Source of the DNA: Desulfomicrobium macestii
Lineage (GTDB): Bacteria > Desulfobacterota > Desulfovibrionia > Desulfovibrionales > Desulfomicrobiaceae
NCBI RefSeq assembly: GCF_014873765.1
Contig: NZ_JADBGG010000025.1
Coordinates: forward strand, 1-64,000
DNA: 64,000 nucleotides
Direction: 5' to 3'
The translations under genes and the position numbers were made by a program. The notes under the pieces are model-generated. The model searched no databases and had not been told where the DNA came from. It worked only from the letters and a program-made list of their open reading frames with translations. Shown piece by piece: positions 1 to 64,000 of this stretch (its first letter is position 1; the number at the start of each line of letters is the position of its first letter).

Positions 1-200
1 CCGGAGTTGGCTGCATTGGTCGGGGCAAGCACGCCGGCCGCGAAAATCAGCTTGTTTTCGGCGGAAAGCGGGTGACAGTTTGCCGGGACTTCCTTGTTGA
101 CCACTCTTGAGGTCAGGGCGCGACCTCCAAGACCGGCCAGCTCGCCGAGTTCTTCAAACTTGAAGCTTTTGGTTCTGGTATTGATGCGTAGGATTTTCAT
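1..200 (-). CDS. Aldehyde:ferredoxin oxidoreductase, N-terminal fragment (cut by window edge)
   Basis: The first 66 residues start MKILRINTRTKSF and contain the glycine-rich LAGLGGRALTS stretch and the CHPLSAENKL segment, which are typical of the N-terminal domain of tungsten aldehyde:ferredoxin oxidoreductases. That domain helps bind the bis-pterin cofactor. The ATG at 198-200 is preceded by a good AAGGAG site. Family knowledge: these enzymes oxidise aldehydes to carboxylic acids with ferredoxin as acceptor. Inference: lying beside ethanol dehydrogenase genes, it probably removes acetaldehyde during ethanol oxidation. The iron-sulfur and catalytic regions are outside the window, so subtype and intactness cannot be judged. 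Confidence 0.85.
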   Translation of the reverse strand, partial: MKILRINTRTKSFKFEELGELAGLGGRALTSRVVNKEVPANCHPLSAENKLIFAAGVLAPTNAANS

Positions 201-274
201 GAAGACTCCTTGATCAGCAAATCGGGTAAGAAGTTTGTGAAAGGCACAGGATCATGCCTCTCAAGACATAAAGC

Positions 275-321
275 AAAAAAAAGGGCAGGGTTGGGAGGAA
301 TGCCACCTCTCAACCCTGCCC
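275..321 (-). terminator. Rho-independent terminator (possible attenuator) upstream of the aldehyde oxidoreductase
   Basis: Read on the minus strand, an 11-bp stem GGGCAGGGTTG / CAACCCTGCCC is followed by an eight-T run. It lies after the small ORF at 404-556 and about 75 bp before the oxidoreductase start, so it either ends the upstream transcript or attenuates transcription into the oxidoreductase. An upstream CTGCC could pair with the GGCAG of the stem, but this is only suggestive. Confidence 0.8.
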
Positions 322-403
322 CAGTTACTGGCATCATACAATTACGGCAGTCTCACGCTTCGGGTCCGGATCAGGGTGACCCGGCTTGCACACACTTCAC
401 GCT

Positions 404-556
404 TCAAAGCCGCGAACCCGCGCACCACGTTTCGTCGAATCTGGCCGTTTCCAGAAAATCTTCATCGCGCACCGTGGCCCCGACCTCATCGCGCTCAAGG
501 CCGACTTTCCAATCAACCTCTTCCAGGGAAAGCAGCGAAGCATCGTCAAACCACAT
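404..556 (-). CDS. Small hypothetical protein (50 aa) between adh and the aldehyde oxidoreductase
   Basis: A 50-residue acidic ORF (begins MWFDDASLLSLEEVDW, ends ETWCAGSRL) starts at an ATG with a strong GGAGGT site six bases upstream. It lies between the adh terminator and the next terminator, in the same orientation as both neighbours. No motif or signal peptide is recognised and it contains a single Cys. The good ribosome site and its position argue that it may be real; its short length and lack of recognisable family argue for caution. It could have a role linked to the neighbouring alcohol/aldehyde enzymes, but nothing in the sequence shows one. Confidence 0.4.
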   Translation of the reverse strand: MWFDDASLLSLEEVDWKVGLERDEVGATVRDEDFLETARFDETWCAGSRL

Positions 557-574
557 GCGGACCTCCGGTTTCTG

Positions 575-605
575 AAAAAAAAAGCGCGCCGGTTGGCCGG
601 CGCGC
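575..605 (-). terminator. Rho-independent terminator of adh
   Basis: On the minus strand a 9-bp perfect stem GCGCGCCGG / CCGGCGCGC with a 4-nt loop is followed by nine T. It starts about 10 bp after the adh stop codon. Confidence 0.9.
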
Positions 606-614
606 AATGATTAA

Positions 615-1796
615 TTACAGGGCAGCCTCGTAAATGCGGGCTACATCGGCGTCTTTCAGGCAGACGGGATTGGTGAAACCGCAAGCATCTTTCTGAGCGT
701 TGCCGGTCATGATGGCGATGTCTTCCTTCTTGACGTCCTTGCCATAACGCTTGCCCAGCTCGATCAGGCCGGAAGGAATGCCGACGTCGGTGGACAGCTG
801 CTTGATGGCGTCAAGAGCCTTTTCCGCACCAGCACGCAGGGACATGCCTTCAACATTCTCGCCCAGGAACTTGGCCATGTCGACAAAGCGCTCGAGCTTG
901 GCGTTCAGGTTGGCGCGCTCAACGTGGGGCAGCAGGATGGCGTTACATTCACCATGGGGCAGATCGTAGAAGCCGCCCAACTGGTGAGCCATGGCGTGAA
1001 CGTGACCAAGGCTGGCGTTGTTGAAAGCCATGCCGGCCAGATACTGTGCGAAACACATACCTTCGCGGGCTTCGATGTCCTTGCCGTTGGCAACGGCTTT
1101 GCGCAGGTACTTGGCGATCAGTTCGATGGCCTTCTGTGCGCAGGCGTCGGTCATGGGGGTAGCGATGGTGGAAACATAGGCTTCCACGGCGTGGGTCAGG
1201 GCGTCCATGCCGGTGGCTGCGGTCAGCGCCGGGGGCATGCCGACCATCAGCATCGGATCGTCGATGGCGATACCGGGGGTGACGCGCCAATCAACGATGG
1301 CCATCTTAACCTTGCGGGAAGTATCGGTGATGATACAGAAACGGGTCATTTCAGAAGCGGTGCCGGCGGTGGTGTTCACGGCCAGATATGGAGGCATGGG
1401 CTTGGTGGACTTGTCCACGCCTTCGAAGTCATGAATCTTGCCGCCGTTGGCGACAACAAGGCCGATACCCTTGCCGCAGTCATGCGAGCTGCCGCCGCCC
1501 AGGGAAATCAGGGAATCGCATTTGGTTTTCTTGTACACGTCGACACCGGCGTGAACGTTGTTGTCGGTGGGGTTCGGAATGGTTTCGTCGTATACTTCAT
1601 ACTTCATTCCGGCGGCGTCCAACAGGTCGGTGATCTGCTTGGTCAGACCGCAGCCAGTGATGCCCTTGTCGGTAACTACCAGGGGCTTGCTGCCGCCCAG
1701 AGCCTTGATTTTCTCAGGAATCTGCTTGGAAGCACCAATACCGATCAGAGTAACGCTGGGAATGAAAAATCCATACACCATTTCTTGAACAGCCAT
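615..1796 (-). CDS. adh: Iron-containing alcohol dehydrogenase
   Basis: A full-length 393-aa group III (iron-activated) alcohol dehydrogenase of the AdhB/FucO type. It oxidises primary alcohols such as ethanol to aldehydes with NAD+ in the cytoplasm. Visible family marks are the GGGSSHDCGKG dinucleotide-binding turn, the DALTHAVEAY metal segment and the HAMAHQLGGFYDLPHG stretch, which carries the metal-binding histidines. The ATG at 1794-1796 has a GAGGT site upstream. The gene is followed by its own terminator and preceded by a sigma-54 type promoter candidate at 1867-1882. Inference: with the aldehyde oxidoreductase downstream it gives an ethanol-to-acetate route. The true substrate cannot be read from the sequence. 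Confidence 0.93.
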   Translation of the reverse strand: MAVQEMVYGFFIPSVTLIGIGASKQIPEKIKALGGSKPLVVTDKGITGCGLTKQITDLLDAAGMKYEVYDETIPNPTDNNVHAGVDVYKKTKCDSLISLGGGSSHDCGKGIGLVVANGGKIHDFEGVDKSTKPMPPYLAVNTTAGTASEMTRFCIITDTSRKVKMAIVDWRVTPGIAIDDPMLMVGMPPALTAATGMDALTHAVEAYVSTIATPMTDACAQKAIELIAKYLRKAVANGKDIEAREGMCFAQYLAGMAFNNASLGHVHAMAHQLGGFYDLPHGECNAILLPHVERANLNAKLERFVDMAKFLGENVEGMSLRAGAEKALDAIKQLSTDVGIPSGLIELGKRYGKDVKKEDIAIMTGNAQKDACGFTNPVCLKDADVARIYEAAL

Positions 1797-1866
1797 GATT
1801 GCACCTCGCTAAAGATTGTTTGACTCGAATAGAATCCACTCAATTAACTCTCGTGATTCCCCATAA

Positions 1867-1882
1867 GGCAAGAATGAGGCCA
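1867..1882 (-). promoter_or_regulatory. Candidate sigma-54 (-24/-12) promoter for adh
   Basis: On the minus strand the 16-mer TGGCCTCATTCTTGCC has GG and GC separated by exactly 10 bases and a perfect TTGC element, close to the TGGCACG-N4-TTGC consensus. The predicted start is near 1856, giving a leader of about 60 nt before the adh ATG. Initiation at such promoters needs an NtrC-type activator, and one is encoded at 4660-6036. Confidence 0.65.
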
Positions 1883-2044
1883 GACTGCTCGAAAACGTGA
1901 AAAATCCTTGCTTTTACACTGTAACATACCGAAATAAAATACCATAGCCAATTCACTCTACCCCTGAATGAAAGGCGACCGGCAATATGTTTTCAAAGCC
2001 CATCCCGTTTTGTATCACTTTGATCCTGGCCTTTATAGACAAGT

Positions 2045-2061
2045 TGAGTCAAAATGACTCA
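2045..2061. promoter_or_regulatory. Perfect 17-bp palindrome, candidate activator binding site
   Basis: TGAGTCA-AAA-TGACTCA is a perfect inverted repeat with 7-bp arms. It lies about 165 bp from each of the two divergent sigma-54 promoter candidates, the usual place for an enhancer-type activator site. Inference: it is the operator of the NtrC-type regulator encoded in the downstream operon. Confidence 0.55.
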
Positions 2062-2209
2062 TTGTGCCTCCCCGCCCCAAAAAAGCACCTTTGCCAGTCC
2101 TCTCAATGTTGGGTAGCATGGCCGAAATCGACCATATTATTCTTATTATTTTCAACGCCTTGAAGATATTCATCAAAGAAACGGCGTATGCCGGACAAGC
2201 CGGGACAAG

Positions 2210-2225
2210 CGGTCGTGTTCTTGCA
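2210..2225 (+). promoter_or_regulatory. Candidate sigma-54 (-24/-12) promoter for the ercA-kinase-regulator operon
   Basis: The 16-mer CGGTCGTGTTCTTGCA has GG and GC spaced by exactly 10 bases and a perfect TTGCA. The -24 half is weaker beyond GG. It shares the TTCTTGC core with the adh promoter candidate. The predicted start near 2236 leaves a leader of about 60 nt before the chosen start codon at 2295. Confidence 0.6.
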
Positions 2226-2294
2226 CTCTAAATGAAACAGACCAGTCGAGCCCAATCCCGGAACTCAAAGACAAACCCGTCGCGAGGAAAAGAC

Positions 2295-3437
2295 ATGGAT
2301 ATAAGAAAATTCTCTCTGCCAGAAATAATTTTCGGACATGGCAGCATGGAATATACAGGATCGTACGCTTTGCAGCTCGGCGCCAAGAAAGTCTTTGTGG
2401 TCAGCGATCCGGGTCTCGAGCGCAGCGGCTGGGTCGGCAAGCTCATCGAAGTTCTTGAGGCCTCGGCCTTGAAGTGGGTTTACTACTCGAACGTGAGCTC
2501 CAATCCGCGTGACTATGAAGTGCATCTGGGTGCGGATCTGTACAAGGCCGAAGGCGCGGACGTGGTCATCGGCCTTGGCGGAGGCAGCCCGCTGGACATG
2601 GCCAAGGGTGTGGCCACCGTGGCCAGCAACGGCGGGATAATCCAGGACTACGAAGGCGCGAACCTGATCATCAGGCCGCTTCCGCCCATGATCTTCCTGC
2701 CGTCCACGGCCGGAAGCGGCTCGGACATTTCCCAATTCGCCATCATCACCGATGTGGCGCGCAAGGTGAAAATGTCGCTCATCAGCCGCTCCCTGACGCC
2801 CAACGTATCCATCATCGATCCGGAAATGCTCTCCACCGCCGGCGACGACCTCATCGTGACCTCAGCCGTGGACGCACTGTCCCACGCCGTGGAATCCTAC
2901 GTCTCGCTCATCGCCCACACGCTGACCGAGACCCAGGCCGTAAAAGCCATGCACCTCATTCTGGACAATTTGAAACCAGCTCTCAAAACCCGCGATCCCC
3001 TCGCCATGGAAAACCTGTCCATGGCGGCGGTTGCCGCAGGAATGAGCTTCAGCAACGCCAGTCTTGGGGCCTGCCATGCCATTGCCCACTCTCTTGGCGG
3101 ATTTTTCGATACCACGCACGGAATGGTCCACCCGGTGCTCCTCCCTGCGGTCATGAGCTACAACCTGCCTGCCTGCGAGGCAAAGATGGCCACCATCGGA
3201 GAAATTGTCCTCGGCAAACGCCTGTCGTCATCCCTGCAAACAGCCGAGGGCGGCATCAAACGTCTCAAGGAGATTTTTCTGGAACTCGGCACCGCGGTTC
3301 ATTTTCGCGAAATTGTGGATGACGAGACCGCCTTCCCCCAGATCTGTGAAATGGCCACCAAGGACGCATGCCTGCTGACCAACCCTCGCCCGGCCACGGC
3401 CGAGGAATTGCTGCGCATCTGCCAGGAGGTCTGGTGA
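2295..3437 (+). CDS. ercA: ErcA-like iron-containing alcohol dehydrogenase (possible regulatory role)
   Basis: A 380-aa iron-type alcohol dehydrogenase with the GGGSPLDMAKG nucleotide-binding turn, the DALSHAVESYVS segment and the CHAIAHSLGGFFDTTHG metal-site region. I chose the ATG at 2295 over the in-frame ATG at 2232. It has a GAGG site 7 bp upstream, gives the usual family N-terminus (MDIRKFSLPEIIFG), and the upstream ATG lies before the predicted transcription start. The stop overlaps the start of a sensor kinase by one base. Family knowledge: ErcA proteins are ADH paralogues found beside sensor kinases and implicated in control of ethanol oxidation in Pseudomonas. Inference: this copy may report alcohol or aldehyde status to the kinase; it may equally be a second active dehydrogenase. 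Confidence 0.85.
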   Translation: MDIRKFSLPEIIFGHGSMEYTGSYALQLGAKKVFVVSDPGLERSGWVGKLIEVLEASALKWVYYSNVSSNPRDYEVHLGADLYKAEGADVVIGLGGGSPLDMAKGVATVASNGGIIQDYEGANLIIRPLPPMIFLPSTAGSGSDISQFAIITDVARKVKMSLISRSLTPNVSIIDPEMLSTAGDDLIVTSAVDALSHAVESYVSLIAHTLTETQAVKAMHLILDNLKPALKTRDPLAMENLSMAAVAAGMSFSNASLGACHAIAHSLGGFFDTTHGMVHPVLLPAVMSYNLPACEAKMATIGEIVLGKRLSSSLQTAEGGIKRLKEIFLELGTAVHFREIVDDETAFPQICEMATKDACLLTNPRPATAEELLRICQEVW

Positions 3438-4663
3438 TGGGTAAGACCACGCTCAGCGACATCGTCGGGCCGGAATATACCAAGCTCGGTTTTTTCCGCG
3501 AAGTGCAGGAAAAAATGGGAGAGCTTGAGACATATAATGCGGAGCTTGAACGGAAAAAACAGGAAATCCAGGACATCCTGAACGGAATCATGGATCTTTT
3601 GGCGGTGGTCTCGCCGGATTACCGCATTGTCTACGTGAACAAGGTGTTCAACGACTATTTTGATATCCCCCACCCAGAAGGGCTCTTCTGCTATCAGGTT
3701 TTCCGGGGCGGCTCCGAGCCCTGCCAGATCTGCCCCCTGCGCACGGCCCTGCAAACCGGCAAGCCCGACCGGGCCTCATATATCGACCACCGACCGGACC
3801 GCAGCCTGCACTTCGAGGTCGTGGCCTCGCCCATGTTCGACGACAAGAGCCAGGTTCGCACGGTCCTGGTCTCAAAACGCGACGTGACCATGGAAAAAGA
3901 ATATCAGGCCAAATACTATCAGGCCGAAAAAATGGCCACCATCGGCCTTCTGGCGGCGGGCGTGGCGCATGAGATCAACAATCCCCTGGCGGCCATCAGC
4001 GGCTTCTCCGAGGCATTGAAACGCCGCCTGCCCTACCTTGGGACCCTTCTGGACAAGGAAACGGAACAGGGCATCCTGGAGGATTTCACGGACTATACGA
4101 CCACCATCCTCGAAGAATGCAACCGCTGCCGGGACATTGTCGGCAACCTGCTCTCGTTCAGCAGCCAGAAAACATGCAAATTCAATACAATAGACCTAAA
4201 CTCTCTGGTCACGGGGTCCCTCAAGATTCTGCATCACCAGATCAAGTTGCATCCGGGCATAACCCTGCATCAGGATCTGTGCCCCGAACCCGTGACCATC
4301 CGGGGCGCCCAGGGCGAACTCAAGCAGGTCCTTTTGAACCTTGTGCTGAACGCCATGGACGCCATCGACGCCAAGGGAACCATCACCATCCGCACCAGCA
4401 TGGACAACGCGGAACGCGCGGCGCTCATTGTCGAGGATACCGGACAGGGCATCCCCCCCGAAACCCTGGACAAGCTTTTCATCCCCTTTTTCACAACCAA
4501 GACCAAAGGGCACAGCATCGGCATCGGCCTGTCCATCTGCTACAACATCATTAAAATGCACGGCGGGGAAATCCACGTCTGCAGCGAACCCGGCAAGGGT
4601 TCCGCCTTCCGGGTCATGCTCCCGACCGGATTTTCAGCAAACAACAAGGAAATGACTACATGA
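3437..4663 (+). CDS. PAS-domain sensor histidine kinase (ErcS-like partner)
   Basis: A 408-aa kinase with no membrane segment. It has a short coiled coil (residues about 20-48), a PAS domain (about 45-155), a HisKA domain with phospho-acceptor His178 in AAGVAHEINNPLA, and a HATPase domain with the DTGQGIP and GIGLSI boxes. The PAS domain has three cysteines, Cys85, Cys96 and Cys99 (CYQVF...PCQIC), which could bind a metal or act as a redox switch. Start: ATG at 3437 overlapping the ercA TGA, with AGGAGGT upstream; longer in-frame starts would lie inside ercA. Its stop overlaps the next gene in an ATGA. Inference: it senses a cytoplasmic signal linked to alcohol oxidation and phosphorylates the downstream regulator. 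Confidence 0.9.
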   Translation: MGKTTLSDIVGPEYTKLGFFREVQEKMGELETYNAELERKKQEIQDILNGIMDLLAVVSPDYRIVYVNKVFNDYFDIPHPEGLFCYQVFRGGSEPCQICPLRTALQTGKPDRASYIDHRPDRSLHFEVVASPMFDDKSQVRTVLVSKRDVTMEKEYQAKYYQAEKMATIGLLAAGVAHEINNPLAAISGFSEALKRRLPYLGTLLDKETEQGILEDFTDYTTTILEECNRCRDIVGNLLSFSSQKTCKFNTIDLNSLVTGSLKILHHQIKLHPGITLHQDLCPEPVTIRGAQGELKQVLLNLVLNAMDAIDAKGTITIRTSMDNAERAALIVEDTGQGIPPETLDKLFIPFFTTKTKGHSIGIGLSICYNIIKMHGGEIHVCSEPGKGSAFRVMLPTGFSANNKEMTT

Positions 4664-6036
4664 GCATCTTCAATTCCATTGAAATACTCGTCGTGGATGA
4701 CGAGTCCAATATACGCAAGCTCTTCTCCCGCGAACTGGCCTCGCCCGGCCGCACCATCCACACCGTGGGCAGCGCCAAGGAGGCTTTCGAGCACCTGCAC
4801 AAACATTATTACGACATCATCATTCTCGATATACGCCTGCCCGACGCCAACGGCCTTGAACTGATGACCAAGCTGCTTGAGACCGTGCCCAACGTGGCCA
4901 TCATCCTCATCACCGGCTACGCCGACGTGGACAACGCCGTGGAGGCCATGAAGAACGGGGCTTACGACTACATCACCAAGCCCTTCTCTCTGGATCGCAT
5001 GGAGCAGGTCATCGAGAAGGCCTACCAGCGAGTCCGCCTTCAGAGAGAAAATGAGCTCCTGCGCCACAATTCAGAGCACAAGTCCATGCCCAAATTCATA
5101 GGGCACTCCAAATCCGTGCAGCAGGTCCGCTATCTCATCGAAAAAGCCGCGCCCACGGATGTGCCGGTCCTTCTGACCGGGGAAAGCGGCACGGGCAAGA
5201 ACGTGGCCGCCGCCGCCCTGCACGCCAAAAGCAAACGCGCGGGACAGCCGCTCATCATCAAAAACTGCGGCACCTTCGACAAGGAATTGCTCAGAAGCGA
5301 ACTATTCGGATACTGCAAGGGCGCCTTCACCGGAGCGGAGCGCAGCCATGACGGCCTCCTGTCCCTGGCCCACAAAGCCACCCTCTTTTTCGACGAAGTC
5401 GGGGAACTGACCCTGGAGTTGCAGGGCGCCCTCCTGCGCGTGCTTGAAACCCAGCATTTCAGGCGTGTGGGAGACAAGGAGGAGCGTTGCGTGGATGTAC
5501 GCTTCGTCTTTGCCACCAACAAGGACCTGGCCAAGGAAGTCGAGATGGGACGCTTTCATGACGCCTTCTACCACCGCATCAACGTCTTCAACATAGAGCT
5601 GCCGCCGCTGCGTGAACGGCGCGAGGACATCCCGGCCCTGGTCGAGTACTTTCTCATGTCACTGGCCAAGGATGGGCAGGAGTACAAGATCTCGCCCCGG
5701 GCCATGCAGCAGCTCATGGACAATCCCTGGCCCGGCAATGTGCGCGAACTCAAGAACATCATCGAGCGGGGCATGATCCTGGCCGAGAACAACATCATAA
5801 ATGTCCAGGCCCTGCCATTCTGCCAAAAGAGCTGCCAGAATCCGCGTGAAAAAGGATTTTCAACCCTTGAGGAGCTGGAACGTTCACATATCAGCATGGT
5901 CATGCATGCCGTGCAGGGCAACAAGTCCCGCGCGGCCCAGGTACTGGGTATCGGACGCAAGACCCTTTACAGAAAGCTCGAAGAGTACAGGCTGACCGAA
6001 GTGGGCCTGCAGAACGCCAATTTTCTGAGCAAATAG
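4660..6036 (+). CDS. NtrC-family sigma-54-dependent response regulator
   Basis: 458 aa with the full NtrC layout. The receiver has the acidic pair D13/D14, phospho-acceptor D57 and the TKPF lysine. The AAA+ domain has Walker A GESGTGK (174-180), the sigma-54 contact loop GAFTGA (221-226) and Walker B FFDEVGE (243-249). A C-terminal Fis-type helix-turn-helix (SRAAQVLGIGRKTLYRKLEEY region) completes it. All the functional residues expected for phosphorylation-dependent activation of sigma-54 RNA polymerase are present. It is translationally coupled to the kinase by a 4-bp overlap. Inference: it activates the two sigma-54 promoter candidates at 1867-1882 and 2210-2225 through the 2045-2061 palindrome, so it would autoregulate its own operon and the divergent adh. 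Confidence 0.93.
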   Translation: MSIFNSIEILVVDDESNIRKLFSRELASPGRTIHTVGSAKEAFEHLHKHYYDIIILDIRLPDANGLELMTKLLETVPNVAIILITGYADVDNAVEAMKNGAYDYITKPFSLDRMEQVIEKAYQRVRLQRENELLRHNSEHKSMPKFIGHSKSVQQVRYLIEKAAPTDVPVLLTGESGTGKNVAAAALHAKSKRAGQPLIIKNCGTFDKELLRSELFGYCKGAFTGAERSHDGLLSLAHKATLFFDEVGELTLELQGALLRVLETQHFRRVGDKEERCVDVRFVFATNKDLAKEVEMGRFHDAFYHRINVFNIELPPLRERREDIPALVEYFLMSLAKDGQEYKISPRAMQQLMDNPWPGNVRELKNIIERGMILAENNIINVQALPFCQKSCQNPREKGFSTLEELERSHISMVMHAVQGNKSRAAQVLGIGRKTLYRKLEEYRLTEVGLQNANFLSK

Positions 6037-6255
6037 CGGGGTGGATCTTTTTGACACGGTCTAAAAACGCATTACCGAATCAGGGGCGCCGACAGGGCCC
6101 CCGAGAAACACCGGTAAATCATGGTGCGCAATAACCGCTTATGGCTGTTGTGTTTTTTCCCGTCATCCTCTAGCCTGGGGCGGATCGTAAATTGCGCCGC
6201 GTCCGGGCTGGCCCGTGCCTGACCGTGCGACGGCAAAAAACTCCAGGATTCGCCA

Positions 6256-7383
6256 ATGCCAACGGTATTTTTCTTTTGCGACGCCACAGGGCGCGTCGTC
6301 GAAGCGCACGCAGGGGAATTCGAGGAATGGGACCTTTCTCCCGGCACATCCCTGTGCAACGCCTTGGGCATTGACTGCCCGAACGGAGAACTTCTGAAGG
6401 CCCGCCTTTCCCCAGGCACCACACACACTCTGACCGGACCATCGGGACAGCCCATAAGCCTGCGGATCATGCCCCTGCCCAAAAGCCTTGCCCCCGAGGG
6501 AGGATTCCTCGCCACCGTAAGAATCTCCTCGCAGCTCGGCATCCTCGCCACGGACAATCCCGAACCCTCGGCCGCCACGCTGGATTATGCCGTGTTCAAC
6601 GCCGTGTTCAACGACGCACGTGACGCGATCCTGCTCACGGATGAACAATTCCGCATCCTTGCCGCCAACCGCAAAGCCCACTCCCTGTACGCCGAAGGAG
6701 AAGAACCACTGGCCGGCGCCACGTTCAAACGCATCCTGCGCGCCGTGGACGAAGCGCGAGTCCTGGCCTCGGCCAGATCCCTGAAAAACGGGGCCTCGTG
6801 GCGTGGCACTCTCACGACCTTGAGGCCGGACGGCCAGGAAACACCGGTCAAGCTGGGCGTTCGATGCCTGAGCGTGGGCGAAGTGCGGCTGTTCCAATTC
6901 ATGATGCGCGACCTGCGCGGACGCATCGCCCTTGAACGCGACCTGGCCCAGAGCCGACTGGCGGTCGCGGACATGAACACGGCCCTGAAGCAGGTTCTGC
7001 GCAATGTGGAAGAAGAACGCCAGGAGCTCAAGGACGAACTTGTGCAGCAGGTCCGTGAAGAAGTTCTGCCAACGGTGGAACGGATCGCCCTGGAAGACTC
7101 GCCTCTGGTACGCCAGGCCTACAGATCCGCCCTGGAGGAAAAGATCGCGGACATGGGCGTAACCACCCCCGAATCGGCCAATCTCTTTGCCAGACTCACT
7201 CCCCGCGAAATGGACATCTGCCGTCTCATCCAGCAGAGTTGGCAAGGCCGGGCCATCGCCGAGGAACTCGGCATCTCCTTTGAAACCCTGCAGACACACC
7301 GCAAGAACATCCGCCGCAAGCTCGGGCTCAAGGGCGGCCCGATTTCCCTTTCCGCCTTTGTGCAACAGCATCCTCCATTCTGA
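6256..7383 (+). CDS. PAS and LuxR-type HTH transcriptional regulator
   Basis: 375 aa. The N-terminal about 110 residues have no clear family. A PAS-like sensory segment follows (about residues 112-235, from FNAVFNDARDAILLTDEQFRI), then a charged coiled coil (about 235-290) and a C-terminal LuxR/FixJ-type helix-turn-helix (LTPREMDICRLIQQ... EELGISFETLQTHRKNIRRKLG). There is no receiver Asp motif and no membrane segment, so it is a one-component or kinase-independent regulator. The ATG at 6256 has AGGA seven bases upstream. It stands alone, about 220 bp after the NtrC gene and 137 bp before proV, in the same direction. Inference: it may sense a small cytoplasmic ligand; control of proVWX is possible from position only. 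Confidence 0.8.
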   Translation: MPTVFFFCDATGRVVEAHAGEFEEWDLSPGTSLCNALGIDCPNGELLKARLSPGTTHTLTGPSGQPISLRIMPLPKSLAPEGGFLATVRISSQLGILATDNPEPSAATLDYAVFNAVFNDARDAILLTDEQFRILAANRKAHSLYAEGEEPLAGATFKRILRAVDEARVLASARSLKNGASWRGTLTTLRPDGQETPVKLGVRCLSVGEVRLFQFMMRDLRGRIALERDLAQSRLAVADMNTALKQVLRNVEEERQELKDELVQQVREEVLPTVERIALEDSPLVRQAYRSALEEKIADMGVTTPESANLFARLTPREMDICRLIQQSWQGRAIAEELGISFETLQTHRKNIRRKLGLKGGPISLSAFVQQHPPF

Positions 7384-7520
7384 TCTGTCGGGTACTCGCC
7401 CATACCCGATACGTCCCCGCTCCCTCCCCTTGATCTCTCGCGCTTTTCCCCTAGTCTATCCAATGCTGCAAAAAGGCGCGCAAGAAAGCGCGCTTCGTTA
7501 ACTTGAGCCAAGGAGACTTA

Positions 7521-8714
7521 ATGGCAAAAATATATGTAGAAGGTCTGTATAAAATTTTCGGCCCCAACCCGAAGAAAGCTCTGCAGATGTTATCCCAAGG
7601 CAAAAGCAAGGACGACATCATGGCCTCCACCCGGCACGGCGTAGGCGTCAACAACGCCAATTTCGAAGTGCATGAAGGGGAGATCGTGGTAGTCATGGGC
7701 CTGTCCGGCAGCGGAAAATCCACGCTGGTGCGCTGTCTGAACCGCCTGATCACGCCTACCGCAGGCAAGATTCTCATCGACGGACGCGATGTCCTGACCA
7801 TGGGCGAGGACGAACTGCGGCAGTTGCGACAACGCAAGATGGGCATGGTCTTCCAAAATTTCGCCCTCTTTCCGCACCGCACCGTGCTCGAAAACGCCGC
7901 CCTCGGCCTTGAAATCCAGGGTATGGACAGGGAGCAACGGCTGAAACTTGCCGATGAAGCCCTCTCCCTGGTCGGACTTGACGGATGGGGCGCATCATAT
8001 CCGCGCCAGCTGTCCGGCGGGATGCAGCAGCGAGTCGGACTTGCCAGGGCGCTGGCCCTGAGTCCCGACATCCTGCTCATGGACGAAGCCTTCAGTGCGC
8101 TCGATCCCCTCATCCGTCGCGACATGCAGGACGAACTGATCAGCCTGCAGGAACGGATGCAGAAAACCATCGTCTTCATATCGCATGACCTGGACGAAGC
8201 CCTGAAGCTCGGCGACCGCATCATTCTAATGAAGGACGGCGCCATCGTGCAGATTGGATCACCGGAAGAAATCCTGACCCACCCGGCCGATGAATACGTA
8301 GCGCGATTCGTCGAGGACGTGGACATCACCAAAGTCCTGACCGCCGAATCCGTCATGAAGCACAGCGAGGCCGTGGCCTATCTGCGCACAGACGGTCCCC
8401 GTGCGGCCCTGCGCAAGATGCGTAAGCACAACATCGCCCATCTCTTCGTCGTGGACCACACGCACCGGCTGGTAGGGATCGTCTCCGCCGACGCGGCGGC
8501 CATCCTGGCCCAACGCGGCGAGGGAAGCCTGACCGAAGCCATCTGCACGGATATCAAGACCGTTTTTCCGGACACGGCAGCTCATGATCTCTTCAGCATA
8601 ATGGCCGATCTGCCTTACCCGCTGGCCGTGGTCGATGAAGCAAACAAGTTCAAGGGAGTCATTGTACGCGGCACACTTGTCGCGGCCCTGGCTGAAAGAG
8701 GAGGTGCCGCATGA
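7521..8714 (+). CDS. proV: Glycine betaine/proline ABC transporter ATP-binding protein
   Basis: 397 aa. The ATPase domain has Walker A GLSGSGKST, signature LSGGMQQRVGLARAL and Walker B ILLMDEAFSALDP, with two C-terminal CBS domains (about residues 280-395). These CBS domains are typical of the ProV/OpuAA subfamily, where they sense ionic strength. It energises uptake of osmoprotectants across the inner membrane. The start at 7521 has an AGGAG site; the TTG/ATG-like start at 7503 lacks one. The stop overlaps proW by 4 bp (ATGA), so the two are coupled. Confidence 0.95.
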   Translation: MAKIYVEGLYKIFGPNPKKALQMLSQGKSKDDIMASTRHGVGVNNANFEVHEGEIVVVMGLSGSGKSTLVRCLNRLITPTAGKILIDGRDVLTMGEDELRQLRQRKMGMVFQNFALFPHRTVLENAALGLEIQGMDREQRLKLADEALSLVGLDGWGASYPRQLSGGMQQRVGLARALALSPDILLMDEAFSALDPLIRRDMQDELISLQERMQKTIVFISHDLDEALKLGDRIILMKDGAIVQIGSPEEILTHPADEYVARFVEDVDITKVLTAESVMKHSEAVAYLRTDGPRAALRKMRKHNIAHLFVVDHTHRLVGIVSADAAAILAQRGEGSLTEAICTDIKTVFPDTAAHDLFSIMADLPYPLAVVDEANKFKGVIVRGTLVAALAERGGAA

Positions 8715-9547
8715 ACGAGTACAAACTGCCGGTAGGCGAAGTCATCGAGACTGGCATCGACTTTCTGGTCGAACACTTGTCATTTATCACCAAAGCCAGC
8801 GCCGAGGTGGTCGAGACGCTGCTGGGGGCCATGGAAAGCGGCCTGCTGCTCATCCCCATCCCGGTTTTCATCGTGCTGGTGGGAGCCTGCGTATGGTTCC
8901 TGACCAAGGAGCGCAAACTCACCCTGGGCAGCGCTCTCGGCCTTGCGCTGATCTGGAACATGGGACTTTGGACCGCGACGGTCAGCACCATCGCCCTGGT
9001 TCTGGTCGCCACGCTCTGCGCCATCGCCATCGGCGTACCGCTGGGTATCTGCGCGGCCATCAGCAAAGGCACATACAAGGTGGTCATGCCCGTCCTCGAC
9101 GTGATGCAGACCATGCCGGCCTTTGTCTATCTGATCCCGGCCATCCCCTTTTTCGGGCTGGGCAAGACAGCGGCCATTTTTTCCACGGTCATTTTTTCAA
9201 TGCCTCCGGCGATCCGCTTCACGTGCCTCGGAATCCGACAGATTCCCGCGGAGCTTGTGGAATGTTCCACCGCTTTCGGCGCAACGCGCATGCAGAGACT
9301 GTACAAGCTGGACCTGCCCCTGGCCGCGCCGACCATCATGGCCGGCATCAACCAGACGGTCATGCTGGCCCTGTCCATGGTCGTCATCGCGTCCATGATC
9401 GGCGCCAAGGGTCTGGGCGGAGAGGTTTGGAAAGCCATCCAGCGCCTGCAGATGGGGCGCGGATTCGAGGCGGGCATAGCCATTGTCATCGTGGCCATGA
9501 TCCTGGACCGGGTGCTGCAGAAGCTTGGCACCCGAAAAGAAAACTAA
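8711..9547 (+). CDS. proW: Glycine betaine/proline ABC transporter permease
   Basis: 278-aa inner-membrane permease with several hydrophobic segments and the EAA-loop sequence ELVECSTAFGATRMQRLYKLDLP, which contacts the ATPase. It is shorter than Escherichia coli ProW (about 350 aa), matching the compact OpuAB form that lacks the long N-terminal periplasmic extension. It is translationally coupled to proV and followed 16 bp later by proX. Confidence 0.95.
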   Translation: MNEYKLPVGEVIETGIDFLVEHLSFITKASAEVVETLLGAMESGLLLIPIPVFIVLVGACVWFLTKERKLTLGSALGLALIWNMGLWTATVSTIALVLVATLCAIAIGVPLGICAAISKGTYKVVMPVLDVMQTMPAFVYLIPAIPFFGLGKTAAIFSTVIFSMPPAIRFTCLGIRQIPAELVECSTAFGATRMQRLYKLDLPLAAPTIMAGINQTVMLALSMVVIASMIGAKGLGGEVWKAIQRLQMGRGFEAGIAIVIVAMILDRVLQKLGTRKEN

Positions 9548-9563
9548 AACAAAGGAGTTACCT

Positions 9564-10403
9564 GTGAAAAGAATTCTACTTACCATCGCGTGTCTGATGC
9601 TCTTGATTCAACCTGCCATGGCCGCCAAGGGCAAGGTTCGCATCGCTTACGTCGAATGGGACTGCGCCACGGCCAGCACTACGGTTGCCAAGGCCGCGCT
9701 GGAAGAAATGGGTTATGAAGTCGAAACCCTCGCGGTCGCGGCAGCAGCCATGTGGCAGGCCCTTGGAACCGGCGACGTTGACGCCATGGTCACCGCCTGG
9801 TTGCCCGTGACCCATGCCGACTATTACGCAAAGGTCAAAGACAAGGTCGAAAAAGTGTCCGTGGTCTCCGGCGGAGCCAAGCTTGGCTGGGCCGTGCCTG
9901 CGTACGTTACCATCAACTCCATTGAGGAGCTGAACGCCAACGCCGACAAATTCAACGGCAAGATCATCGGCATCGACCCGGGCGCCGGCCTCATGAAGCT
10001 GTCCGAACAGGTCATCGCCGACTACAAGCTGGACAAGCTGGAACTGATGGAAGGCAGTGGTGCAACCATGACCGCAGCCCTGGACAATGCCATAAAGAAC
10101 AAGGAATGGGTGGTCGTCACCGCTTGGTCCCCACACTGGATGTTCGGCAAGTGGGAACTCAAGTACCTGGAAGACCCCAAGGGCATCCTTGGCGGCGAAG
10201 AACAGATCGAGGCCATCGTGCGCAAGGGCCTGGACAAGGACATGCCTGAAGTTCATGCCTTCTTCTCCAACTTCAAGTGGGATTCCCCGGCACAGCTGCA
10301 GATGGTCATGGCCTGGAACCAGGAAGGCGGAAGCCCCGAGGAAAACGCCCAGCGTTTCCTGAAGGAATATCCGGAGACCGTGAAGCGCTGGATGGGCAAA
10401 TAA
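9564..10403 (+). CDS. proX: Glycine betaine/proline ABC transporter periplasmic substrate-binding protein
   Basis: 279 aa starting from GTG at 9564, which has an AAAGGAG site 7 bp upstream. The earlier in-frame ATG at 9525 lies inside proW and would spoil the signal peptide. MKRILLTIACLMLLIQP is a classic signal peptide with likely cleavage after AMA. The mature part is an OpuAC-type binding protein; aromatic residues (MWQALGTG, TAWLPVTHADYY, GWAVPAYV, WSPHWMF) could form the cage that binds the quaternary amine. It is the last gene of proVWX, followed by a strong terminator. Confidence 0.94.
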   Translation: MKRILLTIACLMLLIQPAMAAKGKVRIAYVEWDCATASTTVAKAALEEMGYEVETLAVAAAAMWQALGTGDVDAMVTAWLPVTHADYYAKVKDKVEKVSVVSGGAKLGWAVPAYVTINSIEELNANADKFNGKIIGIDPGAGLMKLSEQVIADYKLDKLELMEGSGATMTAALDNAIKNKEWVVVTAWSPHWMFGKWELKYLEDPKGILGGEEQIEAIVRKGLDKDMPEVHAFFSNFKWDSPAQLQMVMAWNQEGGSPEENAQRFLKEYPETVKRWMGK

Positions 10404-10428
10404 CCGCAGTCTTAAACACGACGCTAAA

Positions 10429-10475
10429 CGGCTCGGGCCAGGGATATGATCCCCGGCCCGAGCCGTTTTTTTTTT
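10429..10475 (+). terminator. Rho-independent terminator of proVWX
   Basis: The stem CGGCTCGGGCC / GGCCCGAGCCG is followed by a run of ten T, 26 bp after the proX stop. Confidence 0.95.
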
Positions 10476-10492
10476 GCTTTCCCGGATGACAA

Positions 10493-10523
10493 GTCCTATA
10501 AGACCTATAGGTCCCATGGGACC
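10493..10523. repeat. Overlapping palindromic intergenic repeat
   Basis: Three palindromes overlap in a row: GTCCTATAAGAC (10493-10504, one mismatch pair), GACCTATAGGTC (10502-10513, perfect) and GGTCCCATGGGACC (10510-10523, perfect). The unit resembles a GGTCCYATRGGACC motif repeated head to tail between the convergent proX and secA. It lies between two terminators; its function is unknown. Confidence 0.7.
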
Positions 10524-10552
10524 CATAAATTTCCGCCAGAGGCATCTCCCCA

Positions 10553-10582
10553 ACAAAAAACCCCGGCTCGCACCGGGGTTTT
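10553..10582. terminator. Terminator of secA (hairpin with flanking A and T runs)
   Basis: The CCCCGG / CCGGGG stem with a 6-nt loop is flanked by an A run on the left (10555-10560, giving a U tract for minus-strand transcripts) and TTTT on the right, so it could act in both directions. It begins 4 bp past the secA stop. Confidence 0.85.
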
Positions 10583-10586
10583 CTGA

Positions 10587-13103
<2,517 letters not shown>

Positions 13104-13242
13104 GAATACTCCCGACTCGTTGGTCTTGGGGATAAAAGAGTCTCTTGCCGGGGGGCGGGTGCTCCGGCTAGAAATCGGACCCATGCCCCGAGCTCACGCA
13201 CTAGGGCAGATTTTTTACAATTACAACCGCAAGAAGGCAGCC

Positions 13243-13824
13243 ATGAACGAGCATAACCGCGCCCTATTGATCATCGACATGCAACACGACTTCGCCGTGC
13301 CCGGCGGGGCCTGCGAGGTAGCCGGGGCCCATGCCACCATTCCGGTCATCCGCAAGGTCCTGACCCGATTTCGGGACCTTGGCTTGCCGGTCTTTCACAT
13401 CGTGCGCGAATACCGCAGCGATGGCTCCGACGTCGAAATTTCCCGCCTTGAAGCCTTGAAAACCCGGCCCATGGTGGTTCCCGGCACTCCGGGAGTGCGC
13501 ATCGCGCCAGGGCTTGAGCCCATCGAGGGCGAGTACCGCATCGTCAAAAAACGCTTTAGCGCGTTCATGTTCACGGAGCTCGACCTGATCCTGCGCCGCA
13601 AGGGAATCACGCACCTGGCCGTGACCGGCACTCAGCTGCCTTTTTGCCTGCGCACAACCCTGTTTGACGGATTGAGCCTGGGCTACCACATGACCCTGCT
13701 GACCGACGCCTCTTCCTCGCGCACGCAACAGATCCACCTGGCCAACATCCAGGACATCCGGGACGCGGGCATGGCCTGCGTGAGCGTGGAGGAATATCTG
13801 CACGGCATCAACACGCCGGCCTGA
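13243..13824 (+). CDS. Isochorismatase-family cysteine hydrolase
   Basis: 193 aa. The start at 13243 gives the typical LLIIDMQHDFAVPGG N-terminus with the catalytic Asp. The nucleophile Cys sits in TGTQLPFCLRTTLFDG and the catalytic Lys in RIVKKRFSAF. The family includes nicotinamidases, isochorismatases and N-carbamoyl hydrolases; the substrate cannot be assigned. The ORF is open upstream to 13102, overlapping the secA start region, but those residues do not look like this family and an AAGAAGG site precedes 13243. It is transcribed divergently from secA. Confidence 0.85.
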   Translation: MNEHNRALLIIDMQHDFAVPGGACEVAGAHATIPVIRKVLTRFRDLGLPVFHIVREYRSDGSDVEISRLEALKTRPMVVPGTPGVRIAPGLEPIEGEYRIVKKRFSAFMFTELDLILRRKGITHLAVTGTQLPFCLRTTLFDGLSLGYHMTLLTDASSSRTQQIHLANIQDIRDAGMACVSVEEYLHGINTPA

Positions 13825-13852
13825 TGCCGTGCCGGGGGAAGACCGCCGCCTC

Positions 13853-14317
13853 TCAGGCCCGGTTCATCTCCCGCTCGGTGTCCCGGTTCACGGCTTTCTG
13901 TTTCAAGTCCTCGCGCCGATCGTAGACCTTCTTGCCCTTGGCCAGGGCCAGTTCGATCTTGATCTTGCCGTCCTTGAAATAGAGTTTGGTCGGCACCAGG
14001 GTCAGTCCCTTCTGCTCCATCTTCGATTTGAGCGAGTGAATCTCGTGGCGATGCATGAGCAGCTTGCGCTCCCGATCCGGGACATGCTGGGCGTATCCGG
14101 CGTTGGCGTAAGTGGAGATATGCACGCCCGAGAGAAAGGCTTCGCCTTCCGTGATGCGTACATAGCCATCCATGAAGTTTACTTTTCCTTCACGCAGGGA
14201 TTTGACCTCGGAGCCGGTCAGCATGATGCCGGCCTCGATGAAATCGAGCAGTTCGAAAAAATGACGGGCCTTGCGGTTGGCCGCGATGATCTTGATGCCT
14301 GTAGGCTTGGCGCACAT
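13853..14317 (-). CDS. smpB: SsrA-binding protein SmpB
   Basis: 154 aa, the standard length. It binds tmRNA and stalled ribosomes for trans-translation. Typical stretches are the early NRKARHFFELLDFIEAG, LTGSEVKSLREGK and the basic C-terminal tail DRREDLKQKAVNRDTERE, which enters the mRNA channel. The start at 14317 has AAGGA upstream; the long open frame before it overlaps ptsI and is not SmpB. It follows ptsI by 23 bp on the same strand, probably as the last gene of the run. Confidence 0.95.
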   Translation of the reverse strand: MCAKPTGIKIIAANRKARHFFELLDFIEAGIMLTGSEVKSLREGKVNFMDGYVRITEGEAFLSGVHISTYANAGYAQHVPDRERKLLMHRHEIHSLKSKMEQKGLTLVPTKLYFKDGKIKIELALAKGKKVYDRREDLKQKAVNRDTEREMNRA

Positions 14318-14340
14318 GAAAAAATCCTTGAAGTTGAAAT

Positions 14341-16107
14341 CTAGTCGTCCACCAGGGAGGAGTAGAACATGAGCTCCTCGGGAAAACGGCGGAAGATCAT
14401 TTCCCGGACGAGCTTGTTGTTGCGGGCCACCGAATGGCTGGCCATGACCTGCTTCAGGAGGGCGTTGCATTCCTCCATGGAGGCCTGCCGGACGATGCGC
14501 TTGATGCCCGGAATGGACTGGGGCCCAAGACTGATGGAGTCGACCTGCATGCCCATGAGTACAGGGATGCAAAAGGGATCGGCCGCAAGCTCGCCGCACA
14601 GGCAGACCTCGATGCCCGCCCGGTGGGCCGAGTCCACCACCCACTTGATGGAGCGCACGATGGCCGGATGCAAGGGCTGGTACAGATAGGACACATCCTT
14701 GTTGGTGCGGTCGATGCCCAGGGAATACTGAATGAGGTCATTAGTGCCGATACTGAAAAAGTCCACCTCGCGGGCCAGAAAATCGGCGGTGATGACGGCG
14801 CTCGGCACCTCGATCATGATGCCCATGGGCATGTCCTCGCGGAAGCAGATCCCTTCCGCGTGCATCTCCTCCTGGACCTCCCGGTAGAACTTCTTGACCT
14901 CGACCAGCTCCTGCAGGCCGGAAATCATGGGAAACATGATGGACACGTTGCCAAGCACGCTGGCCTTCAGGATGGCCCGCAGCTGGGTCCGGAAGACCTC
15001 GCGGTGCTTCAGGCAGTAGCGGATGGCCCGCAGGCCCAGGGCAGGATTGGACTCTGCCGAGGACTGCATGCGCATGAGCTTGTCCGCGCCCACGTCAAGA
15101 GTGCGGATGACCAGCTTCTTGGGCGCGACCAGTGAGGCCATGTCCATGTAGATTTCAGTCAATTCGTCTTCGGTGGGCATTCCGTCGCGGTTCAGGTAGC
15201 TGTACTCGGAGCGGAACAACCCGATGCCCTCCCCGCCGTTGTCGTTGACCGCGACGACCTCTTCGAAAAGTTCGATGTTGGCCAGGACTTGCACCCGGTA
15301 GCCGTCGATGGTCTCGGCGGGAAGGTGGCAGGAGCGCATGATCGTGGCCTGATAGCCCTCGAACTGAGCCTGCAGGTCCGTGTAGCGGGCCAGTTCGTCT
15401 TCGTCGGGATCGATGATGATGCGCCCATGGAAACCGTCCAGGATGATGATCCCGCCCTCGGCCAGGTCATCTCCGAGCCCTTCCATGCCGACCACGGCCG
15501 GAATCTGCAGGGACCTTGCGAGGATGCCTGCGTGGGAGGTCTTGCCGCCCTGAGCCGTGGCAAAGGCCATGATCTTGTTGACATCCAGCTCGATGGTATC
15601 GGCCGGGGAAAGATCATGGGCCAGCAGGATGGCGCGGTGCTTGATGGCCTGATGCCCGCTCTCTCCCCCGACCAGCTTGCCCAGCACCCGTTCGGCCACC
15701 AGACGCACATCCTGCATGCGCTGCCGAAGGTATTCGTCGGCGATGGAGGCGAAGATCTCCTGTACATCCCCGACGGCCCGCTCCAGCGACCATTCCGCAT
15801 TGATCTTGGTGAGGGCGATGTGATCCAGGGCCCGTTTGCGAAACTTCTGATCGCGCAGCATCATGAGGTGCGATTCGATGATGGCCGAATGTTCCTTCAG
15901 ATCCTCCGGCACCAGGGTCAAAATCCTTTCCAGATCGTGCAGCGCGTCATCAAAGGCCCGGTTCAGCCTCTCGATTTCAAAAGGCACATCCGCATCGGAC
16001 ACGGTCTGGCGGACCGTGCCGGAGAAATGGCTTTTGTTCAGGTAATACGCGCGGCCAATGGCAATGCCGGCCGAAACGGGGATACCGAAGAGCGTGCGGG
16101 AAGCCAT
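14341..16107 (-). CDS. ptsI: Phosphoenolpyruvate-protein phosphotransferase (PTS Enzyme I)
   Basis: 588 aa, normal Enzyme I length. It moves phosphate from PEP to HPr. The active-site His lies in GGKTSHAGILARSLQIP, the PEP-binding region contains GIGLFRSEYSYLNRDGMPTE and the dimer domain contains DFFSIGTNDLIQYSLGIDR. Its start overlaps the HPr stop by one base (TGATG). With HPr and a lone IID component upstream and no complete sugar permease in view, a regulatory PTS is as likely as sugar uptake. Confidence 0.95.
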   Translation of the reverse strand: MASRTLFGIPVSAGIAIGRAYYLNKSHFSGTVRQTVSDADVPFEIERLNRAFDDALHDLERILTLVPEDLKEHSAIIESHLMMLRDQKFRKRALDHIALTKINAEWSLERAVGDVQEIFASIADEYLRQRMQDVRLVAERVLGKLVGGESGHQAIKHRAILLAHDLSPADTIELDVNKIMAFATAQGGKTSHAGILARSLQIPAVVGMEGLGDDLAEGGIIILDGFHGRIIIDPDEDELARYTDLQAQFEGYQATIMRSCHLPAETIDGYRVQVLANIELFEEVVAVNDNGGEGIGLFRSEYSYLNRDGMPTEDELTEIYMDMASLVAPKKLVIRTLDVGADKLMRMQSSAESNPALGLRAIRYCLKHREVFRTQLRAILKASVLGNVSIMFPMISGLQELVEVKKFYREVQEEMHAEGICFREDMPMGIMIEVPSAVITADFLAREVDFFSIGTNDLIQYSLGIDRTNKDVSYLYQPLHPAIVRSIKWVVDSAHRAGIEVCLCGELAADPFCIPVLMGMQVDSISLGPQSIPGIKRIVRQASMEECNALLKQVMASHSVARNNKLVREMIFRRFPEELMFYSSLVDD

Positions 16108-16385
16108 CAGCGATCCTCTCCGAACATGTCTTCAAAAAGTTTCGAAAGGCTTAAAAGGGCATCGGCGGCATCTGGGCCGTGGGCACGCAAGGTCAGCTCG
16201 GTCCCTTGCGGTGCGGCAAGGGTAAGCAGGTCAAGGATGGATTTGGCATCGGCCTCCATGTCGCAGGAGTGCACAGTGATTGAAGCCACATAACGCTGGG
16301 CTTCCTGAGAAATCTTTCCCGCGGGCCGGGCATGAAGCCCGAGGCTGTTCCCGACCCGGATAATCTTTTCCTGCACTTCATCCAT
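16107..16385 (-). CDS. ptsH: Phosphocarrier protein HPr
   Basis: 92 aa. The active-site histidine is His18 in LGLHARPAG. A serine in DAKSILDLLTLAA occupies the regulatory Ser46 position, but no HPr kinase gene is present here. It relays phosphate from Enzyme I to EIIA domains. It is directly coupled to ptsI and lies 10 bp after the IID gene. Confidence 0.93.
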   Translation of the reverse strand: MDEVQEKIIRVGNSLGLHARPAGKISQEAQRYVASITVHSCDMEADAKSILDLLTLAAPQGTELTLRAHGPDAADALLSLSKLFEDMFGEDR

Positions 16386-16395
16386 TTCAAATCAC

Positions 16396-17142
16396 CTACA
16401 TGGATACAAAAGCAAAAATCTTTTCCCAGGGTGCCATCAGGCCGCCCAGAACCAACGCCGCCAAAATCAGGGAGCGATCCCACTCACGCATGAAGCCGGC
16501 CAGGGCCAAAAGTCCGGCACAGGCGGCCCAGACCAGGGGCCACAGTCCGCCCGCAGGAGCTGCCTGCAACAGAAAAAGGGCCACCAGAACGCTGTTCATG
16601 AGCTTGAGTCGCTGCCCCCAGTCAATGAGATTCCAGGACCTTAGCCGTTGCAGAAAAGAAAGCCCCTGAGCATAGCCGCGTCCGAAGGTGTACATCTTGA
16701 AAAGCTGCAACCCGCAGAAGCACAGACAAATCCAAACCGCAAGCGTCCACGTGTATCCAGCGGCCGCCAGATTGACGCCGACCAGGGACCACAAAACCAG
16801 AAAACTGCCGCCGAAGAAAGAATCCCCCAGTGCCGACAGGGTATAAACCGTGGTCGAACGCAATTTGGGAAGGATGTCCGCAGGAAGCATTCCAAGAGCT
16901 ATCTTCTTCTCCATGGACAAAAAAATTCCGACCAAAAGGGGCGTCCAGAAGGGGTGGGTGTTGTAATGCTTCAGATAGCGGCCCCGCGCACGCTTCAAGG
17001 CTTGCGGTTCAGAAGCGTAAAGCGCACGCAGCCCCGGCTCCATGATATAGGCCAGCCCGACATTCTGCATCCCCTTGGTGTTGAATGTGGCGCCAACCAT
17101 ATATGTTCGCAGAAAAATCTGCAGCAGGATCCGCGTATCCAC
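16396..17142 (-). CDS. Mannose/fructose/sorbose-family PTS component IID (orphan)
   Basis: 248 aa starting from GTG at 17142, with the rsmI stop 2 bp upstream and GGAGTAAGG as ribosome site. It starts with the IID-type segment LLQIFLRTYMVGATFNTKGMQNVGLAYIMEP and has hydrophobic C-terminal segments (about residues 110-245). In complete systems IID forms the membrane permease together with IIC. No IIA, IIB or IIC gene lies nearby, so it is either half of a split permease encoded elsewhere or a remnant kept for PTS regulation. Confidence 0.85.
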   Translation of the reverse strand: MDTRILLQIFLRTYMVGATFNTKGMQNVGLAYIMEPGLRALYASEPQALKRARGRYLKHYNTHPFWTPLLVGIFLSMEKKIALGMLPADILPKLRSTTVYTLSALGDSFFGGSFLVLWSLVGVNLAAAGYTWTLAVWICLCFCGLQLFKMYTFGRGYAQGLSFLQRLRSWNLIDWGQRLKLMNSVLVALFLLQAAPAGGLWPLVWAACAGLLALAGFMREWDRSLILAALVLGGLMAPWEKIFAFVSM

Positions 17143-17144
17143 CC

Positions 17145-17975
17145 TTACTCCGCGTCGTGTTCCAGGATCAGTTCGTATATCTGCTTGACCGACCAGCCCC
17201 GGGTTTGATCCCGCAGGGTCCGGGCCGCGTCCTTGGCGTGCATGCCCTCAAGCATCAGGCCCTGGACCCGCTCCAGAACCTCGGCCCTGGACGTGGCGGC
17301 AATCTCTTCAGGGGGACCTATGATCACGGTCACCTCGCCCAGTAGCTCCTCAGTGAATTCCTGGAGTTGACCAAGCCTGCCATTGATAAACTGCTCATGT
17401 TTCTTGGTCAATTCCCGGGCCAGACAAAATTCCCTCTCTCCAAGCACCTCGAAGGCAAGCGCAAGGGTCGGGAGCACCCGATTCTTGCGTTCAAAGAAAA
17501 CCAGAGTAGCCCCGAGCTGTGCATAGGGCCGAAGCAAAGCGCGCGCGTCTCCGCCCTTGCGCGGCAAAAATCCAAGAAAAACAAATGGATACGGCGGAAG
17601 ACCGCTGGCCATGAGCGCCGCGATGGGCGCGCAGGGACCGGGCACCGGCACGACGCGGATCCCATGCTGACGGCAGGCCGCGACCAGACGGTAGCCGGGG
17701 TCGGCGATGAGCGGAGTTCCTGCATCGGAAACCACCGCGACATCGAGCCCCTGCTCCAGAAACGCCAGCACCTCGGCAATGCGGGAGCCCTCGTTGTGTT
17801 CGTGCAGGCTCAAAAAGCGCTTGCCCGCAATACCGGCCAGCTGCAGCAGATGACCGGCCCGCCGGGTGTCCTCGGCCAGAATGACGTCAGCTTCTTCCAG
17901 GGTTTGCCGCGCCCGGGAAGAAAAATCACCAAGGTTGCCAAGGGGCGTGGCCACGATCCAGACCGTCCCGTACAT
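17145..17975 (-). CDS. rsmI: 16S rRNA (cytidine-1402-2'-O)-methyltransferase
   Basis: 276 aa, a tetrapyrrole-methylase fold enzyme that methylates C1402 in the ribosomal decoding centre. Motifs: [15 protein letters not shown] at the N-terminus, AEDTRRAG, SDAGTPLIADPGYRLV and the VPVPGPCAPIAALMASGL loop. ATG at 17975 is preceded by GGAGG; a TTG three bases earlier is a possible alternative. Its 5' end overlaps the yraN 3' end by 50 bp. Confidence 0.94.
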   Translation of the reverse strand: MYGTVWIVATPLGNLGDFSSRARQTLEEADVILAEDTRRAGHLLQLAGIAGKRFLSLHEHNEGSRIAEVLAFLEQGLDVAVVSDAGTPLIADPGYRLVAACRQHGIRVVPVPGPCAPIAALMASGLPPYPFVFLGFLPRKGGDARALLRPYAQLGATLVFFERKNRVLPTLALAFEVLGEREFCLARELTKKHEQFINGRLGQLQEFTEELLGEVTVIIGPPEEIAATSRAEVLERVQGLMLEGMHAKDAARTLRDQTRGWSVKQIYELILEHDAE

Positions 17976-18330
17976 CAATGATATCCTCCCAGTGTTCGAC
18001 GACCGTTTCCCCGAGCAGAAAAAGTATGCTGACCAAATCGAAGCGGCATGGCCTGCTCCAGGCCCGATGCCGGCTCAGATATAACGTTCCCGCCTTGATC
18101 AGGCGCTTCTTCTTGGCCGGCCCGATGGCTTCGCCGGGCTCGCCGCGCACATCACCGGAACGGGTCTTAACCTCGACAAAGACGATCGTCCCTGCATCCT
18201 CGCAAATCAGATCGATCTCGCCGCTCGTGCAGCTGAAATTTCGTTCGACAATCCTGAGCCCTTTTTCCGCCAAAAAAGCTGCAGCCAGCTCTTCGCCGGC
18301 CTTGCCCGTGATCAGATGCCGGGCAGCCAC
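17926..18330 (-). CDS. yraN: YraN/UPF0102 family putative endonuclease
   Basis: 134 aa with the family core [45 protein letters not shown] and a helical C-terminus. The E...D...EVK arrangement is that of restriction-endonuclease-like folds; the biological role of the family is still unclear. The GTG start at 18330 has GGGAGG seven bases upstream and lies 19 bp inside rnhB, showing coupling. The extended C-terminus overlaps rsmI. Confidence 0.88.
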
Positions 18331-18935
18331 AGCTGCGCCTCCCGAGGCACCGGCCCCACGCCGCGAAAACTGATCCTGTGCGCCGGGCTCGGGCCGAGAC
18401 TGCGCAGCGCATCGAGGTGCGCCTTGGTGCCGTATCCCTTGTGCAACGCGAACCCGTAGCCCGGATAGCGCTGGTCCATGCACAGCAAAAGATCGTCCCG
18501 AAAGGTCTTGGCCAGGATGGAGGCCGCTGAAATGCAGGAATGGAGAGCATCGCCGCCGACCACGGTCATTTGGGGCAGGGAAGATGGGAAACGCTGGTTG
18601 CCGTCCACCAGAACCAGGCCTGGACAGACCGTTAAGGCGTCCAGGGCACGAGCCATGGCGGCCAAGGTGGCCTGCAGGATATTGATGCGGTCGATTTCGC
18701 CGGGCCAGGAAAAACCTAAGGCCCAGGACACTGCCTGGGCCTTGATGGCTTGTGCAAGCACCGCGCGCCGTCGCGAGGAGAGCTTTTTGGAATCGGTCAG
18801 GCCCGGAAGGTCGAAATCCGGAGGCAATATGACTGCCCCCGCCACCACCGGACCGGCAAGACAGCCGCGTCCGGCCTCGTCGATGCCGGCCTGAATCTGA
18901 TCCGCGAACTGAGTGCAGCCTTTGGGGCTGAGCAA
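18312..18935 (-). CDS. rnhB: Ribonuclease HII
   Basis: 207 aa. It removes ribonucleotides and RNA primers from RNA-DNA hybrids. Catalytic acidic residues are in [19 protein letters not shown] (DEAG motif), LVDGN and the [16 protein letters not shown] stretch. No ATG fits between the rplS stop and the conserved core; the best start is TTG at 18935 with AGGA five bases upstream, 7 bp after rplS. The open frame upstream runs through rplS and is rejected. Confidence 0.9.
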
Positions 18936-18942
18936 ATTGATC

Positions 18943-19290
18943 CTACCAGGCGTTCTTGGTCTTGATGCGGGCAGCTTTGCCTCTGAGGCTACGCAGGTAG
19001 TAGATGCGGCTCTGACGAACCACGCCTTCGGAAATAACTTCGATGCGGTCGATGGTCGGGGCATGCAGGGGGAAGATGCGCTCCACGCCGACGCCATCGG
19101 AAACCTTGCGCACGATGAACGTGCTGTCGGTGGTGCCCTTCTTCAAACGCAGAACCACGCCCTGGAAAACCTGGATGCGTTCTTTCTCGCCTTCGATGAT
19201 GCGGGTATGCACCTTGACCGTGTCACCGGCGCGGAAGCGGGGATGGTCGGCACGCAGGTGCTCGTTTTCAATCTTCTGGATGATGTTCAT
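18943..19290 (-). CDS. rplS: 50S ribosomal protein L19
   Basis: 115 aa, full length. Family marks: [46 protein letters not shown] and the basic RRSRIYYLR-like segment near the C-terminus. It sits after trmD as in most bacteria. A short hairpin (GCGGCC / GGCCGC, 19311-19326) lies in the 48-bp gap upstream. Confidence 0.97.
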
Positions 19291-19338
19291 GATTTTCTCC
19301 TTTATCTGAAGCGGCCTGTAGGCCGCAACGTGTGCGTC

Positions 19339-20613
19339 TTATCCGATATCGCCCAGCAGGCGGTCCACCATGATGGAAGCCGCGGAACGGACGGAAAGGT
19401 GGTTGTACCTATCCATAAAACGTATGGCCCGCAACATGCCGTCGGCCCCTGCCAGAACGTCGCGATGCAAACCGTGTCCGGTGCCCAGAACCAGAAGAAC
19501 CGGCTCCTTCTGAAGCATCTGTGACACCTGGGCGCAGGTCATGTTTCCAGCCTTGGCGCTGGTAGCCACGACCTTGGGACGCACGCCCGTGCAATCCGTG
19601 ATTTCCGCGATGGCCTCGTCCAACAGGCCGACCACCCGGACCCGGCCCAGGGCGGTGCCCCGATCCGGATTTGCCTTGAGCCCGTAACCCTCGCGCCAAT
19701 GGCCTATGAGGGTGCGGGCGAGATCCTGCTGGTCCGCGACCGGGGTGCAGACAAAATATCCGCCGAGCCCATAGGTACACGAAACGCGTGCAATATCGTG
19801 GAGGTCAAGGTTTGTCAAAGACGTAGTGATGGTCTGACCCGATTTATTTTCAACCGGGTAATGGACCAGCGCCACAAAAAGATTTCGCCCCGGCCGTGTC
19901 CGCTCAAGCCCTTTCAAATACTTGATGTCATCATCCGTCAGCGCCGCCTGGGCAAGAATGTCCGGACGCGAGGCCAGGGTCGTCTCCAGGCTCTTTTCCC
20001 GCCGCCAGGCCATGATGCGTCCGTGATGGCCCGAAGACAGAACCTCCGGCACTTTCAGGCCCTCGTACTCCTCCGGCCTGGTGTAATGGGGATATTCAAG
20101 CAGGCCGGAACTGAAGCTTTCCTCGTCGGCGCTTTCGTCCTTGCCCATGAAATCCGGGATGAGTCGGCCAACGGCCTCGATCAAACACAGGGCGCCAACC
20201 TCTCCGCCATTCAGGACAAAGTCGCCCACGCAGATGGGCTCGATGGCGCAAAGCTCTTCCAGCCTGGCGTCGATTCCTTCATAGCGGCCGCACAACAGCG
20301 CGATCTCTTCCTCCCCGGCCAGTTCCCGAGCCAAGGCCTGGGTCAGGGGGCGCCCCTTGGGACTGAGCATGAGCACCCTCGCCTTTGGCCCAAGGGCCCC
20401 AAGCGCGCGGCGGATCGGATCCACGGCCAGGACCATGCCCGGCCCGCCCCCGTAGGGACGGTCATCCACATTGTGATGCTTGTCCGTGGAATGGTCGCGC
20501 GGATTGATGAACGAAAACTCGATCAGCCCCTTTTCCCTGGCCTTGGACAGGAGTCCGCAGGAAAGGGGGGAATCGAAAAATTCGGGAAAAATGCTGATGA
20601 CGGAAAATCGCAT
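19339..20613 (-). CDS. trmD: tRNA (guanine-37-N1)-methyltransferase fused to a second RNA methyltransferase domain
   Basis: 424 aa, whereas TrmD alone is about 240-250. Residues 1-240 are a normal TrmD with the trefoil-knot cofactor site (LLCGRYEGIDARLEE, VGDFVLNGGEVGALCLIEAV), which makes m1G37 in tRNA. Residues about 243-424 (from LFVALVHYPV to RSAASIMVDRLLGDIG) match the predicted SAM-dependent RNA methyltransferase domain PF09936, also with a GTGHGLHRDV glycine-rich loop. The target of this second domain is unknown. The start at 20613 (MRFSVISIFPEFF) has an upstream CAGGA. The frame is open a further 189 bp, but that part is translation of the REP-like repeat. Confidence 0.93.
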   Translation of the reverse strand: MRFSVISIFPEFFDSPLSCGLLSKAREKGLIEFSFINPRDHSTDKHHNVDDRPYGGGPGMVLAVDPIRRALGALGPKARVLMLSPKGRPLTQALARELAGEEEIALLCGRYEGIDARLEELCAIEPICVGDFVLNGGEVGALCLIEAVGRLIPDFMGKDESADEESFSSGLLEYPHYTRPEEYEGLKVPEVLSSGHHGRIMAWRREKSLETTLASRPDILAQAALTDDDIKYLKGLERTRPGRNLFVALVHYPVENKSGQTITTSLTNLDLHDIARVSCTYGLGGYFVCTPVADQQDLARTLIGHWREGYGLKANPDRGTALGRVRVVGLLDEAIAEITDCTGVRPKVVATSAKAGNMTCAQVSQMLQKEPVLLVLGTGHGLHRDVLAGADGMLRAIRFMDRYNHLSVRSAASIMVDRLLGDIG

Positions 20614-20680
20614 TCCTGCTTCCACTTTAATGGCCGGAGCACTAGGGAGGGAAACTGCAAAAGTCGCTCGGCACCGCCCC

Positions 20681-20794
20681 TGGTCATTCCCGCGAAGGCG
20701 GGAATCCATCTTATTCCGATCAGTTAAAATTAGGGGATTGATCCCCGCCTTCGCGGGGATGACGACAGTGCATGCGGGGATGACGACAGTGCAT
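20681..20794. repeat. REP-like palindromic repeats plus a 21-bp tandem duplication
   Basis: Two inverted REP-type units of the widespread CCCGCGAAGGCGGG type lie in the trmD-rimM gap. One reads ATTCCCGCGAAGGCGGGAAT (20686-20705); the other (20742-20758) reads ATCCCCGCCTTCGCGGGGAT in the opposite arrangement. The right unit runs into two exact head-to-tail copies of a 21-bp unit beginning GCGGGGATGACGACAG (20753-20773 and 20774-20794). It looks like a nonautonomous REP pair inserted in a ribosome-biogenesis operon. Confidence 0.8.
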
Positions 20795-20834
20795 ATCGAC
20801 AATCCTGCGCGCCATTACCTCTGGCCAATCACGC

Positions 20835-21383
20835 TTACGGCTGTTGATACAATTCGAGCAGGCCGTCCGGGGGATCGACCAGGATGACTCCGGCATCGAG
20901 GTCGATATCGAGAATGAACTCGTCCACGGCCGGAAGCATGATCTCGTTGCCGTCCTCGTCGTGAATGAACCACAGCTCCTGACCGGCCACGTCGCGGATG
21001 TCTTCCAAGAGGCCGATGCGGGAGCCGTTGACATGCATGACCGGCAGGCCGATCAGGTCCTCGGGGCGATACTCGTCCTCGTCCAGCGGCGGCAGATCGC
21101 GTTCCCGCGCCAACACGTCGGCACCACGCCACGCCTCCGCCTGATCCCGCCCCTGGGAGCGGTCAACGGTGATGAGGGCGCGACCTTGATGCGCACGCCA
21201 TCCTTCAAGGACGCAAGGCCTCGGTTTTTTGCCCGGAAGCCGCAGGTAGATGCGGGTCAAGCCCTCAAAGATGAAAGGGGAGTCTGCATATGGTTCGATG
21301 CAGAGCTCCCCCCTGAGGCCATGTGGTTTCTGAACCCGACCCAGTTCCACGAGCTTGACCGGGTCCAATTTCTCTTCGGACAC
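20835..21383 (-). CDS. rimM: 16S rRNA processing protein RimM
   Basis: 182 aa, a 30S maturation factor that binds protein S19. It has the N-terminal VELGRVQKPHGLRGELCIEPY segment and a C-terminal PRC-barrel (DLIGLPVMHVNGSRIGLLEDI... AVDEFILDIDLDAGVILVDPPDGLLEL). The GTG start at 21383 lies 1 bp after the khpA stop and uses the GGAGTAA across that stop. A 221-bp repeat-bearing gap separates it from trmD. Confidence 0.95.
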   Translation of the reverse strand: MSEEKLDPVKLVELGRVQKPHGLRGELCIEPYADSPFIFEGLTRIYLRLPGKKPRPCVLEGWRAHQGRALITVDRSQGRDQAEAWRGADVLARERDLPPLDEDEYRPEDLIGLPVMHVNGSRIGLLEDIRDVAGQELWFIHDEDGNEIMLPAVDEFILDIDLDAGVILVDPPDGLLELYQQP

Positions 21384-21384
21384 G

Positions 21385-21618
21385 TTACTCCAGAATTTCC
21401 AGGACTGAACGTTTCCTGATTTTGGTTGAAGCCGCGCCCAAGATGGTCCGCATGGCCCTGGCCGTGCGCCCCTGCTTGCCGATGACCTTGCCCAGATCTT
21501 CCTTGGCCACCTTCAGCTCAATGACGGAGGTCTGCTCTCCCTCGATTTCAGTCACCGAGACACTGTCCGGATTATCCACCAAAGACTTGGCTATGAATTC
21601 GATCAAATCCTTGAGCAT
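21385..21618 (-). CDS. khpA: KH-domain RNA-binding protein (KhpA type)
   Basis: 77 aa with a single KH domain carrying the [18 protein letters not shown] GxxG loop. Small proteins of this type bind RNA broadly and are usually placed between rpsP and rimM, as here. ATG at 21618 has GGAGG five bases upstream; a GTG six bases earlier would lie in the ribosome site. Confidence 0.93.
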
Positions 21619-21679
21619 GAGCACCTCCGCTGAAGATCTGTGGATCGCACGATGAGCCGGGCGACGAGCCTTGGAGGTA

Positions 21680-21925
21680 CTATTTACTGAATCCAGACTT
21701 CTTTAGCAAGGAGCGAACCGTATCTGTGGGCTGCGCACCCAGTTCGATCCAGCTTTTGACCTTGTCCTGATCGAACTTGATCTCGGCAGGCTCGGTCATG
21801 GGGTTGTAATAGCCCACATAATCAAGGGCCCGGCCGTCACGGCGGGAAGCGGAATCCACGGCCACGATGCGGTAAAACGGTTTCTTCTTGGAGCCCATGC
21901 GGGTCAGTCTGAGTTTCAAAGCCAT
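21680..21925 (-). CDS. rpsP: 30S ribosomal protein S16
   Basis: 81 aa, full length: [21 protein letters not shown], followed by DSRRDGR-like and [13 protein letters not shown] segments. The start at 21925 has AGGGAG; the open 63 bp upstream is not part of S16. It lies between ffh and khpA. Confidence 0.97.
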
Positions 21926-21999
21926 TGTTGTTCTCCCTGAACGTAAGTGTATTGCGCGAACGCTTAAGTTCGGTCGTAACCGAAACAAGGGGCGCCCGA

Positions 22000-23478
22000 C
22001 TATTTTTTTCTGCGCTGCTTTTTGGCCTTCTTGCGCTTTTCCTTGAGCTTGGCCGCTTCCGCAGCGGTTCGTCCGCCGCCTCCGGAAGGCAACCCGCCGG
22101 GCATCCCGGGCATGCCGCCCGGCATCGCTCCCATTCCTGGCATTCCGGGCATGCGTCCGCCCTGTGGCATGGACGGCATCTTGCCGCCCGCCATCTTCTT
22201 CATCATCTTCTGCATCTGCTCAAAATTCTTGAGAAGCTGGTTGACCTCGGTCACCGTGACCCCGCTGCCCTTGGCGATTCGCTGCTTGCGGCTGGGGTTG
22301 ATGATCTTGGGCTCGTGGCGTTCGGCCATGGTCATGGAACTGATCATGGCCTCGACCTTGCCGAGTTCCTTCTCGGGCATTTGGACATCCTGCAACTGCT
22401 TGCGGATCTGTCCCATGCCCGGGATGAGCTTCATGATGCCTTCGAGGGAACCGAGCTTCTTGATGCGGCGCATCTGCGTACGAAAATCTTCAAGATCGAA
22501 TTCGGCCTTCTTGAATTTTCTTTCAAGGGCCTCGGCTTCCTTGGAGTCGATGGTCGACTGCGCCTTTTCGATCAGCGTCAGTACATCGCCCATGCCGAGA
22601 ATCCGGGACGCAATGCGGTCCGGATGAAAAACTTCAAGTTCGCTGAGACGCTCGCCCATGCCGACAAACTTGAGCGGCTTGCCCGTGATGGACTTGATGG
22701 ACAACGCCGCGCCGCCGCGGGCATCACCGTCCATCTTGGTCAGCACAACGCCGGTGATGTCCAGAACCTCGTTGAATTTCTCGGCAACGGTGACCGCGTC
22801 CTGGCCGGTCATGGCGTCGGCCACGAACAAAATTTCCTGCGGACGGCACTTTTCCTTGATGCCGACCAGCTCCTGCATGAGCAATTCATCAATATGCAGA
22901 CGGCCCGCCGTATCGATGAGGATCACGGAGCAGCCCTTGAGCTCGGCGTCACGCATGGCGTCAACGCAGATGTCCACCGGATTCATGTCCACGGTGGAAG
23001 GATAGACCGGCACTCCCAGCTCGGCTCCAAGTTTCGTCAGCTGATCGATGGCCGCCGGACGATAGACGTCGGCGGGGACCAGGTACGGAGCGTATTTCTG
23101 GCGGCGCAGGAACAGGGCCAGCTTGGCCGCCGACGTGGTCTTGCCCGAACCCTGCAGGCCGGACATCATGATCACGTAGGGCGGCTTACCCGAGAGGTTC
23201 AGGGCGCAGTTCTCGCCGCCCAGGAGCTCGATCAGCTCTTCGTGGACGATCTTGATGACCTGCTGGCCGGGTGTCAGGCTGCCGAGGACATCCTGCCCGA
23301 GCGCCCGAACCTTTACCTTTTCGACAAAGTCCTTGACGACCTTGAAATTGACGTCGGCTTCCAGGAGGGCCAGACGCACTTCGCGCAAGCCATCCTGGAT
23401 GTTGCTTTCATCGAGGCGGCCGTGGCCGCGCAGTTTTTTAAAGACCGATTCAAGTCGGTCGGACAAGCTATCGAACAT
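22000..23478 (-). CDS. ffh: Signal recognition particle protein Ffh
   Basis: 492 aa. The N domain is followed by the GTPase G domain with [24 protein letters not shown] and [13 protein letters not shown], then the methionine-rich M domain, which binds 4.5S RNA and signal sequences. The C-terminal tail after about residue 430 is an unusual Met-Pro-Gly-rich stretch ending in a lysine-rich tail ([10 protein letters not shown]), longer than in E. coli Ffh (453 aa). It is the first gene of the long minus-strand run and has a sigma-70 type promoter at 23514-23542. Confidence 0.97.
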
Positions 23479-23513
23479 TCAAGGGCACCTGTGCTGGGGA
23501 AAAGAAGAAGGGA

Positions 23514-23542
23514 TGCATAGACAAGTTCGATCCACTCGTCAA
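23514..23542 (-). promoter_or_regulatory. Candidate sigma-70 promoter for the ffh run
   Basis: On the minus strand TTGACG and TATGCA are separated by exactly 17 bp, close to the TTGACA-N17-TATAAT consensus, 36 bp upstream of the ffh ATG. Confidence 0.6.
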
Positions 23543-23560
23543 GCAGAAGCAAACCATGGT

Positions 23561-23592
23561 GTCGCGGCGCGCGGCATCCCGCGCGCCGCGAC
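23561..23592 (-). terminator. Strong hairpin at the 3' end of the aminotransferase gene
   Basis: A perfect 14-bp GC-rich stem (GTCGCGGCGCGCGG and its complement) with a 4-nt CATC loop starts 5 bp past the aminotransferase stop codon. No U tract follows, so it may stabilise the 3' end or act with Rho rather than as a classic terminator. Confidence 0.6.
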
Positions 23593-23596
23593 GAAA

Positions 23597-24790
23597 TCAG
23601 CCCAAGGCCTTGGCCACGGCACGCGCAAAGCCGGGAGCCGCGCCCCGGATGGTGGACTCGTCCACACAGAAAGCCAGGCGGAAAAAGCCCGGATAGCCGA
23701 AGCCCGAACCAGGCACGGCCAGAATCTGCTCCTGCATGAGTTCATTGACAAAGGCCGCATCATCCCCGCCCTTGGGAATGCGCGGGAAGAAATAGAACGC
23801 GCCCTGCGGCATGGAAAATTCAATGCCGGCCTCACGCAGCACCTCGGCCATGGCGTCACGACGGCGGGCATAGACCGAGGCATCCACCTCGTGCCCCAAG
23901 GCCTTGGCCAGAAGCTTCTGCCCCACAGCCGGCGCGTTGACGAAACCGAGGATACGATTGGCCAGAATCACTCCCGCCACCAGATGCGCGCCTTCGGGCA
24001 TGGCCGGATTCACGGCCACGTACCCTACCCGCTCCCCGGCCAGGGCCAGATTCTTGGAGAAGGAACTGATCACGACGCTGTGCTCGTAGATCGGGAAAAT
24101 CGCGGGCACTTCAGTTCCGTCATAGGCCAGAAAACGGTAGGGTTCGTCGGAAATGAGCAGGATGGGCCGCCCGGTCCGGGCCGAAGCCTGCCGCAGGATG
24201 TCGGCCAACTGGGAAAGCTCTTCAAGAGAATAGATCCGGCCAGTCGGGTTGTTGGGTGAGTTGATCAGCACGCAGCGGGTACGGTCGGAGATGGCCGAGG
24301 CCAGGGCCTTCAGATCCAGCTCGAAGGTCAACGGCTTGGACGGGACGGCTTTCAAAACCCCGCGATGATTCTCGGCATAGAATCCGTACTCCACAAAATA
24401 CGGCGCAGGACAAAGTACCTCGTCTCCGGGTTCGAGCACGGCCCTGAACAACGCGTTGATCCCGCCCGCCGCGCCGCAGGTGACGACCAGATCCTCGGCC
24501 GAAACGGCCACACCCTGCTCGACGGAAACCACCTCGGCCAGGCGCTCGCGCACCTGCGGATAGCCGGCGTTGGGCATGTAGCCGAAGGCAAAAGGCTTCC
24601 CGGCGTCCTCGGCCAATTCGCGCAGCCCCTCGGCCACCGCCGCCGGGGGAGCCAGGTCCGGATTGCCCAGGCTGAAATCATAGACATTCTCAGCCCCGTA
24701 TTTCTTCTTGAGCTCGATGCCGGTTTCGAACATGCGCCGGATCCACGACGACTTGGCCAGATAGCCCTCGATCTGCGAACAAAGAATCAT
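23597..24790 (-). CDS. Pyridoxal-phosphate-dependent class I/II aminotransferase
   Basis: 397 aa, fold type I. The PLP lysine is in VISSFSKNLALAGERVGY. NSPNNPTGRIYS and SDEPYRFLAY carry the Asn and Asp that hold the cofactor, and FRLAFCV carries the carboxylate-binding Arg. These proteins transfer amino groups from amino acids such as aspartate, alanine or aromatic residues; the substrate cannot be told from sequence alone. ATG at 24790 has GGGAG. It lies 27 bp downstream of a sigma-54 activator gene and is probably cotranscribed with it. Confidence 0.92.
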   Translation of the reverse strand: MILCSQIEGYLAKSSWIRRMFETGIELKKKYGAENVYDFSLGNPDLAPPAAVAEGLRELAEDAGKPFAFGYMPNAGYPQVRERLAEVVSVEQGVAVSAEDLVVTCGAAGGINALFRAVLEPGDEVLCPAPYFVEYGFYAENHRGVLKAVPSKPLTFELDLKALASAISDRTRCVLINSPNNPTGRIYSLEELSQLADILRQASARTGRPILLISDEPYRFLAYDGTEVPAIFPIYEHSVVISSFSKNLALAGERVGYVAVNPAMPEGAHLVAGVILANRILGFVNAPAVGQKLLAKALGHEVDASVYARRRDAMAEVLREAGIEFSMPQGAFYFFPRIPKGGDDAAFVNELMQEQILAVPGSGFGYPGFFRLAFCVDESTIRGAAPGFARAVAKALG

Positions 24791-24817
24791 ATGCTCTCCC
24801 TTGAAGGCCCGGTTCCC

Positions 24818-26233
24818 TTACGGAATATCCAGGCCGATCTTTCTGTATTCACCAAGTTTGTTGCGCAATGTGCGCACGGAAATTCCTAGGAGCTCCGAAG
24901 CCTTGGTCCTGTTGCCCAAGGTCGAATCCAGGCTCTTCATGATCAGATGCATCTCCATTTCCTGGATGGTCGGGATGCGTCCGGCAAAGTCCATGGTCAT
25001 GCTCGGGGACAAGGATGACGCCCGCGCGGGAATGGGCGCGTCCGGCACCGATTCGCCCGCTTCGCAAAGCTCCGGGGACCACTCCTGCCCATCCAGCAGA
25101 AAATGCATCGGCCGGATGGGCCCCGCCCCGGCCAGGAGCACGGCCCTTTCCATCAAATTCTGCAGTTCACGCACATTGCCCGGCCAGTCGTGCGCCATGA
25201 TCCAATCGCGGGCTTCGGTCGAAAGTTGCAGGGCGCCGAGTCCGTATTCCCGGGTGAGACGGCGGATGAAAAAATCGGCCAGCAACAGCACGTCATCGCC
25301 GCGCTGGGCCAGCGGAGGCAGGCGTAGCGGGATGACGTTCAGGCGGTAAAAAAGGTCCTGACGAAATTCGCCCTTCTCCACGCTCTGCTCAAGATTGCGG
25401 TTGGTGGTGGCCAGTACGCGCACATCCACCTTGACCGTCTCGACCCCGCCCACGCGGTCGATCTCGCCCTCCTGGAGGGCGCGCAGCAGCTTGGCTTGAA
25501 GAGCCAGGGCCATTTCGGAAATTTCATCCAGAAGCAGGGTCCCGCCGGTGGCCAGTTCGAACTTGCCCAGCTTGCGGGAAATGGCTCCGGTGAATGAACC
25601 CTTCTCGTGACCGAACAGTTCGCTCTCGAGCAGGTGCTCGGGCAAGGCCGCGCAGTTGACCGCCACGAAGGGAGCGTTTTCACGGCCCGAATGGGCATGA
25701 ATGAAACGGGCGAACATCTCCTTACCCGTACCCGACTCGCCGGAGATGAGCACGGTGGCCTTGGACGGAGCCACCTGCTTGGCCAAAGCCAAAACCCGGG
25801 CCACGGAAGGATGGGAGCCTACGATGGCCACCTCGCGCGGATTGCTCCGGGCAACGGGACGAGGCGCGGCCGGGGCTTGCGCTTCCCGTGGCAACACGGC
25901 CTGGATCTTTTCCCAGGTCAGCGGACAGAGCCAGTAATCCTGCGCACCCATTTCCATATAATAGCGCGCTTCCTCGGCGCTGCCCTTGTCCGTAAACACG
26001 ATGACGGGGATCTGGCTTTCGGCCTGGTTCAAGGCATCGAGAAGATCCTGGGCCCTGTATCCGGGCAGGGAAGGCAGGGTGAAGACGATATCGGCCTTGC
26101 GCGCCTCAAGCACTTTAAGCGCCGAGGCACGGTCGTCCACAACCATGGCCTGACACTCATGCGCCTTGAATTCGGCATGCAGGGGGGACACGAGTTCGGA
26201 TCGTGAGACAAAGAGGATTCGCTTGGACGCCAT
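24818..26233 (-). CDS. Sigma-54-dependent activator with degenerate receiver domain
   Basis: 471 aa. The AAA+ domain is complete: Walker A GESGTGK (165-171), sigma-54 loop GSFTGA (212-217, a mild variant of GAFTGA) and Walker B LLLDEISE. A Fis-type helix-turn-helix closes the protein. The N-terminal about 115 residues have the receiver layout but lack all key residues. The acidic pair is replaced by SRSE (10-13), the phospho-acceptor Asp by Leu53 (VFTLPSLPG), and the conserved Lys by Cys103 (WLCPL). So it cannot be controlled by classic aspartyl phosphorylation. It may resemble FlrC/FleR-type regulators, but no flagellar gene is near. No clear ribosome site precedes the ATG. Confidence 0.9.
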   Translation of the reverse strand: MASKRILFVSRSELVSPLHAEFKAHECQAMVVDDRASALKVLEARKADIVFTLPSLPGYRAQDLLDALNQAESQIPVIVFTDKGSAEEARYYMEMGAQDYWLCPLTWEKIQAVLPREAQAPAAPRPVARSNPREVAIVGSHPSVARVLALAKQVAPSKATVLISGESGTGKEMFARFIHAHSGRENAPFVAVNCAALPEHLLESELFGHEKGSFTGAISRKLGKFELATGGTLLLDEISEMALALQAKLLRALQEGEIDRVGGVETVKVDVRVLATTNRNLEQSVEKGEFRQDLFYRLNVIPLRLPPLAQRGDDVLLLADFFIRRLTREYGLGALQLSTEARDWIMAHDWPGNVRELQNLMERAVLLAGAGPIRPMHFLLDGQEWSPELCEAGESVPDAPIPARASSLSPSMTMDFAGRIPTIQEMEMHLIMKSLDSTLGNRTKASELLGISVRTLRNKLGEYRKIGLDIP

Positions 26234-26372
26234 ATCCGCATACGCTATCTTTTCCCCAGCCTCTTTGCAATATGGAGAGCCTGCGGGCGCTTGCCCGCCA
26301 TCCGCCCATCTGCTAGGGCTGGGTCGGATTTCGAGCCTTCAATTCACAGCAAGCCAAAGGGTCTCCCCTCTT

Positions 26373-27131
26373 ATGCCCATGAACCCCCAAGAACTGACCT
26401 CCCTGCTGCGCGACGTCGCCGCCGGCAATATCTCGTGCGAGACTGCCCAGGCGGTCCTTGCGGGGAACGAAAACAAGGACCTGACCCTAGACACCTGGCG
26501 CCAGGAGCGCACCAATGTCGGCGAAGTGGTCTATGGTCAGGGCAAGACCCTGGAGCAGATCCGCGCCTCCCTTGCAGAGCTGGGGCGGCACCACCCGGTC
26601 CTGGCCACCAAGATTTCGACGGCGCACGGGCAGGAGCTTAAGAATCTTTTTCCAAATGGATGCCTGTGGGAGGAGGCGAGGCTCTTTTGCCTGGGAGCGG
26701 ATCTGCTGGCCGCCGACCCCAAGGCGCCCGACTCGGAAGTGCTCATCGTCACGGCCGGATCCTCGGACCTGCCCGTGGCCCGTGAAGCCCTGGGCACTGC
26801 CAGATTCCTGGGACTTGGCGCGCACCTGGTGAGCGACGTGGGCGTCGCTGGCCTGCACCGCCTGGACCCGCACCTGCCGAGCCTGCGCCAGGCCAGGGTC
26901 ATCATCGCGGTGGCCGGAATGGAAGGCGCGCTGCCAAGCGTCCTCGGCGGGCTCCTGAAGGCACCGATCATTGCGGTTCCAACCTCGACAGGCTATGGGG
27001 CCAACTTCGCAGGCCTGACCCCGCTCCTGGCCATGCTCAACTCCTGCGCCCCGGGCGTGGGAGTGGTCAACATCGACAACGGCTTCGGGGCGGCCGTGCT
27101 GGCAAAAAAAATCCTGGCCCGCCAAGAATAA
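26373..27131 (+). CDS. larB: Nickel-pincer cofactor biosynthesis protein LarB
   Basis: 252 aa. The C-terminal part (about 115-250) is the PurE/AIR-carboxylase-like domain (VTAGSSDLPVAREA, VAGMEGALPSVLGGL, PTSTGYGANFAGL, NIDNGFGAA) that in LarB carboxylates the pyridinium ring of NaAD in the making of the nickel-pincer nucleotide of lactate racemase. The N-terminal GEVVYGQGKT segment also fits. Start at ATG 26373, with a second ATG two codons later; no clear Shine-Dalgarno is seen. larC, larE and larA are not in the window. It is transcribed divergently from the sigma-54 activator gene and sits 4 bp before a glycosyltransferase. Confidence 0.93.
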   Translation: MPMNPQELTSLLRDVAAGNISCETAQAVLAGNENKDLTLDTWRQERTNVGEVVYGQGKTLEQIRASLAELGRHHPVLATKISTAHGQELKNLFPNGCLWEEARLFCLGADLLAADPKAPDSEVLIVTAGSSDLPVAREALGTARFLGLGAHLVSDVGVAGLHRLDPHLPSLRQARVIIAVAGMEGALPSVLGGLLKAPIIAVPTSTGYGANFAGLTPLLAMLNSCAPGVGVVNIDNGFGAAVLAKKILARQE

Positions 27132-27135
27132 ACAC

Positions 27136-28260
27136 ATGAATAAACCGGTTCTTTTTCGAGTCACGAACAATCTGAAGGTGGGCGGCGTACAGAAACGACT
27201 GCGCGCACTTTTGCCCTTGCTGACGGAGCACTACGAAGTGCACGTCGTGACCTATAAGGACAGGGGTATATTTTTTGATGAATTGGCCAAGCTCGGCGTG
27301 CATACCCACTTCCTGCCCCGCAAGGGGCACTGGAACCCGATGGCCATCTGGCAGCTGGCAAAACTTTTCCGCAAACACCGGGCCGATATCGTTCACACGC
27401 ATTCCTTCGGCGGCAATATCTTCGGCATCCTCGCGGCGGCCCTGGCCCGGGTGCCGGTGCGGATCGGCCAGGTGCACTCGCGCGGTCTGCATTGGTATGG
27501 AACTTCCATTTTTCGCCAAAGGAAGCAAATTATTGAAGAATCCTTCGTGCACCGACTATTTTCTCACCAAGTTGTATTTGTATCGGAAGAATCCCTTGCT
27601 TTTTTTCAATCAAAAACAGGCCTACCAAAATACATGCTGAGCGTACTCCACAATGGGATGACTCTAACAACCAGCAGACCGCCTCTCACAAGAGAAGATC
27701 TGAAGCTTCCGGTATCCATCCCACTCATTGGCTTCGTCGGCAGGCTGACCCAAGGCAAAGGACTCAACTTTTTTTTCACTTTTGCGATGCAGGCTTTGAA
27801 AATGCGTCCTGAATCATATCACTTTGTTGTTATTGGTGGAGGATGCCAGCGCACCTTCGTAGAATTGTGCGCCAATCTAGGTATTTCCCGATCGGTGACA
27901 TTTACAGACGAATTGCACGAAATGGACCGCATTTACCCCATTCTTAATGCCATACTCTTCACGTCCAAACCCGAACATGAAGGTATGCCAGGAGTTGTGC
28001 TGGAAGCCTGTGCCCATGGCCTTCCCATATTGGCAAGAGAATCCCAACCCATCCAAGAAATTGCCCAGCACTACAGCCGAATACGCTATTTCAACGCAAC
28101 TGAACCACACGTTCAGCTTGAAGATCTCCTTTGCGTTCCCGAGGACAATCGCAAAGCTTTCCAAAACGAATTCTCTCTTGAGGCCATGCGGGACAGAACG
28201 CACGCCCTGTATCAGCGCCTTCTCGACAAGCGTGGTGAAGGCTTCCGAAAATGTCCTTGA
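27136..28260 (+). CDS. GT4-family glycosyltransferase
   Basis: 374 aa, GT-B fold. Recognisable parts are the N-terminal FRVTNNLKVGGVQKRLRAL loop, the mid-protein GFVGRLTQGKGLN donor-domain start and the C-terminal EHEGMPGVVLEACAHGLPILA motif with the E(x7)E pair. It probably adds a sugar to the lipid A-core or a related lipid-linked glycan on the cytoplasmic face. The codon use becomes more AT-rich in its second half than in larB just upstream. It overlaps the next gene by 10 bp. Confidence 0.88.
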   Translation: MNKPVLFRVTNNLKVGGVQKRLRALLPLLTEHYEVHVVTYKDRGIFFDELAKLGVHTHFLPRKGHWNPMAIWQLAKLFRKHRADIVHTHSFGGNIFGILAAALARVPVRIGQVHSRGLHWYGTSIFRQRKQIIEESFVHRLFSHQVVFVSEESLAFFQSKTGLPKYMLSVLHNGMTLTTSRPPLTREDLKLPVSIPLIGFVGRLTQGKGLNFFFTFAMQALKMRPESYHFVVIGGGCQRTFVELCANLGISRSVTFTDELHEMDRIYPILNAILFTSKPEHEGMPGVVLEACAHGLPILARESQPIQEIAQHYSRIRYFNATEPHVQLEDLLCVPEDNRKAFQNEFSLEAMRDRTHALYQRLLDKRGEGFRKCP

Positions 28261-29252
28261 TCATGCTGACACAACTCCTCTTCGGCACAAGCATTCCGGT
28301 TCTTTGCTACCATCAGGTGCGGCCGGACAGCGGCATGACGCCTGAGAAGTTTGGCCGCCATCTCGACCTCATCAAAAAGCTCGGCTTTCAGACCATCAGC
28401 CTGGCCAATCTGCACCGCATCATACAGGGACAAACACCTCAAACCGGCCCTTCGGTGGTCATTACCTTCGATGACTGCACGCTGGACAACTGGGTATACG
28501 CCGTGCCCCAGCTCTTGCGCCGGAACATGCATGGGGTTTTTTTCGCCATCACCGATTTTATTCAGCCCGGACCACCCCGGCTCCAAGCTGATCAAACGAC
28601 GGCTCCACTTCCAGTGCCAGCCTTTGGCGACATAATGCAGCAGGCCTTGTCCGGAAACTGTGACGGGTTCATGAACGAGGCCGAAATCCGAGCCGTGGTG
28701 CACGATCTGGGCATGGAGGTCTATTCGCACTCCGCCACGCATCAGGCCTGTTTCACTCGCGCAGAACAAACCGGAACCCTCGGCGAGAACAGGCACTGGA
28801 GCCATGCCGCATTATGCGGCCAAGACGCTGACGCAGACTCTGCCGTCCACCCAGTGGGCAGTTCCTATGCCCATGCAGGCTTTGGACTGGACTGGAACGG
28901 CCGCCCCCTGACTCTGAAGACTGACCAAGAGCGTCTCGCTTTTTGTGTAACTGACTTTTCGGCAGCGAAAGCCAAGTTGGAAGACCTCCTGGGCCAGCCC
29001 TGCCCCTTTCTTTGCCTGCCCTGGGGCGAATACGACGACATCACCCTGGCTGCCGCAAAAAAGGCTGGCTATGAGGGTGTGCTGAACCTTGAGGCTGGAC
29101 ACGTCGGGCCCGGAATTGACCCCATGCGCATCGGCAGACTTGCGGTCAAGGACCGCAAAACATTGCCCTGGCTTGGCCTTAAGACCCTGCTCCTGGCTCA
29201 CAGGACGCTGGCTCCATGGGCCCAGAGGCGGAACGTAGGCAGGCGCACATGA
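28251..29252 (+). CDS. Polysaccharide deacetylase-family protein
   Basis: 333 aa with the NodB-type core: VLCYHQVRPDSG, TFDDCTLDN (catalytic and metal Asp), SHSATH (metal His pair) and FLCLPWGEYDD. Such enzymes remove N-acetyl groups from glycans; in core loci the substrate is often an N-acetylated sugar of lipid A or core. A hydrophobic stretch at the N-terminus (MLTQLLFGTSIPVLC) is short, so a signal peptide is doubtful. Gene ends overlap on both sides (10 bp with the upstream, 4 bp with the downstream transferase). Confidence 0.85.
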   Translation: MSLIMLTQLLFGTSIPVLCYHQVRPDSGMTPEKFGRHLDLIKKLGFQTISLANLHRIIQGQTPQTGPSVVITFDDCTLDNWVYAVPQLLRRNMHGVFFAITDFIQPGPPRLQADQTTAPLPVPAFGDIMQQALSGNCDGFMNEAEIRAVVHDLGMEVYSHSATHQACFTRAEQTGTLGENRHWSHAALCGQDADADSAVHPVGSSYAHAGFGLDWNGRPLTLKTDQERLAFCVTDFSAAKAKLEDLLGQPCPFLCLPWGEYDDITLAAAKKAGYEGVLNLEAGHVGPGIDPMRIGRLAVKDRKTLPWLGLKTLLLAHRTLAPWAQRRNVGRRT

Positions 29253-30313
29253 ATATCTGCTTTGTCAATTCCACCAATAAATGGGGCGGGGTCAAAAGCT
29301 GGACCCTCGATGTGGCGCGCGGTCTCGCGGATCGCGGACATGGCATCCTCATCGTCGGCAGGTCAGGACCTTTCATCGACAAGGCCCGCGAAATGGGGCT
29401 CGACGCTCTGGGCCTTTCCTTTGGCCCGGACTTCAATCCAATGCGGATTCTTGGCTTCATCAAGCTTTTCAAGGCGCGCAAAACCGATCTTGTCGTCGTC
29501 AATGTGGGCAAGGATATGCGCATTGCAGGCATAGCGGCCAAAATGCTCGGCATCCCGGTGGTCCACCGCGTCGGCCTGGCTGGAGACATGCGCAACACAT
29601 ACAAGGTGCGCCTGCTGCACAAATGGATACGGCCACGTATCCTGGTCCCGTGCGAACAGATCAAAAGGGGCCTTCTGCAAGAACTGCCTTATCTGAAACC
29701 GGAAGAAATCACGGTCATTCTGACAGGCAAGGAACCTGCACCGTCTCCACCGGCAACCGTGCATTCACCGCTTCGCTTCATCTCCACCAGTCAGCTCAAC
29801 GCCGACAAAGGGCATAAAGACGTCCTTGAGGCGCTGGCCGAACTGAAAAAACAGGGCTACGCGTTTGAATATCATATCGTGGGAACAGGACGCATCGAAG
29901 CGGAACTGAAAGACCTTACCACCAGCCTTGACCTTGACGACCGGGTCACCTGGCACGGATTTCAAAAGGATGTCAGGTCATTTCTGCGCAAGGCAGACGT
30001 CTTTCTTCTTCCGTCGCACCGAGAGGGATTGCCGAACACGCTGCTTGAGGCAATGGCTGAAGGACTTGTCTGTGTGGCTCGGGATGTGGGGGGAGTGGCC
30101 GAGGTGTGGCCAAACAGCGTATCAGATCTTCTGCTCCCTGCCTCCGCAGGACCGCATTGTCTCATCGCTATTTTGATGGGCATCCTAAAAACGGATGAAT
30201 ATTCTATCCTGAATCAAGGCCAGCATTTCTGGTCTGAAGCCGTGTCCAATTCTCTACAGGCCATGACACAACAGGTTGAACGTTTCTTCTCTGAACGAGG
30301 AACACAAAATTGA
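29249..30313 (+). CDS. GT4-family glycosyltransferase
   Basis: 354 aa from ATG 29249, which overlaps the deacetylase stop (ATGA). GT-B marks: NSTNKWGGVKSWTLDVARG at the acceptor side, STSQLNADKGHKDVLEAL opening the donor domain, and PSHREGLPNTLLEAMAEGL with the E(x7)E pair. It is part of the tightly overlapped plus-strand operon, so lipid A-core or glycolipid assembly is likely; donor and acceptor are not known. Confidence 0.88.
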   Translation: MNICFVNSTNKWGGVKSWTLDVARGLADRGHGILIVGRSGPFIDKAREMGLDALGLSFGPDFNPMRILGFIKLFKARKTDLVVVNVGKDMRIAGIAAKMLGIPVVHRVGLAGDMRNTYKVRLLHKWIRPRILVPCEQIKRGLLQELPYLKPEEITVILTGKEPAPSPPATVHSPLRFISTSQLNADKGHKDVLEALAELKKQGYAFEYHIVGTGRIEAELKDLTTSLDLDDRVTWHGFQKDVRSFLRKADVFLLPSHREGLPNTLLEAMAEGLVCVARDVGGVAEVWPNSVSDLLLPASAGPHCLIAILMGILKTDEYSILNQGQHFWSEAVSNSLQAMTQQVERFFSERGTQN

Positions 30314-30915
30314 TAGAACTAGGCCACCAACTCGTAAAAGGCGGATGGTGCGAAATTCGTGCGATACAAGGTCGCCCAGATCTTTGCGCCAAGGTGCTGA
30401 TCCCAAAACGGAGATTCAAAGGAAGGCGCCCCGACCCTAATGAAATCGTCAATTCTAAATACGGGATCAAGGATTTTCTGGATTACGAATGGAGTAACTA
30501 CCAAAAAATCTTGGCCTCCTGTCCCCAGGAACTGCGACGCTATTTTGTAGCCATGCACGGAATTGAGCTTACGACAGCTGGCAGCAAGGCGCTGATCATG
30601 GATGTCGTGCTGGATGATCGTGGAGAAATTGCCCCAAATCTGGTCAAAAACACCCGTAACCTCAGCCCCAAATTCTGGGAAATACTTGATCGCATTCGCC
30701 AAGAGGTTCTTTTGGCACACAGCATCGATCATTTTGGCATCGCTCGGCGCAACATTCTCGTCAAATCACCCGACTTTCCTCTCATCATTGACTTCCAAAC
30801 AGGCAGAGAACGTTTTAGAGGGCAATTCTGGTTGCGGTGGCCTTTTTTTGTCAGAGCTAAAATCAATCGCTGTTTTCATAAGCTTTACAAGGAGATGGGC
30901 ATAAATCCCCAGTAA
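30310..30915 (+). CDS. YrbL-like protein-kinase-fold protein
   Basis: 201 aa starting from TTG at 30310, overlapping the previous stop by four bases, with GAGG nine bases upstream. The C-terminal half carries kinase-like motifs: HFGIARRNILV (catalytic-loop HxxxxxN form) followed by PLIIDFQTGRER (DFG-like). This matches the YrbL family (PhoP-regulated protein, PF10707) and distantly the LPS core kinases. Inference: in this operon it most likely phosphorylates a core sugar or lipid rather than a protein. Confidence 0.7.
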   Translation: MIELGHQLVKGGWCEIRAIQGRPDLCAKVLIPKRRFKGRRPDPNEIVNSKYGIKDFLDYEWSNYQKILASCPQELRRYFVAMHGIELTTAGSKALIMDVVLDDRGEIAPNLVKNTRNLSPKFWEILDRIRQEVLLAHSIDHFGIARRNILVKSPDFPLIIDFQTGRERFRGQFWLRWPFFVRAKINRCFHKLYKEMGINPQ

Positions 30916-30926
30916 TCTAGAATATT

Positions 30927-32678
30927 ATGGCACTACTTAAAAACGACACCATCCGCTTGTTACGTCGCAGCTTGAGCTATTTTTTACCATACAAGATGCT
31001 TATCATAGCGTCATTTGCAGCTCTCGGCGTCGTCGCCCTCAGCACCGCAGGAGCTGCTTACTTGGTACAGCCTGCTCTCGACGAAATTTTCATTAAGAAA
31101 GATCAAACTGCGCTGGTGTTCCTCCCTTTTTTGCTTGTCGCCGTTTTTCTCGCCAAAGGAATTGGTCTTTTCATCCAAAAATTTCTCATGTCCTATTGCG
31201 GCACGAAGGTCCTTGAACAGCTTCGATATGAGCTTTTCGCCAAAATAATCTGTCTTCCTCTTGATTTTTTTGGCGAAACTCGGGTTGGAATGCTAATGTC
31301 CAGAATCATTAGCGACGTAAACCTGATAAGCGCGAGTTTACCGGAACTCATCAGAATCATACAACACAGCCTGACCATGGTAGGCTTGATTGGACTTGTG
31401 CTCTACAGGGATGCGCAGCTTGCGTTCTGGGCCTGTCTGGTTTTCCCTCTTGCTGTATACCCCGTGATTTATTTCGGAAAAAAATTGCGCAAAATTGGAC
31501 GAAAATATCAATCTGAGCTTGCAGACATCTCTTCTCACCTACAAGAAAGTTTCAATGGATTGCGGGTAGTTAAAGCCTTTGCGTCAGAGGAACTGGAAAA
31601 GGACAAATTTAGAATTGTCAGCAAAAATCTTGCACGCATTGGCATCAAAGGAAAAATGTACAACCAGCTTTCCTCGCCGATCATGGAACTCATAGGAGCA
31701 ATCGGGGCGGGACTGGTCATCTGGTATGGCGGCAGTCAGGTTATCGCGGGGAATAGAACTCCAGGCGAATTCTTTTCGTTTATGACGGCTCTAATTATGC
31801 TGTATGATCCCTTTAAATCCATCAGCCAGGCAAACAATACTATTCAGCAGGCCATGGCTGGAGCGGAAAGGGTTTTTGAAATTTTAGACTCAAAGGATCT
31901 TATTGAAGAAAAGGGAGGCGATATTGAATATACGCCCCCGTTCGCGTCGCTTGCCTTCGAAAACGTGACGTTTTTCTATCCAGGAACAACTGACCCTGCG
32001 TTAAAAAATATCAACCTGACAATTAAGGCGGGTGAGAGGCTCGCATTTGTTGGTCAAAGCGGGGCCGGAAAAACAACCATAGCGCATCTCGTTCCACGAT
32101 TCCATGATTGCACGCAAGGAACAATACGCCTCAATAATCGCCCTCTCTCAGAGTACACATTGGCCAGTTTACGTTCAAATATTGGTATTGTTTCGCAAGA
32201 TCCATTTCTCTTCAACCTCTCGGTTCGAGACAACATTGCCTATGGGCAGTCGTCAACTGACCAAGCCCTCGTCGAACAAGCGGCCATAGCGGCCTATGCT
32301 CACGATTTCATAAAAGAACTCCCGCATGGTTACGAGACAATCGTTGGGGAGAAAGGCGTAAAACTATCCGGAGGTCAAAAACAGCGACTTACGATCGCCA
32401 GGGCTATCATGAAAAATCCGTCACTTTTGATACTTGACGAAGCAACATCAGCCCTCGATACGGAATCAGAGCGTATCGTTCAGAAAGCACTGGAAAACCT
32501 TATGGAAGGACGAACAAGCATCGTCATAGCCCATCGCCTCTCCACCGTTTTAAGTGCAGACAGAATTATCGTAATGCAAAACGGAAAAATCATAAGCGAA
32601 GGCACAAACGATCAACTTTTGCAAACATGCCCTTTTTATTCAAAACTCTACAAACTTCAATTTGAAGGTCAAAAATAA
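30927..32678 (+). CDS. MsbA-like lipid flippase, ABC exporter (fused membrane and ATPase domains)
   Basis: 583 aa half-transporter. Residues about 1-320 form six membrane helices, and the C-terminal ATPase has Walker A GQSGAGKTTIAHL, signature LSGGQKQRLTIARAI and Walker B LLILDEATSALDTES. The length and domain order fit MsbA, which flips lipid A-core across the inner membrane. It follows the YrbL-like gene by 11 bp and precedes a transferase by 2 bp, so it is in the core-assembly operon. A role in exporting another lipid-linked glycan is possible. Confidence 0.88.
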   Translation: MALLKNDTIRLLRRSLSYFLPYKMLIIASFAALGVVALSTAGAAYLVQPALDEIFIKKDQTALVFLPFLLVAVFLAKGIGLFIQKFLMSYCGTKVLEQLRYELFAKIICLPLDFFGETRVGMLMSRIISDVNLISASLPELIRIIQHSLTMVGLIGLVLYRDAQLAFWACLVFPLAVYPVIYFGKKLRKIGRKYQSELADISSHLQESFNGLRVVKAFASEELEKDKFRIVSKNLARIGIKGKMYNQLSSPIMELIGAIGAGLVIWYGGSQVIAGNRTPGEFFSFMTALIMLYDPFKSISQANNTIQQAMAGAERVFEILDSKDLIEEKGGDIEYTPPFASLAFENVTFFYPGTTDPALKNINLTIKAGERLAFVGQSGAGKTTIAHLVPRFHDCTQGTIRLNNRPLSEYTLASLRSNIGIVSQDPFLFNLSVRDNIAYGQSSTDQALVEQAAIAAYAHDFIKELPHGYETIVGEKGVKLSGGQKQRLTIARAIMKNPSLLILDEATSALDTESERIVQKALENLMEGRTSIVIAHRLSTVLSADRIIVMQNGKIISEGTNDQLLQTCPFYSKLYKLQFEGQK

Positions 32679-32680
32679 TC

Positions 32681-33508
32681 ATGGACTACGACATAGTTAC
32701 CAGTGCTGATGAAGGATACGCACACTTCATCAAAAATCTAGCTGCTAATTGTTTACAAATATTTAACAAAAAACTCATAGTTTACGATCTTGGGCTTTTA
32801 GAAGAAACAAAAAAAACGATTGAAGCTGATTATATCGAATTCAAAACAAGCGAAGAATATAAAGCCATTAATTCAAAAAATAGTATACGAGCAACGCATA
32901 AGCCACGATGTATACTTGACTATTTTCATAGAGCGCAAGGAAAATTTCTTTTCCTTGATGCAGACTGCCTTTTTGTCCGACGTCCTAATTTTCCGGACGC
33001 GGATGTTTGTCTTACTTTTCGGATATACTCAGAACAGACGAAAAGTGACTTCGCAAAAAATGGAATCATCAATAGCGGAGTCATCTTCATAGATCCTACA
33101 AGTGCCCATAAAAACGACACTGAACTTCTGTTAAAAGAATGGATCTCGCGTTGTGAAATAAATCAAGATTCAACAGATCAAAAAACACTGAGCGATATCT
33201 TACTGAGCCTCAAGGAAAAAAAACACCCTGATGCAATATGCTACTACAATGAATCCTCAATTAAACTTCTAAGGTCTGAGCTTTACAATGATGTAAAGAG
33301 AAAAACTGGCGACATTTTACACTTCAAAGCCGCTTCACGGCGAAAAGAAAAAATGCAAGAATACGTCTTTTTTTGCAAAATGACTAAATTCATTTTTTTA
33401 ATTCATGCATATTTAGGGATAAATAAAACGCTACTATTCTTAAAAAGAAAGATAAATCCTGGCAGGTACGAAAGAAGATACGTACAAGAAATGAGAAATT
33501 ATGAATAA
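32681..33508 (+). CDS. Putative glycosyltransferase (nucleotide-sugar transferase type)
   Basis: 275 aa with an N-terminal TSADEGYAHFIKNLAANCL, a mid KFLFLDADCLF segment that looks like a DxD metal and nucleotide-sugar site, and INSGVIFIDP, a pattern seen in GT8-like enzymes. The assignment is by these motifs only. The gene is clearly AT-rich with many AAA and ATA codons, unlike the neighbouring housekeeping DNA. It overlaps the next gene by 8 bp. Confidence 0.65.
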   Translation: MDYDIVTSADEGYAHFIKNLAANCLQIFNKKLIVYDLGLLEETKKTIEADYIEFKTSEEYKAINSKNSIRATHKPRCILDYFHRAQGKFLFLDADCLFVRRPNFPDADVCLTFRIYSEQTKSDFAKNGIINSGVIFIDPTSAHKNDTELLLKEWISRCEINQDSTDQKTLSDILLSLKEKKHPDAICYYNESSIKLLRSELYNDVKRKTGDILHFKAASRRKEKMQEYVFFCKMTKFIFLIHAYLGINKTLLFLKRKINPGRYERRYVQEMRNYE

Positions 33509-34808
33509 ATCACCAGTAAAAAAATCATTACCCCAATATTTCACGAATAATTTTCGCAATAAAGACAATTTAATTTCTTTTTTTTCCTTCTTGCTTCGCT
33601 TTGGATTCTGTTTTTACATCCTTTTTTTTCCTATTGGTAAAGCTCCCGCAAACATCGGGTCTATCTGCGCAATGATAGGTCTTCTAGGCACCTATGCGCT
33701 GGACTATCAAAACTCAAACTTGAAGCTCCTCGGAAAGCTCAAGTGGATTTATTTTATCTTCATAGGATTTATTCTTTTCAAAGCATTTCATAATATAAAT
33801 ATTTCTAACGGATGGTATGGATTTAGAACAAACATTAATGGAGCATTTACTCTTTTCTTAATCGGACTGGAATTTATCCGCAATAAGCGGGACCTGAAAA
33901 TTGTAATTGCGCTATTCACCGTTGCTGGTTTTTATGAAGGATTGGACGGTCTTTATCAATACATAGTCGGTGTTGATTTTATCCGCGGAGATCCCCCCTT
34001 AAGCGGACCGACTGGCATTCGCTTGACCGGATCAATGAAAACCTACCGAGTCGGCAATTATATGTCACTGATTTTACCCATAAGCTTGGGGGCTTGGGTT
34101 CTTCTTCCAAGCACATGGTCCAGATGGCAAAAAGCTATTTTCATGGCTGCTATTCTTTTTCCCGGCATGTTTCTCTTTCTCGGGGCTCAAACACGCAGTG
34201 GTTTTTTAGGTTTTTTTGTTGCAGCGGTAGCGCTTTACGCGTTGCTACGTGGATTTACATGGAAAATTTTGGCGGGTGGGGCAGCACTACTGTCTTGGGC
34301 TTTATTTTTCGGATCAAAGAGAACGTCCTTTGAAATGATTCTCCAGGATGGACGTATTCAAGAGTTATGGCCTTATGCCTTGAAAGTATTCCAAAGCGCC
34401 CCGCTCCTTGGAGTTGGACTCAACAGTTACAATCCCGGCGTTCACGCACTCGGACTTGAATTTCAACAACACTCGCAGAGCATTCAGCACCCTCACAATA
34501 TCTATCTTCAATTCCTTTGCGAAATGGGAATTATTGGTCTTTTGGTGCTGGTTTGTTTTTTTGGGACTTATCTGATCTGGTCGTTGCGACACACAATCAA
34601 AGGATTCGTTACAAACGAAAAGCGCGCACCGTGTATCATGCTGTCTTTTTTCTGGGCCGCTTTCCTTGGCTACACTGCCACCGGTCTGAGCGGACACGAC
34701 TTTTTCCGCCCGTGGTGGCTCGGCACGGCCTTTTCAATACTTGGCATAGTTATGGGTGGTTGCCTCACCTTAAGCGGAGAAACAAAACCAGCAAAAGATC
34801 GCAATTAG
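33501..34808 (+). CDS. O-antigen ligase/polymerase family membrane protein (WaaL/Wzy type)
   Basis: 435 aa with about 10-12 hydrophobic segments and a periplasmic loop containing GVGLNSYNPGVHALG ... SIQHPHNIYLQFLCEMGI, the HPHN-type motif of the O-antigen ligase superfamily (PF04932). Family members either ligate O antigen to lipid A-core or polymerise repeat units. Inference: its place at the end of a core operon with an MsbA-like flippase favours the ligase role. AT-rich. It converges with the next gene with only 23 bp between and no terminator visible. Confidence 0.82.
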   Translation: MNKSPVKKSLPQYFTNNFRNKDNLISFFSFLLRFGFCFYILFFPIGKAPANIGSICAMIGLLGTYALDYQNSNLKLLGKLKWIYFIFIGFILFKAFHNINISNGWYGFRTNINGAFTLFLIGLEFIRNKRDLKIVIALFTVAGFYEGLDGLYQYIVGVDFIRGDPPLSGPTGIRLTGSMKTYRVGNYMSLILPISLGAWVLLPSTWSRWQKAIFMAAILFPGMFLFLGAQTRSGFLGFFVAAVALYALLRGFTWKILAGGAALLSWALFFGSKRTSFEMILQDGRIQELWPYALKVFQSAPLLGVGLNSYNPGVHALGLEFQQHSQSIQHPHNIYLQFLCEMGIIGLLVLVCFFGTYLIWSLRHTIKGFVTNEKRAPCIMLSFFWAAFLGYTATGLSGHDFFRPWWLGTAFSILGIVMGGCLTLSGETKPAKDRN

Positions 34809-34831
34809 CTGTCGCCAGAGAAAGGATAAAA

Positions 34832-36298
34832 TCAACATGCTCCCCGGCAACGGAATACTTCTCCCGGAGTCTTGAGTAGAATATAAATATCGAGCCAAAC
34901 AGACCAGTTGCGAACATAGTACGCTTCCAGCCGAACACGTTCGGCATACGAGATGCCGCTTCTGCCGGATACCTGCCACAGCCCGGTCAAGCCGGGCTTA
35001 ACCTTCTTGTAGAGGACGAAGCCCCCCTCATACTTGTCCACCTCATCCCAAACGATCGGCCTTGGCCCAACCAGGCTCAGATCCCCGCGTAGCACGTTCC
35101 ATAGCTGAGGCAACTCATCCAAACTGGTTCTGCGCAAAAAATGCCCTACCCGTGTGATGCGAGGATCGCATGTCAGCTTGTGCTTCTCTTCCCATTCTGC
35201 GCGCAAAGCTGGATCGGACTGAAGGCACTCCTCCAGTACAGCGCCCGCATCGCGGACCATGGTTCTGAATTTCCAGATGGTTATATCTTTCCCACCGAGC
35301 CCGATCCGTTTATGACCGAACAACACAGGCCCCTTGGAATCCAGTTTGATCACCACGGCAATGATTGCGGAAAGAAGCAAAATTAACGGCAAGCAGATGA
35401 AAATCAAGGCCAGTTCCGCACCTCGCTTGATCCACTGTCTTCGCGGATCAAGAAGCTTCTGATGGACTTCAAGGCCCAGAATCCCGCCCATGTCAAAGGC
35501 GGAGATCCAAAGCGACGATGCCCCGAACAAGTCTGGAATTATGATCAATCGCCTGAAATCAGCCGCCGGCCCTTGCAGCACTTCCACAAGCTTGGCCGGA
35601 CCTGCGCCAGGCATCGCCACAATAGCAGTGGCGCCTTTACATTCTTCGGTCACCCCCTTTGCAGCGTCCAATGACCCGATCACCGGCACTCCGTTACAGG
35701 TGGTGCCATGTTTCCGAGGATCATCGTCAAAAAATGCCACCGGCCGCAAACACAAACGGTGTTCGCGGTCCAGCGCTTTGGCCACAGCCTCTCCCGTCCT
35801 GCCAGCGCCCAAAATAATCGCAGGGTGCCCCCAGCGCTTCCAAATTTCCACTTTTCGCCGGACCATTGTCCGAAAAAAAGGCACCGTGCCCAAAACGCCA
35901 ATCCAAGCCATGACAAAAATCCCACGCGAGTATTGATCGCTTTGTTTGGACAAAAATATGGCACCAAGGAGAATCAAAAAAATTACGGAAGTCGACTGAG
36001 TAATTTTCTTAAGCTCAGCGGGCGGACTGAGCAAAATTCCGGGATATAGCCCCGCAATTGCGTACGCGGCAGGGAAAAGAAGCAGAAATGGAATCATGTC
36101 CCAATAAAGAGCAAAACTAAAAGAACCACCCAGAACAAATCTCCCGACGACACTCAAGCACCAGACCAACAACAAGGCTAGGCAGTCGGAAAACAACAAG
36201 AGCCCGGTTACCCTGAATCCAGAAAGCGGCCCCTGCTTCGGAAAGTACGCTTTTAGCTCATCGCCTGAAACCACTCCTTCAGATCTATGCTTGAACAT
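34832..36298 (-). CDS. Polyprenyl-phosphate sugar-1-phosphate transferase (WbaP-type initiating enzyme)
   Basis: 488 aa. It has N-terminal membrane helices, a central Rossmann-like (CoA-binding-like) domain ([20 protein letters not shown]) and the C-terminal bacterial sugar transferase domain ([55 protein letters not shown]). It starts glycan synthesis by moving hexose-1-phosphate from a nucleotide sugar to undecaprenyl phosphate. The start at 36298 overlaps the upstream gene end by 14 bp; the longer open frame lies inside that gene. The donor is often UDP-Gal or UDP-Glc for this type. Confidence 0.92.
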
Positions 36299-37409
36299 CC
36301 CAACGCCCCATTGCGCGTGTATGCGCCTGAAGTTGAATCTCGATAATCTTGGCCATTTCAGCCCTGAACCTCTCCGGCCCAAAACCGCACGCATGCGCCC
36401 GGATTTCGGCGGGATGAAAATGACTATTCATGCCTTCAAATCGTTCGACAGCTTCCATCAACGCATCCTCGGTCTGCTCATGAAAAAAGATGCCCGTCTT
36501 TCCATCCACAACAGTTTCCAACGCCCCCCCCTTGCCAAAGGCAATGACGGGGCGCCCCGAAGCCATGGCCTCGAGAGGCACAATCCCAAAATCTTCCTCA
36601 CCAGGAAAAATCAGCGCCTGGCAACGAGAGTAGTGGTTGCGCAATACTTCAAACGGTTGACGGCCCAAAAACTCGACATTGTTGCCAGCTATCTCACGCA
36701 AAAGCCGCCCTTGTTCACCTTCCCCGATTATGACCAGGCGTTTCCCTGAACGGGTGAAGGCCTTCACTGCAAGATCGGCCCGCTTGTAACCAACCAACTG
36801 CCCGACCATAAGGTAAAAATCATCCTGCTGCTCCGAAACGGAAAAGTCATCCACCGCTACCGGGGGATAAACAACATCCGCGTCACGCCGATAATGCTTG
36901 GCGATCCGCCGCGCGACATTCACCGAATTGGCCACGAAATGATCTACCCTGTCGACGCTGAGCCTGTCCCAAATGCGCAGGTAATGAAGAAGGGGGGCCA
37001 TGAAAAATCTTTTGATTCTACCTGAATTGGACATGTAATCATGATACATGTCCCAGACGTAACGCATGGGTGTGTGGCAATAACAGATGTGCAACGCATC
37101 AGGAGAAGTCAGCACGCCCTTAGCTGGACCGGATTCACTGGAGATGACAAGGTCATACTCGCGGAGATCAAATTGTTCCAGGGCCAAGGGCATCAAAGGC
37201 AGATAGTGTTTGTACCAGCGGTTAGAAAAAGGTAGATTGTCGATAAACGAAGTAAATATTTTTCGAGTTGCCACACATGGAGGCAAAGTTTCTCGATCAA
37301 CGACGTGCGAGAAGATATCTGCGTCTGGATAAAGATTGCATAGTTCTTCTACTACTTTTTCGCCACCTCTTTGGGCTATAAACCAATAGTGAATAATGGC
37401 AATTTTCAA
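36285..37409 (-). CDS. GT4-family glycosyltransferase (mannosyltransferase-like)
   Basis: 374 aa. The start HYWFIAQRGGEKVVEELC is the acceptor-side glycine loop, and the C-terminal GEEDFGIVPLEAMASGRPVIAFGKGG carries the E(x7)E donor motif. The sequence style (CHTPMRYVWDMYHDY) is that of WbaZ/mannosyltransferase-like GT4 enzymes, which commonly act second after a WbaP-type enzyme. It is coupled to the downstream initiating transferase by a 14-bp overlap. Confidence 0.88.
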   Translation of the reverse strand: MKIAIIHYWFIAQRGGEKVVEELCNLYPDADIFSHVVDRETLPPCVATRKIFTSFIDNLPFSNRWYKHYLPLMPLALEQFDLREYDLVISSESGPAKGVLTSPDALHICYCHTPMRYVWDMYHDYMSNSGRIKRFFMAPLLHYLRIWDRLSVDRVDHFVANSVNVARRIAKHYRRDADVVYPPVAVDDFSVSEQQDDFYLMVGQLVGYKRADLAVKAFTRSGKRLVIIGEGEQGRLLREIAGNNVEFLGRQPFEVLRNHYSRCQALIFPGEEDFGIVPLEAMASGRPVIAFGKGGALETVVDGKTGIFFHEQTEDALMEAVERFEGMNSHFHPAEIRAHACGFGPERFRAEMAKIIEIQLQAHTRAMGRWDVQA

Positions 37410-37491
37410 TGAAAAATTCCTACTTTTTGATCAAGAATAAAATTGCATTACCAATAATATGTTTATGATATTTAAATTAAATATCACAACT

Positions 37492-38583
37492 TTAAATATT
37501 TCGGTGTACATCTCGAAGAATTTGAAAAGTCCGTTCAGCCATACGCTGCACATCATGCGCTTCAAGCACGAACTTGCGGGCGCATTTTCCAATAGCTGTA
37601 CGCCGTTCGGCATTCTCTGATAAGAAAATTAATGACGAGGCTGCACTTTTCGGATCTCCTTCTGGATACAAAAATCCTGTTTCGCCGCTGGAAACAGCAT
37701 CCCTGTTGCCCACGACATCAGTAGCTACCACAGGAAGGCCATGGGCCATAGCTTCCAGCACCGCCAAAGGCAACCCTTCCCATTTGGAAGTCGAGAGATA
37801 GCAAAGCGCACCTGCAAACGTGTCATGTGGAGCTAGGGTAGCCCCCGGGCAGAATATCTTTTCAGAAAAACCTGATTCGCTGGCAAGAGCTAGCAGTTTC
37901 TCTCTGTCAGGACCGTCACCAACCACATGAAAAACAAATTCGTCAAGACGCCCTTGAGCACGCAATTCCTGGGCTATTTCGACAATAACCATGCTATTTT
38001 TCTGGATATCAAACCTGCTGAAAGAAATCACTGCCCATGGCGGCCCCACGGCTGGTAGAGCCTCGCTTATAGGGATCACTACGCCATTGTCGACAACATC
38101 GAGTTTTGATTCTGGCATTAATCCTTGGCGTAAAATTTCAGCTTGCTCCCCTTGCGAAACAGCTATTCCCCTTCGGGTGAACAGGGAAGCGCATCGCTCG
38201 TAAAGACGGTACAATTGTCGTTTAAGCGGCCCGTATGCCTGCAGATGTACTCCATGAAAAGTATGAACAGCAGGTATGCCACAAAGCAAGGCTAACAACC
38301 GTGCATACAACCCTGCACCTTTACCATGAGCGTGAAGAATATCGTACTTTTGCTCCCGGCAACGCTTTCTAAGGCGCAGCAGCGTAGACCACGAAAATGC
38401 ACGATGTGGAATCTCAAACAGATTACTATCGCCAACAATGAACCGGTAACGATCAAAGTTAGGGTAGTCGGCTGGACAGGCAACGCTGCACTCGACGTCT
38501 GAGGGTTGATGTTTAAGCAACTGCAACAGGTGCTCAGGGCCTCCACCGAAATCGGCACGGGCAGTGAGAAACAAAATTCGCAT
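37492..38583 (-). CDS. GT4-family glycosyltransferase
   Basis: 363 aa. It starts MRILFLTARADFGGGPEHLLQLL and has the acceptor helix segment HAHGKGAGLYARLLALL, FSRFDIQKNS opening the donor domain, and STSKWEGLPLAVLEAMAHGLPVVATD with the E(x7)E pair. AAGGA lies 8 bp before the ATG. An 82-bp AT-rich gap separates it from the next transferase. Donor and acceptor unknown. Confidence 0.88.
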   Translation of the reverse strand: MRILFLTARADFGGGPEHLLQLLKHQPSDVECSVACPADYPNFDRYRFIVGDSNLFEIPHRAFSWSTLLRLRKRCREQKYDILHAHGKGAGLYARLLALLCGIPAVHTFHGVHLQAYGPLKRQLYRLYERCASLFTRRGIAVSQGEQAEILRQGLMPESKLDVVDNGVVIPISEALPAVGPPWAVISFSRFDIQKNSMVIVEIAQELRAQGRLDEFVFHVVGDGPDREKLLALASESGFSEKIFCPGATLAPHDTFAGALCYLSTSKWEGLPLAVLEAMAHGLPVVATDVVGNRDAVSSGETGFLYPEGDPKSAASSLIFLSENAERRTAIGKCARKFVLEAHDVQRMAERTFQILRDVHRNI

Positions 38584-38621
38584 ATTCGATCCTTAAAATT
38601 AACTCACAAACTATTTAAACA

Positions 38622-39413
38622 CTATAACTTACGCATTACAGAAAAATAATTCCTGAAAAAACGGACAAAATCATCAAGACCCAAAAATTCAAAAAACCGA
38701 CGAACATACCCCCTAACAAGCTGAATTAAAAAATAAAACCTGTTTCGAAAAAAAGATGGAAAATGTTTATCCTTAGCCCGCATAACTTCAAGAATCGACT
38801 TTTTCCAGCACAAATCGGACACCCCCCCCGTACTCATATTCGCCAGAATCACATCACTTACCGCACAAAAACGGTAACCAGCCGCTAGAGCGCGGAGCAG
38901 GAACTCATAATCCATTGCGTACCGGTACGCGGGGTCGAATCCACCAAGAGCCTCGTAAACTGAACGCCGGACAAAAACCGATGGATGATTGATCGACATT
39001 TCCCAACAAAGACGAGCTTGATTAGGATAATAGACGCCTATTGGAGTCTCGCTTTTCCAGTATCGGACAGGACCATGGATAATATCTGCATCGTTCGCGT
39101 GCATCATAGCTGATTTAACTGCATCAATCTCATACCAATCATCAGCATTAATAATACCAATCCATTCGCAACTAGAAAGCGCAATTCCTTTATTGAAAGC
39201 GTCAGAAATTCCATTATCAGGCTCACTGACCCATTTAGTAACCGCAGAACATTTTTTTATTAAATCTACAGTAGAGTCAGTAGATGCTCCGTCAACAACT
39301 ATATATTCAATATTAGGGTAGTCTTGAAATCCAACACTACTAAAAGTTTTACCAATTGTTCTTTCAGAATTTAGGCAGACCGTCACTATAGACACAGAAT
39401 TTGACAGGTTCAT
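38622..39413 (-). CDS. GT2-family glycosyltransferase
   Basis: 263 aa, GT-A fold: VSIVTVCLNSERTIGKTFSSVG, the VDGASTDSTVDLIKK nucleotide-binding strand and the NADDWYE DxD-like segment. The ATG at 39413 gives a normal N-terminus; a GTG two codons earlier is an alternative. The gene and its upstream neighbour are strongly AT-rich, unlike the GC-rich DNA at 41-50 kb. Confidence 0.85.
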   Translation of the reverse strand: MNLSNSVSIVTVCLNSERTIGKTFSSVGFQDYPNIEYIVVDGASTDSTVDLIKKCSAVTKWVSEPDNGISDAFNKGIALSSCEWIGIINADDWYEIDAVKSAMMHANDADIIHGPVRYWKSETPIGVYYPNQARLCWEMSINHPSVFVRRSVYEALGGFDPAYRYAMDYEFLLRALAAGYRFCAVSDVILANMSTGGVSDLCWKKSILEVMRAKDKHFPSFFRNRFYFLIQLVRGYVRRFFEFLGLDDFVRFFRNYFSVMRKL

Positions 39414-39485
39414 AGTCACTCATCATTTTAAACACGTAATATTCCAAATTTTTCAATAAAAACGACGAAATATGCAACTACCACA

Positions 39486-40679
39486 TCATGAATCATGATA
39501 AAGATCGACAGACCCAAAGCTCAAATCGCGCCAGCTAAACCTTAAAGGCAATAAAGAACATGAAAAACCGATACTACACCACAAAGCCCATTCTGACATT
39601 GCATTTATGAACGTATAACCGACCAAAGAAGAAATAATAATTAATACTTTTTTATTGTTCGACTGCAGCAAAGCCCACACTAAAACAAAAATTAAGCACC
39701 AAAGTGACAAATATCCAACCACTCCGAAATCACTCAAAACTTGCAACTGCAAACTATGTTGCTCAATAAAAACGGCACGAACGCCGTCTTTTCTTATCAA
39801 CCCCTGATTAACATATCCAGACAAATCATCGTGCAATAATAAATCCATATCTATAAAATCCAGAGCGTTTTCTAAACTATTAAAATAACCACACCCTAAA
39901 GGACTCTGAATACCGAGCGTGCAGTAAGCCACCCAAAAAGGATAGCGGGCCGACGTTATTTTAGTTAAATATATTTTATCGTCCACAGAAACATAACTAT
40001 CAACAAGCAATAAAGAGACGGGAAACAAGAAAACAAGAAACAAAAAAAACCAACAATAAATTTTAAACAACTCCCGCCTCATCAACATTCCCAAAGAAAA
40101 AACAAAATAAACAATAAACACAGTGCGACTAAACGTAAACAGAGATATAAAAACAATGACCATCCCAACAAAAAAATTAACTCTTTTTCTAAAAGAAAAG
40201 AGGATCATGGAAGCAACAGCACACAACATTCCTGAAAAATTCGGATCTCCAGCAAGCCCAACATATCGAGGAACAACAAAACCAAATATATTTCTTGTAT
40301 GACTTGCATTTTCAAAAAAATAAAACGATAGAAAAAACAGAAAATCGACCACCAAAACAGGAAAAAAAACTCGCAGTATTAAGGTAGGCAAAAAATCATC
40401 GCTTCTTGACGATACATATATTGCACCATAAATTATAAGAAAGAGCTGAATAACTCTAAAATAGGATTCCGCGGGAGCTAAGTGCCAAAAACAGATAATC
40501 AGATTAAAAAAACACGAAACTATTATTGGATAAAATAAAAAAGGGATATTTCTAAATCTAAAGAACTGGACTAACCCAACTAGCGGAAAAAATATGTTAA
40601 AATAAACAAAAGTTCCACACAAATATTTAATTGGAGATACGGCAACAAACGTAGCTAAAATTTTTTCAAGTAGATACAT
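39486..40679 (-). CDS. O-antigen polymerase-like membrane protein (Wzy candidate)
   Basis: 397 aa, almost entirely hydrophobic, with about 10-12 predicted membrane segments and a large loop containing QSPLGCGYFNSLENAL ... IEQHSLQLQVLSDFGVVGYLSLWC. This corresponds to the H-x-N/Q and following helix of O-antigen polymerases or ligases. Low sequence conservation and high Phe/Ile content are usual for Wzy. Inference: it polymerises the repeat unit of the O antigen made here. AT-rich; no clear ribosome site before the ATG. Confidence 0.7.
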   Translation of the reverse strand: MYLLEKILATFVAVSPIKYLCGTFVYFNIFFPLVGLVQFFRFRNIPFLFYPIIVSCFFNLIICFWHLAPAESYFRVIQLFLIIYGAIYVSSRSDDFLPTLILRVFFPVLVVDFLFFLSFYFFENASHTRNIFGFVVPRYVGLAGDPNFSGMLCAVASMILFSFRKRVNFFVGMVIVFISLFTFSRTVFIVYFVFSLGMLMRRELFKIYCWFFLFLVFLFPVSLLLVDSYVSVDDKIYLTKITSARYPFWVAYCTLGIQSPLGCGYFNSLENALDFIDMDLLLHDDLSGYVNQGLIRKDGVRAVFIEQHSLQLQVLSDFGVVGYLSLWCLIFVLVWALLQSNNKKVLIIISSLVGYTFINAMSEWALWCSIGFSCSLLPLRFSWRDLSFGSVDLYHDS

Positions 40680-40989
40680 CGAAAATAGGTTATTTCATAA
40701 ATTTTAAATATTTATTCCAGGAAACTTCAAATCTATACTTAAATTTGGAGTACTACTCTAGACTCGTTGAATCTTTTTTCGGATTTCAGCTTTTTTCAAC
40801 GCTACAGTTTACTGCAAACAAAAAGGGCATCAAACGACCTTGTGTTCAGAGAGAACTGTGGTTAAACACGTAAAATTGGTTACGTCAAACCCTTGCTGAA
40901 GCGTATGACGACAATCTCAAGGCAGACGGACTGAAAGTAAAATGTAATACAAAAAGTGAGCTTTCAACCGAATAGGCAGAAAGGTATGA
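40680..40989. other. AT-rich intergenic stretch with a short coding-like remnant
   Basis: No intact gene. On the plus strand between stops at 40871 and 40973 a frame reads TLAEAYDDNLKADGLKV and continues to KSELSTE, which looks protein-like but is only about 33 codons and has no start or ribosome site. It may be the tail of a deleted gene or transposase. It marks the boundary between AT-rich glycan genes and the GC-rich block at 41-50 kb. Confidence 0.35.
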
Positions 40990-42873
40990 TCAGCTAGATA
41001 TACAACTCACGGGTAAATATTCAGGAACCAATTTTTGGAGCTTTTTTTTGACTCCATCTGAATCAAAGCACCGCGCAGCCTCCAGCAATGTCTCCAGTTT
41101 CCCGTCACTCTCAACAGCAACGCTTTCGGATCGCAGCACCAAGATCTTCTCGTGCCCTGTCTCAAGAACACCCTCGCCCGCCGTAATCAACTCCTCAAAA
41201 AGCTTCTCACCCGGCCGTAGCCCCGTAAATTTGATCTCTATCTCTGCCGGATCCTTACCCGAAAGCACGATCAGATCTCGGGCCAGATCGGCGATGCGTA
41301 CTGGCTGGCCCATCTTGAGTACAAATATCTCTCCGCCCTGGCCTAGCGCACCTGCCTGAACAATAAGCTGGGCCGCTTCGGGGATGGTCATGAAATAGCG
41401 GGTCACGTCCGGATGAGTGACCGTGACCGGGCCGCCGCGTTCGATCTGGCTGCGGAAGAGCGGGATGACCGAGCCCGATGAGCCCAGCACATTGCCAAAC
41501 CGCACGGCCATGAACGTCGTCCCCCTGCCCTGAAAGCCATGCATGAGCAGCTCCGCCACCCGCTTGGACGCGCCCATGACGTTGGTCGGCCGCACGGCCT
41601 TGTCCGTGGACACGAGCACGAAGCGCCCGACGCCATGACGGACCGAGGCCTCCATGACCGTTCGTGAGCCAAGAATGTTGTTGGTCACAGCCTGCCATGG
41701 GTTGCATTCAAGCATGGGCACATGCTTGTAGGCCGCGGCGTGGAAAACGACCTGCGGCTGCCGGGCCATGAAAACAGCCTCCACCAAAGCCGTGTCCTGC
41801 ACCTGCCCCAGCACAGTGACATAACGCGTAAACCCATGCTGGTGCAGGAGCTCCATCTCTATGGAATACAGATTCTCCTCTCCCGCATCGAAAAGAACGA
41901 GCAGGCGCGGATCAAAGCGAATGATCTGCCGACAAAGCTCCGACCCGATGGATCCCCCGGCGCCTGTGACAAGCACCACCTTGTCCGCGAGGTAGCCTTT
42001 GATGCCAGCCTCGTCCAGATGCACTTCCTCACGGCCGAGCAGGTCCTCGTAGCGCACGTCCCGTAGAGCCTTGACCGACACCTTTCCGCTGGCGATATCC
42101 GCCAAGGCGGGCAATTTCTTGATGCGGAGCTGGGCAGCCTCGCAGGCGTCCACGATCTCTCGCAGACGCTCGCCGCTCTGACCCGCGCTGACCAGAATTT
42201 CTTCAGCGCGGGTCATCTGGGCAACACCCTCCAGCGTCGAGAGCGGGCCATAAACGGACAGATCATGGATCTTGCGCCCGATACGGGACTGATCATCATC
42301 CACGAAACCGACCAGATGCAAGCCGGAATCGCGAACGTCCAGAATTTCCTTAGCTATGCGAGCACCATCGGCGTCAGCCCCGACAATAAGCGCCCTTATA
42401 CCGGACTGGGGCGCGCAAAAATTTGCGGGTAGCAGAACAGAACGCCAGTCTTTGGGATATAACGAGATTTCATACAAAGATCGGATCATCACTCTGGCCC
42501 CACATGCGAAAACAAAAGCCAGCAAGGGGTCCAGGATGAACACGGAACGCGGGTGGCCATGGAAATGCGAGGTGAACGCGACATAGATGATGAGCGCCAC
42601 CTCAGCCATGAAAACGGCGCGCCCAATCTTCCAGAGATCAGCCAGCCCAGTGTAACGCCACATGCCCCGATAGAGACCGGTCATCCAGAAAAATGCGATT
42701 TTAAAAAATACGGCCACCGGCAAAAGCGTGGTCATCTGCCGGGCATATTCCGCAGGAATGTCGAACTCGAATCTCAGCAAAAAGGCAATTACCAAGGCCA
42801 TTGCAAAAAAAAAGCTCTCACCGATAAGCATGAGGTAGAGGTTCTTGTTTGTCAGCAACCGTGGAAATTTCAT
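40990..42873 (-). CDS. FlaA1/WbpM-type nucleotide-sugar 4,6-dehydratase
   Basis: 627 aa. Four N-terminal membrane helices (about 10-130) and a CoA-binding-like domain ([17 protein letters not shown]) are followed by the catalytic SDR domain from about 290, with [34 protein letters not shown] (the SMK-type active site of this family, Met replacing the usual Tyr) and [12 protein letters not shown]. It removes water from UDP-GlcNAc to give the 4-keto-6-deoxy intermediate for QuiNAc, FucNAc or bacillosamine. The start at 42873 has AAGGA and overlaps the stop of the upstream transferase (ATGA). The open frame further upstream lies inside that gene. Confidence 0.93.
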
Positions 42874-43859
42874 TGAAATCCTTGCTGTTTCAAAAAATAT
42901 CTTCGCTTTAACGAATAATGCGCCCAAGCCCACAAGACGAATGCAACAACATCGACGCAAATCACATGGCCTATCCCGTTGCGTCTCCCGATCACCACCA
43001 GCAAAACCACCAAAATCTGTATCAATCCGTATGCCACGCTCACTTTCCAATGCGCAATTCCGCGCTCGTTGGCCAAAAACTGATACAGGTGCCTGCGATG
43101 CGGTGCAAGGAGCGATTCGCCGCGCCACAATCGCTCAACCACAGTCACAGCCTCATCTGCATAGAAGGGAAACAGAAAGGACGCAAAAACGAGAAAATCT
43201 GCCCACGAGCGAGCCTGCAGACACACGATCACCGCAAAAAGAAAACCCAGGAAGATGCTGCCCACGTCGCCCATGAAAAGCCTGGCCCGGGGGAGATTGA
43301 ATGGCAAAAAAGCCAGAATCGCACCAATTACCGCCATTATCGGATACGAAAAGTCAGGCAGGGAAACCGCCGTTCCTCCAAAAATCAGCAGACTAGCAAA
43401 GGCGATCAGACCGGTGATTCCCGCCAACCCATTGATTCCATCCATGAAATTGTAGCAGTTGGTCGTGCCGACCACGAAAAAAAGCGCGGGAAAAAGCGCC
43501 AAGACAGGCCAAGACACAAGACCCGTCCACCATGCACTGCCCAAGACGAAAAAAGCGGCCGCAAACTGTGCTATCAGCCTCGTTCCCGCGGAAATACTGC
43601 GCAGGTCGTTGACGAAACTCAAAACCGCCAAGGCCACGATCGGAAGCCAGAAGAACGAAGGCAGCCCGACCGTAAGGCCGACCCAGACAAAGGCCAGTAC
43701 AAAGCCCACTCCGCCACCCTTGGGCGTGGGCCTGACATGGGAACTGCGTTCCCCCGGCATGTCCAGAAAACCTGCTCGGGTCAAAAGGTGGGGAATCAGT
43801 ATGCAACAGGGAATGCTCAACAATACTCCCGCGCATAAATACAGAATACCCCCTGTCAC
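42870..43859 (-). CDS. WbpL/WecA-type undecaprenyl-phosphate HexNAc-1-phosphate transferase
   Basis: 329 aa polytopic membrane protein of the PNPT/MraY superfamily. Motifs are the PTPKGGGVGFVLAF substrate loop, the NCYNFMDGINGLAG catalytic Asp region, FLPFNLPRARLFMGDVGSIFLGF and APHRRHLYQFL (the carbohydrate-recognition loop). It begins glycan assembly by moving a HexNAc-1-phosphate to undecaprenyl phosphate. GTG start at 43859, overlapping the stop of the epimerase. Position between a WbpV-like reductase and a WbpM-like dehydratase is that of WbpL, which uses UDP-FucNAc or UDP-QuiNAc type donors. Confidence 0.92.
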   Translation of the reverse strand: MTGGILYLCAGVLLSIPCCILIPHLLTRAGFLDMPGERSSHVRPTPKGGGVGFVLAFVWVGLTVGLPSFFWLPIVALAVLSFVNDLRSISAGTRLIAQFAAAFFVLGSAWWTGLVSWPVLALFPALFFVVGTTNCYNFMDGINGLAGITGLIAFASLLIFGGTAVSLPDFSYPIMAVIGAILAFLPFNLPRARLFMGDVGSIFLGFLFAVIVCLQARSWADFLVFASFLFPFYADEAVTVVERLWRGESLLAPHRRHLYQFLANERGIAHWKVSVAYGLIQILVVLLVVIGRRNGIGHVICVDVVAFVLWAWAHYSLKRRYFLKQQGFQ

Positions 43860-44827
43860 TTGCGCCTCAACCCTTCGACCATTTCATTGATACCTCTGCG
43901 CAAATCCCAGGATGGGGCAAACCCCAGTTCGCGGCAAATTTTCGCATTGGAATAGCGAGCCGAGCCAGCCAATTTGTCCAATCGATCCCGATTGAATGGA
44001 GAAAGGATTCCGAAGCGCTCCACCATATCACCAAGAAAGGCCGCAGCTTTCAGTGCACCAAAAGGGAGGGGAAGTCCGGGCTTTTTGCCCAAAGCTTCGT
44101 GAATCCAGCCTAGCATCTCTTTTGTCGAATACTCGTTGCCGTCGGTAAGAACATAAACCTGCCCGCAGGCAGCAGGGTTTGCCGCCGCAAGCAGGCAGGC
44201 TTGAACGACATCTTGCACATGAATCATGGAACGTCCGTTGGCAGGAAAGGCCACGGACGGAAATACTCCCTTTTGCACGGCGCGGATCATCAGATCAAGA
44301 TTGCCCTTGCTCCCGGCACCATAAACGAGGGTGGGCCTCAGAACCACCGAGCAAGATAGCGGGAGTTCTTCAAGCACGACTCGCTCGGCTGCGAGCTTTG
44401 TGATGCCATAAGGATTCTGTGGGGAACATGGCGTAGACTCATCCCAGACCTCAACCCCGCCCTCGCCCATGGCCTTGACTGAACTCAGGAGTACGCAAGC
44501 GCGTACTCCGGCTTGCCTGGCGGCACCCAGCAGCGAACGGGTACCGTGCACGTGCACGGCTTCGTATTCGGCGTTTTCAATGGCGTTCTTGGCACGCGTA
44601 TGGGCCTTGCCTGCCAAGTGAAAGATCGTGTCCACGCCATCCAGGGCCCGAGGGTCGACTTCGTCCTGTGCAAGATCGATTTCCAGCACATGTCGCCACG
44701 GTCCCGTTTGCGGCCTGCGCAGCATGGCCGTGACAGCGAAGCCCTGATCCATCAGTTTCTGGCACAGACAGCGCCCGATAAATCCCGACGCGCCGGTGAC
44801 CAGGACGCGAGTTCCAAGTTGATCCAT
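43856..44827 (-). CDS. NAD-dependent nucleotide-sugar reductase/epimerase (WbpV-like)
   Basis: 323 aa extended SDR. It has Rossmann TGASGFIGRCLC, VLLSSVKAMGEGG with the catalytic Ser, and NPYGITKLAAERV with the YxxxK pair. In the same gene order WbpV/WbpK-type enzymes reduce the 4-keto sugar made by WbpM to UDP-QuiNAc or UDP-FucNAc. Inference: that step is done here. It lies 2 bp after the oligosaccharyltransferase gene and overlaps the WbpL-like gene, so the four genes form one translationally linked unit. Confidence 0.88.
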   Translation of the reverse strand: MDQLGTRVLVTGASGFIGRCLCQKLMDQGFAVTAMLRRPQTGPWRHVLEIDLAQDEVDPRALDGVDTIFHLAGKAHTRAKNAIENAEYEAVHVHGTRSLLGAARQAGVRACVLLSSVKAMGEGGVEVWDESTPCSPQNPYGITKLAAERVVLEELPLSCSVVLRPTLVYGAGSKGNLDLMIRAVQKGVFPSVAFPANGRSMIHVQDVVQACLLAAANPAACGQVYVLTDGNEYSTKEMLGWIHEALGKKPGLPLPFGALKAAAFLGDMVERFGILSPFNRDRLDKLAGSARYSNAKICRELGFAPSWDLRRGINEMVEGLRRK

Positions 44828-44829
44828 GC

Positions 44830-46950
44830 CTAATTCGTCACCTTATATGCTCTGGCCCACGGAGAATTATCCACGACCAGGGTGAATTCCTCGGCAAAAT
44901 CCAAGGCTGGGCGCAAGAGCATCTGTACCATCATGGACCGGTACATCTTGGCATCCATCAGAAAAACCTGACGGGACATCTGATTGACGACAACATGCAT
45001 GCCCGTCCCGTTGGGCCACTCGAAATGCCGTGTTCCAGATTTTTCGACCACATCCATGGAGTCAAGAAGGGTCGGCTTGCCGCCAACCACTAAAGTGCCT
45101 GCTGCCGAATCCATACGGACCTCGCCGCGCACTTGCTGAATCTTGCCCGGCGCGCTAGTGCCGGAGGCAATATCCCAATTTCCATAGTAGCTGATCCAGG
45201 AGGCCAAGCGCAGATTTTCCCAGGAAACAATGAAATAGTTCGACAGGCTCGTTGGCCAATTCGTGTCATCCAGAACTAGATCGGACAAGAATTCCTGAGC
45301 TTCAGCAACATCCTTTTTTTGGATATCGGACACTGGATTCCCCGAGAAAAGCGCGGTCCGAAGATCCGTTGTTCTCGCCAGACCATCTTCAAGCATGGCC
45401 TGCCCGAAATACCGAATCAACTGACTCGCCTGTCGCGGAGAGGTGGCGCTGTGTACTTGTGCAAGGGGATAGAGCCACTTCCCGGACTGTCGCCCGCCAT
45501 CACCGAACGTTGCCCGCTCAGCATAGTACTGCCCTGCGTAGCCGTAATCCCACCACTGCCAGAGCAGGGCCTCCGGTTCCGTCTTTTCGCGTAATTCCAG
45601 AAATGTTTCGGCATAGATTTTGGGTAATACCGGCACGGGCCTGACCTCTTGCATAAACACCGCCGAGGGCCACAAGACAACGCATGCCAGAACCAACTGT
45701 GCGATCCAACGCCGTCCCTGACTCTGGCCGAGCATGCTCATAAATTCACTCAGCCCCAAACCAAGTCCCATGCCAATGCCTACCGTGCCGTACATGGCAA
45801 ACCTGTTCCCAAGCTTAACGCTGGCAAGACCAAGGACAAGAAAGGGCAAAAATACAAGAAGCGCAGGGCGACGCCAACTGACAAAACCAAAGCCCAAAAT
45901 ACCCAGAACAAAAACGAACCAATTTCCCCCCAAACGTGGTCCGAGCAGCCCCCAGTCAAGGTTTTGCGCCTCACGCACGCTCTGGGCAATATCGGGGAGT
46001 TTCATGCCCGTGGCGTTGTTCACCATCTCCGGAGTCGCCACCTTGGCGTACATGTAAAGCCTCTGCAACAAGCTCTGGAAAATCGAGTCCACGTTGCCCA
46101 AGTATGCAAGAAATCCTGCTATGGCGATCAGGATCAGCATCAAAAAAACCGAGGAAAATTTAGCGCGGAACACAACAAGAGCAGCCGCTGTCAATACGGA
46201 AAAAAGGAAGCCGAACCAACCGGCAAACGCGGTTCCAAAAGTCAGTAACAGTCCCACCCACAGAAAAAACCTGAACTCCCTGCGAATCAGAAAAAAGCCC
46301 AGAAGGCCCGACAGTCCCAAAGCCGGAAGCAATACGCTCGAACTTCCCGGGTAGAAGTACAGGGCCATTTTTCCGCAAATCCCCGCCACTAAGGCCAACG
46401 CCAAACTCTGGAGACCAGCCCCACCGGCCATGTCTCTAGACAGGGACTTATTTTTCAACATCTCGATCCAGGCGGCCAGGCAGCAGACCATGGAGACCGG
46501 GAAAAGCAGATTGATGACATCGGTATCACAAAATCCGAGCCGGGTGCGCACAAGAAACCCGATGCCGGACGTGACCAGAATGCCGAACACCAACCCACCA
46601 TCAGGCAGGCGCAGAAAGCGGGCCAGCAGACAAACCGGAACCGCTAGCAAAGGGACAAAGACAACGGGCGCCCAAAAACCGACAGCAGCCACAGGGAAGC
46701 CAAGACTTACAATGCCCCGCAGCAACACCGTAATAGCATCATGCACATGCCGCCCAATCATTTTCACTCCGGCCAGCCACGTGTATGCGTCGTGGGTAGC
46801 CATGAGGTACCCGCCGTCCAGGATAAACGCCTCATTTTGCCACAGGGGGAGTTCCGCCAAGCGGACGGCCACTGCCGTGAAAATCACAAGGCCCAAAGCC
46901 AGCCAGCATTCCGTGGCAAGAGAGAAAGAAAAGCGATCAGGGTTGGTCAT
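44830..46950 (-). CDS. pglB: PglB/STT3-type oligosaccharyltransferase
   Basis: 706 aa, the usual size of bacterial PglB. The N-terminal membrane part has the first catalytic Asp in ATHDAYTWLAG (Asp54), the RTRLGFCDTDVINLLFP motif (Asp142 and Asp144) and an external-loop SVRE sequence (324-327) matching the SVxE/TIxE glutamate. The periplasmic domain carries the family hallmark WWDYGY (466-471) that reads the Asn-X-Ser/Thr sequon. All catalytic positions are present, so it should be active. Family knowledge: PglB moves a lipid-linked oligosaccharide to protein Asn and needs an acetamido group on the first sugar. The downstream WbpV/L/M-like trio would make exactly such a HexNAc-first donor. 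Confidence 0.93.
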   Translation of the reverse strand: MTNPDRFSFSLATECWLALGLVIFTAVAVRLAELPLWQNEAFILDGGYLMATHDAYTWLAGVKMIGRHVHDAITVLLRGIVSLGFPVAAVGFWAPVVFVPLLAVPVCLLARFLRLPDGGLVFGILVTSGIGFLVRTRLGFCDTDVINLLFPVSMVCCLAAWIEMLKNKSLSRDMAGGAGLQSLALALVAGICGKMALYFYPGSSSVLLPALGLSGLLGFFLIRREFRFFLWVGLLLTFGTAFAGWFGFLFSVLTAAALVVFRAKFSSVFLMLILIAIAGFLAYLGNVDSIFQSLLQRLYMYAKVATPEMVNNATGMKLPDIAQSVREAQNLDWGLLGPRLGGNWFVFVLGILGFGFVSWRRPALLVFLPFLVLGLASVKLGNRFAMYGTVGIGMGLGLGLSEFMSMLGQSQGRRWIAQLVLACVVLWPSAVFMQEVRPVPVLPKIYAETFLELREKTEPEALLWQWWDYGYAGQYYAERATFGDGGRQSGKWLYPLAQVHSATSPRQASQLIRYFGQAMLEDGLARTTDLRTALFSGNPVSDIQKKDVAEAQEFLSDLVLDDTNWPTSLSNYFIVSWENLRLASWISYYGNWDIASGTSAPGKIQQVRGEVRMDSAAGTLVVGGKPTLLDSMDVVEKSGTRHFEWPNGTGMHVVVNQMSRQVFLMDAKMYRSMMVQMLLRPALDFAEEFTLVVDNSPWARAYKVTN

Positions 46951-46973
46951 TGATGCACCGCAATGGATAAAAT

Positions 46974-48098
46974 TTAACGGGTCATGCGCGCTTTAGCCAA
47001 AGAGGCGTACACGGTGAGAGTTTCCGCAATGATGCGCTCCGAGGAAAATTCGGAAATGGCCAGGTTTCTGGATGCGAGGCCCATGGATTTCCGTAGTTTA
47101 TCGTCCGATATCAGTCTATCCAATGCATCCGCCAAAGCCAAGGCGTCCCTGGGCGGGACCAAAAAACCGTTAACTCCTTCAGCCACAGTCTCCCTGCACC
47201 CCGGAGTGTCCGTGGTGACCACGGGAAGCCCTGCGGCCAGCCCCTCCAGTACGAATTTCGGGATTCCTTCCCTGTATGAAGGTAAGCACACAATATGACA
47301 ACTTTTCAGAAGTGCGGGCATATCTTCCCTGTATCCCAGCCATTCCACAGTATTGCTCTCATGCCAGCCATACAGCACCTCACGTGGGATACTGGCAGGA
47401 TTGCTCTCATCCGGATCGCCTGCCAAAACCATGCGAACATCAACGCCCCTTGCTCGCAATAAACGCGCGGCCTCGACATACTCTCCCACGCCCTTGTCCC
47501 AGAGCATACGCGCGGCAAGAAGAACAACGCACGGCCCCGGTGGTTCAGAGGACGCCTGTATGGCCGCCACATCGACCCCAGCTCCGCGGATCAGATGCAC
47601 CCGATGACAACCCAAACCGCGAATCAACTCGGCGTCATCCCGATTCTGCACGATGACGCTCGTGCGAGGCAAAATGACGCGAAAAAGCGACAACACGCTC
47701 CATTTTACGATACGAGCAAGCCATGTTCCAGAGGCAAGAATCCAGCCCATGCCGGCCAGAGCGTTCACGACATGCCGGACTCCACACAAGCGGGCGGCGA
47801 GCGTGCCATAAAGAACGGGCTTCATGGCAACGTGGTGCACTATATCCGGCTTTTCCCTCCGATACACCCGGACCAGCCGCCAGAGCACCCACGCTTCCAA
47901 AAACAGGTTCATGGCCCGCCGGGACATTTCAAACGGAACCAGCCGCAAGCCCGCGTCACGAATGCGTTCCCCGTGGGCCGTAACCCGGGTGACCACCGCG
48001 ACATCATACCCCGCGTCCTTGGCGGCAATGGCGAGAGGCAAACGATGCGAACAAAAATACCAATCCTCGCTGACGAAATAGAGGAGCTTTTTTTTCAT
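46974..48098 (-). CDS. GT4-family glycosyltransferase (PglA-like)
   Basis: 374 aa from ATG 48098 ([23 protein letters not shown]). The motif [31 protein letters not shown] and the C-terminal [24 protein letters not shown] with the E(x7)E pair belong to the GT4 group that adds the second sugar on undecaprenyl-linked HexNAc (PglA and WbnH types). It lies 23 bp upstream of the PglB gene. Inference: it makes part of the PglB donor glycan. It overlaps the asnB stop by 4 bp. Confidence 0.87.
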
Positions 48099-50050
48099 TT
48101 CCAGCGATCCAGCCAGGATTGAAACATGAGCACATTCCATAGCAGATGTTGCCAATTCCTCGTGCCTGCGAGATGCTCCGCCCATTTTCTGCGTATCGGG
48201 ACCGGATCGAAATAGCCGTCTTGAGCAAGGCGTTGTTCACTGAGCAAATCACCGGCCCACTCCCGCAACGGGCCGCGCAGCCAAGCGTCCAGTGGTACGC
48301 CAAACCCCATCTTGGGTCGCTCGACCAAAGCCGAAGGGACATATCTGTGCAAAACCTGTCTTAAAGCCCATTTGCCTTGGCCGCAGCGAATCTTCATCTC
48401 CAACGGCAAACTCCAGGCAAACTCGGCAAGACGGTGATCCAGGAAGGGAACTCTAGTTTCCAGGCTCACCGCCATTGTCGCCCGGTCCAGCTTCACAAGA
48501 ATGTCATCGGGAAGATATGTCGTCAGATCTAGGTACATCATGAGATGCGCAAAATCCGGACACTCGGGCCACGCATCAGGGTCAGACACATGGGTTCGCG
48601 GTTCCCCCCCCCCAAGCACAACCTGCGCGGGGTCGTTCCAGTGAGTAACAAAATGGCGATACAATGATTCGAAATCTTGAGCATCCAGCACGCCAGCCAA
48701 CTTGTGAATCTTGTCTCCGGGGCTAGCGTGTCTGATTCGCGTTGGAAGCACATTCCCGAAAAAAGCAACAAACTGATTCCAGCGCCGAGGAGGAAGAGAT
48801 GTCAACAGCGTCGACAGAATCTTCCGCAATCGAAGCGGCACCCATCGCCCACGTCGCAATAGCCTCAGCCCCCAAAGATGTCGGTTATAACCACCAAAAA
48901 GTTCATCTCCACCATCGCCCGAAAGGGCGACGGTGACATGACGGCGAGCCAGTTGCGCGATCAGATAAGTCGGTATCTGGGATGAATCTGCGAAGGGTTC
49001 ATCATATATATCTGGAATAAGGGGAATGATTCGCCTAGCCTCTTCTGGAGCCACATAAAGCTCCGTATGATCGGTGCCAAGATGCTTGGAAACACGCAAA
49101 GCATGCTGCGCTTCATCATACCCACTTTCATGAAAACCAACAGTAAATGTTCGAACAGCGCTTGAAGACAAAGACTGCATGATCGCAACAACTGTAGATG
49201 AATCCACTCCGCCAGACAAAAAAGCACCTAAAGGCACATCGGCTACCATTTGGCCAGAAATGCTTTGACAAAGCAAACGCTGCAACTCGTTTACAGCCTC
49301 AATATCATTGCCGCAAAATTTATTCCTCAGGCCATTTGTGACGACTTGGCTGGCGGACCAATATGCCTTAACCTGACCACTCGCGACGTGCCCCGAACCG
49401 GGCGCTGAAAATTCCACCCAGGAACCGGGCGGAAGCTTCCGGATATTCTCGTAAATACTCCAGGGCGCAGGTACGCAATTGTGACGCATAAAAAGCGTCA
49501 ACGCCCGACGATCCACAGAGTTATTAAAACCGGGAAATGCTCTGATAGCCTTGAGTTCGGAAGCAAATACAAGTGACCTACCGACCCAGCCGTAATAAAG
49601 TGGCTTTTCTCCGCAGCGATCACGAGCCAGAAAAAGTTTGCGCGCCGCCCGATCCCACAATGCAAACGAAAACATACCCACGCTCTTTGAAAGCGCGCCT
49701 TCAATGCCCCAAACCTCGATTCCAGCGAGCAGCGTTTCGGTATCAGAGTGGCCGCGCCAAGTGGGCGAGTCCCCGAAACATTCCAATTCCGCGCGAAGCT
49801 CGCGATGGTTGTAAATTTCCCCGTTGAAAGCGACCACAAAACGCCCACGGGCCGAAATCATAGGCTGATGTCCCGCAGGAGAAAGATCCAGAATACTCAA
49901 ACGCCGATGCGAGAGCGCCAGTTCACCAACCTCGTCCACCCACACGCCGGAGTCGTCCGGGCCGCGATGAGCGAGGGCCAGAGCCATCGCCATGGCTTCT
50001 TGATGATGGCTTCCGCCATCCCTCGTCCAGAACCCGGCTATTCCGCACAT
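48095..50050 (-). CDS. asnB: Glutamine-hydrolysing asparagine synthase
   Basis: 651 aa. The N-terminal glutaminase begins at Cys2 ([11 protein letters not shown]) with the [12 protein letters not shown] segment, and the C-terminal synthase domain has the [16 protein letters not shown]-loop and [17 protein letters not shown]. AsnB-like amidotransferases occur in many O-antigen and exopolysaccharide loci, where they may amidate uronic acids or modify sugars; asparagine supply is the alternative. Start with GGAG eight bases upstream, overlapping the previous gene by 13 bp. It is embedded in the glycan operon, so a sugar-modifying role is plausible. Confidence 0.9.
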
Positions 50051-51000
50051 GCGCCCACTCCGGTCAGCTTGGTTGGCGCAGACTTGTGACGAAACTTCCG
50101 CGCCCTTTGGAGTACCGTGGCAGGCGTGAATTCAAGAATGGCAAGGCCAAGGCGAAGTCTTATGCTTCCAGCCGTTTGTGCCAAGCGTCTAATGGCGCGC
50201 AAGCCGGCAACGTCTCCAGACACCTTCATGCCGGCAGCGGTGAAAAAGGAAATTTTTTCGAACAAAAGACGGGCGGAGTCAATGTGTGCATGCGGCAACC
50301 CGTGCTCGCTAAGCATCTTTGCCAAGTACACCAACGAACCTGGCGGTTCCTGCTCCCGGAGATGGATGGAGCGATTGATGGCGTCGCGATGGTAAATTGC
50401 TGTACGAAATGGGGCGTGGGCCATGCCTGCGGTCAAAAAAAGCCTAGTCCAGAGAATGATGTCTTCACCCCTCCGAACCCCTGCGGGAAAGCCGCCCTCC
50501 GCCAAAGCCATCATTCTCGGCACGGCTGCGGTGGTCGAATTGACCAAGGACAAGCCAGCCGCAAATGAACCAAAAAAATCCTCCACAAGACAAAAGCCGT
50601 CATTTTCGGAAAAAGGTGAAGCAGGCTCAAAAAATTCTATACCGTCCCGGATGAAATGCATGGTGCTATAAAGGCCTTTATCTGGAAATGCTCTAAACAA
50701 CCTGACAAGCGTGTCCAGATGACTTGGGAGCCACTCATCGTCAGCATCCAAAAAAGCGATTAGATCCGTGCCAGCCTCGCTCATCCCCCTATTTCGAGCG
50801 GCGCTCACTCCTAGATTCTTTTGAGAAATCAGACGCAGTCCTTTCATCTCAAACAGTCTAACGATATCTCCGCCCCCATCCGTGGATCCATCATCCACAA
50901 CGATCACTTCGGCAGGCTCGTAAGTTTGCCGTTGAATGGATCTCAAAGCACGCTCTATATGCGCAGCTTTGTTATACAAGGGCACAACTACGGTAATCAT
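50038..51000 (-). CDS. GT2-family glycosyltransferase
   Basis: 320 aa from ATG 51000, overlapping the upstream stop (ATGA). GT-A motifs: [32 protein letters not shown] and [14 protein letters not shown] (DxD). The C-terminal third is basic and of unknown role. Its 3' end overlaps asnB by 13 bp. Donor and acceptor unknown. Confidence 0.88.
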
Positions 51001-51746
51001 GCCCGCCACACCTTGATACGAGACCAATTTTTAAGAATGCGCGCAACCAACAATATTAGCTGCAACAACAATCCGTGCCCTACTCGTACCTGAACACGAA
51101 AGCCCTCCACGAGTGTTCCAAGTATATCTTGCCCACTGAAACCTCCGTGATAATATTTCCCGGCAATGAAGGACTGTTCACACACTGTGGCACCGCCATG
51201 TATGGCTTCTAAAATAAAAAGTTGATCGGCTGCTATCGGAAATGATCGAGAGTAATACCCAAATCGTTCATGCAGAGAGCTACGAATGGCCAATCCCACA
51301 GCGTGACAGCCCACATGAGCAAATGGTCCGTATAACCACTCCCACTTTCTTTTGCGTACTCCGCAGATACGACCAGCCCCTTCGACGAGCGCGGTCACGA
51401 AATCTGCGTTAGTGCTTCTACATGCGACCTTGTATTGCGCTACGGCGTCTGGGAAAAACTCGTCGTCAGCGCCTATCACAATATAATAATCACTGTCCGC
51501 CATTCTTACACTCCGGTTGAGAGCATCATAAATTCCAAAGTCCGAACGCGTATCTACCGTCACATTTAAGCTCTTTGCTGCATCGCGCAGAAGCGCAAGT
51601 GTCTCATCAGTCGACCCACCATCAGCGACTATCCATATAAAATCCGGATCACTTTGGGACTTCAAGGAGTCTATAAGGCGAGGGAGATACTCGGCTGTAT
51701 TGAATGTTGCAGTTATGATTGCAAGGCGAACTGACGAGGCAAGCAT
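50997..51746 (-). CDS. GT2-family glycosyltransferase
   Basis: 249 aa: AIITATFNTAEYLPRLIDSL, ADGGSTDETLALLRD and VIGADDEFFPDA (DxD-like). It is the first intact gene downstream of the IS cluster at 51.8-54.7 kb. No promoter is obvious in the 57 bp before the element end, so transcription of this end of the glycan operon may depend on read-through from, or a promoter created by, the insertion sequences. Confidence 0.85.
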   Translation of the reverse strand: MLASSVRLAIITATFNTAEYLPRLIDSLKSQSDPDFIWIVADGGSTDETLALLRDAAKSLNVTVDTRSDFGIYDALNRSVRMADSDYYIVIGADDEFFPDAVAQYKVACRSTNADFVTALVEGAGRICGVRKRKWEWLYGPFAHVGCHAVGLAIRSSLHERFGYYSRSFPIAADQLFILEAIHGGATVCEQSFIAGKYYHGGFSGQDILGTLVEGFRVQVRVGHGLLLQLILLVARILKNWSRIKVWRA

Positions 51747-51862
51747 TGAGTGACTATATTCCTTGGCTATTTGGTTGAATCAAGCAAGATGTCATGATCA
51801 GAAAAGAGGTGCTCCCCAATCATTGGACAGGGGATCGCCGTTATTAAGCTTGAGATCTTTCG

Positions 51863-52653
51863 TCAGGCCGCCTTTTGCAGGTTGTCCCGGTAGAACTCAC
51901 CGGGAGTCTTATCCATCAGGCTAATATGAGGCCTGACCGAGTTATAGAACTTTAACCACTTGCCAACGCCGGCCCTGGCCCCCGAACCGGTCACGTAGGC
52001 GTTGAGGTACACGTTTTCGTATTCCAATGATCGCCAAAGTCGTTCGATGAAAACGTTATCCATCCAGCAGCCACGACCATCCATGGATATGGGAATCCCA
52101 TTCTCCTGCAGGACCTTAAAGAAGCCCTGGCTGGTTAACAGGCTGCTCTGATCAGTGTTGAAGATCTCTGGGGGGCCGTACTTATCCAGGGCCTCTTCAA
52201 GGGCAGCAACGCAAAAGTACGTAACCATGCTGTTAGAAAGCCGCCAAGACAGACCAGTCCGGCTATGCAAGTCCATGATCGCCACCAAGTACAGGAAGCC
52301 CTTACGCATAGAAATATACGCGATGATGGTGCACGAGACCTGACTACTTTTTTCAATCACGACATCACGTAATAAACAGGGATATTCCTAGTGCATGGGG
52401 TTTTGAATGCTGGCCCTAGACTTCTGATATGCCTCAATGAGTTAAGATAGCGACGCGTTTGCCTCACTCCAAAGAACGTCCACTTCATGAATATTCGATC
52501 TATCTCTTGTATCAGCATGAAAATACAAGAAAATTCTTCTTTTGCTTTGTAGTAGTACGTCGCTCGATTTAAACCAAGCAACATACACTAACGGTTAATA
52601 CTGAGCGCCGTGTACACTGGCTCAACCGTCTCTCGCCTGCGGGACGCACTTAA
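51863..52653 (-). pseudogene. IS3-family transposase OrfB (broken)
   Basis: The reading continues from the orfA end as LSASRRRETVEPVYTALSINR, then hits an in-frame TAG where a Gln is usual, then LLGLNRATYYYKAKEE. The DDE domain resumes in another frame from about 52360 (FLYLVAIMDLHSR ... EIFNTDQ ... FIERLWRSLEYENVYLNAY) to a normal C-terminus. Besides the stop and frameshift, the first catalytic Asp (usually CTDITYI) reads CTIIAYI. So the enzyme is inactive. Confidence 0.85.
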
Positions 52654-52931
52654 CGGACGCTGACTTTAACTAAAAAATCACGCTCCACCGTTAACTGGCC
52701 AATTTTAGCGTGCAGATTATGGAGTTGTTTCTCAGCGTTCACGTCTTTGCTCGTTTTTGCACCGGAAAAAATGTCGGCGACTTCGCTTTTGAGCTGCTTG
52801 AGCCATTTATTGATCAACGTTTGACGCACTCCATGTTCGGCACTGAGCTGCGCGATGGCTTGCTCTCCCGAAAGGCCCACGAGAGCGACTTTCGCTTTAA
52901 ACGCCGAGGCGTGATTTTTCCGTTTGGACAT
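52650..52931 (-). CDS. IS3-family transposase OrfA
   Basis: 93 aa (MSKRKNHASAFKAKVAL...), with the helix-turn-helix SGEQAIAQLSAEHGVRQTLINKWLKQ and a leucine-zipper-like coiled coil at the C-terminus (KQLHNLHAKIGQLTVERDFL). It normally makes OrfAB by frameshift with OrfB. The frame is intact but its partner is broken and an IS4 element sits 30 bp before its start, so it is probably nonfunctional. An in-frame ATG at 52943 is an alternative start. Confidence 0.75.
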   Translation of the reverse strand: MSKRKNHASAFKAKVALVGLSGEQAIAQLSAEHGVRQTLINKWLKQLKSEVADIFSGAKTSKDVNAEKQLHNLHAKIGQLTVERDFLVKVSVR

Positions 52932-52952
52932 GATGATTCTCATTGTGTGAGG

Positions 52953-52960
52953 TTAATCTA
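52953..52960. repeat. Target-site duplication, left copy (TTAATCTA)
   Basis: The 8-bp TTAATCTA directly abuts the left inverted repeat of the IS4-family element and is repeated exactly at 54505-54512. Confidence 0.85.
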
Positions 52961-54504
52961 CTCGACTTTCGGGGTTGTTAGTAAAGTCGCTGAAACAGAA
53001 ATCTATCGAGAATAATTAGATATTTTGATTAAGGGGATCCTCCTTCTGTAGTAGTTCTTTTGTTACCACACAACAGAACACAAAAAAAGGATTCCCGCAT
53101 GCAAACTACAAATAATGCCATCGATTTGCAACTCATTAAAAACGAATGTGAGAGCAGAATCGATTCGTTTTTCAGTCAGTTCGGAATTGCGACTATTGCG
53201 CGAAATTCAAGCATTAAGAAAGCAAGAGGATATTCTGCTTTGACTATTCTTCTGAACATCTTTGTTCTTCCGTTTATCGGAAAGAATATCTATCGAAGCA
53301 TCGTCATCAATCCAAAAAGCGATGTCGGAAAAGATGCCATCTATGAGTTCATGCGCTCAAGCAATTTTGGTTGGAGACGATTCTTGCTCAAACTGGCCTT
53401 TGGCGTTCATGAATTCATAGACGGGTTGACCAGCAAAGATCGCGAATCCGTGCTTATTCTCGACGATTCCACCATTGAGCGTCCCAGATCAAAGAAGGTT
53501 GAACTGTTGGCAAAGGTTCACGACCATACGACCGGGCGATTCCTCAAAGGCTTCAAGTTGCTCACGCTGGCCTGGTCCGATGGATCAACCCTTTTACCTC
53601 TGGACTTTGCGCTACGCTCTTCCGCGAACAAAAAGCAACGATACCAGGAAGTTTCCAAAGACCTTGATAAAAGATCATGCGGTGCGCGGCGGCGTCAGGA
53701 GGCAGTGACCAAATCGACAGAACTGGTTGAGCCCATGATTGTGCGTGCACTGAAGGCCGGTATCAAGGCCAAGTACCTGCTCATGGACAGTTGGTTCGCC
53801 ATGCCCACCCTGATCTCCGATGTGTGCAAGCACATCCCCGTCATCTGCATGGTCAAACGCACGCCCAAGATCCACTACATCTTCGAAGGACAGAAGATGG
53901 ACGTGACGCAGATTTACAGCCAGATCCGCAAACGTCGAGGCAGAGCCAAGATCCTTGCCAATGCCCAAGTCGAGTTCAAGGATGGCCTCAAAGCCAAGCT
54001 CGTCTTCGTACGAAACAAGCACAAGAGAGACTGGCTGGCCTTGCTTACCACGAACGTCACCCTTGCCGATGAAGACGTAGTCCGCATTTACGGCAAGCGC
54101 TGGGACATCGAGGTATTCTTCCGCACGGCCAAGCAGCATCTGGAACTGGAGAAAGGCTGCCAAAGCCGGGACTTCGATGCCCTCATCGCCCACACGACCA
54201 TCGTGATGACCAGATACATCTTTCTCAGCATCGAGAAACGCAGGACGGAAGATCCAAGAACCCTCGGCCTGCTGTTTCATCGTTGCTGTGAGGAGGCCGA
54301 GGACTGCAATCTCGTCAAGGCACTGTGCCAAATCCTAGGCATCACCTTGGAAAACCTAAAGAAACTTGGCGAAGCTCAGAGCCAGGCAGAGCGCATACTG
54401 CTTAAGGCTTTTCAAGAAGGAATGCGTAGTTTGGGGCACAATTTCGATTATATTTTCAATGAACAAAGGTTGTTAGCTGCTAATGGCTAACCCCGAAAGT
54501 CGAG
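52961..54504 (+). mobile_element. Intact IS4-family insertion sequence (1544 bp)
   Basis: Perfect 16-bp terminal inverted repeats, CTCGACTTTCGGGGTT at 52961-52976 and its complement at 54489-54504, flank a single full transposase gene. Eight-base target duplications lie on both sides. The intact ends, duplication and open reading frame point to a recent insertion into the old IS3 element. Confidence 0.9.
53099..54490 (+). CDS. IS4-family transposase
   Basis: 463 aa. DDE motifs are visible: first Asp in VLILDDSTIERP, second in KYLLMDSWFAMPTL, and the IS4 YREK-like region around IYGKRWDIEVFFRTAKQHLELEKG with the catalytic Glu. The start at 53099 (MQTTNNAID) is preferred over the ATG at 53060. 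The gene's last codons lie inside the right inverted repeat. Nothing suggests it is broken. Confidence 0.9.
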   Translation: MQTTNNAIDLQLIKNECESRIDSFFSQFGIATIARNSSIKKARGYSALTILLNIFVLPFIGKNIYRSIVINPKSDVGKDAIYEFMRSSNFGWRRFLLKLAFGVHEFIDGLTSKDRESVLILDDSTIERPRSKKVELLAKVHDHTTGRFLKGFKLLTLAWSDGSTLLPLDFALRSSANKKQRYQEVSKDLDKRSCGARRRQEAVTKSTELVEPMIVRALKAGIKAKYLLMDSWFAMPTLISDVCKHIPVICMVKRTPKIHYIFEGQKMDVTQIYSQIRKRRGRAKILANAQVEFKDGLKAKLVFVRNKHKRDWLALLTTNVTLADEDVVRIYGKRWDIEVFFRTAKQHLELEKGCQSRDFDALIAHTTIVMTRYIFLSIEKRRTEDPRTLGLLFHRCCEEAEDCNLVKALCQILGITLENLKKLGEAQSQAERILLKAFQEGMRSLGHNFDYIFNEQRLLAANG

Positions 54505-54512
54505 TTAATCTA
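54505..54512. repeat. Target-site duplication, right copy (TTAATCTA)
   Basis: Exact match to 52953-52960, directly after the right inverted repeat of the IS4-family element. Confidence 0.85.
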
Positions 54513-54555
54513 TCATACCTGCCCAAATTTTGGGGAGCACCTCTTTCCCAACCAT

Positions 54556-54684
54556 TCAGCTTTTTCCGTACTGCCGACAGAAGTGTTCAGGCGTCATGTT
54601 GTTAAGACTTTAAGGCGGACGAGCGGGACCGTTGTGCCACCTCCATTCCCCAATCACAATCCGAGCCTCGACCCGACACAGTAA
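54556..54684 (-). pseudogene. C-terminal remnant of a second IS3-type transposase
   Basis: On the minus strand the frame reads EARIVIGEWRWHNGPARPP, a stop, then SLNNMTPEHFCRQYGKS and a stop. This is the usual end of IS3-type integrase-like transposases (WR..YN..RPHSSL.NMTP.EF). It is a different sequence from the OrfB at 51.9 kb and lies 10 bp beyond that element's right end. Confidence 0.7.
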
Positions 54685-54696
54685 TCGTTACATCAC

Positions 54697-55647
54697 TCAA
54701 GACCGAACAGCTCCACACATATTAGCTATAACACCGTCGACATCGACCGCATGACACCAGCCCAGAATCTTCCGCGCCTTTTCCGGATTAGCTCTTCCTT
54801 CCATAATATCTGCAGGACGGAATAATGATGGATCAACTTCAACGTAATCTTTCCAGTCTAGACCAAAATAAGCAAAAGCTTTTTCTGTGAAATACTCCAA
54901 AGAAACAGTGCGCCCTGTAGCGATCACATAGTCATCAGCAACATCTGTATTTAACATGCGCCACATCGCCTCAACATAATCTGGCGCCCAACCCCAATCT
55001 CGCTTAATAGCAACATTTCCTAACTCTAGCTTTTCCTGACAACCTTGAGCTATACGTGCTGCTGCTTGAATAATTTTTTGTGTCACAAATCTATTTAGAC
55101 GCAATGGCGACTCATGATTAAACAATATTCCAGTACAAGCAAATATATTGTAAGCCTCTCTGTAATTATGAACTAACCAATGAGCCGAAGCCTTCGCAAC
55201 CGCATAAGGACTGCGCGGACAAAATGTAGTCGTTTCGCAGGCGGGCGTTGCACCGGTATCTCCAAAGCACTCACTGGACCCAGCGTTGTAAAAACGTATT
55301 GGCTTGTCGACAAAACGAATCGCTTCTAGCAAAGTCAGCGTAGCTCCAGCTATGCTGTCCATCGTTTCAACCGGTTGATCGAACGATAGCCCCACTGAAC
55401 TTTGCCCCGCAAGATTATAAACTTCATCCGGTGCATGCCGTTTAAAGGTATACAGCACACTGCGAAAATCATTGATAGCCATCGATACGGTTTCAACTTG
55501 ATCTAAAATTCCTAGTGTTCTCAAATTGCCAAAAGATGCGACCATTGAATCTCGCGACGTACCTACCACATCATAACCTTTCTCAAGGAGAAAACGCGCC
55601 AAATAAGCACCATCCTGACCACCAACACCACAAATCAAGGCTTTCAT
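54697..55647 (-). CDS. gmd: GDP-mannose 4,6-dehydratase-like SDR enzyme
   Basis: 316 aa. It starts MKALICGVGGQDGAYLARFLL with the glycine-rich loop, then NLAGQSSVGLSFDQP, NAGSSECFGDTG, SPYAVAKASAHW (YxxxK) and KRDWGWAPDYVEAMW. The order and motifs are those of GDP-mannose 4,6-dehydratases, which make GDP-4-keto-6-deoxymannose for rhamnose, fucose or related sugars. It is shorter than many Gmd proteins (about 345 aa). No GDP-fucose synthase or reductase is next to it, so the final sugar is open. It overlaps the upstream transferase by 4 bp and is AT-rich. Confidence 0.82.
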   Translation of the reverse strand: MKALICGVGGQDGAYLARFLLEKGYDVVGTSRDSMVASFGNLRTLGILDQVETVSMAINDFRSVLYTFKRHAPDEVYNLAGQSSVGLSFDQPVETMDSIAGATLTLLEAIRFVDKPIRFYNAGSSECFGDTGATPACETTTFCPRSPYAVAKASAHWLVHNYREAYNIFACTGILFNHESPLRLNRFVTQKIIQAAARIAQGCQEKLELGNVAIKRDWGWAPDYVEAMWRMLNTDVADDYVIATGRTVSLEYFTEKAFAYFGLDWKDYVEVDPSLFRPADIMEGRANPEKARKILGWCHAVDVDGVIANMCGAVRS

Positions 55648-56744
55648 GATAGCACCCGACGGTAAACATCCAATGTTTCCAGAGCACAGCGATCCCAAGC
55701 GAACAATTTAACTCTTTCTTTTCCACGACCTATTAAGTCATTTCGAACCGAATTATCAAAAACTACACGCTCAATTGCGTCCTGAATAGACTCAACATCA
55801 TATGGATCAAACATTCCAGCGGCATCTCCTACAACTTCAGGAATTGAACTTATATTGCTGCAAATTACCGGACAATCATAAACCATTGCTTCGAGAGGGG
55901 GCAAACCAAAGCCTTCGTATAAAGATGGATAGATTAGCGCACTTGCGTTTTGATATAAGCTAGCTAACACCTGATCATTACTGGAAATTTGTGATATTTT
56001 TTTCTCTGACAGGCCTTTCCGTGATAAAAATTCCCTCTCACTTTTACTGAACTCTCCTCCGCCAAAACAAATTATATTGAAATGCTGAACTAATTTTTTC
56101 GAAGATACAAATGCAGTAATAAACTTATCGAAATTTTTGTATCCACCTCGCGAACCAACATAAAGCAAATAGGCATCGGCATCCATTTTCAAAGAAGAAA
56201 TATCTTTTAGCATCACAACTGAATTTTCGATACCTAAGTATACTACGGAAATTTTAGACTCATCAACTTTAAAATACTCTATCAAATCATTTTTTGTCTG
56301 CTCAGATATGCAAATGACATGGCTAGCCCTCTCTACAGCCTTTCGCTTCAACTCAGAAGTTCTATCCGAACTGCTAAACAAATCTGGAAATATCTCATGA
56401 ATCATATCATACACTGTCAGCACATTATTTTTTTGCGCAATCGAATTAAAAGTATAATAAGTCTCATGCACTATATCAGGCTTCCATTTTAACACATATT
56501 TTTTTGATAAATAATTATTTATTTCTTTTATAATTCGATGTGTTTTTGGAGGAAAAGAGTTGAAATAATGGTTTATTAAAAAATCCCTGATCGACTCATT
56601 CAAAAAAGCATTTTTATGTAACGGAGCAAAAACGCAAACATCTTCTCCTGCACCGATCATTGCATTAGCTATTTTAACAAAATAGCGTGAAATACCGCCA
56701 TATTTTTGCACTGAAAATATTTGATGATCGAACATAATTCGCAT
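55644..56744 (-). CDS. GT4-family glycosyltransferase
   Basis: 366 aa. HQIFSVQKYGGISRYFVKI at the acceptor side, YDMIHEIFPDLF, LLYVGSRGGYKNFDKFI opening the donor domain, and PSLYEGFGLPPLEAMVYDCPVICS with the E(x7)E pair. This resembles mannosyltransferases of the WbdB type, which fits the downstream GDP-mannose dehydratase. AT-rich, with many AAA and ATA codons. Confidence 0.87.
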   Translation of the reverse strand: MRIMFDHQIFSVQKYGGISRYFVKIANAMIGAGEDVCVFAPLHKNAFLNESIRDFLINHYFNSFPPKTHRIIKEINNYLSKKYVLKWKPDIVHETYYTFNSIAQKNNVLTVYDMIHEIFPDLFSSSDRTSELKRKAVERASHVICISEQTKNDLIEYFKVDESKISVVYLGIENSVVMLKDISSLKMDADAYLLYVGSRGGYKNFDKFITAFVSSKKLVQHFNIICFGGGEFSKSEREFLSRKGLSEKKISQISSNDQVLASLYQNASALIYPSLYEGFGLPPLEAMVYDCPVICSNISSIPEVVGDAAGMFDPYDVESIQDAIERVVFDNSVRNDLIGRGKERVKLFAWDRCALETLDVYRRVLS

Positions 56745-56760
56745 TTTAAATAGCCCTAAG

Positions 56761-57594
56761 TTAAAACTTAAATTTAATCTGACAAAACACAGAAGCCTTT
56801 ACTGCCAGCATATTTAACTTGAATAAATCTTTAAAAATTTTAATTTTTACAAAAAAAGAACAACCGGAACAAATCAAAACAACTGATTTAATAAGATCGA
56901 TGAAGGGAATAACGTAATGAATAGAACTCTGCCTGTAGTGCTTCAATATTTTACCAGAATTACTAAAACCCGATCTACCTAATACAAGATACCCTTGATT
57001 AAGTCGCATTGTCTTTCCCTCAGAAATAACTCCTAAAACAATAGCCCAGTCAGAACCCAAAAAGTCATGCTTTAAAAATATATTTTTTTTTAAAATGCTT
57101 GATCTAAACAGCGAGTAAAACCGACCATTCGCATGCCAATATCCAAAAAAATTTGAAATTCGAGCAGATTTTGCACCCTCTAATGCTCCATCACCCATTC
57201 TTTCTTGATCGAACGATCTACCCTCATATCTAGTTGGACTTGTAGATGCGACATATTCCAGATTGCGATCCAAAAAATAACAATTCAACTCTAAATAGTC
57301 TAATGATCGAATGTCATCACATGCATTCCACATAAAATATTCGCCTACAGATTCAAAAAGTACAAAATTAAAGTTTGCTAAAGCTCCTCGGTTTTCTGGC
57401 CACCGTACATATCGAATACGTTTATCTCTGGCTGCATACTCGCGACAAATCAACTCGGTCCCGTCCGTCGAAGCATTGTCAGAAATAATCAACTCAAAAT
57501 CTGTGAAAGTTTGCTCCAACAAGGATTCTAGCGCCTCACGTATAAATTTTGCACCGTTATAAACCGGCATGCCAATGCTGACTCGGGGAGGCAT
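56761..57594 (-). CDS. GT2-family glycosyltransferase
   Basis: 277 aa from ATG 57594 (MPPRVSIGMPVYNGAKFIREAL), with GGAAG upstream; an in-frame ATG at 57609 is also possible. Further motifs are IISDNASTDGTELICREY and MWNACDDIRS (DxD-like). Lies 16 bp before the next transferase. AT-rich in its C-terminal half. Confidence 0.85.
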   Translation of the reverse strand: MPPRVSIGMPVYNGAKFIREALESLLEQTFTDFELIISDNASTDGTELICREYAARDKRIRYVRWPENRGALANFNFVLFESVGEYFMWNACDDIRSLDYLELNCYFLDRNLEYVASTSPTRYEGRSFDQERMGDGALEGAKSARISNFFGYWHANGRFYSLFRSSILKKNIFLKHDFLGSDWAIVLGVISEGKTMRLNQGYLVLGRSGFSNSGKILKHYRQSSIHYVIPFIDLIKSVVLICSGCSFFVKIKIFKDLFKLNMLAVKASVFCQIKFKF

Positions 57595-57696
57595 TGTTGT
57601 TTCTTCCATAATCTTCCATAATATTCTGGGGTTATTCGAGTTTGATGCGAAATTAACCAACCTCAATCAGCTTAGATAGTCGATCCTGAAAAATTT

Positions 57697-58560
57697 GGCC
57701 CTTCCGGAAAATCTGTGGGTAACGTGTTCAAACTGACCTTGGATACAGGTCGAGTCCACCACAGAAAAAATAGATCGCCGTCTTGAAATGATCCTTGTTG
57801 CTGTACCCACACGCCTTTCGCTTGATGCTCATGATCTTGCTGTTCAACCCTTCGGCGACGCCGTTGGTGATCCGGTGGCGGCAGAAAGTCAGGATATTTT
57901 CAAGATGCCGCAAAAGTAACTGTCCCACCCGCTTCATTGGTTTCAAGCCGGAACGATCAATCCATTTTATCCAACGCTTGAAGAATCTGCGTCCCCATCC
58001 AGGAGACATATAGTCCCACAATGACTGTAAGTTCTCTTTCATGGCCCACGCCTTGGCCACATTGAGATCGCTGGCCTTAAGGACATCGAAGGTTGGCTGA
58101 TGCTTGGCAGGCAAGTTCTCCGGGCGAAACAGCCAAAGGTACTTGGTCCCTTTGAGGGTATTGTCGCCCTGAGCCATCAGAGCTTTATTTTCTTGCTTAC
58201 GCACTTTGTCCACGGCTTCGTTCACGTATTTCATGACATGAAATTTGTCGTGGACGATTTTGGCTCCGGCATCCGGCACATGCGCCATGGTCGCCGTGAA
58301 ATATGGTTCCCACATATCCATGGCGATGGCCCGTATGGATTCCAGTTGGCCTGGCGAGAGCCTGCGGTAATATTCCTCCAGGCTGCTCTTCTTCCGCTCT
58401 TCGGATACATGCTCGACCGTGCTGCGCATAAGGTCGCAGACGATGGTCATGTGGGAGTGCCCTTTGCGGAATGCTTTTTCGTCCACTCTGAGATAATGAA
58501 TCGGACGGGCCTCCTTGCGTGAAATCACCATAGTCTACCTGATCGCGCCCCGATTCAAGT
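57697..58560 (-). mobile_element. Truncated ISL3-family element
   Basis: The left end at 57697 has an ISL3-type terminal sequence (GGCCCTTCCGGAAAATCTG). The transposase 3' half follows, but the 5' half and the right terminal repeat are missing; sequence similarity is lost near 58550. It lies between a GT2 gene and the Wzx flippase gene. Confidence 0.7.
57728..58531 (-). pseudogene. ISL3-family transposase, 5'-truncated
   Basis: 267 aa of a protein normally about 400 aa. It keeps the DDE region (HYLRVDEKAFRKGHSHMTIVCDL, AIAMDMWEPYFTATMAHVP, DKFHVMKYVNEAVDKVR, ITNGVAEGLNSKIMSIKRKACGY) but lacks the N-terminal zinc-finger and helix-turn-helix part. An in-frame stop lies just upstream of the first Met, so it is a remnant. 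Confidence 0.85.
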
Positions 58561-58606
58561 TATGGTGGCTTCATGAATTCCACTTCAAACGTCGAAGAAA
58601 CTATTC

Positions 58607-60136
58607 TCATTTAAAAAACATTAGCTTTCTGTTGAATTTATCCAGCACAGATCCAACAATAGATCGTACTTCTTGTCTAACACGATTTGCAGCTAACCCA
58701 CTAAGGCCCAATGCGAGAGAGGACGCGAATGCAAGCACCAATACCTGCGCGCTCAAAGTCTCAGGTGCCGGCCATAAGATCTTGACTATTCCAACCGCAA
58801 ATGTCGCAACGAGCAAGGGTGTCAGTACATCTTCTTTGTACCACCGCCATTTCTCTGCTTTCATGATTCGTCGATACAGAAATTGTGCTGCGATTAAGCC
58901 ATATCCTGCATTCAGAGCTACCCAGATCCAAGCCGCACCCAACGCCCCATAGCGAGGCACGACCCACAGAATGGCGGGAATGATGAAAAGTACAGCGACC
59001 GAATTGACATAAATAGCCAAACGCAACCAACCATGGGCCAACTGCATTTGATAAGGGATTCCCAGTAAACCGTTCAACAAATTGCCAAAAATCAACAAAC
59101 TCAATAAAACTGCCACATTTTCCGACAATTCTGCATCCTGCGTCCATAGCAAGAGAAATGTCTCAGCATAATAAATTAGCACTATGGCGGCGCTTCCAGC
59201 AATGACACTCACCAGTTGCGCACCCTTGTGGTAACTATCGGCCAGCGCTAACGTATCGCCGTGGGCCTGCAGTTCGCAGAACCTCGGATAAAAGGCCTGG
59301 AAAATAGGACCTATCAACATGCTCAGCGCACCTGCAACAGCGCCAGCAAGTGTATAGTGGCCGAATTCACGCAAAGTTAAAAGTTTCGAAAGCAGAATCT
59401 TATCGACCTGAGTTAGCAACAGGGCCAGGATAGTGATGCCTACCATCCCCCCTGCAAAGCGCCACACGCATCGCAGAGCATCCAGAGAAAAACGACCTTT
59501 TCGCTCGCCTTCAGGAATACTGGCGTAAGTTGTGGCAAAAAGAAGTGCCAATGTCACAAGCGAGACCCCCCCCTGCCACAGAAAAAACGCCCCGATGGTC
59601 GGGGATACCCAAACCAAAATTCCCAAAGCTCCAAGGCCGCGTAGGGTGGCCATGACGCTATTTACGACATTGAACAACACGTGCCTCTGCAGACCGACGA
59701 TGGCACTACGGTACACTCCTTCCACAAAGCGCAGCGCTGTGACCAAGCCCATGATTGTGAAGACCTGCGCCACCATCTCGCTGGGCAGCGCTTCGGCTTT
59801 CAACCACGAAGTAGCTATCCAGTCCGACCCCAGCGCAACGCCACCGGCGATCAGGACGGCCACCACCACGGCAATAATTTCAATGCTGCGCAATAAGTCG
59901 CGGATCGATTCGTTGCTGTGAGTGCCCGCAGTGAAACGCGCCATCTCCCGCCCCAGCGTAGGTGTCATACCCATATCAAGAAGGCTCAGCCACGCCTGCA
60001 ACACCGCAAACAGTCCGATCAATCCGTAAGCCTCAATGCCGAGAAGCTTTATGTAATACGGCACGAAGGCCAAGCCCATAAGAGCCGCCCAGCCCTGGCC
60101 AAGATAGTTAGCTACGAGGTTACGCTTAAGCGCCAT
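58607..60136 (-). CDS. wzx: Wzx-type oligosaccharide flippase
   Basis: 509 aa with about 12-14 hydrophobic segments and the N-terminal NLVANYLGQGWAALMGLAFVPYYIKLLG typical of the polysaccharide-transport (PST/MATE) superfamily. It flips undecaprenyl-linked repeat units across the inner membrane for polymerisation by a Wzy protein. Only one such flippase is seen in the window, so it probably serves the main O-antigen repeat. It follows the hydroxylase-like gene by 7 bp. Confidence 0.9.
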   Translation of the reverse strand: MALKRNLVANYLGQGWAALMGLAFVPYYIKLLGIEAYGLIGLFAVLQAWLSLLDMGMTPTLGREMARFTAGTHSNESIRDLLRSIEIIAVVVAVLIAGGVALGSDWIATSWLKAEALPSEMVAQVFTIMGLVTALRFVEGVYRSAIVGLQRHVLFNVVNSVMATLRGLGALGILVWVSPTIGAFFLWQGGVSLVTLALLFATTYASIPEGERKGRFSLDALRCVWRFAGGMVGITILALLLTQVDKILLSKLLTLREFGHYTLAGAVAGALSMLIGPIFQAFYPRFCELQAHGDTLALADSYHKGAQLVSVIAGSAAIVLIYYAETFLLLWTQDAELSENVAVLLSLLIFGNLLNGLLGIPYQMQLAHGWLRLAIYVNSVAVLFIIPAILWVVPRYGALGAAWIWVALNAGYGLIAAQFLYRRIMKAEKWRWYKEDVLTPLLVATFAVGIVKILWPAPETLSAQVLVLAFASSLALGLSGLAANRVRQEVRSIVGSVLDKFNRKLMFFK

Positions 60137-60143
60137 GGATTGC

Positions 60144-60923
60144 TTACTTAGTCCGTTTCAAAAACCCTTCGGGGGCAACTGTTATCAATAGTTTACTTTG
60201 GATACTTTTGTCGATTTCAAACTCAGGATGATCGTTAAGATATTCCCAAACCGCTGTCTTTGGACTATTCCCAACGCCCCATGGTCGATCAGGAAACATA
60301 TTTTCAGGCATGTCTTCGATAATAGTATCAAAAACCACACAATAACTACCCGGAGTTACCAAGGGAGCATAGGCATTCAGTTCCGCCAGAACATGATCAT
60401 GAGTGTGCATGGAATCCAAGCAGACCAGAACGCACTCATAGCCTGCCGCCACTCTTAACACCTGATCGATTACTTCCGGCTCAATAGAAGACCCCTCAAT
60501 CATCTGTATACGCGAAGCCATCGGGTGCAGCTCAATGGCTTCGCGGTTGTGGGATCGGATGTCGATATCAATGCCTAAGACCTTGCGCCGCGACTGCCTA
60601 GGGTCCAAGGTAGTTTCTGACTCGATCGCCTCACACATGTCGAGTAACGCCAGCATAGAGGCGTTCATGATCAGCGAGCCCCCGTGGGCAATGCCGGTTT
60701 CAATTATTAGATCAGGCTTAGTTTGCCATATCAACTCCTGCATCGCCACCATGTCTTGGGGGTACTGAATTATAGGGCGCCCCATGTGTTCAAAGTTGTA
60801 TGGATACTTGTAAACAAAAGAGTAGTTTATAAAATTTTTGCTCGCATCTTTCAGATTATTATCCGCAGCCTGACTGTTGATAAAATGCGCACATTCACGT
60901 TTAAAGCTATCGTAGCAACTCAT
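60144..60923 (-). CDS. Cephalosporin hydroxylase-like protein (CmcI family)
   Basis: 259 aa. It has the family region LIIETGIAHGGSLIMNASML (SAM-binding-like), LGIDIDIRSHNREAIE, LVCLDSMHTHDHVLAEL and FDTIIEDMPENMFPDRPWGVGNSPKTAVWEYL. These Rossmann-fold proteins resemble O-methyltransferases; in polysaccharide loci they are thought to methylate or modify sugars rather than act on antibiotics. ATG at 60923 is chosen because the longer frame overlaps the upstream gene. True substrate unknown. Confidence 0.8.
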   Translation of the reverse strand: MSCYDSFKRECAHFINSQAADNNLKDASKNFINYSFVYKYPYNFEHMGRPIIQYPQDMVAMQELIWQTKPDLIIETGIAHGGSLIMNASMLALLDMCEAIESETTLDPRQSRRKVLGIDIDIRSHNREAIELHPMASRIQMIEGSSIEPEVIDQVLRVAAGYECVLVCLDSMHTHDHVLAELNAYAPLVTPGSYCVVFDTIIEDMPENMFPDRPWGVGNSPKTAVWEYLNDHPEFEIDKSIQSKLLITVAPEGFLKRTK

Positions 60924-60937
60924 ATATTTTTTCCACT

Positions 60938-61795
60938 TTAATATGTTAGAAGTCCATCGCAAAGACTTACATTTTGAGTCCAACCAAGTGCACGCAATTT
61001 CTGATTATCTCCAACAAGAAACGGAGGATCATCTTTTCTTATCGATTCATATTTTAATATTTTATCTGCATTATTCCCACAAATGCTTGCAATTTCTCGA
61101 ACAATACTTTCGATTAAGACTGCTTTGCCTGAGCAAATATTTATAATCTCATCGATTTTATTCGTAGCGCAAAGATAAATAGCATCGACGGTATCCGAAA
61201 TATGTAAAAAATCTCTATATGCACAACTGTTAACACCGAATGGAGCCTCTTCTGTACGAAAAAATCTAAACAAAGAAGGCACTAATCGAGCTTGTGCCTC
61301 ATCAACTCCATAAGGATAGAATATTCTCGCCCATGTCAATGTCCCTTTATACTGATTTTTAATCAACTCGATAACTCGACGAGTTGCACATTTAGATTCT
61401 CCATACAATGTTTTTGGACCTTCTGGAGTCACATTTTCCACGCAATATCCATAACGCCAATCGTATTCTGCACAAGTCCCTGTGACCAAAGCATGCTCAC
61501 CACCATTTTTATAAAAGGCATCTAGCAAATAGAATGTAGCTCGAATCCACTCAATATTGAGTGCTGAATCCCAATACTTACCATGGTCTGCATACCATGC
61601 TAAATGAATTAAATGAGTGGGCTTAATTTTACCCATAATTTCGACAAAATTCTGGGTGTTAAGCAAATCGACTCGAATTCCGTTTTCTTCCACAAAATTT
61701 CGCCCCAACACCACAAAATCAACACCCTTAGACTTAAGCAACATCGTCAAATGTCTACCTATAAACCCCGTAGCACCTGTGACTAATACTTTCAT
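60938..61795 (-). CDS. NAD-dependent nucleotide-sugar epimerase/reductase
   Basis: 285 aa extended SDR with TGATGFIGRHLTMLL, LVTGTCAEYDW and TLYGESKCATRR (YxxxK). It is likely to reduce or epimerise a 4-keto-6-deoxy CDP-sugar made by the genes upstream. A 94-bp gap separates it from the methyltransferase gene. AT-rich compared with the next gene. Confidence 0.85.
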   Translation of the reverse strand: MKVLVTGATGFIGRHLTMLLKSKGVDFVVLGRNFVEENGIRVDLLNTQNFVEIMGKIKPTHLIHLAWYADHGKYWDSALNIEWIRATFYLLDAFYKNGGEHALVTGTCAEYDWRYGYCVENVTPEGPKTLYGESKCATRRVIELIKNQYKGTLTWARIFYPYGVDEAQARLVPSLFRFFRTEEAPFGVNSCAYRDFLHISDTVDAIYLCATNKIDEIINICSGKAVLIESIVREIASICGNNADKILKYESIRKDDPPFLVGDNQKLRALGWTQNVSLCDGLLTY

Positions 61796-61889
61796 TACAA
61801 CTTCTTAACCTATTGCTAAACTTTAAAGACGCCCACATACGTATTTAAAAAGCGCTTAAATCTCCATAGCCTTCAGCTGCCTGATCGCT

Positions 61890-63113
61890 TCATAAGATTA
61901 CTAGCGCAGGCAATGCAGTTACGAATTGCGCACCACGCTCTTTAAGTGCTGAATTTTGCTTTTGAACTTCTTCGACGATATTCCACGGCAAAATCAACAC
62001 AAAATCGGGTTGCGCGGCGACCATTGCTTCAGGATCTAAAATAGGAATATGGCTTCCAGGCATAAATTTTCCCTGTTTGGACTCTGCTGCATCACATACG
62101 AACGGCAGCAAATCAGGTTTTACCCCTGCGTAGTTCAACAACGTATTCCCTTTAGCGGCTGCGCCGTAACCGACAACTTTTTTTCCCGCACACTTTTGAT
62201 TGATAAGAAAAGTAAGTATATCATCCTTAATCTTATTGGCACGGGATTGAAAATCCAGATATGATTCCAGACGCTGAAGACCATGACTTGCCTCATCGTG
62301 CAACAGGGCTGCCACCGAAGGCTGGCTTATTCGGCTATCGTCAGCATGACAACCATACACACGTAGACTACCGCCGTGTGTTGACAGCTCTTCAACATTC
62401 CAAACTCGCAAACCCACTGACTCAAAAATCCGGCTGACGGTGTAAAGCGAAAGGTAAGAAAAATGTTCATGGTAAACCGTATCAAACAGGGTGTGCTCAA
62501 CCAGACGCATCAAATGAGGGAATTCAAGGGTGATTATTCCGCAGGGTTTAAGCACTGTTTTCAGACCACGCACAAAATCATTGATGTCCGGCACGTGCGC
62601 CAAAACATTATTGCCAACAACGAGATCCGCCTTCTTCCCTTCGGCACTCAATCGCTGACCAAGCGCTTCGCCAAAAAACTCCCGTAGGACAGGTATGCCA
62701 AACTTCTCAGCTGCCGCCGCAGTACTCTCAGTCGGCTCTATCCCCAGACAAGGAACACCGGCGGCAACAAAATTCCTGAGCAAATAACCATCATTCGACG
62801 CCACCTCGACCACGAAGCTGGACGAATCCAAGCCAAGCATCTCCCGCATGGTTGCGGCATAGCGGGCCGCGTGGCCCAACCAACTGCTCGAAGTACTGGA
62901 AAAATACGCATAGTCTGGACAAAAGAGATCTCCGGCCTTGGCGTAATCTTCGGTTTGCACCAGCCAACACTGGTCACAAACCTTGACTTTGAGCGGGTAG
63001 TAAACTTCCGGACGGCTCAAATCCTCGACGGTGAGATACGCATTGGAGGGCGGAGCAAATCCAAGATCAAGAAAGGTGTGCTGGAGCGGAGCCCCGCAAT
63101 GGCGACAATTCAT
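61890..63113 (-). CDS. Sugar C-methyltransferase (TylC3/NovU type)
   Basis: 407 aa. N-terminal zinc-binding cysteines (CRHCGAPL ... CDQC), a SAM domain with VVEVASNDGYLLRNF and NNVLAHVPDINDF, then HEHFSYLSLYTV and a C-terminal Rossmann-like part (VVGYGAAAKGNTLLNYAG). This architecture is that of 3-C-methyltransferases acting on 4-keto-6-deoxy nucleotide sugars. Its start overlaps the 3,5-epimerase stop (ATGA). With the CDP-glucose dehydratase upstream it implies a 3-C-methyl branched deoxysugar. Confidence 0.9.
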   Translation of the reverse strand: MNCRHCGAPLQHTFLDLGFAPPSNAYLTVEDLSRPEVYYPLKVKVCDQCWLVQTEDYAKAGDLFCPDYAYFSSTSSSWLGHAARYAATMREMLGLDSSSFVVEVASNDGYLLRNFVAAGVPCLGIEPTESTAAAAEKFGIPVLREFFGEALGQRLSAEGKKADLVVGNNVLAHVPDINDFVRGLKTVLKPCGIITLEFPHLMRLVEHTLFDTVYHEHFSYLSLYTVSRIFESVGLRVWNVEELSTHGGSLRVYGCHADDSRISQPSVAALLHDEASHGLQRLESYLDFQSRANKIKDDILTFLINQKCAGKKVVGYGAAAKGNTLLNYAGVKPDLLPFVCDAAESKQGKFMPGSHIPILDPEAMVAAQPDFVLILPWNIVEEVQKQNSALKERGAQFVTALPALVIL

Positions 63114-63670
63114 ACAAAAATACCCGTAAAAGAGTCTGTTAGTAAATTATGAGCGGAATCTCGCTCAGATATCAATGCGATCTTCATTGGCCAAACGATG
63201 CCAAGCAATGGATCGATGGCCCGCACTCCGCCCTCAAACCCCGCAACATAAGGAGCGGTGTGGCAATAGAGGAGTTCGACGTCGTCAGTCAACGTTTGAA
63301 AACCATGCGCGAACCCTTCAGGAATGATCATAGATCTGTTGTTGTCGGCGGATAGTATTTCACCATGCCAGGAAAGAAATGTGGCGGAACCCTGTCTCAA
63401 ATCAACAGCCACGTCATAAACTTCGCCGCGCAAACATGTCACCAGCTTCATTTCCGAATAAGGTGGAAGCTGAAAATGCATGCCGCGCACAGTGCCGATC
63501 TTCGGCGTGACCGTATGGTTGATTTGCGCGATGGGTTCAGCCCAGCCAGCCAACGCCAACTCTTCAGCGCAAAACAGTCTTGCCAAAGAGCCGCGAGCAT
63601 CTCCCAAGCGATGACGGGTAATGAGTTTCAGTCCGTCCAGGGGTAAATGCGAAATTTCCAAGCGAGTCAT
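63110..63670 (-). CDS. rfbC: RmlC/RfbC-like nucleotide-sugar 3,5-epimerase
   Basis: 186 aa cupin: LITRHRLGDARGSLARLF, QINHTVTPKIGTVRGMHFQLPP (catalytic His in the cupin), LRGEVYDVAVDLRQGS and MIIPEGFAHGFQTLTDDVELLYCHT. It epimerises a 4-keto-6-deoxy hexose. Start at 63670 overlaps the stop of the CDP-glucose dehydratase gene (ATGA). The substrate here is probably CDP-linked, not dTDP, because of the partner gene. Confidence 0.9.
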   Translation of the reverse strand: MTRLEISHLPLDGLKLITRHRLGDARGSLARLFCAEELALAGWAEPIAQINHTVTPKIGTVRGMHFQLPPYSEMKLVTCLRGEVYDVAVDLRQGSATFLSWHGEILSADNNRSMIIPEGFAHGFQTLTDDVELLYCHTAPYVAGFEGGVRAIDPLLGIVWPMKIALISERDSAHNLLTDSFTGIFV

Positions 63671-64000
63671 TGCGCAGCCTCGAATGCGGCAATTTCCTGT
63701 TCGCACAAAACATCCGTCCGCCCACCTTGATGCTGCCTGCGATACCAGACAACGGTGCGCCCAACAGCCTCCTTCAAAGGCCAACGGGGCTTATAGCCTA
63801 ACACGTTTCTAGCCTTAGCAATTTCCAAAGCTAGGCAACCAGCTTCGTGCGGCCCATCAGACCCATCGCCATACTGAACGATGCCCTCACCGTAAAACAT
63901 GCGGGCCATTTCGATTATTTCCCTGACTGTCGCCGCCTCATGCGTTTCGGGGCCAAAATTGTATGCCCCGGCAATTTCAGGTCGGCAATAAAGGTGCTCC
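63667..64000 (-). CDS. rfbG: CDP-glucose 4,6-dehydratase, C-terminal part (cut by window edge)
   Basis: Only the C-terminal about 110 residues are present (NFGPETHEAATVREIIEMA, then GSDGPHEAGCLALEIAKARN and LGYKPRWPLKEAVGRTVVWY). This ending is that of RfbG/DdhB CDP-glucose 4,6-dehydratases. It makes CDP-4-keto-6-deoxyglucose, the precursor of 3,6-dideoxy and branched deoxysugars. The catalytic part is beyond the right edge, so the call rests on this tail. Confidence 0.8.
   Translation of the reverse strand, partial: EHLYCRPEIAGAYNFGPETHEAATVREIIEMARMFYGEGIVQYGDGSDGPHEAGCLALEIAKARNVLGYKPRWPLKEAVGRTVVWYRRQHQGGRTDVLCEQEIAAFEAAQ

Follow-up and report, generated by a model that had tools for sequence, protein, structure and literature searches.

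Gene content of the pglB locus

The DNA analysed here, referred to below as the window, is a 64,000-nucleotide stretch of the Desulfomicrobium macestii genome (NZ_JADBGG010000025.1, positions 1 to 64,000). ORF reading combined with Pfam searches revealed a unit of four genes on the minus strand (positions 40990-46950), comprising pglB and the genes of a reductase, a transferase and a dehydratase. The intervals are 2 bases (PglB-reductase), -4 (reductase-transferase) and -4 (transferase-dehydratase, with the dehydratase ATG at 42873), and all four genes have Pfam matches; the nearly gapless or overlapping arrangement on one strand described in the initial annotation was thus borne out. The pglB gene (44830..46950) encodes a PglB/STT3 oligosaccharyltransferase of 706 aa, with matches to PF21436 (62.4 bits) and PF02516 (39.8 bits), both above the cut-off. 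It is followed by the genes of a predicted WbpV-like SDR 4-reductase (43856..44827; PF01370, Epimerase, 127 bits; GASGFIG and YGITK motifs), a polyprenyl-phosphate HexNAc-1-phosphate transferase of the WbpL/WecA type (42870..43859; PF00953, Glycos_transf_4, 96 bits; 8 hydrophobic segments) and a UDP-GlcNAc 4,6-dehydratase of the WbpM/PglF type (40990..42873; PF02719, Polysacc_synt_2, 388 bits). The ORF of the dehydratase was listed from a GTG at 43128, but translation most likely begins at 42873, where an ATG shares the sequence ATGA with the transferase stop. The reductase, the PF00953 transferase and the PF02719 dehydratase therefore lie together, as in a WbpV-WbpL-WbpM-like unit. The dehydratase also matches C. 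jejuni PglF (5BJU, 320 bits), the type of 4,6-dehydratase that belongs to a bacillosamine set, and bears the motif TNVMGASK, which we take to be of the Ser-Met-Lys type.

Upstream of pglB, on the same strand, lie a GT4 glycosyltransferase gene directly adjoining it (46974..48098; PF00534, 115 bits), whose product is a candidate second-sugar transferase, followed by genes of an asparagine-synthase-like amidotransferase (48095..50050; PF00733, 408 bits), two GT2 glycosyltransferases (50038..51027 and 50997..51746; PF00535, 104 and 69 bits) and a Wzx-type protein (58607..60136; PF01943, 62 bits; 11 hydrophobic segments), a candidate for flipping the glycan. This last gene is separated from the rest of the locus by transposase genes (51863-54490 and 57728-58531).

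The neighbouring genes at 30927..40679 were counted outside the system. They encode an MsbA-type ABC protein, a Nucleotid_trans protein and an O-antigen ligase on the plus strand, and WbaP, three glycosyltransferases and a Wzy-like protein without a Pfam match on the minus strand. WbaP, the Wzy-like gene (39486-40679) and the ligase form a separate set (33.5-40.7 kb). The ABC protein (30927-32678) was rejected as a PglK, being MsbA-like. Scans of the window for promoters (8 found, 7.6 expected) and terminators (22 found, 17.3 expected) gave results at and little above chance level, respectively, and there was no Rfam match at the gathering threshold and no tRNA.

Two starter cassettes at one place in the genus

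The initial annotation had seen no PglD/PglE pair and had proposed looking for pglC, pglD and pglE elsewhere. Genome-wide searches for the three proteins led us to reject a complete bacillosamine set elsewhere in the window genome; the earlier observation holds throughout this genome for close orthologues, and PglC is absent as well. The short PglC-type Bac_transf protein is lacking, the two Bac_transf matches lying in frames of 491 and 531 aa, and the NeuD/PglD model TIGR03570 found nothing above its cut-off. On contig 26, a DegT gene was rejected as PglE (28% identity to PglE, though beside a hexapeptide gene), as was the hexapeptide gene as PglD (28-29% identities for the pair); the negative result for PglE refers to close orthologues, and among the DegT matches the one beside the hexapeptide gene was compared with PglE. 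In itself, the lack of PglC, PglD and PglE says little, because 78 of the 133 PglB-bearing genomes of the sampled order possess neither starter by the thresholds used (a transferase being a match above 200 bits, a level also reached in G123, which has no PglB).

A comparison within the genus revealed two kinds of locus: type A, with the order pglB-reductase-transferase-dehydratase, and type B, with the order pglB-PglC-(PglD)-PglE-dehydratase. Type A was found in the window and in G034, G029, G058 and G044 (five species), and type B in G014, G024, G052, G039, G073 and G064 (six species; the G073 contig ends within PglE), with pglB at the same place. Fourteen of the 16 genus genomes could be typed, including two (G061 and G075) without PglB in the assembly, and none carries both cassettes; in three genus genomes the contig ends before pglB. 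The 13 Bac_transf matches in the five type A genomes all lie in frames of at least 460 aa, and no type A genome has a PglC match that reaches 54%. A NeuD-type gene of G044 that exceeds the model cut-off was rejected as PglD (35% identity); it is located at 433.6 kb, and pglB at 3,697 kb of the same contig. In the four other type A loci, the reductase relatives are 77-89% identical to that of the window, and a relative of the GT4 gene adjoins pglB upstream in two of them (60% identity). A sixth linked set, with the same six genes in another order, was found in a genome of another family (G007), where the GT4 relative (48%) lies within the set, but beside the reductase, and is adjoined by a relative of the amidotransferase (56%).

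Between pglB and the dehydratase gene that both types share, the reductase-transferase cassette and the pglC-pglD-pglE cassette substitute for one another. DNA comparison of three A/B pairs gave 81-87% identity for the dehydratase genes, beginning near codon 9, and no match between the cassettes upstream of this point; the window dehydratase is 64-85% identical to those of type B. On the SecA tree, in which the sequence of G061 fills just 24% of the alignment columns, a single origin of type A was rejected (AU p 1e-6), and at least three cassette changes are needed. The gene trees of the locus conflict with one another: on the PglB tree, A and B each form one clade (support 100/100 and 99/99), whereas A as one clade was rejected for the dehydratase (AU p 3e-6). 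The dehydratase, common to both pathways, thus recombines between types, while PglB splits cleanly with the cassette. Because PglB and the cassette adjoin, linked inheritance of neighbours alone could explain the common clades. As this position is occupied by the ordinary starter genes in close relatives, it seems that nature swaps the sugar at the base of the chain as a cassette. The proposal of the initial annotation that PglB is coupled to a non-bacillosamine starter is thereby supported more strongly than the window alone could reveal: in relatives the bacillosamine set replaces the reductase and transferase, the exchange is repeated, and PglB follows the cassette.

Another question is which sugar the trio would supply. 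The reductase is predicted to convert UDP-4-keto-6-deoxy-GlcNAc into UDP-QuiNAc or UDP-FucNAc, and its product would, judging by family membership, be loaded by the transferase. The transferase family is known to take GlcNAc, QuiNAc or FucNAc, which leaves some room for a linking sugar that is D-FucNAc and not D-QuiNAc, or for a transferase that loads plain GlcNAc, the 6-deoxysugar being added later. In line with this alternative, the reductase stays under every sugar-specific curated cut-off, its closest solved SDRs are distant (best 74 bits), and the transferase reaches 61 bits with the WecA model, which is under the cut-off. However, the trio is contiguous in all five type A loci, and the exchange affects transferase and reductase jointly, leaving the dehydratase in place, which suggests one pathway; we therefore regard the alternative as possible but rather unlikely. 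For the WbpL/WecA-type family, QuiNAc and FucNAc are given as substrates in PMC3726653.

PglB and its association with the starter genes

The product of 44830-46950 is, by its sequence, a real member of the PglB/STT3 family, and transfer to asparagine would be its expected activity. Among solved structures, those of PglB match it best (100 bits), and the AlphaFold model (mean pLDDT 89) superimposes on PglB 6GXC with Z 37.0 and 3.1 A over 665 residues, giving the GT-C fold with a periplasmic domain seen in 5OGL/6GXC. It scores 121.6 bits against the NCBIfam PglB equivalog NF050801 (cut-off 1300) and so falls outside the equivalog while still being a family member. The catalytic motifs noted initially were confirmed: D54, D142, D144, E327 and WWDYG at 466-470 match what we take to be the metal-binding and catalytic residues of C. 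lari PglB (D56, D154, D156, E319 and WWDYG). In an alignment of 120 PglB rows, which includes some duplicates and fragments, no substitution of D54, D142, D144, E327, W466, W467, D468 or G470 occurs among the 116-119 rows that cover the respective position; at Y469, 103 rows have Tyr and 16 have Trp or Phe, and Arg is found in 56 rows at R339 (C. lari R331). A profile search of the window genome found one STT3 match only. It could be argued that PglB is a relic or a neutral passenger of a recombining surface-sugar locus, given the disagreement between gene trees and the 67-77% identity of PglB between species whose SecA proteins are 94-98% identical. An intact 706-aa frame, invariant catalytic residues, a confidently predicted PglB fold and the retention of a single copy by all five type A genomes make this highly improbable.

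Gln488-Ser489 of the window PglB align with C. lari H485-L486. The Gln-Ser pair is present in all six trio-linked PglBs, that of G007 included, and in none of the 34 other aligned rows of the order; it is derived in the trio-linked PglBs. Outside the order, Gln at this position is frequent (32 of 79 named-collection rows). We rejected Gln488 as a mark shared by all non-bacillosamine starters: it occurs widely among Thermodesulfobacteria and Aquificota, where one Gln-bearing locus (L134) holds PglE-like and short transferase genes beside pglB, and His is kept in the PglBs of G003, G038 and G199, genomes with the trio or part of it elsewhere. For C. jejuni PglB, PMC3527161 describes a fall in yield to 16% when H479Q is combined with a CP5 glycan. 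Type A and type B PglBs differ in 32 fully discriminating columns (5 A and 5 B rows; G039 was left out, its PglB containing a run of X). The equivalent of C. jejuni N311 (A322 by eye) was rejected as a discriminator, as the position is also Ala, Val or Thr in type B.

The starter genes themselves are not specific to PglB, and as a general rule such a mark was rejected. Transferase relatives were followed up in 19 further genomes of the phylum: PglB was found in none of the 20 surrounding stretches (5-20 kb), of which 13 also contain reductase and dehydratase relatives; in L265, the order amidotransferase-GT4-reductase-transferase-dehydratase is that of the window minus pglB, and in another genus of the family (G003) GT4, reductase, transferase and dehydratase lie together without PglB. 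Conversely, the trio adjoins pglB in none of 79 named loci. These data raise the possibility that the trio starts an O-antigen or exopolysaccharide repeat, with PglB as a tenant that uses another Und-PP glycan or taps that polysaccharide, comparable to the use of the P. aeruginosa O antigen by the O-linking TfpO/PilO; in the tapping variant, the starter sugar would still reach protein. The genes upstream in the type A relatives are mostly of low GC3 and variable between species, as in O-antigen loci, and an O-antigen ligase lies 10 kb away. However, that ligase belongs with WbaP and the Wzy-like gene to a set of its own, and the replacement of reductase and transferase by the bacillosamine set beside pglB fits PglB, and not a polysaccharide, as the constant partner.

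Polymerase content also bears on this explanation. A simple hydrophobicity count, applied to unassigned frames of at least 150 aa with at least five hydrophobic segments, gave no polymerase candidate upstream of the dehydratase in the stretches read of the four other type A loci or from 46.9 to 65.6 kb in the window, and the result was the same with one frame per place and without that filter. In these same regions each of the five type A loci has one predicted flippase, and besides the transferase, PglB and the N-terminal segments of the dehydratase no other protein has at least five segments. In G034, the alignment of an ABC protein (L269:9447-11258) with PglK spans both proteins entirely and scores 275 bits, against 186 for the best MsbA row, and longer P-glycoprotein entries score above PglK. 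With a flippase and no polymerase candidate, type A loci resemble a pgl locus. Of the O-antigen-like character suggested in the initial annotation, the initiator, glycosyltransferases and flippase are thus present, but a polymerase candidate is lacking and the WbaP, Wzy-like and ligase genes stand apart. On balance, the polysaccharide explanation appears unlikely.

Proposed pathway and comparison with known systems

Textbooks give bacillosamine as the sugar with which bacterial N-glycans begin. The reading we consider probable is that of a pgl-type N-glycosylation locus with a non-bacillosamine starter cassette, D-QuiNAc or D-FucNAc being the linking sugar. The dehydratase would convert UDP-GlcNAc into UDP-4-keto-6-deoxy-GlcNAc, which the reductase would reduce at C4 to UDP-D-QuiNAc (or its C4 epimer UDP-D-FucNAc), replacing the amination and acetylation by PglE and PglD. 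The WecA/WbpL-type transferase would place the sugar-1-phosphate on undecaprenyl phosphate, the upstream glycosyltransferases would extend the chain, the Wzx-type flippase (a PglK-like ABC protein in one relative) would flip the lipid-linked glycan, and PglB would move the whole oligosaccharide onto an asparagine of periplasmic proteins. The 2-acetamido group required by PglB would be retained, and the difference from bacillosamine would be confined to the C4 substituent. There are about even chances, in our estimation, that Asn-linked D-QuiNAc (or D-FucNAc) is a natural linking sugar of bacterial N-glycans, that its starter cassette and the bacillosamine cassette are swapped en bloc between pglB and the shared 4,6-dehydratase gene, and that PglB adapts by a His to Gln change next to the acceptor nitrogen. 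If so, bacterial N-glycosylation would have a linking sugar that can evolve and be swapped as a module. Many PglBs occur in genomes without bacillosamine genes, and the locus offers a concrete, testable answer on the first sugar for one group. Moreover, types A and B in one genus constitute a natural matched pair in which recognition of the first sugar by PglB can be studied, and the trio provides candidate enzymes for glycoengineering with 6-deoxy-HexNAc reducing ends.

In the literature searched, mostly outside subscription journals, we found no report of this pglB-trio arrangement and no glycoprotein or sugar analysis for the genus. As in the C. jejuni pgl system, a single-subunit OST, a PglF-type dehydratase, a flippase and glycosyltransferases are combined in one locus, and the type B relatives further share PglC, mostly PglD, and PglE next to pglB. 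In contrast, the window genome has no close PglC, PglD or PglE orthologues, their position is taken by a reductase and a WecA/WbpL-type transferase, and the PglB residue aligned with C. lari H485 is Gln, not His. The three starter enzyme kinds are those of wbpV-wbpL-wbpM initiation in P. aeruginosa O6, where WbpV is proposed for UDP-D-QuiNAc and WbpL adds D-QuiNAc as the first sugar according to PMC4773840 and PMC3726653, the latter calling the role of WbpV not known or just proposed. However, the O6 product is an O antigen made with Wzy, while the unit described here includes pglB in a locus without a polymerase candidate. The PglBs of D. gigas, D. desulfuricans and D. vulgaris belong to the same order, and the N-glycan of D. 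gigas HmcA, as described in PMC4894442, consists of three HexNAc and is apparently not bacillosamine-led; unlike the window, none of 18 pglB stretches of family f5 (probably Desulfovibrionaceae) has a transferase relative with the trio beside pglB. Helicobacter pullorum PglB1 uses a reducing-end HexNAc instead of bacillosamine, with a WbpS-type amidotransferase in the pathway, but that system is initiated by PglC and not by a WecA/WbpL-type enzyme, and the available part of the report mentions no 4-reductase (PMC6025236). N-glycans without bacillosamine are already known, and the present locus would be a further variant.

Gene content and predicted pathway of the window locus

The window belongs to a genome of 4.5 Mb split over 99 contigs. 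Read in the direction of transcription, its minus strand encodes two GT2 glycosyltransferases, then an amidotransferase resembling asparagine synthase, a GT4 glycosyltransferase, PglB, an SDR reductase, a PF00953 transferase and a 4,6-dehydratase. The spacings across the last four, the pglB operon (40990-46950), are 2, -4 and -4 bases, confirming the nearly gapless or overlapping arrangement on one strand described in the initial annotation; the most likely dehydratase start is an ATG that overlaps the stop codon of the transferase gene. The PglB assignment is secure: Pfam and the nearest solved structures, together with an AlphaFold model (mean pLDDT 89, pTM 0.88; Z 37 to 6GXC and 5OGL), identify the protein as a bacterial STT3/PglB. 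Retention of its catalytic motifs, claimed at first sight, was borne out, as D54, D142, D144, E327 and the W-W-D-x-G of WWDYG are identical in every aligned PglB row with letters there, Y469 being variable among the relatives (Trp or Phe in 16 aligned rows). PglB is the only STT3 match in the genome and is common in the order (133 of 199 sampled genomes, E 0.001). R339 (C. lari R331) is kept, and the acceptor rule is uncertain because D. gigas PglB is described as relaxed despite having this Arg (PMC4894442). Elsewhere, G002, a genome of the same order (L015, L047), carries three full PglB genes, each on its own contig, one of them near a 69% PglE relative. L165, a contig labelled Alphaproteobacteria, also holds a gene similar to PglB (27%) with a WWDYGY motif; Alphaproteobacteria are not among the groups from which PglB is usually known.

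In the proposed pathway, the dehydratase would convert UDP-GlcNAc to a 4-keto-6-deoxy sugar, the reductase would reduce it at C4 and the transferase would load the product on undecaprenyl phosphate; GT4 and the GT2s would extend the glycan, Wzx would flip it and PglB would transfer it to Asn. Family knowledge and the case of P. aeruginosa O6 favour D-QuiNAc as the probable first sugar, with D-FucNAc as the alternative: in O6, WbpV is placed in the UDP-D-QuiNAc pathway and WbpL is described as adding D-QuiNAc first (PMC4773840, PMC3726653), while the role of WbpV is also called not known (PMC3726653). D-QuiNAc is bacillosamine with OH replacing the C4 acetamido group. According to PMC6215017, D56 and Y468 of C. 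lari PglB can bind the 2-acetamido group; their window counterparts, D54 and Y471, do not vary in either of the PglB alignments A1 and A2.

Relatives of the amidotransferase (48095-50050; 31-34%) adjoin pglB in several Helicobacter loci, and H. pullorum WbpS has been proposed to amidate a HexNAcA in its N-glycan (PMC6025236), so an amidated uronic acid in the window glycan is conceivable. Transposase genes (51863-54490; 57728-58531) interrupt the glycan locus on the stretch that separates the pglB operon from the Wzx flippase gene, namely an integrase-like frame identified by eye (51863-52360), an IS4 family transposase over the cut-off (53060-54490) and an ISL3-type transposase (57728-58531).

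Two starter cassettes at one place

Comparison of the pglB stretches of the window and ten other genomes of the genus revealed two kinds. In type A (the window, G034, G029, G058 and G044), pglB is followed by reductase, transferase and dehydratase, and in type B (G014, G024, G052, G039, G073, whose contig stops within PglE, and G064) by a short PglC, PglD, PglE and dehydratase. Identities of type B proteins to those of G014 are 67-75% for PglC, 58-61% for PglD and 64-75% for PglE; Pfam assignments of the G014 genes agree with this naming, and five of these six loci score over the TIGR03570 cut-off. The G064 locus (L040:6686-8294) is missing PglD and carries HAD-like and ATP-grasp-like genes, recognized by eye, between PglC and PglE, with a NeuD-type gene elsewhere in the genome; this locus may represent a third variant of the first sugar, whose 4-amino group would carry a different acyl substituent. 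A seventh type B locus (G055, PglC-PglD-PglE-dehydratase, the dehydratase split over two frames) and two more of type A (G061 and G075, transferase-dehydratase) lie on contigs ending short of the expected pglB position, and a search of these three assemblies found no PglB. Thus, one cassette is present in 14 of the 16 genus genomes (G019 and G079 being left untyped) and both in none.

In three A/B pairs, the dehydratase DNA matches at 81-87% from about codon 9 to near the gene end, and no DNA match was found across the cassettes. Where pglB is present on both sides, it matches at 66-71% in parts, plus one 40-base piece at 85%. PglF and WbpM are established makers of UDP-4-keto-6-deoxy-GlcNAc, the intermediate common to both pathways, which is why the dehydratase could stay while the next enzymes change. 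The exchange leaves pglB and the dehydratase in place and replaces only the steps that set C4 of the first sugar and load it, which favours a partnership with PglB. In the dehydratase tree, which has some long branches, A and B are intermixed and a single A clade is rejected (AU p 3e-6); in the PglB tree, each type forms one fully supported clade. The SecA tree requires three or more switches of type on well-supported branches and rejects a single origin of A (AU p 1e-6), with G061 (filling only 24% of the columns) and G075 scored as A and G055 as B; in a tree restricted to the 12 genomes with full loci, one change suffices. Besides SecA itself, G058, G014, G044, G024, G029, G055, G061 and G079 have a shorter SecA-like gene (43-51% to SecA).

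The initial annotation had suggested looking for pglC, pglD and pglE elsewhere, and no bacillosamine set was found elsewhere in the five type A genomes. A PglC search across 348 genomes of the order gave none of these five a match of 54% or higher, and all 13 of their Bac_transf matches lie in frames of at least 460 aa. NeuD/PglD over the cut-off is absent from the window genome (G000), G034, G029 and G058; the sole case, in G044, is located elsewhere and is 35% identical to PglD. Such absence alone is weak evidence, because, of the 133 genomes with PglB among the 199 sampled, 78 have neither starter (PglC match of at least 54% in 48, transferase relative above 200 bits in seven, both in none).

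Proposed partnership of the starter trio with PglB

The reductase-transferase-dehydratase trio is not confined to pglB loci. In G003, from another genus of the same family, GT4-reductase-transferase-dehydratase stands without PglB, which is on another contig, and in G038 the trio has no adjoining PglB. No PglB was found within 20 stretches (5-20 kb) around transferase relatives in 19 other genomes of the phylum, 13 of which stretches also contain reductase and dehydratase relatives. Since the starter genes occur without PglB, the trio appears to be a widespread polysaccharide starter that was joined with pglB. GC at third codon positions also speaks against a dedicated unit: it is 0.21-0.50 in most genes upstream in the type A relatives, as in hypervariable O-antigen loci, versus 0.56-0.73 for pglB and the trio, a contrast that is weaker in the window and not shown by G007, a genome of another family. 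Protein and LPS may share one glycan. In favour of a PglB partnership, one flippase per locus lies upstream of the dehydratase, beside the transferase and PglB (Wzx-type in G044, G029, G058 and the window, PglK-like ABC in G034), and no polymerase candidate was found there as far as the loci were read (in G044, G029 and G058 to a peptidase-like gene taken as the left border, in G034 to 25 kb beyond pglB, in the window to the contig end at 65.6 kb). By this gene content, the type A loci are composed like a pgl locus. The G034 locus also carries a NeuB-family gene (L032:18435-19529, L269) and others resembling nonulosonic acid synthesis, and its N-glycan may carry a sialic-acid-like sugar.

A link between the trio and PglB is also suggested by G007, which has the same six genes in a different order (identities: dehydratase 57%, PglB 42%, transferase 44%, reductase 50%, GT4 48%, amidotransferase 56%). 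Where C. lari PglB has H485-L486, Gln-Ser is found in all six trio-linked PglBs, those of the five type A genomes and of G007. The other aligned rows of the order (n = 34, out of 133 genomes with PglB) show His (31), Asn (2) or Gly (1) at H485. The change looks parallel, because the PglB tree places G007 apart from type A, albeit on a long branch; at four other PglB columns discriminating A from B, G007 shares the A state, which is also present in outgroups. The corresponding C. jejuni H479 is described as part of a loop that is believed to contact the sugar, at 4.6 Å from the nitrogen of the acceptor, and H479Q as giving 16% yield (PMC3527161). As a mark of the partnership, Gln-Ser is suggestive rather than proof, because Gln is common at this position outside the order (32 of 79 rows) and the PglBs of G003, G038 and G199, genomes with the trio or part of it sited elsewhere, keep His.

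Relation to known systems

In the literature searched, we found no report of pglB linked in the genome to a WecA/WbpL-type starter for 6-deoxy-HexNAc that is exchanged in place with a bacillosamine cassette. The components are known separately: PglB systems, wbpV-wbpL-wbpM units and apparently non-bacillosamine N-glycans, the last described in D. gigas and H. pullorum (PMC4894442, PMC6025236).
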